A stretch of 64,000 nt of DNA from Sipunculus nudus (Eukaryota > Annelida > Sipuncula > Golfingiida > Sipunculidae). Numbering within the stretch: the stretch's first letter is position 1; every line of letters starts with the position of its first letter. Positions 1 to 64,000 of the stretch are shown here, one piece after another. The DNA lies in assembly GCA_026874595.1 (NCBI GenBank), contig CM049316.1, forward strand, positions 50,787,676 to 50,851,675. The letters are read 5' to 3'. The notes below the pieces were generated by a model. That model saw only the letters and a list, made by a program, of their open reading frames with translations. It made no database searches and had not been told where the DNA came from. The translations under genes and the position numbers were made by a program.

Positions 1-3000
1 TGACTGCCACAGCCCAATCGCTGATTTTTTTTGCACGCGATAACTCAACAACATATTGCAGCTTTCCCAAATTCACAGGGATAATTGGTACCAATCACAG
101 CTCTAGACCTATCGAATTACAGACTTGTCTAAATTCAAATATGGCTGCCACAGCCCAATCGCTGATTTTCTTTAGCACACAATAACTCAACAACATACTG
201 AAGCTTTCCCAAATTCACAGGGATAATTGGTACCTATGACGGCTCCAGACCTATTGCATTTCAGACTTGTCGGAATTCAAATATGACTGCCACAGCCCAA
301 TCGCTGATTTTCTTTCACACGCGATAACTCAACAACAACATACTGCAGCTTTCCCAAATTCACAGGGATGATTGGTACCTATGACATACTGAGACCTGTT
401 GAATTACAGACATGTCAGAATTCAAATATGGCCGCCACATCCCAATCGCTAATTATCTTTTGCAAGCAATAACTCAACAACAACATACTGCAGCTTTCTC
501 AAATTCACAAGGATGATTTGTACCTATGACGGCTCCAGACCTGTGGAATTACAGACCTGTCGATATTCAAATATGGTTGCCACAGCCCGATCGCTGATTT
601 TCTTTCGCACACGATAACTCAACAACAACATATTGCAGCTTTCCCAAATTCACAGGGATGATTTGTACCTAAGACGGCTCCAGACCTATCGAATGACAGA
701 CTTGTCCGAATTCAAATATGGCCGCCACAGCCCAATCGCTGATTTTTTTTGCACGCGATAACTCAACAACAACATACTGCAGCTTTCCCAAATTCACAGA
801 GATAATTGGAACAAATCACAGCTCTAGACCTATCGAATTACAGACTTGTCCAAATTCAAATATGGCTGACACAGCCCAATCGCTGATTTTCTTTCGCATG
901 CGATAACTCAACAACAACATACTGAAGCTTTCCCAAATTCACAGGGATGATTGGTACCTATGGCAGCTCTAGACCTGTCGAATTACAGACTTGTCAGAAT
1001 TCAAATATGGCCGCCACAGCCCAATCGCTAATTATCTTTTGCACGCGATAATTCAACAACAACATTCTGCAGCTTTCCCAAATTCACAGGGATAATTGGT
1101 ACCTATGACGGCTCTAGACCTATTGCATTACAGACTTGTCGGAATTCAAATATGACTGCCACAGCCCAATCGCTGATTTTCTTTCACACGCGATAACTCA
1201 ACAACAACATACTGCAGCTTTCCCAAATTCACAGGGATGATTGGTACCTATGACATACTGAGACCTGTTGAATTACAGACATGTCAGAATTCAAATATGG
1301 CCACCACATCCCAATCACTAATTTTCTTTTGCACAAAATAACTCAACAACAACATACTGCAGCTTTCCCAAATTCACAGGGATGATTGGTACCTATGACA
1401 GCTCTAGACCTGTCGAATTACAGACTTGTCAGAATTCAAATATGGCCGCCACAGCCCAATCGCTAATTATCTTTTGCACGCGATAATTCAACAACAACAT
1501 TCTGCAGCTTTCCCAAATTCACAGGGATAATTGGTACCTATGACGGCTCCAGACCTATTGCATTACAGACTTGTCGGAATTCAAATATGACTGCCACAGC
1601 CCAATCGCTGATTTTTTTTGCACGCGATAACTCAACAACATATTGCAGCTTTCCCAAATTCACAGGGATAATTGGTACCAATCACAGCTCTAGACCTATC
1701 GAATTACAGACTTGTCCAAATTCAAATATGGCTGCCACAGCCCAATCGCTGCTTTTATTTAGCACGCAATAACTCAACAACATACTGAAGCTTTCCCAAA
1801 TTCACAGGGATGATTGGTACCTATGACATACTGAGACGTGTTGAATTACAGACTTGTCAGAATTCAAATATGGCCGCCATAGCCCAATTGCTAATTATCT
1901 TTTGCACGCAATAACTCAAGCACAACATACTGCAGCTTTCTCAAATTCACAAGGATGATTTTTACCTATGACGGCTCCAGACCTGTGGAATTACAGACCT
2001 GTCGATATTCAAATATGGTTGCCACAGCCCGATCGCTGATTTTCTTTCGCACACGATAACTCAACAACAACATATTGCAGCTTTCCCAAATTCACAGGGA
2101 TGATTTGTACCTAAGACGGCTCCAGACCTATCGAATTACAGACTTGTCCAAATTCAAATATGGCTGACACAGCCCAATCGCTGATTTTCTTTCGCATGCG
2201 ATAACTCAACAACATCATACTGAAGCTTTCCCAAATTCACAGGGATGATTGGTACCTATGACAGCTCTAGACCTGTCGAATTACAGACTTGTCAGAATTC
2301 AAATATGGCCGCCACAGCCCAATCGCTAATTATCTTTTGCACGCGATAATTCAACAACAACATTCTGCAGCTTTCCCAAATTCACAGGGATAATTGGTAC
2401 CTATGACGGCTCCAGACCTATTGCATTACAGACTTGTCGGAATTCAAATATGACTGCCACAGCCCAATCGCTGATTTTCTTTCACACGCGATAACTCAAC
2501 AACAACATGCTGCAGCTTTCCCAAATTCACAGGGATGATTGGTACCTATGACATACTGAGACCTGTCGAATTACAGACATGTCAGAATTCAAATATGGCC
2601 ACCACATCCCAATCACTAATTTTCTTTTGCACAAAATAACTCAACAACAACATACTGCAGCTTTCCCAAATTCACAGGGATAATTGGTACCAATGACCGC
2701 TCCAGACCTATTGCATAACAGACTTGTCGGAATTCAAATATGACTGCCACAGCCCAATCGCTGATTTTTTTTGCACGCGATAACTCAACAACATATTGCA
2801 GCTTTCCCAAATTCACAGGGATAATTGGTACCAATCACAGCTCTAGACCTATCGAATTACAGACTTGTCTAAATTCAAATATGGCTGCCACAGCCCAATC
2901 GCTGATTTTCTTTAGCACACAATAACTCAACAACATACTGAAGCTTTCCCAAATTCACAGGGATAATTGGTACCTATGACGGCTCCAGACCTATTGCATT

Positions 3001-4675
3001 TCAGACTTGTCGGAATTCAAATATGACTGCCACAGCCCAATCGCTGATTTTCTTTCACACGCGATAACTCAACAACAACATACTGCAGCTTTCCCAAATT
3101 CACAGGGATGATTGGTACCTATGACATACTGAGACCTGTTGAATTACAGACATGTCAGAATTCAAATATGGCCGCCACATCCCAATCGCTAATTATCTTT
3201 TGCAAGCAATAACTCAACAACAACATACTGCAGCTTTCTCAAATTCACAAGGATGATTTGTACCTATGACGGCTCCAGACCTGTGGAATTACAGACCTGT
3301 CGATATTCAAATATGGTTGCCACAGCCCGATCGCTGATTTTCTTTCGCACACGATAACTCAACAACAACATATTGCAGCTTTCCCAAATTCACAGGGATG
3401 ATTTGTACCTAAGACGGCTCCAGACCTATCGAATGACAGACTTGTCCGAATTCAAATATGGCCGCCACAGCCCAATCGCTGATTTTTTTTGCACGCGATA
3501 ACTCAACAACAACATACTGCAGCTTTCCCAAATTCACAGGGATAATTGGAACAAATCACAGCTCTAGACCTATCGAATTACAGACTTGTCCAAATTCAAA
3601 TATGGCTGACACAGCCCAATCGCTGATTTTCTTTCGCATGCGATAACTCAACAACAACATACTGAAGCTTTCCCAAATTCACAGGGATGATTGGTACCTA
3701 TGGCAGCTCTAGACCTGTCGAATTACAGACTTGTCAGAATTCAAATATGGCCGCCACAGCCCAATCGCTAATTATCTTTTGCACGCGATAATTCAACAAC
3801 AACATTCTGCAGCTTTCCCAAATTCACAGGGATAATTGGTACCTATGACGGCTCTAGACCTATTGCATTACAGATTTGTCGGAATTCAAATATGACTGCC
3901 ACAGCCCAATCGCTGATTTTCTTTCACACGCGATAACTCAACAACAACATACTGCAGCTTTCCCAAATTCACAGGGATGATTGGTACCTATGACATACTG
4001 AGACCTGTCGAATTACAGACATGTCAGAATTCAAATATGGCCACCACATCCCAATCACTAATTTTCTTTTGCACAAAATAACTCAACAACAACATACTGC
4101 AGCTTTCCCAAATTCACAGGGATGATTGGTACCTATGACAACTCGAGACCTGTCGAATTACAGACTTGTCAGAATTCCAATATGGCCTCCACAGCCCGAT
4201 TGCTGATTTTCTTTCGTGCGCTGTAACTCAACAACAACCTACTGCAGCTTTCCTGAATTCACAGGGATGATTGGTACCTATGAGGGCTCCAAACATATTG
4301 CATTACAGATCTGTCCGAATTCCAATATGGCCGCCACAGCCCAATCGCTGATTTTCTTTCGTGTGCAATAACTCACCAAAAACCTCAGGCAGCTTTCCCA
4401 AATTCACAGGGATGATTGGCACCTGTAAGGGCTCCAGACCTTTTGGATAACAGACCTGTTGGAATTTCGATATGGCCGCTACTGCCCAGTTGCTGATTTT
4501 CTTTCGTGCATGATAACTAAAAAAACAACATACTTCAGCTTTTCCAAATTTACAGGGATCACTGGTCCCTATGCGGGCTCCAGACCTATTGAAATACAGA
4601 CTTGCTCAAAATCAAATATGGCTAACAGACTACATTCAGTTATTTTCTGTTGCACACATTATTTCAGACATATAT
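1..4675. repeat. ~144-bp satellite array with higher-order structure
   Basis: About 32 head-to-tail monomers of 142-145 bp, recognisable by CCACAGCCCAATCGCTGATT, AACTCAACAACA, AGCTTTCCCAAATTCACAGG and GAATTCAAATATG. Length varies mostly through loss or gain of an ACA triplet in the CAACAACA stretch. Position 1 onward matches position 2741 onward almost base for base to about 4130, giving a 2740-bp higher-order unit of about 19 monomers. Monomers decay from about 4135 and the array ends near 4675. It continues past the left edge. The short reading frames in it arise from the period and are not genes. The array is followed by family B sequence, so it may be an expanded core of a B-type element; that is inference. 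Confidence 0.95.
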
Positions 4676-4844
4676 CTTTTTTAATCCAGTACGATTTTTT
4701 CCCTCATGCATATTGATAAAAACCTGTTTCTGTTTGTGATATTTTTCAAATTTAACTTAATTTTTCACCCATATGCAAACTAGTCAAGCACTAGCAGAAA
4801 CGCGGGGCCCTCTGAGGACCATTGAAATTTTAACCAAAGTCTTT

Positions 4845-5880
4845 CAGTATGTGTAAACAGATATACCAACAGGCCAAGATTGAATCTGTATCTTTAAATA
4901 GGTTGAGAAACTGCCAACTGTTTCAGATTTGGGAACAGATCAAGAGTTCATTTAGTGCAGCCAGATATAGGTCAAGAGTTCAATCAGTGCAGCCAAGCAC
5001 ATGGCATGTGATCACCTCATGGGTGACATGTGAACACCTCATGGGCACCATGTGATCACTTCATGGGTGTCAAGCCCCTCAGGGCAGGGCCCCTGCATGA
5101 GCTTATGCAATGGTGTGGCTACTATTTCAGATTAGGCAACAGGCTAGAGGTCAGTCTGGATCTATTTATAGCTTTGGCAGACTGCCAACTGTATAAGATT
5201 AGGCAACAGGTCAAGAGTTCACTCAGTGCAGCCAGGTATGGGTCAGGAGTTTACTCAGTGCAGTAGCTGCATTCTATTTATAGCTTTGGCAGACTGCCAA
5301 CTTTGTCAGATTATGCAACAGGTCAAGATTTCACTCAGTGCAGCCAGGTACAGGTCAAAAGTTCACTCAGTCTGGCCAAATGCAGGTCATGAGTTCACTC
5401 AGTGCAGTAGTCTGAGAAAGCAATTTGTCACAGTTCACTCGGGGCAACAGCCTTTCTCACCTAAGCCTGGTCAGCCCCATGCATCAGACTCAAGGTAAGT
5501 TTGATGTATTGGCCTAATATTTTGTGTCTATGTGTCTTTGATGGCTTTCTCGCTCACAAGACAGGTGTTGCCACCTACCATGACTTTTGAACACGTTTTT
5601 CTCAGGAGGGGTTTGATATATCAGTCTGAAATTGGGCGTATGTATATATCTCTGATAGCTTCGTTGTATACAAGACTGGTGGTGCCAGCTACAATCTTTT
5701 AAGTGTTGTGTGCACCTATGCCAGAATTTCAGCAGTGATGTTTGTGTAATTGTTTCTTATTCAAAATGTTTAGTACTTGCATAGTTCATATACATGAAAA
5801 TTAATGGTCAAGCATTGAAGCATTATACCTGGTGTATTCCCCAATGCACAGGTTCGCATTAGGCCTGTAGGCCTTGTTTC
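4845..5880 (+). mobile_element. Helentron-like family B, 3' portion
   Basis: Closely matches 12925-13968. It carries about 32-bp minisatellite units (GGTCAAGAGTTCACTCAGTG) at about 4920-5410, then the conserved B tail with CAGAATTTCAGCAGTGATGT, GCATTATACCTGGTGTA and the terminal CACAGGTTCGCATT, hairpin AGGCCTGTAGGCCT and TTGTTT near 5850-5880. No 5' head is present; it is either truncated or starts left of the satellite. No coding capacity seen. Confidence 0.75.
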
Positions 5881-6690
5881 ATATATTGCTGATTTCTTTT
5901 TTTTGTAAAATGTCAGCTGAAAAGCATTTTGTATTGGGAAAATGTATTTCAAAGTTATTTCAAGGAGGGACCACTTTCTACAGATAGCAGCACTTGGTTT
6001 ACCATTGGAGATTGCCAGTGCCTTGATCTTGGCTATTAGCCAAGATGATATCAGCTCTTTAAATAGTTTTGGGACAGTGCCTGGATTGGAAGAAGTGCAG
6101 CCAGGTATAGGTCAAGAGTTCACTCAGTGCAGTAGCTGCATTCTATTAATAGCTTTGGCAGACTGCCCACTTCAACAGATTTGGCACCAATGTTCAGCCT
6201 GGATCTATAGCTTTGGCAGACTTCCAACTGTGTCAGATTATGCAACAGGTCAAGATTTCACTCAGTGCAACCAGGTACAGGTCAAAAGTTCACTTAGTCT
6301 AGCCAGGTGCAGGTCAAGAGTTCACTCAGTGCAGTAGCTTGAGGTAGTAATTTGTCACAGATCACTCGGGGGCAACTGCCTTACCTACCTTAGCCTGGTC
6401 AGCCCAGTGCATCAAACTCAAGGGAGGTTTGATATATTGGCCTGATATTTTGACCTGTCCATGCATCTTTGATGGCTCTCTCGTTCACAAGACAGGTGTC
6501 ACCACCTACATTGATTTTTCCATAGTGTATGCGCCTGCTTTTTTCTACAGAGGAATTTTATACATCAGCCTGAAATTGGGCATATTTATACATATCGGGT
6601 AGCTTTGTAGTGTAGAAGACTGATGGTGCCACCTACAATAATTTTTACACAGTGTATGTCCCAGCTTATTTCGCAGGAGGGCTACAATCA
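5881..6690 (+). mobile_element. Family B middle portion, second fragment
   Basis: Matches the middle of other B copies (about 16200-16900, 27000-27700, 36280-36830): TCAGCTGAAAAGCATTTTGT, GGGACCACTTT, GATTGCCAGTGCCTTGAT, then the 32-bp minisatellite at about 6095-6340. It abuts the tail of the previous B copy, so two B pieces lie in tandem. It ends where an A-type head begins. Confidence 0.65.
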
Positions 6691-7080
6691 TTTTTAGCTC
6701 AGCTGACTGTAAGTCAACTGAGGTATAGGTATGGCGCTTTTTCCATCGTCAGTCTGGCCGTCCGTTAGCAGGGCACAAATCGTATCCACTGACCCTAGAA
6801 GCCTGTAACTAAAAATCTAGGGAGGTCCATAAAAAATCTATCTCCTTGGAAACCTGAAATTAGGTCACTGTAACCTATATCCTCCAAGCTATCCGGCTTG
6901 AAAGTACCCCCCCCCCCCCCGAATAATAAATAATTTGATACAAAACCTCCAATATCTTGATAATTGATGCATGGATTGTCATGAATCTTGCCTTGAATAT
7001 TGACTATGACTAGATTTGTCAGTTCATGAAAAGTGGTGGCGCCACCTGTATATTTTCTTATTTTTAAGAATATTTATCTT
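6691..7080 (+). mobile_element. A-type (A') head fragment
   Basis: Starts TTTTTAGCTCAGCTGACTGT, includes a C-run at about 6907-6920 and ends with GGTGGCGCCACC at 7035-7046. The same ~350-bp piece occurs at 25235, 34631 and 54319. In all four places another element head follows directly, which suggests a preferred insertion point just after the palindrome. Confidence 0.65.
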
Positions 7081-10000
7081 CTTTTTAGCTCAGCTGACTA
7101 TAAGTCATCTGAGCTATAGTCGGGGTCCTTTGTTCGTCGGCTGTCCGTCCATCCATTAAACTGGCACGTTTTGAAACCATTGGGCCCACAAAAATCGGCA
7201 TACCTTTAGAGGTACCCAAAATCTCCTACCATACTGAAAATTGGGTCACTACTTCATTCCTTCGATTTATTAAGGAAAACCCTCCATTTCTCCATTAAAA
7301 ACCCATTGTTACACTTCAAGACTGCCCAATATCAAAACCACTGACCTGATATTGACCATTTTTTATATATCAGTTCCTCTATATATTTCCTATGTACATA
7401 CCATAAATTAGTTCGATATTTTTTAAATTCCTGAAGTAATGGGCCCAAACATAATGCACTTTGTAATAATTCAGGAAATTTATTTACTCTCTAACTTGAG
7501 AATTGCTGAAGCTAGAGTCTTTCTTTCAGGTATATATAACCGTATTTCGTCAAGATTCAATTGTATACCAAAAATTAGATCTGAATTTTTAAATTTTATA
7601 AGTTATTAGCATACCGGTAAATATTTAATCAATACCTTAAATTTTTCTCAGATTTGACCAGGACACATTTTTTTTCCTGTAACTGCTGTGGATTTAATTT
7701 TCACAGCATGTTACCATTAGCATTTTATTTCTTAACATCTGAAATTTGCAACAGTTGATCAAAAACTGTTGATTTTATTCCTTTTTTTTAAGCACCATGT
7801 AAAGTATTGTTTAGATCAAGCAAGTGTTATGGAGTTTGCTAAAGCTCAGCTCCCAAGCTTCCCAGGCTAGCTCTCAGCTACCAAAATTTGGCATACAGTC
7901 AGATGTCCCCCAAACCCCCCTACCATACCAAAAGTTTGGTCACTAGAATTTCATTCCTTTGAGATGTTAAGAAAAAACTTTAATTTTCAATTAAAAACCC
8001 ATTGTTATACTTCGAGACTGCCTAATATCAAAACTACTGATCTGACTTTGATTATATAAAATATACATGTTATTCTATTTATACTCTATGCACCTGCCAG
8101 AAATGATGTGAGTATTGCAAAACTGTTTTAAGTTATGGGCCCGAACATAATGCACTTTGTAAACAAGAAATATATTTACCCCCTTAACATGAAAATTGCT
8201 GAAGCTAGAGATTTTTTTTGTCAGGGATATAACATTATTTAATTCAGATTCAATTGTATACCCAAAATTAGTTCTGAATTTTTCAAATTTTATAAGTTAT
8301 TAGCATAAATATAAAATCAGTACCTTAAATTTTGCCTAATTTTGATCATGGCTTGTTTGTTTCCTGTAAGCACTGTTGATGTAATTTTCATATCATGCAG
8401 AAATAAGGGTTTCAGCTTGTTATTTTTGAAAGTTGAAAGAAATTGGCCAAAAACTGTAGCTTTTATTAAATTTTTTATGAGACAATGTCAGACCCAGGCT
8501 CTACCCAGCCCCTCTTCAGTCACCTGTATGTCCTCAAGTTGACCTTTCAGGCCAATTATGCACGCTTGACGCGGGGCATATACTTGCAGCTGGGCAGCTT
8601 ATTTGCTGGCCACAGCTGATCCAGGTGTCCAACGCAGCTCATCTATTAGTTGTTTAGACCAACAGCATAACAATAAACAATGAATAAATAATTTTTTATA
8701 GGTCTATAATAACAACTTTAAAAATAATCAATAGAAAAGGAATTTGACAGTTGATGAGTGACACTTACAGGGAATTACCTTGCAGTTGTTGATGTTATGG
8801 ATTTTGTATGGATGTATGAAAATGTATTCCAAGTAACACCATTGAGTCATCTATGGTATTTTTCTTTTCAATTTTAATAATGAAAAAAAAAATAATTTAA
8901 TTATATTGTACTATACTTTTAAGTATTATATGAAGGAAACCAATGATTGACAAAGATGCAGTTGATAATATAAATCTAAATTCCCAGGTCTTTTACAAGT
9001 GTTTCAGCTTGTTAATTTGTATTTATTTCAAATTTAAAAAAAAGTTAAAATATGTCAAACTTTTTAAATTTTACTCGGACAAGTACTTATTAAAGTTGTC
9101 AATGTGTTTCACTAATGACATTCAGACACATGGCTGTAACAGCTGTCACAAGACTATGTGAATAATCGAAATTTATATTATTGGTTCCTATATTTCAGTT
9201 AATAAAATTACAATTGCCCATTTCTAGTTTTCTCCTTGTACAATTTATAGGGTATTCTTATGCTTGGGTTATTTTTTACACATATAATGGTTTCAAAGGT
9301 GAGACACTTCAATTTTTTTCTGATACATTTTTTTTAATAAAAAAATTTAAATATGATAAAAAATCAAATCTTAGACAAGTTCTCATTATGATTTCTGTAA
9401 TGTTAATAATTGTCATAAGACTCTTGCTATGTCTAGTGTAGATTGATGTGAAGGTAGTCCAAAGTGAAAATTATAGTTTTATTTTTGAATATAAATAAAA
9501 TTCATAAAACGAGGTACTTATGATCATTATTAGCGAACCTGTGAGCTTATGGGATGGTTTTGCGTCGTCCGGCGTCCGTCGGCCGTCGTCCGTCGTCTGT
9601 ACGTTAACCCATACTCTCTTGAAAACGGCAAGAAGTAGCATCACGAAATTTTATGCAAAAAATTACTCATCTAAAAAACTATATCGGATTTTGCTTATTT
9701 TTTGGCTAACTGCATTTTCTTAGATTTTATAGGGAAAGCTAAAAAAGCTTTAAAAATCTTCTTCTCCGAAAATGTTCAGCCAAATTGTCCAATATTTCAC
9801 AGAAATGATTCTCGGAATAATCTTTCTCAAGTTTGTTCGAATGGTTTAAGTTCGGTGATTTTTGGCCGAGTTACAGGAAGTTGAACTTAGTCATTTGTCC
9901 ATAAAAGCATACTAAAATTACAATCTCAGAAACAGCTGGAGCTATCATCACCAAATTTTATGCCAATGTTGTTCACATGAGACATATCTGAAATTGAGGT

Positions 10001-11404
10001 ATTGGTGGCGCCACCTGCATCGACCTTTTTTGTACGGGGGTCATCAGTGCCCGTATCATAATGACGGCTACAAAAAAAACTTCTTCTCTGAAACCATATG
10101 GCCAAATAGTTTAATATCGCACAGAAATGATCCTAGGGTAGTGCTTTCTGAAATTTGTTCAAATGGTCTAAGTTCAGTGACTTTTGGCTGAGTTATGGGA
10201 AGCTGAATTTAGTCATATGCTGTAACAGCCCATTTTAGCTCAGTGGCTACAAAGATCTTCTCCTCAAAAACCTCTGGGCCAAATTCTTGAATCTCACACA
10301 TTAATTATTCTTAGATGTTGATAATTCAAGTTTGTTTAAATGGTTTTGGTTCAGTGATTTTTGGCTGAGTTATGGGAAGCTTAACTTAGCCATTTTGCTG
10401 TATTTTCCCATATGAGTTATAAACCTGTAAAATTTTTTTTGACTGACCCTACTGAGGCCAATTTGTTTCATATTTTACAAGAATAATCCCCTGAATAATT
10501 CTTATAATAATTGTCTTTTATGGTTCCAAAGAATGAATTTTGGCTGAAATATAAAGGTTCAATTGAGTCATGTTACCATATATGTGAGCTGTGTGAAGCA
10601 GATACACATATACATCTAGATACATCTAGACTGGCACCAGTTTATCAGCATTTATTACATCATGCCTCTAGACATTTAGGTTTCAGGTTATCTATGGTCA
10701 ATATTGACAAGAATGTTTTTTAAAAGCTGTAGATTTATGATTTTTAGATATTCCTCATGCCAGGCAATGTTTACAATCACAGCTATACAGCTCTCTGTGG
10801 GTATATAAAGACGGCTGTACATGGATTATAAATAATTGGTATCCATAGTCAAATTAATTCAAGATTTTGCCATCAGTGAGATGTATCTGTATTACAATTT
10901 TGCATTCAATATGCATCTGCATTAATTTTTTGTGAACCTGTGAACTAATGCGATGGTGTGGCGGCGTTTGTCTTCTGTACGTTTACCCATACTATTTTGA
11001 AAATGATTGGAGCTAGCATCATGAAATTTAATGCAAAAAATTAGCCATCTGAAAATTTTCTTAAATTTTATAGAAAAAAGCTAAAAAAAAAAACTTTAAA
11101 AATCATCTCCTCCGAAACACTCAAGCCAAATTGTTCAATATTTCACAGAAATAATCTTTTATACCATCTCCCTCAATTTTGTTCAGGAAGATGAACTTAG
11201 TCATCTGTCCAAAAAAGCATACTAAAATGACAGTCTCAGAAACAGCCAGTGCTATCATCACCAAATATTTTGCCAGTGTTGGTCACATGAGTCATATATA
11301 AAATTCAGGTATTGGTGGCACCATCTGAATTGACCTATTTTTGTACGGGGGTCATTGGTCATCTGTACATTAATCCATAATTTCCCAGGAATAGCAGGAG
11401 CTAC

Positions 11405-12095
11405 TGTAACACCTGGGGGTTGGGGTTACGTGGGTGTAGGTTCAGGGTTCACTGAGTGCGAACGCCCGAGTGCGATGTCGCAATACATGCAAACATTCTC
11501 GCAGATGCATACATAAACTTCAGATTCCAAATTGGTAGTAAACTCTATATATATTATTAAAATAAAATTACATAGTTTGAATGATGACGAGATGGACATG
11601 CGTGATGACAGATGCAGTCTCCAACAACAGAGTAATTGGCAAGGTCGAGGGATGATGCAATTCGCTGGCGCAGTCTACTACATGGTTGCTTAAATCTACC
11701 CAGGTAATAATTCCGTAATACAAGTCCGAATATCCAAGAATACAAGCAGTTGTGAAATCCAACAGAGATAAACTTCCCCAAAACGTACTCCAAAAATAAT
11801 TAACAAAGTGTTATCTTAATACTGAAGCGGTGCGAGCTGAAGCAAGTACGAACTGTGCCCCCCCCCCCCAAAGCTAGGCGGGCCCTTTATATAGCCTCTG
11901 ACCCCCTGCTGTCTTGCACGTCTTCCGCCCCAGCGGTAGCCGCCCAGCCCGGTTTCCCTGCTGCGGATAACGGCCGGTCATCACTGACCTAGTGACTGCC
12001 CTCCGCATAATGTTTACTCGCAGCGTACCCCGGCATCGCGCACCTGCGAGCACCAAGCGCTGGCTGCTCTCGCATACAGCCCGGTATTCGTTACA
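11405..12095 (+). mobile_element. Solo LTR, 691 bp, with 4-bp target duplication
   Basis: Begins TGTAACACCTGG and ends CGTTACA, the TG...CA ends of an LTR. It is flanked by CTAC at 11401-11404 and 12096-12099. The sequence around it (GCAGGAGCTAC, then CATTCCCAGATTTTATGCAA) matches the uninterrupted family B motif GGAGCTAGCATCACCAAA near 35047. It is more GC-rich than its surroundings. TTTATATA at 11886-11893 could be the TATA box, which would put transcription on the plus strand. No internal gag/pol is present. A 4-bp duplication fits Ty3-like elements, but the family is not established. Confidence 0.8.
11886..11893 (+). promoter_or_regulatory. Possible TATA box of the solo LTR
   Basis: TTTATATA inside the LTR, followed by about 200 bp of GC-rich sequence to the LTR end, as expected for a U3/R boundary. 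Motif-only evidence. Confidence 0.35.
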
Positions 12096-14742
12096 CTACC
12101 ATTCCCAGATTTTATGCAATAATCTGTCACATATCATATTTTGTGGGATTCAGCTTATTTTTTTGCTATCTGCATTTACTTAGATTTTATAAGGAAAAAG
12201 CTAACAATATTTTAAAAGTCGTCTTCTTGTAGACGGTCCAGCCAAATTGTTAAATATTTTACATAAATGATCCCAGAGGCAAGCCCTCTCAAGTTTGTTC
12301 AAATGGTTTGCATTTGATGAATTTTAGTGGAGTTACACAAATTTGAACAGTCATTCGGCCAAGTAAGCATACTGACATAGTACTCTCAGAAATGACAAAA
12401 GCTAGCATTACCAGGTTTTGTGCAATTGTTGGTCACATGACTCATATTTGAAGTTGTAGATTAAGTGGTGCCACCTACATTGACCTGTTTTTTATGGGCA
12501 AAAAAAACTCATAATTTTAGCCTCTTTCAGCTTAATGATGAAACTGTCAAGTTGAATTGTTCAGTTTTTCAAAAGAATTATCCTAGGACATGGTTCTTTC
12601 AATCATATAAGAATATACTGAGTTTGTTGATTTTTGGTTGAGTTGTGAAAAGCTTAAGTTGGTCTTATAGCCATTATTATGTCTTTTTTAAACTGAGGAC
12701 TGCAATAGTGTTCTTCTACAAAATTATTATTTCAGTTATATCTTCTGTAACATTGCACCAAAATTATTCTTAGGTGGCCTTTGTTCAAGTTTACTAGAAT
12801 GATTTTTGGCAGAACTATTGGACCTTTAACAATGAAAGTACTGCATCTTTTATTATTCTAGATATTTTGATAAAAAGTTTATGAATATGTCGGCTTGAAA
12901 AAAGAAATTTAAACCAAAATCTTTCAGTATGTGTAAACAGATATACCAACAGGCCAAGATTGAATCTGTATCTTTAAATAGGATGAGAAACTGCCAACTG
13001 TTTCAGATTTGGAAACAGATCAAGAGTTCATTCAGTGCAGCCAGATATAGGTCAAGAGTTCAATCAGTGCAGCCAAGCACAAGGCATGTGATTACCTCAT
13101 GGGTGACATGTGAAACCTCATGGGCACCATGTGATCACTTCATGGGTGTCCCTCATACCCTCAGGGCAGGGCCCCTGCATGAGCTTATGCAATGGTGTGG
13201 CTACTATTTCAGATTTCGCAACAGGCTAGAGGTCAGTCTGGATCTATTTATAGCATTGGCAGACTGCCAACTGTATCAGATTAGGCAACAGGTCAAGAGT
13301 TCACTCATAGCAGCCAGGTATGGGTCAGGAGTTTACTCAGTGCAGTAGCTGCATTCTATTTATAGCTTTGGCAGACTGCCAACTGTGTCAGATTATGCAA
13401 CAGGTCAAGAGTTCAGTCAGTGCAGCCAGGCAGGTACAGGTCAAAAGTTCACTCAGTCTAGCCAGGTGCAGGTCATGAGTTCACTCAGTGCAGTAGTCTG
13501 AGCAAGCAATTTGTCACAGTTCACTCTGGGCAACAGCCTTTCTCACCTAAGCCTGGTCAGCCCCATGCATCAGACTCAAGGTAAGTTTGATGTATTGGCC
13601 TAATATTTTGACCTGTCTATGTGTCTTTGATGGCTTTCTTGCTCACAAGACAGGTGTCGCCACCTACCATGACTTTTGCACACGTTTTTCTCAGGAGGGG
13701 TTTGATATATCAGTCTAAAATTGGGCTTATGTATATATCTCTGATAGCTTCATTGTATACAAGACTGGTGGTGCCAGCTATAATCTTTTTGGTGTTGTGC
13801 GCACCTATGCCAGAATTTCAGCAGTGATGTTCGTGTAATTGTTTCTTATTCAAAATTTTTAGTACTTGCATAGTTCATATACATGAAAAGTAATGGTCCA
13901 GCATTGAAGCATTATACCTGGTGTATTTCCCAATGCACAGGTTCGCATTAGGCCTGTAGGCCTTGTTTAAATTTGTGATATTTGTTTATTTTGGATTCTC
14001 AAGAACTTTGTTTGGCTGAAACTGAACATATACCAGACATGTATTTAAATGCAAATATGAATATGTACTCCAAAATTTTATGTATAAGTTGGAATACAGG
14101 TAAAAATGAAAGTATTTGAATACAAATGCATTCATGAATATATTCTATAATATTATTTTAATGATCATTTATTTCGATAATATTTATATATTTATTTTAA
14201 TATTTATTATAATATTTATATATTATATATATATTTTTTAATATTATTAAAAAATATTTGATGAAAAAGACATGATACTGTTATTATTTTTAATTTTAAT
14301 TGTATTTGACACAATATTTGTTATTAATTTTAAATAAAGAGTTTAACTTTTCAAATAATTCTGCTGCAATGTAGGTAAAGTTTTATGGCCAAGTCTAAAC
14401 CTATGTGATAATACCACACCATTTCCAACTGTAAATAATATTAATGACATCAGTCCTCTTCCCTGTCTCCAAGGATATTATCAAAATCTTACATAACTTG
14501 AGTTAAACACCATCAACTCATAATAGAGCTTATATTACCTCACAAAAACCAGCTTTTGCCTACCTCCTCATCCAAATCATATTTTGTGATCATATATAAC
14601 AGCTGAGCGCTTTGACCCATGGGTCCCTTGTTTTTATTTTAAAATGACAAACATCATGTCAGTTTCTCAGCTGTGATTCCATCTAGTGTCCTAAAACCTG
14701 GTTTGTTAATTGATCACAAGTGGATGCCCTATATTAAGCACC

Positions 14743-14779
<37 letters not shown>
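14743..14779. repeat. (CTGT)n microsatellite
   Basis: About nine CTGT units, one imperfect, near the start of family E. Confidence 0.9.
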
Positions 14780-14933
14780 CATCCAAAACAATTTATTTCC
14801 AGATGATAACTCCAGGTTGAATTGACATATCAATTTCAAACATGACTTACTCATGGCCCACCATTAATTAAAGAAGAACCTGTATGATTTTTGGGTCATG
14901 TGGTAAAAGGTCAAGGTCACAAGACTCACTTTT

Positions 14934-17900
14934 TAGCGAACCTGTGAGCTTATGCTATGGTGCGGCGTCGTCTGTACTGTGTCGTGCGTCGTGCGTCGTA
15001 CGTCGTGCGTTGTCCGTACGTTAACCATAGCTATCTCAAACACGGCAGGAGCTATATATAGCATCACCAAATTTTTGGCAAATAATCAGTCCAATATTTC
15101 ACAGAAATGATCCCTGGAACAATCTTTCCCAAGTTTGTTCGAATGGTTCCAGTTCGGAAGTTACAGGAGGTTATTCTTTGTTAACTGGGCAAAAAAGCAT
15201 ATTAAAATTTAAATCTCAGAAACGGCTGGAGCTATCATCACCAAATTTTATGCCAATGTTGGTCACTTAGGTCATATCTGAAATTGAGGTATTGGTGGCG
15301 CCACCTGCATCGGCCTTTTTTGTACGGGGTCATCAGTACCTGTATCACACTGAGGGCTACAAAAAACTTCTTCTCTGAAACTATATGGCCAAAATGTTTA
15401 ATATTGCACAGAAATGATCCTAGGGTAGTGCTTTCTGAAGTTTGTTCAAATGGTTTCTTTTCAGTGACTTTTGGCTAAGTTATGGGAAGCTGAATTTAGT
15501 CATATGCCATAACAGCCCATTTTAGCTCAGTGGCTACAAAGATCTTCTTCTCAAAAACCACTGGGCCAAATTCTTTAATCTCACATATTAATTATCCTCA
15601 GATGTTGATAATTCAAGTTTGTTCAAATGGTTTTGGTTCAGTGCTTTTTGGCTGAGTTACTGGAAGCTGAACTTAGCCAGTTTGCTGTATCTTCCTATAT
15701 GAGTTATAAACCTGCGAAACATTTTTCGACTGATGCCACTGAAGCCAGTTTGTTAAATATTTTTCAAGAATAATCCCCTGAATAATTCTTATAATAATTG
15801 TCATTAATGGTTCCACATGAATGATTTTTGGCTGAATTATGCAGATTGAATTGAGTCATTTTACCTCTGTTACATCTAGCCTGGCACCATTTTATCAGCA
15901 TCTATTACATTATGCCACTAGACATTTCGATTTCAGGTTATCTTTGGTTAATATTGACAAGAAAGTGTTTTCAAAAGCTTTTAAAAAATTTAGATTTATG
16001 ATTTTAGTTATTCATCATACCAGGCAATGTTACAATCATGGATATTCTTCTCTCTGTTGCTATATAAAGACAACTGTACGTGGATTATAAATTATTGGTA
16101 TCCATACTCAACTTAATTCAAGATTTTGCCATCAATGAGATATATTTGAATTTTCATTTTTGCATTCAGTATGCATCCGTAATAATTTTACATATATTCC
16201 TTATTCCTTTTTTATAAAAAAAAAGGTCGGCTGAAAAGCATTTTGTTTAAGGAAAATAAATTTCAAAGTTATTTCAAGTAGGGACCACTTTTGTGTACAG
16301 ATGGCAGCACTTTGTTTACCATTGGCAGATTGCCAGTGCCTTGATGTTGGCCATTAGCCAAGAAGATGTCAGCTCTATAAATAGTTTTGGCACAGTGCCA
16401 GGATTGGAAAAAGTGCAGCCAGGTATAGGTCAAGAGTTCACTCAGTGCAGTAGCTGCATTCTATTTATAGCATTGGCATATTGCTCACTGCATCATAATT
16501 GGCACCAAAGTTCAGCCTCTTTATAGCTTTGGCAGACTGCCAACTGTGTCAGATTATGCAACAGGTCAAGAGTTCACTCAGTGAAGCCAGGTACAGGTCA
16601 AAAGTTCACTCAGTCTAGCCAGGTGCAGGTCAAGAGTTCACTCAGTGCATTAGCTTGAGGCAGCAATTTGTCCCAGATCATTCGGGGGCAACTGCCTTAC
16701 TCACCTAAGCCTTGTCAGCCCAGTGCATCAAACTCTGATGAAGTCTGATGTTTTGGACTGATATTTTGACCTGTCTATGCATCATTTACAAGACAGGTGG
16801 TGCAACCTACATTGACTTTTGCTGTGTATGCGCCTGCTTATTTCTACAGAGGAATTTGATACATCAGCCTGAAAATGGGCATGTTTATACATATCGGGTA
16901 GCTTTATAGTGTGCAAGACTGGTGGCACCACCTACAATAATTTTTGCACAGTGTATGTCCCTGCTTATTTTACAGGAGGGGTTTGACATATCAGTCTGAC
17001 ATTGGGCATATGTATATATCTCTTCGTTGTATATAAGACTGGTGGTGCAAGCTACAATCATTGTAAAACAGAGTTTTGCGGATACTATGTTTTCAGTCGG
17101 AGGCAGATGCTGCCGCCATCGCTGCATAGGTTTCTGGAGAACTCATCCATAACCACTGGGCAGAATTTTGTAAAATTCGGAATTATGATCGGTCACATGT
17201 GAACTGCTGCGCCCTCATTTTTGGTTGACTTCTGACCATTCCTCTCTGCCCAGCGTTCATTTGTGCGTCTGTTTCCACACATAAACCCACATATCTCGGG
17301 AACCATTTGACTGATAAGCCGAAAGATTTTGCACAAATGTAGCCCTTGGAAAGCTTTATCACATACACTAAAAATGGTGGTGCCACCTGCAACCATTTTT
17401 GCACAGCGTCCATCTGTCCATCTGCCTTGGGATAAAAATACTCATATCTCTGCATTGGTTGGACTTATCCACCTGAAATTTTGCATGTGTATACATCCTG
17501 GACAAATTCACATTTAAGCTGCAGACATCCAAGCTCATATCTCGGGAACCGTTTGACCAGTTGGGCCAAAATTTTGCATGTGTATGGATCTCCCATAGCT
17601 CTTTATCATAAGCAAAACTAGTGGCGCCACCTGCAATCATTTTTGCACAGCGTCCGTCTGTTTATCTGCCTTGGGATAAAATCACTCATATCTCAGCAGT
17701 GGTCCGACTTTTCCACCTGAAATTTTGCAGGTTTATACATCTAAGATAGCTTTCTGGATTTTATGGCAGGTGGCGCCACCTACATTTATGTATACGCTGC
17801 AGACATTCAAGCTTATATCTCAGGACTGGTTTGACATGTCCCCCTGAAATTGTGCATGTGTATAGAACTCACATAGCTCTTAATCATACACAAAATTGGT

Positions 17901-18934
17901 GGTGCCACCTGCCACAATTTTTGCACAGCGTCCGTCTGTTCATCTGCCTTGGCATAAAAACACTCATATCTCTGCATTGGTTGGACTTATCCACCTGAAA
18001 TTTTGCATGTGTATACATCCTGGACAGCTCTCTTGATTTTATGACAGGTGGCGCCACCTACATTCACGTTTACTCTGCAGATATCCAAGCTCATATCTCG
18101 GGAACCGTTTGACCGATGGGGCCAAAATTTTGCATCGGTACAGATCTCACTTAGCTCTTCATTATATGCAAAACTGGTGGCGCTATCTACAACCAGTTAT
18201 GCACAACGTCCATCTGTTTCTCTGCCTTTGGATAAAATCACTCATATCTCAGCAGTGGTCTGACTTTTCCACCTGAAATTTTCAGGTTTATACAACCTGG
18301 ACAGCTCTCTTGATTTTATGACAGGTGGCGCCACCTACATTCACGTTTACTCTGCAGACATCCGAGCTCATATCTCAGGAATCGTTTAACCTATTGGGCC
18401 AAAACTTTGCAGGTGTATAGATCTCACATAGCTCTTCATCATAGGCAAAACTGGTGGCGCCACCTGCAACCACTTATGCACAGTGTCCATCTGTTCATCT
18501 ACCTTGGGATAAAGTCACTCATATCTCAACAGTGGTTTGACTTATCCACCTGTAATTTGGCAGGTTTATACATCATGGACAATTTTCTCGATTTTATGAC
18601 AGAAGGCACCACCTATATTCACGTTTACACTGCAGACATCCATGCTAATATGCAACACACCTCACTCTGTTCCCCTTTCCACTTAATCCATGCCTCACTT
18701 CAGCCATCCCACCCTGATTTCTGCAGATACACATAGTCGCTTGTTGACTACCCATATTCTAGTTTTAAAATGTCCTAGTCTGAAACTTGCAGGTCCGAAA
18801 CGTCCATTTTGCTGAAATCATAATGACTAAGGTAGATATGCAGGACTCAAGAGGATCAATATTAAATTTTAAAAATAGATCTCCATTCATACTCCCAAAC
18901 TTTGCACAGGTTCGCATTAGGCCTGTAGGCCTTG
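14934..18934 (+). mobile_element. Family B element carrying a C element
   Basis: The head TAGCGAACCTGTGAGCTTAT is at 14934 and the tail hairpin plus CCTTG ends at 18934. The 32-bp minisatellite lies at about 16425-16650, and GGTGGCGCCACC at 15294-15305. A C element occupies 17063-18762. The right half belongs to the 3.82-kb tandem duplication, so its tail is repeated at about 22735-22759. Confidence 0.7.
17063..18762 (+). mobile_element. Helentron/Helitron-like family C, copy 1
   Basis: The 5' region includes AAAACAGAGTTTTGCGG, a decayed form of the hairpin seen in the copy at 27866. The core is a tandem repeat of about 278 bp, each unit holding CATATCTCGGGAACCGTTTG, CTGGTGGCGCCACCTGCAAC, TTGCACAGCGTCC and GACAGGTGGCGCCACCTACA. 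The 3' end is a hairpin (TAGTC, GCTTGTT loop, GACTA; 18734-18750) followed by CCATATTCTAG. A hairpin plus CTAG is the classical Helitron-type 3' end. Confidence 0.75.
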
Positions 18935-21012
18935 TTTTATAAGATTATGACTGCATTTTAAGCCAAGCTTTTCATCCCAAACTTTCCATCTTGCACATTT
19001 AGCTGACTTGCCATTATGAGGGGAGCATAAATGAATTTGGGGTCACAAGGTCAAGGTCACAGGGACCATCTGTTCACAAATTAGTTTCCAGATGGTCACT
19101 CCAGTTTAGTTTGACATATTGGTTTCAAATTGTACTTATATATGGCTCACCACTAAAGTAAGAACCCTGTCGATTTTGGGGTCCAGAGGTCAAGGTCACA
19201 GGACCCATTTCTTTAAAAGGAATGTTTATGCATTTCAAGCCAAACTTTCATCACAACCCTTCTATCTTCAAGATATTACTCACCTGCCAATAGGGGAAGA
19301 TTCTTTTGATTTGGGGTCATAGGGTAAAAGGTCAAGGTCACAGGGCCCATCCTTTCACAAATTTAGTTTATGGATGATAATTCTGCATTGGCTAGTGTGC
19401 ACCCAAGCCAGAATTTCAGCAGTGATGTTTGTGTAATTGTTTCTTGTTCAAAGTGTTTAGTACTTGCATTGTACATATACATGTTACACATGTTCTTGAA
19501 AAGTAATGGTCCAGCATTGAAGCATTATACCTGGTGTAATCCCAATGCACAGGTTTGCATTAGGCCTGTAGGCCTTGTTTCTAATTTTTATGATTTTTAG
19601 CTCAGCTGACTATAAGTCATCTGAGCTATAGTCGTGGTCCTTTGTCCCCAAAATCTCCTACCATACCGAAAATTGGGTCATTAGGACTTCGTTCCTTTGA
19701 GATATTAAGGAAAAACCTCCGTTTTCCATAAAAAAAAGCCATTGTTTCACTTCAAGGCTGCCTAATATCAAAACCACTGATCTGGTTTTGATCATATTTA
19801 GTATTCTTATTCTTCCATACATTTTCTATGAACCTACAAAAAATTAGGTGAGTGTTGGGTATTTTTTTGAAGTTATGGGCCAAAATATAATGCAATTTGT
19901 ATAAAATCAGGAAATATATTTACTCACCTAACATGAGAATTACTGAAGCTAGAGACTTTTTTTCAGGAATATAACTTTATTTAATCAAAATTCAATTGTT
20001 TACCCAAAATTAGATCTGAATTTTGCAAATTTTTCAAGTAATTAGCATAAATAAAAAATCAATACCTTAAATTTTGTCCAACTTTGGCAATGGCACGTTT
20101 TTTCCCTGTAAGCACTGTTGATTGAATTTTCACAGCATATATACATAAGGATTTAATCTTTTAAAATCTGAAATTTCAAAGGAATTGATTGAAAGAGTAG
20201 CTTTTATTCAAGTTTTCATACACCATGTCAAGTGTTGTTTACATCTAGCCCACCTAGTAGTACAGCCTTCACTTGCATTATGTAACCTACCCCAGGCAGC
20301 TTGCCTTGGCTCAGCTTGGCCACTACCAGCAGGCTTCCCCTCTGCCCTGAACTCCCCCCACCCCCACCCCCCCCCAGATGGTGCATAAACTAGATGAATG
20401 TTAATATTTTCTGTATTTGATTCATTCTTATTCTAGGCAATGCTTCATTTTAGATTTTGTATTGTACCACCAGGGTTACAATGATTAAAGTGCACATTTA
20501 ATTGTGTCCACAAGGTGGTGTATTGCTATGAAAGTGTGGATGTTAATCAGATAAGTAATTCCTTACTTCAGAAGAGTAAAAACTTCACCAGATGTGAAAT
20601 TGACCATTAATTCCAGTAATCAATTAAAGCTGAGATAGTAATTAGCACAATGATATTGTTTGTCCCTCATTTAACCAACAGTGTGTATACTTTATTTGAA
20701 AAGATGTTTTATTTTATCAAATTTACTGAATCTTTTATTTTATTTCGGTGAATAAAATAAAACATGTACTGAAAACTCCAATGTGCAAATTTTTTAAATA
20801 GTGTTTCAAGGAACAATCTTGTAGATGCCATGTTGTGGCATTATTTTCTTTTAAATACAGTTTAAACATTTGTTATTTAACAATAATAAAATATATGTGT
20901 ATGCATAATATGACCCAATATGAGCTACACTCTGGATATATAATGATTGAAACTTTTGCAACAATTCTAATATTTTAACTTATATTTTCATTTTTTTTTA
21001 TTAATAATTTAA
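17189..21012. repeat. Tandem duplication, copy 1 (3.82 kb)
   Basis: Matches 21013-24836 at an offset of 3824-3825 bp. It begins at TCGGTCACATGTGAACTGCT and ends at TTTATTAATAATTTA. By eye I see under 20 differences, roughly half a percent, clustered in the C tandem repeats and the poly-C tract. It spans most of a C element, the B tail, part of E and the 5' part of an A element. Confidence 0.95.
19598..21012 (+). mobile_element. Family A element, 5' part only
   Basis: The head TAGCTCAGCTGACTATAAGT is at 19598. The body matches other A copies, including ACATGAGAATTACTGAAGCT. The 3' end is cut off by the duplication junction at 21012; the complete counterpart is at 23423-25234. Confidence 0.7.
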
Positions 21013-24000
21013 TCGGTCACATGTGAACTGCTGCGCCCTCATTTTTGGTTGACTTCTGACCATTCCTCTCTGCCCAGCGTTCATTTGTGCGTCTGTTTCC
21101 ACACATAAACCCACATATCTCGGGAACCATTTGACTGATAAGCCGAAAGATTTTGCACAAATGTAGCCCTTGGAAAGCTTTATCACATACACTAAAAATG
21201 GTGGTGCCACCTGCAACCATTTTTGCACAGCGTCCATCTGTCCATCTGCCTTGGGATAAAAACACTCATATCTCTGCATTGGTTGGACTTATCCACCTGA
21301 AATTTTGCATGTGTAATACATCCTGGACAAATTCACATTTAAGCTGCAGACATCCAAGCTCATATCTCGGGAACCGTTTGACCAGTTGGGCCAAAATTTT
21401 GCATGTGTATGGATCTCCCATAGCTCTTTATCATAAGCAAAACTGGTGGCGCCACCTGCAATCATTTTTGCACAGCGTCCGTCTGTTTATCTGCCTTGGG
21501 ATAAAATCACTCATATCTCAGCAGTGGTCCGACTTTTCCACCTGAAATTTTGCAGGTTTATACATCTAAGATAGCTTTCTGGATTTTATGGCCGGTGGCG
21601 CCACCTACATTTATGTATACGCTGCAGACATTCAAGCTTATATCTCAGGACTGGTTTGACATGTCCCCCTGAAATTGTGCATGTGTATAGAACTCACATA
21701 GCTCTTAATCATACACAAAATTGGTGGTGCCACCTGCCACAATTTTTGCACAGCGTCCGTCTGTTCATCTGCCTTGGCATAAAAACACTCATATCTCTGC
21801 ATTGGTTGGACTTATCCACCTGAAATTTTGTATGTGTATACATCCTGGACAGTTCTCTTGATTTTATGACAGGTGGCGCCACCTACATTCACGTTTACTC
21901 TGCAGATATCCAAGCTCATATCTCGGGAACCGTTTGACCGATTGGGCCAAAATTTTGCATTGGTACAGATCTCACTTAGCTCTTCATTATATGCAAAACT
22001 GGTGGCGCTATCTACAACCATTTATGCACAACGTCCATCTGTTTCTCTGCCTTTGGATAAAATCACTCATATCTCAGCAGTGGTCTGACTTTTCCACCTG
22101 AAATTTTCAGGTTTATACAACCTGGACAGCTCTCTTGATTTTATGACAGGTGGCGCCACCTACATTCACGTTTACTCTGCAGACATCCGAGCTCATATCT
22201 CGGGAATCGTTTAACCTATTGGGCCAAAACTTTGCAGGTGTATAGATCTCACATAGCTCTTCATCATAGGCAAAACTGGTGGCGCCACCTGCAACCACTT
22301 ATGCACAGTGTCCATCTGTTCATCTACCTTGGAATAAAGTCACTCATATCTCAACAGTGGTTTGACTTATCCACCTGTAATTTGGCAGGTTTATACATCA
22401 TGGACAATTTTCTCGATTTTATGACAGAAGGCACCACCTATATTCACGTTTACACTGCAGACATCCATGCTAATATGCAACACACCTCACTCTGTTCCCC
22501 TTTCCACTTAATCCATGCCTCACTTCAGCCATCCCACCCTGATTTCTGCAGATACACATAGTCGCTTGTTGACTACCCATATTCTAGTTTTAAAATGTCC
22601 TAGTCTGAAACTTGCAGGTCCGAAACGTCCATTTTGCTGAAATCATAATGACTAAGGTAGATATGCAGGACTCAAGAGGATCAATATTAAATTTTAAAAA
22701 TAGATCTCCATTCATACTCCCAAACTTTGCACAGGTTCGCATTAGGCCTGTAGGCCTTGTTTTATAAGATTATGACTGCATTTTAAGCCAAGCTTTTCAT
22801 CCCAAACTTTCCATCTTGCACATTTAGCTGACTTGCCATTATGAGGGGAGCATAAATGAATTTGGGGTCACAAGGTCAAGGTCACAGGGACCATCTGTTC
22901 ACAAATTAGTTTCCAGATGGTCACTCCAGTTTAGTTTGACATATTGGTTTCAAATTGTACTTATATATGGCTCACCACTAAAGTAAGAACCCTGTCGATT
23001 TTGGGGTCCAGAGGTCAAGGTCACAGGACCCATTTCTTTAAAAGGAATGTTTATGCATTTCAAGCCAAACTTTCATCACAACCCTTCTATCTTCAAGATA
23101 TTACTCACCTGCCAATAGGGGAAGATTCTTTTGATTTGGGGTCATAGGGTAAAAGGTCAAGGTCACAGGGCCCATCCTTTCACAAATTTAGTTTATGGAT
23201 GATAATTCTGCATTGGCTAGTGTGCACCCAAGCCAGAATTTCAGCAGTGATGTTTGTGTAATTGTTTCTTGTTCAAAGTGTTTAGTACTTGCATTGTACA
23301 TATACATGTTACACATGTTCTTGAAAAGTAATGGTCCAGCATTGAAGCATTATACCTGGTGTAATCCCAATGCACAGGTTTGCATTAGGCCTGTAGGCCT
23401 TGTTTCTAATTTTTATGATTTTTAGCTCAGCTGACTATAAGTCATCTGAGCTATAGTCGTGGTCCTTTGTCCCCAAAATCTCCTACCATACCGAAAATTG
23501 GGTCATTAGGACTTCGTTCCTTTGAGATATTAAGGAAAAACCTCCGTTTTCCATAAAAAAAAGCCATTGTTTCACTTCAAGGCTGCCTAATATCAAAACC
23601 ACTGATCTGGTTTTGATCATATTTAGTATTCTTATTCTTCCATACATTTTCTATGAACCTACAAAAAATTAGGTGAGTGTTGGGTATTTTTTTGAAGTTA
23701 TGGGCCAAAATATAATGCAATTTGTATAAAATCAGGAAATATATTTACTCACCTAACATGAGAATTACTGAAGCTAGAGACTTTTTTTCAGGAATATAAC
23801 TTTATTTAATCAAAATTCAATTGTTTACCCAAAATTAGATCTGAATTTTGCAAATTTTTCAAGTAATTAGCATAAATAAAAAATCAATACCTTAAATTTT
23901 GTCCAACTTTGGCAATGGCACGTTTTTTCCCTGTAAGCACTGTTGATTGAATTTTCACAGCATATATACATAAGGATTTAATCTTTTAAAATCTGAAATT

Positions 24001-24836
24001 TCAAAGGAATTGATTGAAAGAGTAGCTTTTATTCAAGTTTTCATACACAATGTCAAGTGTTGTTTACATCTAGCCCACCTAGTAGTACAGCCTTCACTTG
24101 CATTATGTAACCTACCCCAGGCAGCTTGCCTTGGCTCAGCTTGGCCACTACCAGCAGGCTTCCCCTCTGCCCTGAACTCCCCCCACCCCCACCCCCCCAG
24201 ATGGTGCATAAACTAGATGAATGTTAATATTTTCTGTATTTGATTCATTCTTATTCTAGGCAATGCTACATTTTAGATTTTGTATTGTACCACCAGGGTT
24301 ACAATGATTAAAGTGCACATTTAATTGTGTCCACATGGTGGTGTATTGCTATGAAAGTGTGGATGTTAATCAGATAAGTAATTCCTTACTTCAGAAGAGT
24401 AAAAACTTCACCAGATGTGAAATTGACCATTAATTCCAGTAATCAATTAAAGCTGAGATAGTAATTAGCACAATGATATTGTTTGTCCCTCATTTAACCA
24501 ACAGTGTGTATACTTTATTTGAAAAGATGTTTTATTTTATCAAATTTACTGAATCTTTTATTTTATTTCGGTGAATAAAATAAAACATGTACTGAAAACT
24601 CCAATGTGCAAATTTTTTAAATAGTGTTTCAAGGAACAATCTTGTAGATGCCATGTTGTGGCATTATTTTCTTTTAAATACAGTTTAAACATTTGTTATT
24701 TAACAATAATAAAATATATGTGTATGCATAATATGACCCAATATGAGCTACACTCTGGATATATAATGATTGAAACTTTTGCAACAATTCTAATATTTTA
24801 ACTTATATTTTCATTTTTTTTTATTAATAATTTATA
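21013..24836. repeat. Tandem duplication, copy 2 (3.82 kb)
   Basis: Second copy. The join at about 21011-21014 reads AATAATTTAATCGGTCAC, while the outer left edge reads ATTATGATCGGTCAC and the outer right edge AATAATTTATATTAAT. The breakpoints share only 1-2 bases (A/AT), with no flanking TE ends, which fits an unequal or microhomology-mediated event rather than transposition. Confidence 0.95.
22760..23402 (+). mobile_element. Family E 3' part, copy in duplication 2
   Basis: Duplicate of 18935-19577: GGTCAAGGTCACAGG units and the B-like tail AGGCCTGTAGGCCTTG. Confidence 0.6.
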
Positions 24837-25234
24837 TTAATTGTAAATAAAAAAATGATTCAGATAAAAACTTTTAATGGAAAAAGTGGATATGCTAAGA
24901 AAATAGGCTTATATATAAACTTAAATGCATTATTCCCTTGAAAGTGAAATAAAGGTATCAGTCCATTCTGTCCACTTGCCTGTCCATCTGTAAATTTTCA
25001 TATGCATCACAGTATCTCAAAACTTTTACTGTTTTTCTTCATGACATTCTTGTCAGAGTATTAGTTTGCAATCATATATTTAGAACTTTACTATAACCAA
25101 GTAGGAGGGCCCCTTTTCTCTTAGCTTCTCATATTCTTATATAAATGAAAAACATTATAATAGAATATTTTGCATATTTTGCATTTGCAAAAATTTCAAA
25201 CTTAAGCTGAGCGCCGTGACCCATGGGTCCCTTG
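23423..25234 (+). mobile_element. Family A element, complete
   Basis: One of the simplest full-length A copies (about 1.8 kb). The head hairpin is at 23423; the tail has GCTGAGCGCCGTGACC, the GACCCATGGGTC palindrome and CCTTG ending at 25234. No nested insertion and no coding frame. It crosses the right edge of the 3.82-kb duplication. Confidence 0.75.
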
Positions 25235-25570
25235 TTTTCTCTTTTTTTGATACCTTCAAAGAAGGTGTTTTCTGTTAACAGGGCACAAATTGTAACTGCT
25301 AGACCTGGAACCTTCTAACCTAACCATAAAAAGTCTCTGTTGAGACATGAAATTAGGTCTCTGTTACCTGTATCATTTGAGCTACGGGTCTCATAAGTAC
25401 CCCTCAGAATAATAAAAATTAGTGACACAAAAGCTCAAGTATCTGAATAACTAATGCATTGATCACCATGATTCTTTGCATGAATATTGATCATGAAGTG
25501 TTCCATCAGTTCCTGCTAATTCATTATTAAAATTGCAGATTTTGTGGCGCCACCTACATTAACCTGTTTT
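25235..25570 (+). mobile_element. A' fragment
   Basis: Same ~350-bp piece as 6691-7080 with AGGGCACAAATTGTAAC and a variant palindrome TGTGGCGCCACC near the end. A B head follows at 25571. A-type sequence resumes at 31133 and ends with an A tail near 31806, so 25235-31806 may be one A' element split by B. Confidence 0.55.
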
Positions 25571-27865
25571 TAGCGAACCTGTAAGCTAATGCGAAGGTGC
25601 AGCAGCGTCCGTTGTGCGTCGTGTGTCGTCTGTACTTAAACAATAGCTACCTCAAGAAGGCAGGAGCTAGCATCACCAATTTTTATTGCAAATAATCTGT
25701 CATCCAAAACATTTTATGGGATTTATTTATTTTTTTTTCTTACTACATTTTCCTAGATTATATAGGGAAAAAGTTAAAAAAAGCTTTAAAAATCTTCTTC
25801 TCCGAAACTGTCCAGCCAAATTGTCCTATATTTCACAGAAATGATCCCTGGAACAATCTCTCTCAAGTTTGATTGAATGGTTCCAGTTCAGAGATTTTTG
25901 GCTGAGTTACAGGAGGTTGAATTTTGTTATCTGTCCAAAAAAGCATGTAAAATTTAAATCTCAAAACGGCTGAAGCTATCATCACCAAATTTTATGCCAG
26001 TGTTTGTCACATAGGTCATATCTGAAATTGAGGTATTGGTGGCGCTACCTGCATTGGCTTTTTTTGTACGGGGTCATCAGTGTCTGTATCACACTGAGGG
26101 CTACAAAAAACTTCTTCTCTGAAAACATGTGGCAAAAATGTTTAATATCGCACAGAAATGATCCTAGGGTAGTGCTTTCTGAAGTTTGTTCAAATGGTCT
26201 TTTTTCAGTGACTTTTGGCTAAGTTTTGGAAGCTGAATTTAGTCATATGCCATAACAGCCTATTTCAGTTCAGTGGCCGCAAAGATCTTCTTCTCAAATG
26301 GCTGCAAAAATCTTCTTCTCAAAAACCACTGGGCCAGTTTCTTAAATCTCACAGTTTAATTATCCTCAGATGTTGATAATTCAAGCTAGTTTGTTCAAGT
26401 GGTTTTGGTTCAGTGCTTTTTGGCTGAATTACGGGAAGCTGAACTTAGCCAGTTTGCTGTATCTTTCTATATGAGTAATATACCTGCTAAACATTTTTCG
26501 ACTGTTGCCACTGAAGTCAGTTTGTTATATACTTTACAAGAATAATCCCTACAGTAATTCTTATAATAATTTTCATTCATGGTTCCACATGAATGATTTT
26601 TGGCCGATTTTATTGGGATTGAAATGAGTCATTTACCATATATGTTAGCTGTGTGATGCTGTTACATCTAGCCTGGCACAAGTTTATCAGCATCTATTAC
26701 ATCATGCCACTAGACATTTAGATTTCAGGTCATCTTTGGTTAATATTGACAAGAATGTTCTTTTAAAAGCTTTTAAATAATTGAATTTATGATTTAAGTT
26801 ATTCATCATACCAGGCAATAGGATATTCATGGGTATTCAGCTCTCTGTGGCTATATAAAGACAACTGTACGTGGATTATAAATTATTGGTATCCCTACTT
26901 AACTTAATTCAAGAATTTGCCATCAATCAGATATATCTGTACTTTAATTTTGCTTTCAGTATGCATCTGAATTAATATTACATGTATTCCTGATTTTTTT
27001 TTATAAAAATTCAGCTGTAAAGCATTTTATTTTGGGGAAATTAATTTCAAAGTTATTTCAAGTAGGAACCACTTTTGGGAACAGATGGCAGCACTTGGTT
27101 TACCATTGGCAGATTGCCAGTGCCTTGATGTTGGCCATTAGCCAAGATGATGTCAGCTCTATAAATATAGTTTTGGAACAGTGCCTGAATTGGAAGAAGT
27201 GCAGCCAGGTATAGGTCAAGAGTTCACTCAGTGCAGTAGCTGCATTCTATTTATAGCTTTTGCAGACTGCTCACTGCATCAGATTTGGCACCAAAGTTCA
27301 GCCTGTATCTATTTATAGCTTTGGCAGACTGCCAACTATGTCAGATTATGCAACAGGTCAAGAGTTTTCTCAGTGCAGTCAAGTTCAGGTCAAAAGTTCA
27401 CTCAATCTAGCCAGGTGCAGGTCAAGAGTCCACTCAGTGCAGTAGCTTGAGGCAGCAATTTGTCACAGTTCACTCGTAGGCAACTGCCTTACTCACCTAA
27501 GCCACGTCAGCCCAGTGCATCAAACTCTGGGGAAACAATGGGCCTGTTATTTTGACCTGTCTATGCGTCTTTTATGGTATTCTCATCTACAAGACAGGTG
27601 GTGCCACCTACATTGACTTTTGCAGTGTATGCGCCTGCTTATTTCTAGAGAGGAAATTGATACATCAGCGTAAAATTGGGCATGTTTATACATATAGGGT
27701 AGCTTTATAGTGTACAAGTCTGGTGGCGCCACCTACAATAATTTTTGCACAGTGAATGGCCCTGCTTATTTCACAGGAGGGGTTTGACATATCAGTTTGA
27801 CATTGGGCATATGAATATATCTCTTCATTGTATACAAGACTGGTGGTGCCAGCTACAATCATTGT

Positions 27866-30800
27866 ATCCGCCAAAACAGAGTTTTGGCGGTACTATGTTT
27901 TGAGTCGGACGCCGCTGCCACTGCGACCGCCAGTGCCGCATAGGTTTCCCAAATCTCCTTATGAACCACTTTGCAGAAATTTTTTAAATTCGGAATTATG
28001 ATCGGGTCACATGTGAACTGCTGCGCCCTCATTTTTATGCCCCCGCCACAAAGTGGCCGGGGCATATAGTTTTACCCATGTCCGTCATTCCGTCCTTCCG
28101 TCATTCCGAAATCAAACAGTTGTACGGACTTTTTTTTCGCAATGCCTGCAGATATTGGCCTGATTTTTGGTGTGTAGGTAGATAATGACTAGTTACAGAT
28201 CGAGTTTGCGTTTCGTCCCAGTTGACCTACTTTTGACTGTTTTACGGCTCCTAAACTTAGAAAATTTCATGAAAAGTTGAAATTTTCATGACAAATACAC
28301 ATGTACGGACTTTTTTCGCAATGCCTGTAGATATTGGCCTGATTTTTGGTGTGTGGGCAGATTATGACCAGTTACAGATTGAGTTTTTGCGTTTCGTCCT
28401 GGTTGACCTACTATTGAATGTTAAACGCCTCCTTAACTTAGAAAATTTCATGAAAAATAGAAATTTTCATGACAAATACACATGTACGGACTTTTTTTCG
28501 CAATGCCTGCAGATATTGGCCTGATTTTTGGTGTGTGCGCAGATATTACCCAGTAACAGATCGAGTTCGCATTTCGATACCAGTTGACCTACTTTTGACC
28601 GTTTTACTGCTCCTGAACTTAGAAAATTTCATGAAAAATATAAATTTACATGACAAATACACATGAACAGACTTTTTTTCGCAATACCTGTAGATATTAG
28701 CCTGATTTTTGGTGTGTAGGCAGATAATGACCAGTTACAGATCGAGTTCACGTTTTGTCCTAGTTGACCTACTTTTGACCGTTTGAAGGTGCTCTAACAT
28801 AGAAAATTTCCAAAAAAAAGTGCACATGTACGGACTTTTTTCGCAGTGCCTCCAGACACGGGCCTGATTTTTGGTGTGTAGGCAGATAATGACCAGTTAC
28901 AGATTGAGTTCTTGTTTTGTCCCAGTCGACCTACTTTTGACCATTTCACTGCTCCTGAACATAGAAAGTCTAATGAAAAATAGAAATTTTCATAACAAAT
29001 GCATATGTACGGACTTTTTTTCCTCAATTCCTGCAGATACCACCCTGATTTTTTATGTGTGGGCAGAAAATGACAGTTACAGATCGAGTTCGCGTTTCGT
29101 CCCGGTTGACCTACTTTTGATTGTTTTACGGCTACTAAACATAGAAAATTTCATGAAAGACAGAAATTTTTATGGAAAATGCACATGTATGGACTTTTTT
29201 TCACAATGCCTGCAGATACTGGCCTGATTTTTGGTGTGTTGCTTGATAATGACCCGTTACAGATCGACTTTGCATTTTGTCATATACTTTTGACCATAAG
29301 ACACCACCTGAACTTAAAAATTTTTTCAAAATTTAACAATTGTTTCTAATTTGCCCCAGGCGGGGGCATTCGTGTCATTCCGACACATCTAGTTGGTTGA
29401 CCTCTGACCTTTCCTCTCTGCCCAGCGTCCATTTGTGTGTCTGTTTCCAAACCAAAACCCCACATATCTCGGGAACCGTTTGACCGATCAGGCTAAAAAT
29501 TTTGTACAAATGTACCCCTTGGACAGCATACACTAAAAATGGTGGCGCCACCTGCAACCATTTTTGCACAGGGTCCATCTGTTCATATCCTTTGGGATAA
29601 AATCACTCATATCTCTGCATTGGGTGGACTTATCCACCTGAAATTTTGCAGGTTTATACATCTAGGATAGCTTTCTGGATTTTGTGGCAGGTGGCGCCAC
29701 CTACATTTATGTATACGCTGCAGACATTCAGGCTTTTATCTCAGGACTGGTTTGACATATCCCCCTGAAATTTTGCATGTGTATAGAGCTTACATAGCAT
29801 TTGATCTTATGCAAAATTAGTGGCCCCACCTGCAACCATTTTTGCATAGCGTCCATTTGTTCACCTGCCTTGGGATAAAATTACTCATATCTCGGCAGTG
29901 GTTTGACTTATCCACCTGAAATTTTGCAGGTTTATACATCCTTGACAGCTTTTCTTGATTTTAAGACATTTATGCTGCAGACATCCAAGCTCATATCTCG
30001 GGAACCATTTGACCGATTGGGCAAAAATTTTGCATGTTTATAGATCTTACATAGCTCTTTATCATTCACAAAACTGGTGGCGCCACCTGCAACCATTTTT
30101 GCACAGCGTCCGTCTGTTTGTTCGCCGAGGGATAAAATCACTTATATCTCGGCAGTGGTTTGAAATATCTGCCTAAAATTTTGCAGGTTTATACATCTAG
30201 GATAGCTTTCTGGATTTTGTGGCAGGTGGCGCCACCTATATTCACATTTATGCTGCAGACATCCAAGCTCATATCTCAGGAACCATTTGACAGATTGGGC
30301 AAAAAATTTGTATGTTTATAGATCTCGCATAGCTCTTTATCATACGCAAAACTGGTGGCGCCACCTGCAACCATTTTTGCACAGGGTCCGTCTGTTTGTT
30401 TGCCGTGGGATAAAATCAGTTATATCTCGGCAGTGTTTTGACATATCTGCCTAAAATTTTGCAGGTTTATACATCTTGGATGTCTTTCTAGATTTTGTTG
30501 CAGGTGGTGCCACCTACATTTATGTATACGCTGCAGACAGGCAGGCCTATCTCAGGACTGGTTTGAAATTCCCCCCTAAATTTTGCATGTGTATAGATCT
30601 CACATAGCTCTTAATCATACACAAAATTAGCGGCGCCACCTGCCACCATTTTTGCACAGCATCCTTCTGTTTGTCTGCTGTGGGATAAAATCACTCATAT
30701 ACAAGTAGTAGTTTGAATTATCTGCCTAAAATTTTGCATATGTATACAACTTGGACAGCTTTCTGGATTTTGTGGTAGGTGGCACAACCTACATACACAT

Positions 30801-30937
30801 TTCAGCTGCAGACATCCAGGCTATTATGCAACACACCTCACTCTATTTCCCCTTGCCACTCAATCGATGCCTCACTTCACCCGTCCCACTCTGATTTTGG
30901 CGGATACACGTAGTCGCTTGTTGACTACTCGTATTCT
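27866..30937 (+). mobile_element. Family C element with intact termini
   Basis: The 5' end carries a perfect hairpin CCGCCAAAAC-AGA-GTTTTGGCGG at about 27868-27890. The ~278-bp tandem core follows, and the 3' end is GTAGTC-GCTTGTT-GACTAC then TCGTATTCTAG. The element lies between B sequences that are contiguous elsewhere in the window. Family D is inserted at about 28036, where an empty C site (GCGCCCTCATTTTTGGTTGA) is visible at about 17210. Confidence 0.8.
28036..29392 (+). mobile_element. Family D Helentron-like element (HINE-like)
   Basis: The 5' tip forms a hairpin, ATGCCCCCGCCAC-AAA-GTGGCCGGGGCAT, with one C/C mismatch. The core is seven tandem units of about 180 bp, each starting near TACGGACTTTTTTTCGCAAT and containing CAGATATTGGCCTGATTTTT and GTTGACCTACTTTTGAC. 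The 3' end has GTGTC-ATTC-CGACAC then ATCTAG at 29387-29392. The filled site, compared with the empty C copy at 17.2 kb, shows insertion inside TTTTT with no target duplication beyond T. CTAG ends plus T/T insertion match non-autonomous Helentrons with tandem cores, known from bivalves. Reading frames in it are period artefacts. Confidence 0.8.
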
Positions 30938-31132
30938 AGTTTTTGTGTTGTGTGCACCTATGCCAGAATTTCAGCAGTGATGTTTGTTTAATTGTTTCTT
31001 GTTCTAAGTGTTTAGTACTTGCATTGTTCATATACATGTTACACATGTTCTTGAAAAGTAATGGTCCAGCATTGAAGCATTATACCTGGTGTAATCTCAT
31101 TGCACAGGTTAGCATTTGGCCTGTAGGCCTTG

Positions 31133-31806
31133 TTTTTAATATAAATAAAAGCCATAAAACCAGGTACTTATGATCATTATTTAAAGGTGTGAATTTTGTA
31201 TATTCTGGATTCTAAACATCATTGTTTGGCTAAAACTGAATAAATACCATACATGGTGCGAATATTTTGCAAATGTATTTGAATACGAATATGAATATGT
31301 GCTCCATTATAAAATTTCTTGCATAAGAATGGGAATTCAGGTAAAAATGTAAGTATTTGAATACCAGTGCAAATACTTTCAAAATGTATTCATGAATGCA
31401 TTCATGAATATATTCTATAATAGTATTTTAATAATCATTTAGGTTATATTTTATTTTAAAAAATCATATGATTCTCTTATTATTTTTAATAAAAATTATA
31501 TGTGGCACAGAATTTGTTATTAAATTTCAATAAATAGTTAAACTCTTCAATTATATGTGCTGCTTATAAGTTATATGGCCAAGTCAAAATCTGTGTGACA
31601 ATGGCACTCCATTTGTTAATAAAATAAATGAAATCAATCCTCTTCCCTGTCTCCAAATATACTATCAAAATCATACATAAGCTAAACACCAACATCACAT
31701 AATACAGCTTATATTTATTACCACACAAAACCAGCATGTGCCTCATTTCCAAATCATATTTTTTTTCATATATAACAGTTGAGTGCCATGACCCATGGGT
31801 CCCTGT
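31133..31806 (+). mobile_element. Family A 3' portion
   Basis: AATATAAATAAAAGCCATAA and TATGATCATTATTTAAAGG match 58990-59060; the tail GACCCATGGGTCCCTG is near 31790-31805. It supplies the uninterrupted site for the B insertion at 9530. Confidence 0.65.
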
Positions 31807-32004
31807 TTTAGTGTTGTGCGCATCCATGACATATTTCAGCAGTGACGTTTGTGTAATTGGTGCATGCATTTGGTTCAAATGTTCAGTGCTTGATTTGTAC
31901 ATTTACATGTCACACATGTCCTTGAAAGTAACTGTTCAGCATGGAAGCATTATGTCTGATGTATAACCCATTTCACAGGTTCCCATTAGCCCTGTAGGCC
32001 TTGT
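31807..32004 (+). mobile_element. B-type tail fragment
   Basis: About 200 bp of diverged B tail: TTTCAGCAGTGACGTTTGTG through CCCATTAGCCCTGTAGGCCT and TTG. Confidence 0.55.
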
Positions 32005-32228
32005 TATATTTTACTTTTCACTGAACCAGCTATGTTGTGATTTATTTGCTCTTTGCAGCAGACTATCACTACACCAAGGCCAGGTACACTGTGGCTTTTA
32101 AGTGAGTTTATGAGTTTTTCAACCTTCAAGGGACCTTGCAAACTCAGGGTGCAGCTATAAATAGACATGTAGCCATAAAAACAGGGATCTAGGATAGATG
32201 AGCTCCTGAACTCAGCTGGATTCCCATG

Positions 32229-32324
32229 TCTAATGTGACATATACACAAAGTGTTATATGTTGTTTGTATAAAGGCTCATTATGTGTAAATTTACATAGT
32301 TAAAGGTGTATATGTCACATTAGA
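32229..32324. repeat. Short foldback, 19-bp perfect inverted repeat
   Basis: TCTAATGTGACATATACAC at 32229-32247 is the exact reverse complement of 32306-32324. The ~58-base spacer holds a second small palindrome, GTAAATTTAC. Could be a tiny MITE or a structured element. Confidence 0.8.
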
Positions 32325-32644
32325 AAACATAAACATCAATTATAAAAATGTGAATTTACAATTATACTGCTGATTTTGATCAGGAGTGGACTTTTGTTGT
32401 ACGATGCACCATAAGGAGTAAGCTTTTGTGATTGAGTGGCTTAATGCCCTTCACCAAAGAGTTTCCCTGTATTTTATCATTTTGTTTTGTTCAGGTATCT
32501 GAACTGTACCTTAAATAATCTCTGAGGTTAATAATTTGACAAGGCTCCTGACTGTCTTGCTGAAGTGATCTGTATCAGCATATATCACTGCCATTAAGAG
32601 TTTCAGATGGTGATTTAGTAATTTTACAATTGTGTATTTTGCAG

Positions 32645-32721
32645 AGGAGGCAGGCGGGGTTCCTGGTATTCTCCATACTGATTTGGTGACTTGCAAAGCT
32701 GAACAGATTTTAGCAGGATTG
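32645..32721 (+). CDS. Weak candidate internal exon (hypothetical host gene)
   Basis: The sequence is preceded by an acceptor-like TGTGTATTTTGCAG and followed by a donor-like TTG/GTAAGA. Between them one frame (two leading bases, then GAG GCA GGC) is open for 25 codons and starts EAGGVPGILHTD. The other two frames have stops. The region lacks the TE signatures around it. I do not recognise the peptide, and a 77-base open stretch with splice-like edges can occur by chance, so this is only a lead. It would be on the same strand as the next candidate at 33506. Confidence 0.2.
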
Positions 32722-33505
32722 GTAAGATGGCATATGAATGGGAACAAAGTGAACTTGCGGGTGAGATGGAGGAGAAAAACAGGGAAATGAAATAAAAGAA
32801 CACAAAAAAGACAAGAGGCATAAAAGAGTTGAAAGAGTAATCCAGATTCCCAAAAATATGTACAGGAAAAATACCTTTAATGCAGCTAACCTTGGTGTAA
32901 ATGCCTTGTAGTTTTTTATTTTTCAGGGCTGGCAAGCTTGGAGGTTTCAGCATGAAGCTATAATATGGCTTCCTATGGATCTATTCTGTGGTGGCACTGC
33001 AATATCAGCCACTCTCTTGGTATATTCAAGCATACCCTGTTTATCACACATACTTCATCAGGGCATAGTGACTGATTTGCATTTCTTCCATTTACACATG
33101 ATCTTTGTTCTGCAAATTTGTTCAGCTGCATTTCTGTAAGTGTGAACATGAGAGCAAAGGCGAGCGCGATAAAAATCGCTTCTGAGATAATATTAATAGA
33201 GAGTTTCAATATGCATGTTAATGTGCATGAGAGCGACATTTGCATGGGAATTCCTTAAAATTAACAAACGAAGATAGGGCATCCCTGTGTTTACAGCCAG
33301 TGCCTAAAGCAAAACCAGCATGCTGAAGACACAGACAATGTTCTCTGATGGTGATTTGGAGATATCGGTAGAATTTATGCATGAAATGTACTATACTGTT
33401 TATAAGATGCCACCTATCTTTCTCACAGTGATGTTTAAATGTTTAGCAACATATGACAATCCTGAATGTAGATGGAAAATAACTTTACATATTCATTATT
33501 TTCAG

Positions 33506-33556
33506 ATAAATACAGATTCAAACAAGCCCTTATTAATTCTAGAATACTCACTTTGG
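33506..33556 (+). CDS. Weak candidate internal exon (hypothetical host gene)
   Basis: Acceptor-like ATTCATTATTTTCAG is followed by about 50 bases and a consensus donor GTAAGT. Read in phase with the candidate at 32645 it is open (INTDSNKPLLILEYSL), but a second frame is also open (KYRFKQALINSRIL), so the phase is not decided. The protein is not recognised. The splice signals are the main evidence. Confidence 0.2.
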
Positions 33557-34630
33557 TAAGTAATACAAAATTCACTTAATGAAACCTAAATTTCTGTAAT
33601 GTAATTGTGCCGAAAAAATTAGAATCACTTGTTGCATCACTTGTAAGGAAACACTCATATTTGTGTTCACCTTCGTTCCTGAGTTCGTGCTTATGGAAAC
33701 GTAGCTTGACTGTACTCGTCTTTTACTATTGCAATGACTCCACATTGTTTAGTGGCATATCTGAAATAAGAAATACTGTAAGCCTTGATCTGGGCCATTG
33801 CAAATCCTACTCCGGTTTTATCATACCAGTGTCTGTGTCCATGATCTTAGTTAGGTCTGTATTGTATCATTTATATATATATGTATGTTTTGGATGGTAA
33901 AACTATATGCCCAATCAAACCAGCAGGAGAGATATATTCTTTGTATAAACTTTTCCATTGAATAAATCTGATGGTTTTTGCTTTAGAATATAAATAGCTT
34001 TGGTTTTGATATCAATTCTCACTTAAAGCTAATAAGTTTATAAGTGTATTTAATATGAATTGCTTATATTCCTCTTGCAACCGATTTCTCTTGAACTTTG
34101 CAGTCCATCCAGTCTTTTATTTCAGTCTTTATTCATGCACATACTGATTTAAGCTTCTAAATTATGTGTTATTTGAATGGTTCCCCAGTCTGACAGTCTG
34201 ATAAGTTAATCATACATTGGCAATCATATAAAATATTTTTTGCAATTTCATGCCCTTTGATCTTACTTAATACAGAGGTTGTAACCCTTACACCTTTGAG
34301 CATTTCGCATAAAACCCTTAAATATGAAAATTAGCTGTCGCCATAATTAAAATTCTTATTTTGCTAAAATCCCTCTTACTCCTTGTTCTATCTTAAAGGT
34401 CAAGATATCTAAACCTTTGTTTTTCACAGTTATGGATTATGATGAACAATTTTAAATTACCATTTGATGAATTTAAAAAATGCAAATCAATCGTCACCAT
34501 TATCAGAATTTCTCCCTATAATGGTTTCTCTCTAAATTTTGTCCTTTATGTGCATTAACTAGGCCTCAGCTTGCATGAAAACGTAACTACTCATTTCTCA
34601 CTTGATACTCATAGAGGTCTTCTATCATGT

Positions 34631-34973
34631 TTAGCTCAGCTGACTGAAAGTCATCTGAGCTATAGTATTCACTCTTTGTCCATCGTCTGTCTGTTAACAG
34701 GGCACAAATCATAACCACTGGACTTAGAAACTTCTAGCTTAAAACCCTTAGAGGTCCATAAAGAATCTCCTTGGAAACCTGAAATAAGGTCACTGTGACT
34801 TAAATCCTCTGAGCTATGGGGCTCAAGAGCACCCCTAAGAATAATTGAAAATTTGACACAAAAGCTCCAATATCTGAATAACTCATGCATCGATTGCCAT
34901 GATTCTTTCCATGCATATTGTTCATTAAGTGTTTCATCATTTCCTGAAGACTGGTGGTGTTACCTATATGTTT
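34631..34973 (+). mobile_element. A' fragment
   Basis: Head TTAGCTCAGCTGACTGAAAG, then AGGGCACAAATCATAACC. It ends in a decayed palindrome (CTGGTGGTGTTACC) directly before a B head at 34974, the same arrangement as at 25.2 kb. Confidence 0.6.
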
Positions 34974-37900
34974 TAGCAAACCTGTGAGCTTATGCGATGG
35001 TGTGGCGCCAATGTCTGTACCTATACCCATGCTATCTCGAAAACGTCAGGAGCTAGCATCACCAAACTTTATGCAAAAGTCAGTCATCTAAAAAACTCTA
35101 TCGTATTTTGCTTATTTTTTGGCTATCTGCATTTTCTAAGATTTTATTTGGAAAAGCTAATAAAAAACTTTTAAAAGTCTTCTCCAAAATCGTCCAGCCA
35201 AATTGTCCAAAAATTTAGTCATATGCCATAACAGCCCATTTTAGCTCAGTGGCTACAAAGATCTTCTTCTCAAAAACCACTGGGCCAAATTCTTAAATCT
35301 TATACATTAATTATCCTCAGATGTTGATAATTCAAGTTGGTTCAAATGGTTTTGGTTCAGTGCTTTTTGGCTGAGTTACGGGAAGCTGAACTTAGCCAGT
35401 TTGCTGTATCTTCCTATATGAGTTATAAACCTGTGAAACGTTTTTCGACTGATGCCACTGAAGCCAGTTTGTTAAATATATTACATAATAATCCCTACAA
35501 TAATTCTTATAATAATTGTCATTTATGGTTCCACATAAATGATTTTTGGCTGAATTATGGAGATTGAATTGAGTGATTTTACCATATATGATAATTGTGT
35601 GAAGCAGATACATCTAGCCTGGCACCAGTTTATCAGCATTTGTTACATCATCATGCCTCTAGACATTTAGATTTCAGGTTATCCATGGTTAATATTGACA
35701 AGAATGTTTTTTTAAAAGCTTTTAAAAAATTTAGATTTATGATTTCATTTATTCCTCATGCCAGGCAATGTTTACAATCACAGGTATACAGCTCTCTGTG
35801 GGCTGTATAGATGGCTGTACATGGATTATAAATAATTGGTATCCATACTCAACTTAATTCAAGGTTTTGCCATCAGTGAGATGTATCTGTATTATAATTT
35901 TGCATTAAATATGCATCTGTAGTCATTTTACCTTAGTTAGCTGTGTTATGCTGTTACATCTAGCCCGGCATAAGTTTATCAGCATCTATTTCATCATGCC
36001 ATTAGACATTTAGATTTCAGGTTATCTTTGTTTTTTTTTAAAGCTTTTAAAAAAATTAGATTTATGATTTAAATTATTCATCATATCAGGCAATGTTACA
36101 ATCATGGATATTTGGCTCTCTGTGGCTATATAAAGACAACTGTACGTGGATTATAAATTAATGGTATTCATACTCAACTTAATTCAAGAATTTGCCATCA
36201 ATGAGATATATCTGTATTTTAATTTTGCATTCAGTATGCATCCGTAATAATTTTACATATATTCCTGATATCTTTTTTATAAAAAGTCAGCTGAAAAGCA
36301 TTTTGTATTGGGAAAATTAATTTAAAATTTATTTCAAGTAGGGACCACTTTTGTGTACAGATGTCAGCACTTAGTTCACATGGGCAGATTGCCAGTGCCT
36401 TGATGTTGGCTATTAGCCAAGATGATATCAGCTCTTTAAATAGTTTTGGCACAGTGCCTGGATTGGAAGAAGTGCAGCCAGGTATAGGTCAAGAGTTCAC
36501 TCAGTGCAGTAGCTGCATTCTGTATATAGCTTTGGCAGACTGCTCACTGAATCATATTTGGCACCAAAGTGCAGCCTGAATCTATTTATAGCTTTGGCAG
36601 ACTGCCAACTGTGTCAGATTATGCAACAGGTCAAGAGTTCACTCAGTGCAGCCAGGTACAGGTCAAAAGTTCACTCAGTCTAGCCAGGTGCAGGTCAAGA
36701 GTTCACTCAGTGCAGTAGCTTGAGGCAGCAATTTGTCACAGGTCACTCGGGGGGCAACTGCCTTACTCATCTAAGCCTTGTCAGCCCAGTGCATCAAACT
36801 CTTGGGAAGTTTGATGGATTGTATATATGTCATATCTGATTTTGAGGTATTGGTGGCGTCACCTACATTGATGTGTTTTTTACAAGAGAAAATGTAATTT
36901 TAAACTTTTCTAGCTTATACACTGATTTATGATGAAACTGTTAAGCTGATTGGTTTAAACTTTACAAGAATTATTCTACGGTAGGGTTCTGCTAGTTTTA
37001 TCAGAAAAGATTGGGTAAATATTGTTTTAAAAAAGCATTGTAGCCAATTGAAAAAGGCTTTCTGTATTTGAAAACAGATTTGACAACATGCTGAGTTTCA
37101 GCAGCCAAGTCAAGAGGTCACTCAGTACAAACAGGTGGGGTCAAGACATCACCATGGCAACTGACCTTGCTCTTGGGGGGGGGGGGGTGCCTAGACAATG
37201 TGTCTAGACGTCTAGACACAGCGTCCAGACGTCTAAACACAATGTTTAGATGCAGAATTCCCAGATTATTGGAACTATATCTTTCAACTGTTTGAACTTG
37301 TTTGCATTTTTATCATCAGGTCACATATGAACTGCTGGCCCCTCAGTTTTGGTTGACCTCTGACCTTTCCTCGCTGCCCAGCGTTCATTTGTGTGTCTGT
37401 TTCCACACATAAACCTGCATATCTCGGGAACCGTTTAACCGATCAGGCTAAAAATTTTGCACAAATGTAGCACTTTGATAGCTTTATAACATACACTAAA
37501 AATGGTGGCGCGACCTAAAACCATTTTGGCACAGCGTCCATCTGTTCATCTGCCTTGGGATAATATCACTCAATCCTCAGCAGTGGTTTGACTTATCCAC
37601 CTGAAATTTTGCAGGTTTATACATCCTGGACAGCTTTTTCGATTTTATGACAGGTGGTGCCACCTACATTCACGTTTACCCTGCAGACATCCAGGCTCAT
37701 ATCTAGGGAACCGTTTGACCGATTAGGCCAAAATGTTGTATGTGTATAGATCTCACATAGCTCTTCATCATAGGCAAAACTGATGGCGCCAACTGCAACC
37801 ACTCATGCACAGTGTCCATCTGTTCATCTGCCTTTGGATAAAATCACTTATACCTCAGCAGTGGTTTGACTTATCCACCTGAAATTTTTCAGGTTTATAC

Positions 37901-38708
37901 ATCCTGGACAGCTTTCTCGATTTATGACAGGTGGCCCCACCCACATTCACATTTACTCTGCAGACATCCAAGCTCATATCTCGGGAACTGTTTGACCGAT
38001 TGGAGTAAAATTTTGCTTGTGTATAGATCTCACATAGTTCTTCATCATAGGCAAAACTGGTGGCGCCCCCTGCAACCATTAATGCACAGCACCCATATGT
38101 TCATCTGCCTTGGGATAAAATCACTCGTATCTCAGCAGTGGTTTGACTTATCCACCTGAAATTTTGCAGGTCGATACATCCTGGACAGCTTTCTTGATTT
38201 TATGACAGGTGGCGCCACCTACATTCATGTTTACTCTGCAGACATCCAAGCTCATATCTCGGGAACTGTTCGACTGATTGGGCCAAAATTTTGCTTGTGT
38301 ATAAATCTCACATAGCTCTCCATCATAAGCAAAACTGGTGGCACCACCTGCAACCACTTATGAACACCATCCATCTGTTCATCTGCCCTAGGATAAAATC
38401 ACTCATATCTCAGCAGTGGTTTGATTATTCACCTTAAATTTTGCAGGTTTATATATCCTGGACAATTTTCTCGATTTTATGACAGGTGGCACCACCTACA
38501 TTCACGTTTAAGCTGCAGACATCCATGCTAACATGCAACACACCTCACTCTATTCCCCTTGCCACTTTATCCATGCCTCTCTTCACCCGTCTTACTCTGA
38601 TTTCTGCGGATACACATAGTCGCTTCTCGACTACCCATATTCTAGTTTTAAAATGTCCTAGTCTGAAACTTGCAGGTCCTAAATGTCCATTTTGCTGAAA
38701 TCATAATG
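34974..38708 (+). mobile_element. Family B element with C nested, interrupted by LINE
   Basis: The head TAGCAAACCTGTGAGCTTAT is at 34974. Middle sequence and the 32-bp minisatellite (about 36480-36720) are present. A poly-G run at about 37174-37187 and a palindrome cluster follow. A third C copy spans about 37318-38645 (~278-bp units, 3' CGACTACCCATATTCTAG). Flanking TTTTAAAATGTCCTAGTCTG then matches 18763 onward until the old LINE begins at about 38709. Confidence 0.6.
37200..37219. repeat. 20-bp perfect palindrome in a GTCTAGAC cluster
   Basis: GTGTCTAGACGTCTAGACAC is its own reverse complement. Degenerate relatives flank it on both sides (CTAGACAATG before it, GTCCAGACGTCTAAACAC after it), giving a short cluster of nested inverted repeats just after a 14-base G-run. 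Confidence 0.9.
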
Positions 38709-38714
38709 ATGGAT

Positions 38715-38728
38715 TGACGTCACGTGAC
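38715..38728 (+). promoter_or_regulatory. CRE/E-box composite at LINE 5' end
   Basis: TGACGTCACGTGAC joins a palindromic CRE (TGACGTCA) and an E-box (CACGTG) within about 20 bp of the LINE's 5' boundary. LINEs carry their promoter inside their own 5' UTR, so this is a plausible promoter element. Motif-only evidence. Confidence 0.45.
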
Positions 38729-39059
38729 TGATGAGGATCAGACGTGTGTGATCAGAGTAGTTGTGAAATGCTTCCAACTGTGAGAATATTGTTCACCATT
38801 AGTCTTACAAATCGGCATGCGGAGGTATTGTGTATATTTCTATAAAATAGTGTTGGAATTTTTCGTAATGGGAAAGAACAACATCTGCTTTTGGAAGCTG
38901 AAATTTTCAATCATATAAACAAGGAAACCAATACGTGGCCGGACACATTTCTATTATTCTGAGCTCTTACATAAGAGGCAGGCTTTAACACTGTGCCGGG
39001 GTCTCAACTGCAAATTAGTGAACTGTGACACACGCGATCGCGCTTGTGTGATGATAAAC

Positions 39060-40183
39060 ATGGCACATGAACATAGACTTAAAATGGATACCAGGGCACA
39101 AACAAAAGTGGTGACACCAAAACATTCGACAGGAACCCCAAAGTCCAAGAAACTTACTTCGCCAGATGGTGAAAGAGGTGAGCAAGGAACACAGGTAATA
39201 GATATGACATACATGATTAAAAGTATGAGAGAGCTACAAAGCCAGATTGAAAAATTGAATAATTCCATGGTTGGTCTTACTACAGAGGTTGGTCAGTTAA
39301 GAGCCGAATTTGAAAACTTTAAAAGCTTACAAGATTCTCTTGAACACACACAGACTGAGCTATAAGAGACTAAGTCTGAACTGAAAACATTAAAAGAGAC
39401 GGTAAAAGCACACGAAGGGGTGAACTCGAAAATATTGCAACAGTTAGAAGAAAATAGATCCGAAAATCATGATCTAAAAGAGAGACTTTTACATTTCAAC
39501 ACTTATTTAAAGAGAGAGAACTTGAAATTTTCTGGACTACTTGAAGATTCTAACGAATCGAGTACTATGTGTAAAAAGAAAATACAGAATCTGTTTGTGG
39601 ATAAGCTGGGTGTAGACAATGTGGAAGATATTGAATTCCAGCGTTGTCATAGGTTGGGGGATCCTTCGAGAAACCGGAATAAGTGCAGAGATATAATTGT
39701 TCGGTTTGTCCGGTTTGGTGATAGAGATTGTGTATGGAGGCTGAGAAATAAACTGAAGGGAACCAACATAGTTATGATGGAGGACTTTCTGATGGAAATG
39801 AACAAAGGCGGGTAAAACTGTACCTGATTATGAAGAAAGCGCGCATAATGAAAATGAAGGCTACATTGGTGGCCGATAAACTGATTATTGAAGGACACAG
39901 GTACACAGTGGACAACTTAGATGCTCTTCCTGACGGACTGCAGCCTCATCAGTTAGCGATGCACTCCTGTGAGAATGCCATTTTATTCCATGGGCAAGAT
40001 TCAAATTTCAGTAGTTTTAGTGCCTGTCTCTTTATACTGAATGGGAGACGATACACTTCAGTAAATCAGTATTTTCAGTATCAGAGAGCTATGGTCATGG
40101 GAAATGAAGAAGCCGCCGGTGAGATTATGAAAACAAATATACCTGTTGAGCAGTACAAGATGGGTAGCAGAGTGCAAACGGAT
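39060..40183 (+). pseudogene. LINE ORF1 (coiled coil, RRM-like, CTD) fused to N-terminal half of a NADAR domain
   Basis: Start ATG at 39060 has a good Kozak context (AAACATGG); an in-frame ATG also lies at 39051. Heptad-rich coiled coil covers roughly residues 40-150 (SMRELQSQIEKLNNSM, then QLRAEFENF). An L1 ORF1-type RRM follows (RENLKFSGLLED, FQRCHRLGDPSR, RDIIVRFVRFGDRD), then a CTD (KLIIEGHRYTVDNLDALPDG). Without a stop the frame runs into a NADAR-like segment: AILFHGQDSNFSSF, RRYTSVNQYFQYQRAMVMGN, EEAAGEIMK, YKMGSRVQTDK. Breaks: in-frame TAA at 39363-39365, a frameshift at about 39812-39830, and the transposon at 40183. NADAR proteins remove ADP-ribose from guanine; ORF1 proteins bind LINE RNA. 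The fused role is inference. Confidence 0.8.
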
Positions 40184-40938
40184 AAAGCCCCGTTCCCACT
40201 TTCACGAATTGGACGCCGAATCGCTACGATGTTGAATTCGTGGCGATTCGTGGCCAATCGGCCTGTCGAGTGATAAAAATTCCATCACGACCACGATATT
40301 GTACGAAAGGAGTACGATGCCAGTACGATTGGCTACGACAGTGACACGAAGCCAGCACGATATGACAGGAGACTTTTAAGAATGTTCACGGCTCCGTGAC
40401 GATGTCTAAGATACTGGTACGATATTTCCACGATTGATCTGCGACTTGTGGACGATACTCCTACGATCATTCAATTTTGCCACGGATTGATAGATAGCTA
40501 TATATGTGCTATATAGCTATATAGCTATTGTAATGTCACAAAGAAGACGATATTAGTAAAAGGACACCATAACAACACTTTACTCAACTTCTCCAGATAT
40601 TATAATTTGACAAAAGTTATCCAGTTTAAAACACTAATAATATATGTCTCATTTGATTTGAGTAATTAGACAATTACGCCTTATTTATGTGGTGGCAAAT
40701 ACGACGTTAACTTCTTTAAGTCCAAGTAGACGACCGTCTTAATCGGATGTAAAATATCTGTACTCTCAAAATATTGGTTAAAATATCTTATTGATTCAGC
40801 TCTCAATGTGATATAAGATTCTGTTAATATAAATTTGTGTTAGGCTCAGTTCACTCTCTCATAGTAAAATAGGAAATTCATAATTTATTATATTGACCAT
40901 ATGTTTAAGTATGACGAAACTGTATAATATATTCAGCT

Positions 40939-40948
40939 TCTTTAAACT

Positions 40949-40949
<1 letters not shown>
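40939..40949. repeat. Target-site duplication, left copy
   Basis: TCTTTAAACTG, identical to 49592-49602. It marks target-primed insertion of the minus-strand LINE. Confidence 0.9.
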
Positions 40950-40985
<36 letters not shown>

Positions 40986-40987
40986 CT

Positions 40988-40993
40988 TTATTA
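40988..40993 (-). terminator. Polyadenylation signal AATAAA of the young LINE
   Basis: TTTATT on the plus strand (AATAAA on the minus strand), six bases before the poly(A) tail. Confidence 0.7.
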
Positions 40994-41534
40994 ATCAAAT
41001 GAAGTACATGTACAACGACGAATATCAATTTACAATTTCAACAATATATAACAATACGCGATCCATATACATACAAAAACAACAACAAAAAAAACCCCAA
41101 AAAAAACATACAACTGACATACATAAGAACCAAAGGAACCTACATACACCGAAACAAAACAAGACAAAGCAGGTGTATCTCATGCGCATTTTTTAAAATT
41201 AAAATTAACTGTTTTATTTCTTTGTAAGCCTCTTCCTATTATAATAACTTGAGTAGAATTTATATAGTATATTTATTCCATTTATTTAATTGATTAATAT
41301 ATTTAAATGAATCTAATAAACACTTCACCTCCCCCCTGTCGATATTAAGCATGGTTTAAGTTGGTAATTGGTTTCCAGAGATTTTCATGATATTTAAGTT
41401 TTCCTCTGGAAAGTGCCACCTTTTTTTCAATGTCATAGTAATATTTTATGAAATTTCTTGCACCATTAAATGACAACACCTCTCTTTTACACTTTTTCAC
41501 ATATATGTAATATTTTACAAAGAGTATAATTTTG

Positions 41535-44500
41535 TTATAAGGTTGTAAGCCAGTCATATATTTTTTTCCAAAGTTCCTTGGTATAATCACATTCATAAAA
41601 TATATGTGTGATGGTTTCTTTCTTACTGTTACAAAAAGTACATAGTTCACTCTCTGTAATACCGGCTTTAGTCAAGAATGGGTTTAATGCAAGAATACGA
41701 TGCACAATTTTGTATTGAAAATACCTTAGTTTTGTAGAAATTGTTATGTTATCAATATTCTGAAAAGCTTCATGTATTTCATCTCTTGTGCACTCTCCTA
41801 AATCTCTGTGCCATATTAAAATACAATTTTCTGGCTGAGTGCATTTCATCGCAACCAGTTCATTATAAAAAAGGTTTGTAGGGTTTGCATGTTGAATTAA
41901 TCTATTAATTTTATATATATATGCTCCCTCATAGTAGTTATAAATAATTTCTGTTCTCCATTTATTTGGTATTGCATGTATAAGACTGTTATATCTCATT
42001 GTGTCTATATGTATTCCATATATATCCTGTAATTCAAGTTTACTGAACAATGTATACTGGTTATTTTTTTTCTTGATTAAATCATGGATATATCGAATTC
42101 CTGCTTCATACCATATTTTATAGAATGCAAGTTTACCATTAATTTTAATATGTGAATTACACCACAGTGACTGTTTCAAATAATCCCCGACTGTTTCTGG
42201 TGTATCATAGTTGAACTTGCACCATTCTTGCAGGATTTCAAACCAAAAGTTATTTAATTTTCTTAGAAAAGGAATGCTATGCATATCTTCATATTTCATA
42301 TTGCAAGTGAAAATATAAGCAGTCATATGCTTTAAACTTGTATCTATTAAATGCCTCCATCCAACATCTGTGTTTCCTGTTAACAATCTCTTTATCCAAG
42401 TAATCTTTGTGGCTCTAACTTTTGACCAGATATCCACCATATTCAATCCTCCATACTTTTTTGGTGCTATTAAAGTGCTTCTTTTTATTTTATCTATTTT
42501 GCTATTCCATATGAAATTACTGAGTAATACCTCTATTTCCTTTAAGTAATGAGGTAGTATATTAGGTAAAAGAGATATATGGTACTGTAATTGTGATATC
42601 AATTCAGATTTTATAACTGTAATTTTTCCTATTGGCGTTAACTGTCGTTTGTTCCAAATATTTATCATGTTTTTTATTTTTGTGATTGATGGTTTGAAGT
42701 TTAAATCAGTTAAATTTTGTAATCTATTATTAATTTGAATACCCAGTACCGTCACTGGTCCGGTAGTCCATTGGAGGCCCATATTAATTATTTCATTTTT
42801 TCCATGTTCATGGTTTCCTATTGGCATGATTATAGTCTTTTCCAAATTAATTTTTAGACCACTTATAGAGTGGAATCGGCTAAACTGATCAACGGTTTCT
42901 TTAATAACCTCGGGTCTACTTTCTATAAACAATGACGTATCATCTGCATATTGTGATATTTTATGTATTTTGTTATTTACCTCTATACCTTTTATTTCTT
43001 TATTATTTCTAATTCTTGTAGCCAATATTTCTGCACAAATGATAAATAAATATGGTGACAGGGGGCATCCCTGTCGGACTCCCCTGTTAATATTAAAAAA
43101 ATTCGTGGACCAGCCATTATTTAATACACATGATGTTATATCCTTGTAAAAGACCTTTATCCATTGACTTATGTTATTCCCAAAGTTGTAATAATCAAGA
43201 GCTTTATGTATAAAAGGCCATTCTAATAAATCGAAAGCTTTTTTCAAAATCTATAAGCATAAGATTAGCTTTTACTTTATTATTACTGCAATGTGAAAAT
43301 AAACTATAGATCCTTGTGATAGTTTCTCCAATATACCTATTGCGCAAAAATCCAGTCTGGTCGGAATGAATAATGTTTGGAAGTACTTTTTGTAATCTAA
43401 GAGCTATACATTTTGTAATAAGTTTATAATCAAAATTCAAAAGCGATATTGGTCTCCAGTTTTTTAATAATTGAGGATCCTTTGATTTTTTTGGAATTAA
43501 TGTTATAACGCCTTGTCTTTGTGATATATTAAGTCTGCCTTCTGTAAAAGAATAACTATATGAAGCCATTAAGTCTTTCTTGATATTTTCCCAGAATATT
43601 TTATAAAATTCTGCAGGCAAACCATCAATACCTGGCGATTTGCCATTCTGGAATGTTTTCAAACAATCTTCAAGTTCACTTTCGGTTAATTCTTTATCAC
43701 AGTTATTTTTTTCTTCTTCTGAGAGGGTTTCGGGATTATCTTGGAAAAATTCATTAACAATTTCTATAGGTGGCTGTTGCTGCTCTGAAGAATATAATTT
43801 AGTATAAAACGTTGATATTTCCTTCAGAATATTATTCTCGTCAGTAATATATTGAACATCTTTTTGCTCTGATGATTTTTCAATTTTTAGTTTTGTGATA
43901 GTTTTTCTGTTATGCAACCTTTTTTCTAAATTTAAAAAATATTTTGACGGTTTTTCCCCTTCTAAATACCAGGTTGTTTTACATCTTAGCATAGCACCTT
44001 CCGTTTTTTCTTGCATTATGGTTTCAATTTTAAGTTTCAGTGCATTTATTTCTTCTAAAAGATTCTCATCGGGTTTTTTCCCGTACTGTTCTTCTAATTC
44101 TGCTAATTTGGACTCTGTATGCTGCAATAGCTCTCGTTTTTGTTTCATTTGTCTAGAAGCATATGCAATCGTTGCCCCCCTTACCTTACATTTAATCGTA
44201 TCCCACATCAAGGCTGGATTAGCATTACTGTTAAATTCTTTTGTTTCTATGATGGTATTTTTAATTAATTCTATGTATTCTGGAATCTGTAAATATTTAC
44301 AATTAAGTTTCCAAAACCCTGGTCCCCTTTTCCTATATTTTAAATCGAGCCTAATTCCGATTGATGAATGGTCTGTTTTAAAACCTGGAAAGATCCAGCT
44401 GTTTTCCACATTTCCAACAAGGCCTTTTGATATTAAGAAAAAATCTAGTCTACAGAATATATTCGATGGTCTTAATCTTTTCCAAGTGAACTGCTGAAGT

Positions 44501-45051
44501 CGCGGATGTTGATCACGCCATATATCTACCATATCTAAATTGTCTAACCACATATGTATTATATTCTGTGCTCTTTGATGAGTTGTAGGATTACCTCCTT
44601 TTTTATCCTCCTTTATATCTAAAACTAAATTGAAATCGCCTCCCATTAATCTGTTATCATTGGGAAAGGATTCAACGTATTCCATTATTGTTTCGAAAAA
44701 GTCTGGACTATCATGGTAAGGCCCATATATATTCACTAATGTAAGTCTTGATTCTTCAATTATAATATCTAATAATAGAAATTGCCCTTTCTCGCTTCTA
44801 ATAATATCCTGTATTTCAAAATTAAGATCATTTTTTATCAAAATACATACTCCTTTAGAACTGCTTGTGCCATGTGAAAATAATATAGTACCTCCCCACT
44901 CGGCTCGCCAAGTTTTTTCATCTTTTGGGGTACTGTGTGTCTCTTGTAAAAAAAATACTTTAGCTTTTTTTTTATGTAGCCAATGGAAAGTTTCTCTTCT
45001 TTTAATACTATCCCCCAATCCCCTCACATTTAAAGAGACTATTTCAGCCAT
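41535..45051 (-). CDS. LINE ORF2: APE endonuclease and reverse transcriptase, one 1-bp frameshift
   Basis: About 1170 codons, the usual L1/Tx1 ORF2 size. The start is ATG at 45051 (MAEIVSLNVRGLGDS); an upstream TTG is not needed. The N-terminal ~235 residues are an APE-like endonuclease (SLNVRGLG, FLQETHS, VNIYGP, GGDFNLVLD, CRLDFFLIS, TDHSSIG). The reverse transcriptase follows: KSPGIDGLPAEFYK, NWRPISLLN, DQTGFLRNRYIGE, LMLIDFEK/AFD (motif A), GVRQGCPLSPYLF, QYADDTSLF (catalytic YADD) and LGIQINN. The C-terminus has a zinc knuckle, CTFCNSKKETITHIFYEC. The reading shifts at about 43242-43247, where an A-run is six instead of the five needed for FEKAFD. All motifs are otherwise intact, so this is a recent mutation or a sequencing slip. 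ORF2 nicks DNA and reverse-transcribes LINE RNA at the target. Confidence 0.92.
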
Positions 45052-45840
45052 TGACAAAATAGTGCAAAATAATCTTTGATAGACTATAGCTTACATCACA
45101 TTCTTGTCTAAATATAAACCTTTTACCTGCATACGAGCAACATATAAATCGGTGCATATGTGTTTGTGCATTTGTATACAATACTACATATTCACATAGC
45201 TGTTGTACATAAACCTTAAACATAGTGTCTTTACATATACGGTGTCAACGAGACCCTGCTTTCAAAAAAACATGTAGTACTCTTCGCTTATTTATATAAT
45301 GTCTAATACATATTCATGTATTTCTGCTCACACAATGTTAGACAAATATTATGCGAATATATGAAGTTGCATATATACTCATTAAAGCCAAACGGACCAC
45401 CTTATTAGAAGATGATTAATTACTCCAACTAGTTAATGGAGAAAAAGGAACGATGTCAATGAGGTAACTACCACCTGCTTGCCTCTATTAGAGGTGCCCA
45501 TCTAGACCTAATAGGAATATATAGGGTTCTTGTATTAACCTACTCAATGCCAATAAACCAGATTATTAAAATTAAGCACTAATGATGACAATATGTCTGC
45601 TTCATTTGTCTAACTCTCTTTTGTAAATCACAGGTAGAAAAATGCACTAAGTCCATCATAGTTTCAAAAACTTAAAAAACTCATATACCTGTTCATTCTA
45701 TCAAAGAGATTCTTTTTTATGGTATTACCTTTTATAAATCTGAACTGATCTCCATCAGTTTACTTTCAATTACCTCCAAGGTAAACATGTGTAAAAAAAC
45801 TGTACTTTTAATAATATAATGGATATATATATATATACAC

Positions 45841-45883
<43 letters not shown>

Positions 45884-47572
45884 CACATACATACATCCAT
45901 TCTATAGCCTGTGTTACACTCGGTACCAACCTCTGAAAATAAATCAGTTTGATGACCTTAGAAAATCATTGGCTAATCTATTTACAAGGTCCAAAAAGGA
46001 GTAACTTTAAAGTCGATATGGCGAGCATTTTAACTTCTATATATATTTATATGAATAAAGAACTCTGAATAATTATAACACTAATCTATGTTCATTAAAC
46101 AAAATTCCAGTGTGATTTTTATATTTTAAAGTCTAATCATTTATACAACCCTTTATTACTAAACTGTTGAAGAAATCACCTCATATATGCGGCTTTTAAT
46201 ATTACATTTCACAACCAAAAATATTTAAAATAAAACTCTAGAGCTGACAGTATCGCAAGCAATCTTTCTAATTCTTCTTTATGCAAAAATCATTGTTTTA
46301 AGATCATTGCTGTATTACATGGCTGTACAATTGTTATTATTCATGTTAAACAAACACCATACTCCGTAGTGCATTTTTGCGCTTATAATTCTCTGGTACT
46401 ACTCAGAATACTGTTTCAAGGACCTATATAATTGTCAAAATACACCATGAAGGTAAACTCAACCTACCATTATTTCAGTCCAGTTGACTGATTTCACCTC
46501 GGGAAAACAAACGCTTTTTCTACATCTAGACCGCATGCAACAATACTAAAATAACCAGTAATACCTTTCAATAAAAGTAAAATACACTTTCCATATCAAC
46601 ATATCAACAAAAGAGCAACTGTGAATATTACCAAAGTTGTTAGTATATTCTTACATTAACCGCAATATACATAAAATCATCAATAGTTCATATTCTAATG
46701 CAAACAACATCAGTACTTACCATTTTGATTCTATTCATCAGATTTCATTCAACTCATATGTCTTTTCCTTGTTGAAATTAAGATAAGCATGATGCTATAC
46801 ATGTTATATTTGTCAAGGTGTTTGGCCTCTTAAGTTCGAAAAATTTCAATCTTTATTAATAATACCATCTTATATAGCAACTCTATTTTAAAACTAGTAT
46901 TATTTCTAAAATATTCCGGTATGCTACTTAAAACATCAGTTTCGTAACTTTATTATTTGACATTAACCTAGGTGGTTGTCAACTGGTTGATGTTTAATAT
47001 ACAACAGTTTTAACATAAGGAAAAAACATGCTCAGTCCATGTTCAAATTATCCAAATGTACATACATGATACATATTAATGTTTCAGCCATCATAACCGA
47101 AGAATCAGAATTTTCATGTGCTACTTTACATGTATTAAGATATTTCTTTAAACATTATTTTTGAAATGCCATTTATGTTTATTCTACATATAGTACAAGT
47201 CTTCATATTATTTGAACATTCAGTTTCTGAAGGTACATTGAAACTATTCTTACTATAGTCTATACTATAGAGGTTGTACTTTTTACGATGATACCTTTCA
47301 CTTTATTGTTGTGCACTTAACATCCATATTTGTTTCAGTTTCACCTGACCTCCAAATGTTCATTCGGTGTCCAGAATAAAATGTTGTTTTAATATCTATC
47401 AACTTTTAAAGTTAGATCCAGCTGTCATTACAGCCGGTATCTTCTTAAATCTTCGGATTGTGATTCTCAACTGAGTACCAACACTATTTAGTTTTAATAC
47501 AGCAAGAAGGGATACAATCAAAGATTAATCTAATTCTACGCACAAAAGAACGGTAGTCTCTCTGGTCGAAGG

Positions 47573-47607
<35 letters not shown>

Positions 47608-48539
47608 TGTGATCTCTCTTTGATGAAACATGAGGAAGTCAGGTTGAAAACACATCAATATTGATTGTAATACTTCTATCCAAATTACTTAGACGGCACC
47701 GCTTAATAACGCATTTTTAAAACATGTAATAACATATAAATGTGACATTGGTATTTAAGAGCAACACAAAATCACCCAGTTTTCACTTTCCTTAAGTTTT
47801 TGTTTTCTGTGTCCTTTTTTTAATATCTTTGTTAATAACAAAATAATAAGAAAACAAGGAATAGTTAAATAAATTCATAAGTTTATGTTACATATACACT
47901 GCTCTCTACCAACGGATGTATCCAATTCTACGCTGTCACAATATTATGCCTGCATGTACCTTCACATTATCACGGTGTCATTAAAAGTTTCTCTGGGTAA
48001 ACCTATAACAGTTACACATCTGTAAAAACAAAAACAAAAAAAGCAATCCTCCCCATCATATCAATATTTCGTATGACATTTCATGTAATATAAATACATT
48101 TTGGCTAACCGAAGGAAAAAAAAAAAAAAAAAAGGGGGGGAGAAAAGAAACGGTTTACGGAGACCCAATACTAATAGACTTTTCCCCACAATACTTTTAT
48201 AAATAAAATTAAAAAAAAAAAAATAATAATAATAATAAAGGATTTAAATAATTTTTTTCCCACAATAACTCAGTCTGGAATATAATTTATAATCTTTTTG
48301 TTTTAGGTAAACGTTTTTAATTATATTAAAAGTTTTCTCAAGAATATGTGCCATACAGACCATCAGCTTTCCGGTATAAGTGTCCAGGTGAGCGATAAAG
48401 AGCATGAAGAGTACAAAGTATGTGTCGCCTCCTATCAGGCAATTTTGGAAACAGTCTGTAGCTCCGCCGTTCACTACTTGGTGATCAAAAACACATTTGT
48501 GCGTGTAAGGTTCTATTTGTGAATGAAGCATTCTCCGAC
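45052..48539 (-). other. Unusually long (~3.5 kb) spacer between LINE ORF1 and ORF2
   Basis: AT-rich, with no convincing reading frame, no TIR and no hairpin element recognised. It contains a (TA)n tract near 45826-45890 and A-runs at about 47571-47602, 48117-48133 and 48209-48221. A 99-codon minus-strand frame overlaps the ORF1 stop at 48543 but starts with GTG and resembles nothing I know. L1/Tx1 spacers are normally tens to a few hundred bases. I could not find a target duplication that would show a clean secondary insertion. Confidence 0.7.
45826..45890. repeat. (TA)n / (CATA)n microsatellite
   Basis: TATATATATA runs with interspersed CACATA units inside the LINE spacer. Confidence 0.9.
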
Positions 48540-49481
48540 TCACTGAATTTCAACTCTCCGGCCGTCTATGATCAATGCCCCACGCCAATATCTTGCCTTC
48601 AGGTTGTCTTTGTAGGCCTGTTGAATTTGCCCCTTGGCTTTTCTTTTCAGTAAATAATCCTCACGAGTCAGGTCCTCGGTAATGAAAGGGGTATTGTTTG
48701 CCGACCTGTTCGCTCTAGCGGTCTTTAAGATTGTATTTCTAGTTTGTCTTGAATGACACCTAAAAATAATATGGCGACCTTTGTCTTGTTTTCTGCCTGT
48801 TCTGTGAGCCAATTCAATTAGAGCTTTCACTTCTGGTACCTCAATCTCAGCACCTAGCAATCTATGCTCAATAATCCATTTACTTATTATGTCTTTGCAG
48901 TTCTCATTTTGATTTTCGGGTATTCCGATTAATCTAAGATTGAATTCCCTTGTGTGTCTCTCCAGATTCAATATTTTTTCTTTCAGGCTTGTTTCCATGT
49001 GTTCAATTTTGTCCATCAGTGTTCTTTCACTATTTTTCAAGTTCTCGTTCTCCTTCTGCAGCTGTTTGTTCTCTTTTTCTAGTTGTTCTAATTTTTTGTT
49101 TTTGCTGTCATATTGCCTTTCAATAAAATCAACACTGTCACGTAGTTCTGTTATCTGCTCACCTTGTTCACGTGTTGTAGTTGTAACAGTCTCTATTTTA
49201 ACTTTTAATCCTGTCATCTCTTTGTTCAGTGATTCTCTGCATTCTTCAATGAGCTTGCACATTTTTTCTTCAAGTCCTTTAAAATGAATGTCCAAAGACG
49301 ACCGTCTCGTCTCGTCTTGTGTATGGGTATCCATGTGCTCTGTACCGCTGGCCGCCATGTCTGTTATACTTGTTGACCGTGTGTCTGCTAGTTCTGTCTG
49401 TGTTTGAGTTTCTTTGTTTTTCACCGGCAGGAACTCTTCCAAACCTTTTTGGCTTGTCGTATTTTTCCTTGTTTTACCCAT
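48540..49481 (-). CDS. LINE ORF1 protein (L1 ORF1p-like RNA-binding chaperone)
   Basis: 313 aa, intact, ATG at 49481. Residues 1-65 are a polar, T/S-rich leader. About 66-175 is a long coiled coil for trimer formation, with heptads and runs such as LEQLEKENKQLQKENENLKN. About 178-262 is an RRM-like domain beginning TREFNLRLIGIPENQNENC, with LAHRTGRKQDKGRHIIFR, and about 263-313 is the CTD (FITEDLTREDYLLKRK, ending YWRGALIIDGRRVEIQ). This is the Transposase_22 / L1 ORF1p architecture. The protein would coat LINE RNA and act as a nucleic-acid chaperone. Unlike the older LINE's ORF1 it stops at the CTD, with no NADAR extension. ORF2 begins only ~3.5 kb downstream. Confidence 0.93.
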   Translation of the reverse strand: MGKTRKNTTSQKGLEEFLPVKNKETQTQTELADTRSTSITDMAASGTEHMDTHTQDETRRSSLDIHFKGLEEKMCKLIEECRESLNKEMTGLKVKIETVTTTTREQGEQITELRDSVDFIERQYDSKNKKLEQLEKENKQLQKENENLKNSERTLMDKIEHMETSLKEKILNLERHTREFNLRLIGIPENQNENCKDIISKWIIEHRLLGAEIEVPEVKALIELAHRTGRKQDKGRHIIFRCHSRQTRNTILKTARANRSANNTPFITEDLTREDYLLKRKAKGQIQQAYKDNLKARYWRGALIIDGRRVEIQ

Positions 49482-49570
49482 TTTTGTGTACCTCTAAAGG
49501 ATATAAGAGGCGGCACTTGCTTTTTTTTTCTCTAATGAAGCAGGAGCTCGTGAAGACGTGTCCTAGAAGT

Positions 49571-49582
49571 CGCGCATGCGCA
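49571..49582. promoter_or_regulatory. NRF1-type site at the young LINE's 5' end
   Basis: CGCGCATGCGCA matches the NRF1 consensus YGCGCAYGCGCR in full and lies 9 bases inside the 5' end of the minus-strand LINE. A near-palindromic CpG site at the start of a ~110-bp 5' UTR is a plausible internal promoter. Motif-only evidence. Confidence 0.5.
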
Positions 49583-49591
49583 GTCCGAACC

Positions 49592-49602
49592 TCTTTAAAC
49601 TG
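49592..49602. repeat. Target-site duplication, right copy
   Basis: TCTTTAAACTG, followed by TTTTGGTTCAAATTT of the host TIR element. Confidence 0.9.
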
Positions 49603-49606
49603 TTTT

Positions 49607-49910
49607 GGTTCAAATTTATTTTGTCAACCAATATCCACGATAAAAAAATTTCTTTAAAACAAATTTACTAAACTACATAGTTTATCCACTGCAAAAAGTT
49701 CCTTGTTTGTTTACAAAGAAGTTACAAATTACAAAGGAAACGTAATTTGATTCAGCTTCTTCAAATTATTTTAGTTCAAATTTAGTTGGAACCAATAACC
49801 ACAATACAAATCTTCTTTAAAACAAATTTACAAATCTACACAGTGTTCTTACTTCTAAACCTTATTCCTCATTGGTTTGTAAGAAGTTAAAAATCACTGA
49901 GAAAATAAAA
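49607..49910. repeat. ~155-bp tandem repeat inside the TIR transposon
   Basis: TTGGTTCAAATTTATTTTGT...CCAATATCCAC...TTTCTTTAAAACAAATTTAC at 49607 recurs as TAGTTCAAATTTAGTTGGAA...CCAATAACCAC...CTTCTTTAAAACAAATTTAC at about 49770. The LINE target lies at the start of the first unit. Confidence 0.75.
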
Positions 49911-50342
49911 TTTATGATGTCAGTTCTTGATGATTCGTCTCCAAATTCGTGGAAGTAGGAAGGGGTTTTATGAACGTGACTCTCTCTTGAGAGGTTCTTG
50001 TGGTAGTCGTATTGTAGTCGTGTTGAAGTCGTGTCGATGTCATTTTCCTTCGTGAGCATTCGTGACATTGTTTTACATCACGAATTTACAAGAATTATGA
50101 AGACTCTCATACGACTTACCAAGAAACTGTTACGACTTAGCTACGACTTGTGACGGCAAAGCTTAATTTTTGAACATTTCAAAAATAGCGCCACGAATTC
50201 TGAGTGCTCAAGACCTCGCAACGAACATTACCGAATGTTCAAGACATCATCTACGACACTCCCACGACGTCCCTACGAATTTTAATGATGCATGTTCGTG
50301 GAGATTCGGCGTCAAATTCGTGAAAGTGGGAACGGGGCTTTA

Positions 50343-50595
50343 AGACCAGTGGAATGACACAGTGGCCGAACAAATAATGGAAGCAGCGGTCAGAGCAAAG
50401 TATGAACAAAACACTGCCCTCAGAAATGAACTCTTAGAAAATGGTGACAAACTTTTGATAGACTGTAATAAATTTGACAAATTTTGGGGTGCTGGACTCG
50501 GTTTAAATGATGCCAATGCAAATATAAAATCCAAGTGGCGAGGTAGAAATGTGTTCGGTGATATCTTGATAAGAGTCCGAGATTGTATGAAATAG
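50343..50595 (+). pseudogene. C-terminal half of the NADAR domain of the old LINE's ORF1
   Basis: From GAC at 50344 the frame is open to TAG at 50593-50595 and reads DQWNDTVAEQIMEAA, VRAKYEQNTALRNELLENGD, then FDKFWGAGLGLND, WRGRNVFGDILIRVRDCMK. These match the NADAR C-terminal signature: a W before the M..A...K helix, N..L...LL..GD, FWG.G, W.G.N..G..L..VR. The N-terminal half ends at 40183-40186, before the inserted transposon. The junction frame differs by one base unless a small deletion is assumed. Combined ORF1 length would be about 460 codons. No host exon structure is seen. Confidence 0.85.
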
Positions 50596-50935
50596 TGACA
50601 TTCTGGGTACTTGTGGTATGGGTTTACAGTTTCACATCTGAGAAACAAAACCACTATTTTGAGGGTGATTTTTCATGTTTATTAATATACAGTGTTATTG
50701 TTACCATAACTACAAGATATAATAATTAAATCTCACGAGGAGGCATTGAGCTGACGACAGTAATGATCATCAATATTGGAATGGTGAGAAGTCTGAGGAT
50801 TCTGTTTATATTTGTACAACTTGACATTTTTGACAAGTTACTTTTGGGATGTAAATGTAATGGCGATCCAACATATATAGTTTTAAACTTTTTGATGTTT
50901 TGTGGGGTATTAAGTTCATAATTACTTTTCAAGGT

Positions 50936-53900
50936 ATGAGTGAGTGTTATTTTACCAGCTTAAATGTTAATGGCCTAGGAGATAAGAAAAAACGTCGACA
51001 GATATTTAGATGGCTTAAAGGATTCCATAAAGGTTTTATATTTTTACAAGAGACGCATTCTGAGCAATCGATAGAACAAATTTGGAAAAATGAGTGGGGT
51101 AGTAATATTTTATATTCACATGGTACTTCAAATAGTAAAGGAGTAGCCATTTTGTTTCCAACTTAATGTGAAAACACATTTGAAGTGCAGATAAGTGACA
51201 AATATGGAAGATACTTGTTCATGTTGTTGAATTTAAATGAGCAAAAGTTTGCAATGGTGAATTGTATGCGCCAACTGGTGATCACATGCAGGATCAATTA
51301 AAAATCCAGGAAGAAATAGAATCGCACTTGTATAAATATTTAGAGACACACACTGATTGTACCATTATATTAGGTGGAGATCTTAATACTTGTATAAATC
51401 CTAGTTTGGATAGATGTCCTGTTTTGAACAAAGCTAGGACGCGGTATGCACAGGCTATAGTAAACATGATGGATGTATTTAAACTTGTTGACATCTGGAG
51501 ATTACGCAATATCAATGAAAAAGGTTACACTTATCAGCAAAACAGACCAAAGATGCAATCACGTCTAGATTATTGGTTAGTAAGTGAGCATTTACAATTT
51601 AATATTCTTAACACTCAGCTATGCCCAGCAATTAAAACTCTATTACCGTAATTCTAAATGAACAAAGAGAAGGAGGTAAGGGATTTTGGAATATTAATGC
51701 TGATCTATTGAAAGATAATACTTTCGTTAATGAATGTATAAATACTATTAAAACCAGTAAAGATCACAATAAGCGATTAATAAATAGAAACACGGCTTGG
51801 GAATTATTAAAATGTGATGTGAGGGCATTTTGTATAAAATACTCCACTGCAAAAGCGAAGGAACGTAGATCAGAAAAAGATCTGATAAATAGGGAGTTAA
51901 AAAAGAAACTAGATAATGATAAAAATGAGAAAGATGAAGTAAGATATGGACAGTTACTGTGTAAAATGGAACATATTAATGCCTACTATACCAAAGGAGC
52001 TATAATACGATCAAAAGCAAGTTATGTGGAATTAGGGGAAAGAAATACGAAATATTTTCTGAACTTAGAAAATAGAAATCAAACAGCTAGATCGATCGTG
52101 TCTTTAATGAAGGCCGATTCTTTAATTAAAAATCCAACTGATATACTTGAGCTACAGAAAGAATTCTATGAAGAAATTTATATGAAAGATAATACATCTG
52201 AAAAAAATGAAGATTTCTTTTTGAAAGGGTATAATGAGGATCCGACTTAAAGAGAAGATGAATCATCCTTTTGTGAAGTAGATATAACACTTAGTGAATG
52301 TTAACAAGCCTTAAGCTTAATGAAAAATGGAAAAAGTCGGGGAACAGACAGATTTACCGTCGTATTTTATAAATTGTTCCTGGTTAAATCTGAAAGAATC
52401 ATTATTACAATCGTATTCTTATTCTTTTGAAAATGGACTGCTTAGTGTAAAACAAAGAAGAGGGGTAATAAATTTAATACCAAAAATTGGCAAAGATTTG
52501 AGATATCTTAAAAACTGGCGTCCCATCACCTTGCTCAATACGGACTACAATTGTTAACAGAGGTTTTAGCCACACGTATGCAAAAAAATGTTACCTATAA
52601 TAATTTGTGAATTTCAGACCGATTATTTAAAAAACAGGCACATAGGTTGTAACATTAGAACAATAGAGGACCTTTATGATTATTGCATTGAAAAAAGTCA
52701 GAAGGGTATTATTCTAATTGTAGATTTTAAACAGGCTTTTGATAGCCTTAGTTGGAGCTTTATAAATAAAACTTCAGAACATTTTAATTTTGGACCACGT
52801 TTCAGAAGATGGGTTAAAATTTTATATACAAACATCGAAAGTTGTGTGATAAATAATGGGAATTCAACCAAACTTTTTAAATTGGAGAGGGGCATCCATC
52901 AGGGGTGCCCAATATCCACGCTGCTCTTTATAACTGCTGTTGAAATATTATCAATAAGAATCAGAAATGCTCAAGATGTTCAGGGAATATGCATAGGGCA
53001 AAATGATTATAGATTAGTACAACTAGCGGACGATACAACAATGTTTGTTGAGAATATGTATTCACTGGGATCAGTTTTAAGAGTGCTAGAATGATTTAAA
53101 TTGGCCTCTGGATTAGAACTTAATGTTGACAAATCTGAATACTGGGAAAGACACTGCCAGCAAAAGAGGCGTTACTTGGTATAAAAGTTAACAAGGGACC
53201 GTTTAAAATCTTGGGAGTTTGGTTTACAAACAATAAAATAGAGATGGATAAATTAAATTTTTCTTCAAGATTAGATAAACTGAATTGTTTGTTAAATATT
53301 TAGAGACAAAGAGTTCTGTCTCTGAAAGGAAAAATAACAATAATTAAAAGTCTTGCATTACCTCAGTTATTGTATGCAGTAAATATACTTTATGTGCCCG
53401 AGTGGGTCGTTCAAAAGGCCGAATCATTGCTCTATGCATTTTTGTGGAAAGGTAAGCCTGAGGAAATCAAAAGATATGCTATTTGTAATGAAATAAGCAA
53501 ACGAGGCTTGAACATTGTAGAAATAAAGAGTTTTCTGCAAAGTTTTAAGTTATCATGGTGCAGAATATTTTGTAATAGATGGTACCATCCGGTGGTAGAT
53601 GTATATTTCAAACGGCACACTCTCAGAGACTTTACCACATTTTCATATGGTCCCAAAGATATACCGATAAAATTACCTAGATTCTACAAACGGTTCCTGG
53701 AAATCCTTTGGAATTTTAAAAAAGAATTTTGTAACAAGGTTATTCTTAATGAGTCTCTCTGGTTTAACAGTAAAATAATGTTAGGTGGAAAAGTTGTTTA
53801 TTACAAATCTTGTTTTAAACAAAATGTTATTTATGTAAAAGATATAATAGAAGGTAAAAATATATAAACATTTGATAGAATTCAGGAGAGATTTAATATA

Positions 53901-54318
53901 CTGCCGGGAGAATACTTAAAGTATTTTAGTTTGGTAGATGCTATACCAGTAGCATGGAAAAAACAGATAAATGAGGGTCCATTAATAACAACTGAAACGG
54001 ATGTATTTACACTTTATACTAGTGAAGGGGACATCAATTTGTTAACAGCTAGAGTTCGGGACTTTTATCAGATATTTATACAAAATGTGTGTCATCACCC
54101 TTCATCAGTGGACAAATGGAATAGAAAATATGATGATATAGATTGGTCAGTTACATTCAGTTTGCCTTTTCATGTTCATAGAGACACAAAAATTCAGACA
54201 TTACAATATAAAATATTGACAATGATTTTTCAATGTAATAATAAGTTATTCAAATGGAAAATCATAAGCTCCCATAGATGTAATTATTGCAGTGAAATCG
54301 ACTCTATAGAACATTTTT
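50936..54318 (+). pseudogene. LINE ORF2 (endonuclease-reverse transcriptase), degraded and 3'-truncated
   Basis: Starts MSECYFTSLNVNGLGDKKKR. Endonuclease motifs: FLQETHS, GGDLNTCIN, SRLDYWLVS (to about 51650). RT motifs: NWRPITLLNTDY, ILIVDFKQAFDSLSW (motif A), GIHQGCPISTLLF, and QLADDTTMFV where catalytic YADD reads LADD. The C-terminal knuckle CNYCSEIDSIEHFL stops short of its last Cys because an A' element begins at 54319. Frame breaks: TAA at 51164, shifts near 51250, 51650, 52250-52330 and 52560-52590, a stop at 53092, and breaks near 53300 and 53865. Partner of the NADAR-bearing ORF1. Non-functional. Confidence 0.88.
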
Positions 54319-54670
54319 TAGCTCAGCTGAGCTATAGCGATCACTCTTTGTCCGTCGTCAGTCGTGCCGTATGGCCATTTTGCCGTCTGTCCGTTAACAA
54401 GGCACAAATCGTAACCGCTGGACCTGGAATCTTCTTACTTTACATCCAGAGAGGTCCATGAAAAATCTCCTTGAAAACCTGGAATTAGGTCTCTGTTACC
54501 CATATCCTTTGAGCTACAGGGCCCCAAAGTACCCCCCAGTATAGTAAAAAATTTCATACAAAAACTTCAGTATCTGATTAGCTACATCACTGATGGTCAT
54601 GATTTTTGCCATACATATTGATCATGAGATGTCCATCAGTTCCTTCAGACTGGTGGCGCCACCTGTATTT
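54319..54670 (+). mobile_element. A' fragment truncating the old LINE
   Basis: Begins TAGCTCAGCTGAGCTATAGC directly within LINE coding sequence (GAACATTTT). It ends with GGTGGCGCCACC (54652-54663) and TGTATTTTT, after which a full A head starts. Confidence 0.65.
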
Positions 54671-55199
54671 TTTTAGCTCAGCTGACTGTAAAGGGGCGTT
54701 CACACCTATCCGTTCTTTCCTTCCGCACCCGTACCCGCTTCCGTCAAATTCGAGTCAGTTAAAATTACATAGGGCATTCACACCTATCCGCTTCCGCACC
54801 CGCACCCGTCACACCGTCCGCACAAATCGGTCTGGGACCGATTCACGACGGAAGCGGACGACGGGTGCGGACGGGAATCCATACTATGACGTAATATAAC
54901 AGGGGATATTCTGGAATGTCCTTGTGTCTTCCCCTTGATAGAAAATGACACAAGTGTTTGATTTTCACTTTAATAAGTTGGAACCTGCGCGGGGGCATTC
55001 AATGCCTCACTCTCACGCTCGGGAAAGTTTTAATTATTTATTGATATAATTGAAGGAATTTTATAAGTAAAATCATGCATATGAATCACCAAAGAAGCGG
55101 GGGCTGGGTAATTTGGAATAAAGACTAATAAGTCAATGGATATAAAATAAAGTTAATAGTAAGCCCACGAAAAATAAAATATAACCTATTATATAAAGT

Positions 55200-55216
55200 A
55201 TATATATATATATATT

Positions 55217-55260
<44 letters not shown>

Positions 55261-55265
55261 TATAA
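55200..55265. repeat. (TA)n and (AAT)n microsatellites
   Basis: TATATATATATA followed by about 11 AAT/ATA units within the MITE body. Confidence 0.9.
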
Positions 55266-55580
55266 TTTAAACATAATGTATGGAGAATAATTTAAGCGCC
55301 CTTGTGGAAACGGGGGTTTCAGAATGAATCAAAGTTCTAAACCTCAATTACACGAATTTGGTCAAATTCAAGTTTAAGAGGGTTCCTGGTAATACATTAT
55401 TTGTTATTAGATTAGATTTGAAATATATATATATATATATATAAACATATGTGAAAGATAATAGAGTATTTTATATAAAACAAAGGCGATGAGTGCGGGT
55501 GCGGACGGAAAAAGCGCGGATAGGTATGAACAGAGACAACGGATGACGGATGACGGAAGCGGGTGCGGGTGCGGAAGGAA

Positions 55581-57088
55581 CAAGGGACCTATGGGTCACT
55601 GTGCTCAGCTCACGTTAACCTTGAAGGTAAAAATCTAAAATAATATCAAATGGAGATAAAGTGTAAGAGGAAGAGGTAATAAAGGCCATGGTTGGTTTAT
55701 TTGATTGGTTTGTATTGATGAGCAAGAAATTGTTGCAAATAATATTTTGTGACCTGACCATGTGTTTCCTAATGTTGAAACTGAAGCATGTGAGCAGTTT
55801 GTGAACAAATGATCTGTACAATTACCATGATCATTAGTTGGCTTTTCGATTAACTGTTGACATTTCAGTAGTTTACACATTTGTTCAATCGAATCTTTTT
55901 TTTTTGTATAATATATATTATTAAATATGTTTTTTTTATGAAATGTATACAGTTGAAATATAACTAATTAACAACATAAAACATGGCAAACAAAGCCTGA
56001 CCTTAAATTCTGCTGATGCAGGAAAATAATGAACAAATGTTTGTAATAAATCCTCATTTTATTATCACATCAATTTTTTTTTAATTCAAGTTTATATTTC
56101 TATACATTTTCAATATAACATATATATCTGAATATAAAAGTTGATTCATAATTCTCAATTGCATCATCATAAATCCAATCTTGTCAGATAATACCACATC
56201 ATGCATACAAATGTTTATTTATTTTTTACCACAAAAATATATCTTTAAATCTGCAAACCAATAAATATCTAAAAAAATACTTGATTTAGATTTCACAATT
56301 TTTAGTTGTGTCTTTATTTATCCATAATGTGCTTCATATTTTATCATAATTTAAGCATACTGATGGGTTCCATTATGATTGGTAAAATCATTTAAAAGAA
56401 AAATGATTTCTTTAAAAATGCTACATAACACAACATTGCATCTTCTGGATTACACCTTGAATTACTTTTTCAAGGAAAGTTTTTGCATATCAGAGTGGAA
56501 ACAGCATTACAATTAGGGAGATACAGTGAACACTTGGTGGGTTGGGTTTGCGGGGGGGAGGGGATTGGGTGGTGATATAAGAATAACTGTACACCTGTCA
56601 CAGCAGGGGATCTCCCCCAGTGACTGTAACAAATCAGAAACCCTTGCATAGCTGACTTCCAGTGACCTGGAGTGGGACCCTGCATCTGTAATCTGTAATC
56701 AAATCAATTGACTACAATAGAGCCTCAAGAAAAAAATCAATAACTAGCTTAATTTTCAAGCTTTTACTTCCAAATTTCAGATTTAAACAAATTAAATATT
56801 TATGTTTACATGCTGTGAAAATTAAATCAATGGTACTTACAGGAAAAAATGTGCCAATGTCAAAGTTGGGCAAAATTTAATGTACTGATTTTATTTTTAT
56901 GCTAATTACTTAAAAAATTTACAAAATTCAGATCTAATTTTGGGTAAACAATTGAATCTTAATTAAACATAGTTATATACTTGGGAAAATAGACTCTAGT
57001 TTCACGGACAGACGGACAGACGGACGGACGACGGACAATGGACCACGACTATAGCTCTGATGACTTATAGTCAGCTGAGCTAAAAAAA
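55581..57088 (-). mobile_element. Family A element, complete, reversed, inside the MITE
   Basis: Read on the minus strand it starts TTTTTTTAGCTCAGCTGACT at 57088 and ends GACCCATAGGTCCCTTG at 55581. The MITE arm reads GCGGAAGGAA before it and CGGGTAGGTGTG after it. The other arm shows that these were contiguous (CCTATCCGTTCTTTCCTTCC), so insertion was again inside a T-run on the element strand. Confidence 0.75.
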
Positions 57089-58246
57089 CGGGTAGGTGTG
57101 AACGCCCCTGAAGTCATCTGAGCTATAGCGATCACCCTTTATCCGTCGCCCGTCTGTCTGTCCGTCCGTCCGTAGATGTGGCACGTTTTGAAACCATAAG
57201 ACCTAGGAATCCAAAATTCGGCATAATGTTAGATGTCCCCAAAATCTCCTACTAAGCTGAAAACTGGGTCTTTGTGACTTCGTTCCTTTAAGAAATTAAG
57301 GAAAAACCTCAATTTTTTATTAAAAACCTATTGTCAAACTTCAGGACTGCCTAATATCAAAACCACTCATCTGTTTTTCCTCATATTAACTATAAATATT
57401 CCTCTTTATAGTTCCTATGAACATGCCAGAAATTGTGTCTGTATTATATTATTTAAAAAAGTTATGGGCCCAAACATAATGCATTTTGTAAAAAATCAGG
57501 AAAGATATTTGATCACTTAACACAAAAACTGTTAAAGCTATGGACTTTTTTTCCAGTAATATAACTTTAATTAATCAAAATTAAGTTGTATACCAAAAAT
57601 TAGATCAAAATCTTTAATTTTTTTAAAATATGAACAAAAATAAAAAAATTGGTACCTTAAATTTTGCCCAACTTTGACCATGGCACGTTTTTTTTCCTTT
57701 AAGTACTGTGGATTTAATTTTCACAGCATGTTTTTGTTAACATTTTGTATGTTAACACCAAAAATTTGAAACCAGTTGATCAAAAACTGTAGATTTTATT
57801 CAAGTTTTCATGCACCATGTAACATATTGTTTACATCAAGCTAGTGTTATGCAGTTTGCAAGAGCTCAGCTCCCCAGCTTAAGCTCTCAGTTCCTAAAAT
57901 TTCGCATACATTAGATGTCTCCAAAATCCCCTACCATGCCAAGAATTTGGTCACTAGGACTTAATACATTCGAAATATTAATGAAAAACATCATTTTTCC
58001 ATTAAAAACTCATTGTTTCACTTCAAGACTGCCTAATATCAAAACCACTGATCTGACTTTAATCATATGTATTTTACATATTTTTCTATACATTCTCTAT
58101 GCAAATGCCAGAATGATGTCAGTATTGCGTAATTGTTTTAAGTTATGGGCCCAAACATAATGCACTTTGTAAAAAATCAAGAAATATATTTACTCCCTTA
58201 ACAAGGGCATTGCTGAAGCTAGAGATTTTTTTTTGTCAGGGATAAA

Positions 58247-58492
58247 TATAAATATAAACTTATTTATTTTACATGGATGTACAAATAGTAATTATAACTA
58301 ATCGTGGCACTCTCCATGGCTCCGGTGATGGCGTTCGGTAGTCTGCAGAGGTGGAGGAAACAGGAGTACCCGGAGAAAACCACCGGCCTTGGACGGGCAA
58401 CTACAACCCACTCTCATAGCCACGCCGGGGATCGAACCCGGGTCGCCAGCGGAGATAGCCAAGCGTTTTACCACTCAGCTGTCCAGGCCCCT
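58247..58492 (-). mobile_element. tRNA-derived SINE
   Basis: Minus-strand head GGGGCCTGGACAGCTGAGTG has an A-box-like CTGAGTGGTAAAACGC (58463-58478) and a B box GGGTTCGATCCCC (58427-58439), the spacing of a tRNA pol III promoter. The body has GGTTTTCTCCGGGTACTCCT, a core shared by widespread invertebrate SINEs, and an A/T-rich tail toward 58247. It interrupts family A (GTCAGGGATA before, TAACATTATTTATTCAAGAT after). Family assignment (for example V-SINE/RUDI-like) is not certain. Confidence 0.8.
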
Positions 58493-61400
58493 AACACTAT
58501 TTAACATTTATGTAACATTATTTATTCAAGATTCAATTGAATACCCAAAATTAGTTCTGAATTTTTCAAATTTGATAAGTTATTAGTATAAATATAAAAT
58601 TAGTACCTTAAATTTTGCCCAACTGTGACCATGGCACGTTTGTTTCCTGTGAGCACTGTTGATATAATTTTCATATCATGCACACATAAGGATTTCAGCT
58701 TTTTAGTTTAGAAAGCTGAAAGAATTGTAGCTTTTATTAGACCAGCCCTCTCCAGCCCCTCTTGAGTCACCTGTATTCCAAATAACACCATGTAGTCACC
58801 TATGGTATTTTTCAGTTCAATTTTAATGATAAAAAAGTAAATCATATTATTCATTACTAATCATTAGGGATCATATGAAGGAAATTAATGATAGACCAAG
58901 ATGCAGTTGATAATATTAATCTAGATTCCTACTGTGTCTAGTGTGTACATTGATGTGAAATTAGGCTAAAATGAATATATTAATTACATTTATTTTTTTA
59001 ATATAAATAAAAGACATAAAACCAGGTACTTATGATCATTATTTAAATGTGTGAATTTTGTATATTCTGGATTCTCAACATCATTGTTTGGTGAAAACTG
59101 AATAAATACCAGACATGGTGCGAATACTTTGCAATTGTATTTAAATCCGAATATGAATATGTACTCATTTCAGTTATATTTCATTTTAAAAAATCATACG
59201 ATCCTCTTATTATTTTTAATGAAAATTATATTTGAGACAATATTTGTAAATTTTTTTAATAAATAGTTAAACTCTTATATTATATGTTCTGCTTATAAGT
59301 TATATGGCCAAGTCAAAATCTGTGTGACAATAGTACTCCATTTGTTAATAAAATAAATGAAATCAATCCTCTTCCCTGTCTCAAAAGGGCCTATCAAAAT
59401 CATATTTACATAAGCTAAACAACAACAACTCATAATACAGCTTATATTTATTACCACATTATTGAAGTTTTTCAGATGCTCTGATGTATTTGCATTTTGT
59501 ACATCCAAGACCCCACTCTTGCTCACTACAGCCTTGCCTCGGTAAGCTTATAAGTGATGCAGCACTGGCAGAACGGCCCTGCTGTATTAAACATACACTT
59601 ATTCTCATGGGCCCTACCCTAACATCCCCCCTCCCCCAGTCCCCCCCCCCCCCCAACACACACACACCACCACCTTACCAATCATATTTCAATACATGGT
59701 TTGTTATTGTCAACTGTATTTCTTTAAATGTAAAGCTGTTTTTGATCCAATGTGCACAACTTTTCTTTAAATATTAATTCAAGAAGTAATCCAAGAGATG
59801 CCACGTTGATCTGATGTAGCATTTTAAAGAAATTATATCCTTTTAAATAATTAAACAAAATATAATTTAACCCATCAGTAGGCATAATATGATAATATAT
59901 GAAGCAAATCATGGATAAATAGAGGTGCAATTTAAATTGTGAAATCTGGAGTGTTATTTTCATATATAGTATTGCTTTACAAAATTAAAAATATTTTAGA
60001 AAAAAAAAAATATATATATATATATACCTGTGTGCATATTTGATGTTACCTGACTAAATTAAGTATAAATTTTGATGCAATTTAGATTTGTGAATCAGTT
60101 CAAATATTCAGATATATATGATATACTGCAAATATATAGTAAAATTTATAAACTTAAAAAAAAGGACTTAACAAAAGAAAAAATAGGATCATATGCAAAT
60201 ACTTGTTCATTATTTTCCTGTCTCAGTAGAATGGAAATTAAAGTTATTTGCTTTGTTTTCCATCTCTCTGCATGTTTTTAAATATTTTAAATAATTTCTT
60301 TTAAATTAAATGTTATCCTTTATGTATAAGCAGAGGTGCTGTAACTCCCACCAGTCCCTGTAAGCACCATTGAATTTTATTCCGTATTCTGTATTAATAT
60401 CCATAGGTGTTGCAACTCTCCCCCCCCCCCCCCAGTCATTCAGCCCTAGTTTTAAGTTATTAGCATAAATATAAAATCAGTACCTAAAATTTTGCCCAAA
60501 TTTGGCCATGGCACATTTTTTCCTGTAAGTACTCTGGATTTAATTTCCACAGCATGTACACATAAGGATTTAATCTGATAAAATCTGAAATTTGAAAATA
60601 AAAGCTGCAAAATTAGGCTAGTTATTGAATTTTTCTTGGAGGCTCTTGTTGTATTCCCTTACATTGTCAAGCAGTCCACTTTGGTGACTGTAGGTCATTC
60701 AGTGCATCGCTATGCTCCCCTGATGTTATGTAATCCCATCACTGGGGCAAGCCCTCACTCTTGTTGAGCTTGATCAGGCTGTCTGCTGTTAATACCACAG
60801 GGAACCTTTCTCTCTCCACCCCCTCCTCCCCCCCCCCCATTCTGTTGACAGACCTGCACTATAAACAAGATTAATCTTATAATTATATAATCACATTTTT
60901 TTCAGCAACGAGCAGTTACAACAGAGACCCTTCCCCCCACCTACCCCTTCAATACACAGGACTAATAAACAAGATGAATCTTATAATTTTACGTTAAATA
61001 AATTCTTTTTGTTGAGACTTGGACAATTTTGATTTTTTTTAAGAAAAATTTTTCAGGAATTTTATCCTTATATTCAAATAAGATAGATTTAAGATAGATT
61101 TAACAAGATTTAAGAAGATCCATATCTCTTAAAGTTGGCCGAGCCTAGGTGTAATTAACACTGTTAAACTTAGTTTTAAAATCAGGAATATTGGTCAAAC
61201 TTTGTGGGATTATTTTTTAACTATTATGGCCATATATTTAACTTTTAAAAACTTAATTACCTTCACACATTATTTGTTTATGAAATGTAACTTTTATATA
61301 AAACTTACCGTAGGCCCATTTTTCCCTAGGTGCATCACTAAATGATTTCAGGACAAAAATTTCATTTATTACAAAGTGCATATGCTTTAGCTCATGTCCA

Positions 61401-61560
61401 TTATTCTATAATTTACAGAGGTCCATTTCAGCAGGGCCATTTTTTCTTAGGTTTTCAAATGGTTAAATACACATGAAAAACCAAAAGAAATAAAAATATT
61501 TTGCAGTTACTAATATTTTCCAAAATTCAGCTGAGCACAGTGACCCATGGGTCCCTTGTT

Positions 61561-61694
61561 TTTTCTGGGTCAGGCACAGGGAGTAGATATCCATGAAATT
61601 GTATGTGGGTATGTGTGTGTGTGTGAATTGCGCTGTGAGTCCGACCATTGGAGAATTGGCGCCATATAAATACTATATATTATTATTATTATTG
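61561..61694 (+). repeat. Short interspersed repeat fragment with (ATT)n tail
   Basis: GGGTATGTGTGTGTGTGTGA, then ATTGGCGCCATATAAATACT and (ATT)n, the typical tail form of many animal SINE/MITE remnants. Family not identified. Confidence 0.45.
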
Positions 61695-61960
61695 ATCCAG
61701 AATCCTCCCAGGAAAAATTAGAATTCTGATTTATCCCGGGAAAAATGAGAATCCAGGGATGGTATGAAGGGATTCCAAATCTTCCCAGGAAGAATGAGAA
61801 TTCTCATTCTTCCTGTGACAAATGAGAATTCCAGTCTCTCCCGAGAAAATTGAGAATTCTCTTTTTTCCCGGGAGAGATTGGAATTCAGTTTTGAAATTC
61901 AAACCTGGGAAAAATGAGAATTCTCATTCTTCCCGGGAAGAATGGGAATTTTTGATGCCA
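61695..61960. repeat. Array of palindromic TCCCGGGA / GAGAATTCTC units
   Basis: Six or more alternations of TTCCCGGGAAAAATGAGAAT and its complement. A perfect 28-bp palindrome lies at 61787-61814 (half-site AGGAAGAATGAGAA) and a similar one at about 61912-61940. Strong hairpin potential. Confidence 0.85.
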
Positions 61961-62049
61961 ACTTAACTCTTTAAATTTTTTTCATACATATTTCTCCTTT
62001 TCAGAAAGGATATATTGTATATATATAAGTAGTACATATATCTTTATTT

Positions 62050-62168
62050 CACAAATGTGTAAGAAATATCTCACAAGGTTATATTTGTTTTTCTCACAAA
62101 TCTGTAAGAATTATCTCACAAGGTTATATTTGTTTTTCTCACAAATCTGTAAGAATTATCTCACAAGG
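62050..62168. repeat. 45-bp tandem repeat, ~2.6 copies
   Basis: CACAAATCTGTAAGAATTAT, CTCACAAGGTTATATTTGTT, TTTCT repeated at a 45-bp period. The reading frame through it is a period artefact. Confidence 0.9.
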
Positions 62169-62408
62169 GGAAAAACGGCCACCAGGGGGCGCTGCGGGTG
62201 TTGCGTCCAACTGGGCCATAATGCCGGGTCAAGGTCACGGGGTCAAAGGTCTGACCCTCGAGCCAAAACCCTTCCCGTTCCCAAGCCCGGCCAAACTCGT
62301 CCGTTCACAAACTCGGCCTAACTCTTCCGTTCACAAACTCGGCACTCACCCGCTCTCGAATAAATGATAAGGAGAAATTTTTGGAACGATACATATTTTT
62401 TATTCTTT
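62169..62408. other. GC-richer non-coding stretch
   Basis: AGGGGGCGCTGCGGGTGTTG, GGTCAAGGTCACGGGGTCAA and a short repeated CCGTTCACAAACTCGGCC (about 62300 and 62325). No gene recognised. Confidence 0.5.
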
Positions 62409-63188
62409 TCAAATACAGTGGTGGAACATTGAAACGATAAACATATTTACAAGGTAAACATATATACAAGGATGAATGTGCAGTGATGTAAACACATGTA
62501 CATTTGACATTTTAAAACAGGACACCTTCTTCTGCCTTTCGCCGAGCAGGATATAGACATCGGTCCCCAGTTCACCGATGGCGTCTAAGTTCATTTCCAG
62601 TTCGCGGAACCGTTGGTTGATTTTCTCCAGCATCTGTGTGATATCGTCTTCTTTCGTTGTTTCATCGGTGACGGCGGCGGGTGCGGGCCTGGCCGTCCCC
62701 TCGGTTTTCTTTATACCGCGCCTACCTGCGGTTTTTGTTTTGGCGGTATTTTGTGCATCAGGCGTGGTGTTGTTTCGTTTACAGGTTTTCTTTTAATCTT
62801 TTCCCGGTTCTCTGCTGTTGGGTTTGGTTTTCTTCCTCTTGTTACCGCTCTGTTTGTCAGCCCCCTGATTTCTCTTATCGGTCGCAGGTAGGTTTTCTTG
62901 CTGTGCAACCTCCGTGAGCACGGGACCCGTGTTATACGCTTGTGCGGTATTCGCTGGATGCTGGGCCATCCATGTGACGTCGGTGTCAGTGGGGTTGGAG
63001 CTAGTCAGCGGAGCAGGGGACGTGTCTTGCGGCACGGTGGCAGCTGTAGCGGCGGGAGCCGATGAGGCAGGCACGTTGACGTCTTGGATGTTATTTTCCA
63101 TTTGTCTGAGAAGCTCATCCACTGCCTGTTGACTGGCTAAGATGTCCGCTGGTCCTTTGGTAGCGTCGAACGCGAAGGTGGTGGTCAT
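62409..63188 (-). pseudogene. Unrecognised GC-rich ORF, one in-frame stop
   Basis: From ATG at 63188 the frame is open for 131 codons, meets TAA at 62793, and continues open in the same frame to 62409 (259 codons in all). The N-terminal part (TKGPADILASQQAVDELL, RQMENNIQDVNVPASS) is helix then A/P/T/S-rich linker. A lysine-rich, NLS-like segment (GNKRKKTKPNSREPGKD) straddles the stop. The part after the stop has a predicted helix, DDITQMLEKINQRFRELE and ILLGERQKK. Base composition is clearly more GC-rich than neighbours. It resembles a structural or gag-like protein more than an enzyme, but I do not recognise it. It could be a decayed transferred gene, an unknown TE protein, or two ORFs joined by readthrough. 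Confidence 0.5.
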
Positions 63189-63227
63189 GGTGAAGTGGTG
63201 CCCTTAGCAAAAATAGAGCTTGCCGCG

Positions 63228-63612
63228 CACTGTTGCTGCAAACTTGCTGCAGCTTTGCAGCAACCTTGCAGCAAGGTCACAATTTGCCATGCAAATTAGT
63301 TTGCGGCAACCTTGCTGCAGGCTTGCTGCAACCTATGTTCCGGCAGCCCTTTTCCCGCAGCCTTCCCGCAGCCTTCCTGCAGCCTTCTCGCTCACTTCCA
63401 GCAGCCTTCTAGCACACTTCCCGCAGCCTTCTCGCAGCCTTCTCGCACACTTCCCACAGCCTTCCCGCACACTTTCCGCAGCCTTCTCGCAGCCTTCTCG
63501 CACACTTCCCTCAGCCTTCTCGCAGCCTTCTCGCTCACTTCCCGCAGCCTCCTTGCACACTTCCCACAGCCTTCTCTCACACTGCCTGCAGCCTTCCTGC
63601 ACACTTCCCGCA
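63228..63612. repeat. 11-bp minisatellite (CGCAGCCTTCT / CGCACACTTCC)
   Basis: From about 63347, roughly 24 consecutive 11-base units, alternating CGCAGCCTTCY and CGCACACTTCC forms, all pyrimidine-rich on this strand. A more diverged section (CTTGCTGCAAA, CTTTGCAGCAA, CCTTGCAGCAA) covers 63228-63335. Because 11 is not a multiple of 3 and the units lack stop trinucleotides, several frames on both strands stay open. Confidence 0.9.
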
Positions 63613-64000
63613 GCCTTCTTTTAATATGTACTTAATTTTCATTTAAGTGATGTTGTGGCCAGAAATACAATGTTTTTATATTGCTTTCAATTAGAAAAAG
63701 AGAAATTTCATGAAGTTTGCAAATGAGATATGTTTACAATATAAATTTTATTGAAAACTTCTATTATCCTCCGCCAAGCGGCTACGACTTCTGACATTTA
63801 ACTGCAATTTATCAGCATTTTTAAACATAAAACAACAAAAAAGGGCACATCAACACTTCATCAAACATGTCAACATGGGGATATGATCACTTTGTGAACA
63901 TACAATTAACTTTATGATGAGAAATATTAGTTTCCTTCTGTCACTTTGCGTGTAGACTACACTGCAGTACAAGTTGTACAGTCAGCGCTGTGAGTTTCTG
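63613..64000. other. No gene or repeat recognised
   Basis: AT-rich single-copy-looking sequence; nothing supported. Confidence 0.5.

What the first reader, a model, noticed from the sequence alone, without database searches (positions are those of the whole stretch)
39060..50595. A LINE ORF1 fused in frame to a NADAR (ADP-ribose-guanine glycosidase-type) domain
Seen: an L1-type ORF1 (coiled coil, RRM-like, CTD) runs without a stop from YTVDNLDALPDG into NADAR signatures (NFSSF, YTSVNQYFQYQRA, later FWGAGLGLND, WRGRNVFGDILIRVRD), then a spacer and an L1/Tx1 ORF2. Established: NADAR domains remove ADP-ribose from guanine, and pierisin-family proteins that ADP-ribosylate guanine in DNA are known from clams (CARP-1). 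Inference: the LINE may carry NADAR to reverse ADP-ribosylation of its RNA/cDNA or target DNA, a counter-defence. I know of no described LINE with this fusion.
Basis: partly seen in the sequence, partly recalled or inferred. Interest (0 to 1): 0.9.

Follow-up and report, generated by a model that had tools for sequence, protein, structure and literature searches.

The report
LINE ORF1 proteins carrying NADAR domains
A jumping gene in this animal-type genome carries an ADP-ribose-enzyme domain at the end of its RNA-packaging protein; several kinds of jumping gene here have such a domain, mostly with a changed active site, so it probably now serves as a binding part rather than the usual enzyme.

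Summary
The fusion is real. A decayed L1-superfamily LINE (window 38741-54320) has an ORF1 whose CTD runs in frame into a NADAR domain, followed by ORF2. A 10.16-kb nested insertion splits the NADAR; two other copies (87-95% nt) lack it and align straight across. A genome search found 13 loci with RRM-CTD plus NADAR in order. Other LINE lineages (zinc-knuckle ORF1) also carry NADAR near the ORF1 C-terminus. The NADAR tree rejects one common LINE origin (AU p 0.0055; group named after seeing a tree). Of 53 sampled NADARs in LINE-linked groups, none shows the full catalytic E/K/E set (2 incompletely covered), yet selection holds the domain in group H (dN/dS 0.18). Prior art: NADAR in ORF1 of several oyster Tx1 LINEs (PMC12477816), so the fusion itself is not new. 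Separate captures, active-site erosion, and a host TRIM gene with the same knuckle-NADAR module were not found in the papers I could search.

The parts
38741..54320 (+). Decayed LINE of the NADAR-ORF1 family (group A), extent known from alignment to other copies; interrupted at 40183-50342; true 5' and 3' ends not fixed
   Evidence: blastn: L014 87-94% over 38741-40187 and 88% over 50342-53260; L013 94-95% over 39364-40193 and 93-95% over 50342-54320, without 51590-52517
39051..39791 (+). ORF1 coiled coil (by reading) and L1-type RRM; TAA stop at 39363-39365
   Evidence: profile of five ORF1 pieces against LINE-1 ORF1p 2yko E 4.7e-7
39797..39946 (+). ORF1 CTD, in the frame that continues into NADAR
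   Evidence: open frame 39752-40273; the name CTD rests on order and recalled L1 ORF1p anatomy
39947..40182 (+). NADAR, first half (Pfam match itself 39998-40180)
   Evidence: PF08719 profile 10-79, E 5.7e-7
40183..50342 (.). Nested insertion: DNA-transposon-like element with terminal inverted repeats, interrupting NADAR
   Evidence: inverted repeat 40183-40229 / 50296-50342, 44 of 47; absent in L013 and L014
40954..49591 (-). Second, minus-strand LINE inside the insertion; ORF1 48540-49493 without a NADAR match, ORF2 in two frames 41535-45090
   Evidence: 15-nt direct repeat on both sides, 0 of 5000 shuffles reach it; poly-T 40950-40981; RVT_1, endonuclease, zf-RVT
50344..50592 (+). NADAR, second half; ORF1 stop codon follows at 50593-50595
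   Evidence: PF08719 profile 84-162, E 2.1e-20
50937..54320 (+). ORF2: endonuclease (about 50937-51648) and reverse transcriptase (about 52354-53136), in several frames with stops
   Evidence: Pfam Exo_endo_phos (below cut-off) and RVT_1 61.3 bits; tblastn with the minus-strand ORF2, 28-43%; human L1 ORF2p E 3.3e-17

Best explanation
The window holds a dead copy of an L1-superfamily LINE whose ORF1 protein ends in a NADAR domain, in frame after the L1-type RRM and CTD (shown). The genome contains a group of such LINEs (A and A'), and another LINE lineage with a different, zinc-knuckle ORF1 also carries NADAR near its C-terminus (shown for sampled loci); the two NADAR sets do not come from one capture (tree test). 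Most likely working (inferred): NADAR is an accessory module of the ORF1 particle, held by protein-level selection, that has lost or changed the canonical ADP-ribose-guanine glycosidase site and acts by binding - to ADP-ribosylated or other nucleic acid, to an ADP-ribose-type ligand, or to a protein partner - while the RRM/CTD or knuckle part binds the LINE RNA. Identity as LINE ORF1-NADAR about 0.97; a binding or scaffold role rather than the canonical hydrolase about 0.55 for the window family and higher for groups B2, G and H.
For: Colinear copies without the nested insertion; 13 loci with RRM-CTD plus NADAR; intact junction in L013, a 350-aa open frame with NADAR at 117.1 bits. None of 53 loci in LINE-linked groups shows E43, K50 and E125 together; 51 have a seen substitution, L087 and L094 lack one position. 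N-R-D is shared by the window, L013 and L014, so it is not decay of one copy. D130, W133, four glycines, N170 and R180 are kept in window and L013. Group H pooled dN/dS 0.178 with synonymous sites saturated between its two halves; L013 against L009 NADAR: synonymous differences 0.80 per site, nonsynonymous 0.35, 45% amino-acid identity. Separate capture: AU p 0.0055; a six-row RT tree groups the NADAR-less minus-strand LINE with A and A' against B1, G, H (99/96).
Against: No structure or assay. The group A changes are conservative (K-to-R kept activity in vitro, Asp natural elsewhere), and most of A' keeps K50 and E125, so a working or altered hydrolase remains possible. Young groups give weak selection signals: dN/dS G 0.748, B1 0.785, A 0.769, A' 0.713, B2 0.472. 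The tested clade was named after a first tree had been seen, and the trees have about 160 columns with long branches. The single-sequence fold of the ORF1 piece failed (mean pLDDT 49.8).
Confidence: 0.6

Rival explanations
1. One reading: the NADAR is an active glycohydrolase that strips ADP-ribose from guanines of LINE RNA, cDNA or target DNA and so counters a host ADP-ribosylating defence.
For: NADARs of bacteria, a phage and an oomycete remove ADP-ribose from guanine (PMC11543638, section 12 and passages; PMC11125620, passages). Group E, where a NADAR ORF precedes a LINE-type endonuclease ORF in L007, keeps E43 and K50 where covered and has E or D at 125. Group A changes are conservative; most of A' keeps K50 and E125.
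Against: No full E/K/E set in 51 of the 53 LINE-linked loci, and the other 2 are incomplete. B2 has Y, G has L or H, H has L or M at E125 in the covered loci, and G has C at K50. No host guanine ADP-ribosyltransferase was sought.
Confidence: 0.25
2. NADAR is a structural passenger: captured by chance and kept only because ORF1 folds or assembles with it, with no ADP-ribose-related role.
For: Pocket residues differ widely between groups while fold residues are kept; related LINEs do without it (minus-strand LINE; about 67 of 130 rows match only or mainly the RRM-CTD part).
Against: At least two captures of the same domain by LINEs, plus Ectocarpus Gypsy elements (PMC12477816, passages) and several RNA and DNA virus groups (PMC9503650, passages), speak for a recurring use.
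Confidence: 0.15
3. NADAR belongs to a separate host gene beside an unrelated LINE.
For: The window copy alone is broken and interrupted.
Against: Thirteen loci with the fused order, nine with one match across the junction; nucleotide colinearity through ORF2.
Confidence: 0.01

Closest known systems
Tx1 LINEs of Crassostrea gigas with NADAR in ORF1 (Repbase entries reported in PMC12477816)
   Same: Tx1-type LINE with a YbiA-family NADAR domain in the ORF1 protein
   Different: No sequence of those families was available, so kinship is untested; the passages read do not mention position in ORF1, catalytic state, several captures or ORF1 type
[quoted passage not shown]
   Same: Retroelement carrying NADAR; that paper suggests processing of RNA intermediates
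   Different: LTR element, NADAR in Pol
YbiA and DarT1-linked NADAR glycohydrolases (PMC11543638; structures 2b3w and 8bau matched)
   Same: Same Pfam domain and several fold residues
   Different: E43, K50 and E125 replaced by N, R, D in the window family
SNA-3 of nematodes (PMC9303266, passages)
   Same: NADAR domains in an RNA-related animal protein; the functional residues are not conserved in its first NADAR
   Different: Host trans-splicing protein, not a retroelement
LINE-1 ORF1p and ORF2p
   Same: RRM of ORF1 and RT of ORF2
   Different: No NADAR (recalled)

Membership tests
NADAR superfamily (PF08719) | Profile match over the curated cut-off | tested here: met
   C-terminal half 74 bits, cut-off 35.1; N-terminal half 30.4 bits, below it; uninterrupted relative L013 117.1 bits
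NADAR superfamily (PF08719) | Catalytic E43, K50, E125 (oomycete numbering) | tested here: not met
   N, R, D in window, L013, L014
NADAR superfamily (PF08719) | Pocket residues W89, D130, W133 | tested here: met
   kept in window and L013; L014 has L at W133
NADAR superfamily (PF08719) | Removal of ADP-ribose from guanine | not testable with these tools
   needs an assay
L1/Tx1 LINE superfamily | L1-type ORF1 with RRM | tested here: met
   2yko E 4.7e-7, 2ldy 1.2e-6 from a profile of five ORF1 pieces; single sequence only 0.0094; Pfam Transposase_22 not found in the window ORF1
L1/Tx1 LINE superfamily | ORF2 with APE-type endonuclease and RT nearest to L1 | tested here: met
L1/Tx1 LINE superfamily | Target-site duplication and 3' tail of this copy | not tested
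   element ends not fixed; homology to L013 stops at 54320
Tx1 clade in particular | Placement among named Tx1 families | not tested
   no Repbase sequences in the tools
TRIM proteins (for L027 and kin, seen in passing) | RING and B-box before the C-terminal domain | tested here: met
   zf-RING_2 4.8e-7, zf-B_box 7.8e-6, NADAR 1.1e-26 in L027, the one of this group scanned; L040 gave NADAR but no RING or B-box at E 0.01

The most novel reading that the evidence does not exclude
An arms race around one module: LINEs captured NADAR at least twice and turned it from an enzyme into a binding part of the ORF1 particle, and the host then fused the zinc-knuckle plus NADAR end of a LINE ORF1 to a TRIM ubiquitin-ligase body, making a restriction factor that co-assembles with or competes against LINE ORF1 particles, comparable to TRIMCyp against retroviruses.
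Probability: 0.25. Interest if true: 0.9.

Novelty: new variant of a known kind. Interest (0 to 1): 0.62.

Why it matters
ORF1 proteins are the less understood half of LINEs. A domain of the ADP-ribose system that was taken up more than once, is held by selection and yet has lost its usual catalytic residues points to a use of NADAR other than its known chemistry, and gives a set of natural variants (near-canonical in group E, conservative changes in A, eroded in B2, G and H) with which to test what NADARs bind. The TRIM-NADAR genes that share the LINE module offer a directly testable case of exchange between a host gene and a LINE protein.

Tried and rejected
Considered and rejected: NADAR as a neighbouring host gene (copies); catalytic changes as decay of this one copy (shared by L013 and L014); one common origin of the A and B/G/H NADARs (AU p 0.0055; the group was chosen, so the p-value is indicative).

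Led nowhere: viral-contig scan (three pattern matches, no relative); AlphaFold of the window ORF1 piece without alignment (mean pLDDT 49.8); Rfam (no match). Phage records match the second NADAR half at best 35-39% identity (196 records, 20 listed) and served only as reference sequences. The dN/dS for the first window half against L013 (1.23) is not used because that stretch begins in the wrong frame; one search's other values cover whole ORF pieces, NADAR only, is the one quoted. Paper searches: 20 of 104 listed; mostly an author name; 15 of 15; 2 of 2; 20 of 25; TRIM with NADAR, 20 of 40 listed, none relevant by title; 5 of 27; 6 of 6; 1 of 1; 0. Among what was listed only PMC12477816 reports NADAR in LINEs. 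The bivalve transposon paper PMC10294476 was seen as a listing only.
Full report
What is in the window. The ORF1-NADAR-ORF2 order is real. Stop-to-stop reading gives ORF1 pieces at 38919-39365 and 39366-39815 in one frame (a TAA between them at 39363-39365), then a frame change near 39795 and an open frame 39752-40273 that holds the CTD and the first NADAR half. The second NADAR half is 50344-50592, with the stop at 50593-50595. Pfam NADAR matches the halves at profile positions 10-79 and 84-162 of 163, E 5.7e-7 and 2.1e-20. The first half alone (30.4 bits) is under the family's cut-off of 35.1; the second (74 bits) is over it. The coiled coil was judged by reading only.

40183-50342 is an insertion: 47-nt terminal inverted repeats, 44 of 47 matching, with TA or TAA at the joints (the flanks fit the uninterrupted copies to within one base). 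Inside it a minus-strand LINE is flanked by an exact 15-nt direct repeat that 0 of 5000 shuffles reach; NADAR is not among the 25 of 28 weak Pfam families shown for its ORF1 (48540-49493). Order of events by nesting: NADAR LINE first, then the TIR element, then the minus-strand LINE.

It is a family. Two other places of the same genome align to the window at nucleotide level: L014 from 38741 and L013 from 39364, to 40187/40193, and directly on from 50342 to 53260 or 54320, at 87-95% (L013 lacks 51590-52517). L013 has RRM, CTD and NADAR in one open frame of 350 aa, NADAR 117.1 bits. Searching the genome with 316 aa of L013 (126 of 922 candidates scored, so counts are lower bounds) gave 130 rows. 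Counted by hand: 38 rows belong to A or A' loci. From them I read 13 loci, the query's own place and the window included, with both the RRM-CTD and the NADAR part in order, nine with one match across the junction (some with stops inside); four further loci with NADAR only (36% identity or more); and three with the RRM part only. 25 rows are NADARs of other groups. The remaining 67 match only or mainly the RRM-CTD part at 30-44% and look like other LINE families without NADAR; I did not cross-check each against the NADAR list. L009, a divergent relative (46% over 313 residues, two stops inside), has ORF2 about 2.7 kb downstream (L033, 36-42% to the minus-strand ORF2).

Other carriers. A Pfam NADAR search of the whole genome gave 141 matches, 150 of 204 candidates scored. 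I examined 92 distinct NADAR loci besides the window (94 with a hit, less L010 and L012, which repeat L013 and L014); the rest were not fetched. Groups by nearest labelled relative: A 5, A' 6, B1 7, B1-like 4, B2 6, G 16, H 9, C 16, D 4 (one of them weak, L038), D2 1, E 7, I 3, J 2, phage-like 4, K 1, L 1. Of the 20 loci fetched with long flanks, 7 have ORF2 downstream (L013, L014, L023, L024, L025, L030, L031); the other 13 are of groups C, D, K and L. B1, B2, G and H have an ORF1 with knuckle(s), then NADAR, then a tail of some 35-85 aa, followed by ORF2: L030 (424 aa; zf-CCHC 3.4e-5, NADAR 3e-26), L036 (464 aa; zf-CCHC 5.9e-4), L037, L039 and L041 (endonuclease frames by reading), L102 for G and L103 for H (ORF2 25-45% to the minus-strand ORF2; knuckle by pattern only). 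For group E, L007 has a 198-aa NADAR ORF followed by a LINE-type endonuclease. C is NADAR fused to a GDSL/SGNH-like domain (L017 scanned); no ORF2 match lay in the C loci seen. B1-like loci were placed by similarity only.

Active site. Numbering follows the oomycete NADAR of PMC11543638 (section 12 read), where E43, K50 and E125 contact the ligand and were tested through their E. coli C7 counterparts. States at these three: the four phage sequences, YbiA and oomycete E-K-E; window, L013, L014 N-R-D; L009 M-K-E; B1 mostly E-R-N; B2 E-K-Y where covered; G E-C-L or E-C-H; H mostly E-R-L; C mostly E-K-E; E E-K-E or E-K-D where covered; TRIM-NADAR L027, L029, L032 E-K-Q. Of 53 loci in groups A, A', B1, B1-like, B2, G and H, none shows E-K-E; 51 show at least one substitution, and L087 (E43) and L094 (E125) lack one position. 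Since L013 and L014 share N-R-D with the window, it is a family trait and not decay of one copy. It is not proof of inactivity for group A: K95R kept activity in vitro (but did not rescue cells), E88A had a minor effect in vitro while E88Q was inactive, and Asp is natural at the E125 place in one subfamily. For B2, G and H loss is far more likely.

Selection. Pooled pairwise dN/dS of the NADAR part (Nei-Gojobori): H 0.178 over 9 copies, with synonymous sites saturated between its two halves and dN there 0.23-0.34; D 0.129 (3), E 0.181 (3), C 0.213 (6); young groups G 0.748 (9), B1 0.785 (5), B2 0.472 (4), A 0.769 (2) and A' 0.713 (2), where decay after insertion probably dominates. L013 against L009: pS 0.80, pN 0.35, 45% amino-acid identity. 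So the domain is held at the protein level over long times in H and between A and A', with a non-canonical site.

Origin. In a tree of 60 NADAR rows a branch with 100/99 support splits {A, A', C, E, phage, oomycete, YbiA and two single loci} from {D, D2, B1, B1-like, B2, G, H, J}. In a 26-row tree, holding the A, A' and B/G/H NADARs together is rejected, AU p 0.0055; the group was named after the first tree. An RT tree of six rows puts the NADAR-less minus-strand LINE with A and A' against B1, G and H, 99/96. Both fit at least two separate captures.

TRIM-NADAR. L027, L029 and L032 encode 643-676 aa; L027, the one scanned, has RING, B-box and NADAR. The knuckle CX2CX4HX6C just before NADAR is shared with B1, B2, G and H; the A, A', C and E representatives tested lack it. 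Searched against the genome (66 of 763 candidates scored), L027 gave 67 rows: four genes on C5 (one matching only residues 96-674, with a stop), two rows of one gene on C3 (L040, where Pfam saw NADAR but no RING), six rows of LINE group G that all begin at residue 443, the knuckle, and 55 rows matching only the TRIM part. In the 26-row tree D sits with G and H (91/93), but B/G/H without D is not rejected (p 0.11). A module swap between LINE and host gene is therefore likely; its direction is inferred (knuckles are usual in retroelement proteins, recalled). TRIMCyp is recalled; only a search listing was seen.

Prior art. PMC12477816 (passages) reports NADAR at the start of Pol in a Gypsy lineage of Ectocarpus and, from Repbase, NADAR in ORF1 proteins of several Tx1 LINEs of Crassostrea gigas; it suggests processing of RNA intermediates. 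A search for YbiA with retrotransposon found only that paper; searches for NADAR domain, DUF1768, and TRIM with NADAR listed no further LINE case. Papers outside this library were not searched.

Limits. Organism not named; animal nature is inferred from TRIM-like genes and LINE types. Genome searches were mostly unanswered, so counts for B, G and H come from the Pfam search alone. No usable structure was obtained.

Noticed in passing
L027:5330-7357 (-), L029, L032:1076-3004; genome C5:28.22-28.93 Mb and C3:12.31 Mb (L040): TRIM-type genes (RING and B-box in L027) ending in a CX2CX4HX6C knuckle plus NADAR, the same module as in ORF1 of LINE groups B1, B2, G and H; pooled dN/dS 0.129 for three genes
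   Followed up: partly
L015-L019, L021, L022, L026: NADAR followed by a GDSL/SGNH-like hydrolase domain (L017 scanned), E-K-E at the three catalytic places; L017 also has a 510-aa ORF upstream with PHD finger and a weak Ulp1-protease match, perhaps another transposon kind
   Followed up: partly
L005-L007, L011: Short NADAR ORFs with E-K-E or E-K-D, two at C5:80.12-80.17 Mb and two at C3:77.79-77.80 Mb; in L007 a LINE-type endonuclease ORF follows
   Followed up: partly
window 40183-50342: TIR element hosting a minus-strand LINE whose ORF1 and ORF2 are about 3.45 kb apart
   Followed up: partly
window 17506-18651, 21331-22476, 29527-30822, 37498-38529: 277/278-nt tandem repeat present in four places, the last just upstream of the LINE
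   Followed up: no
L038 (contig C133): Partial NADAR match in a 355-aa ORF on a 76-kb contig with another long ORF; could be a foreign or contaminant contig
   Followed up: no
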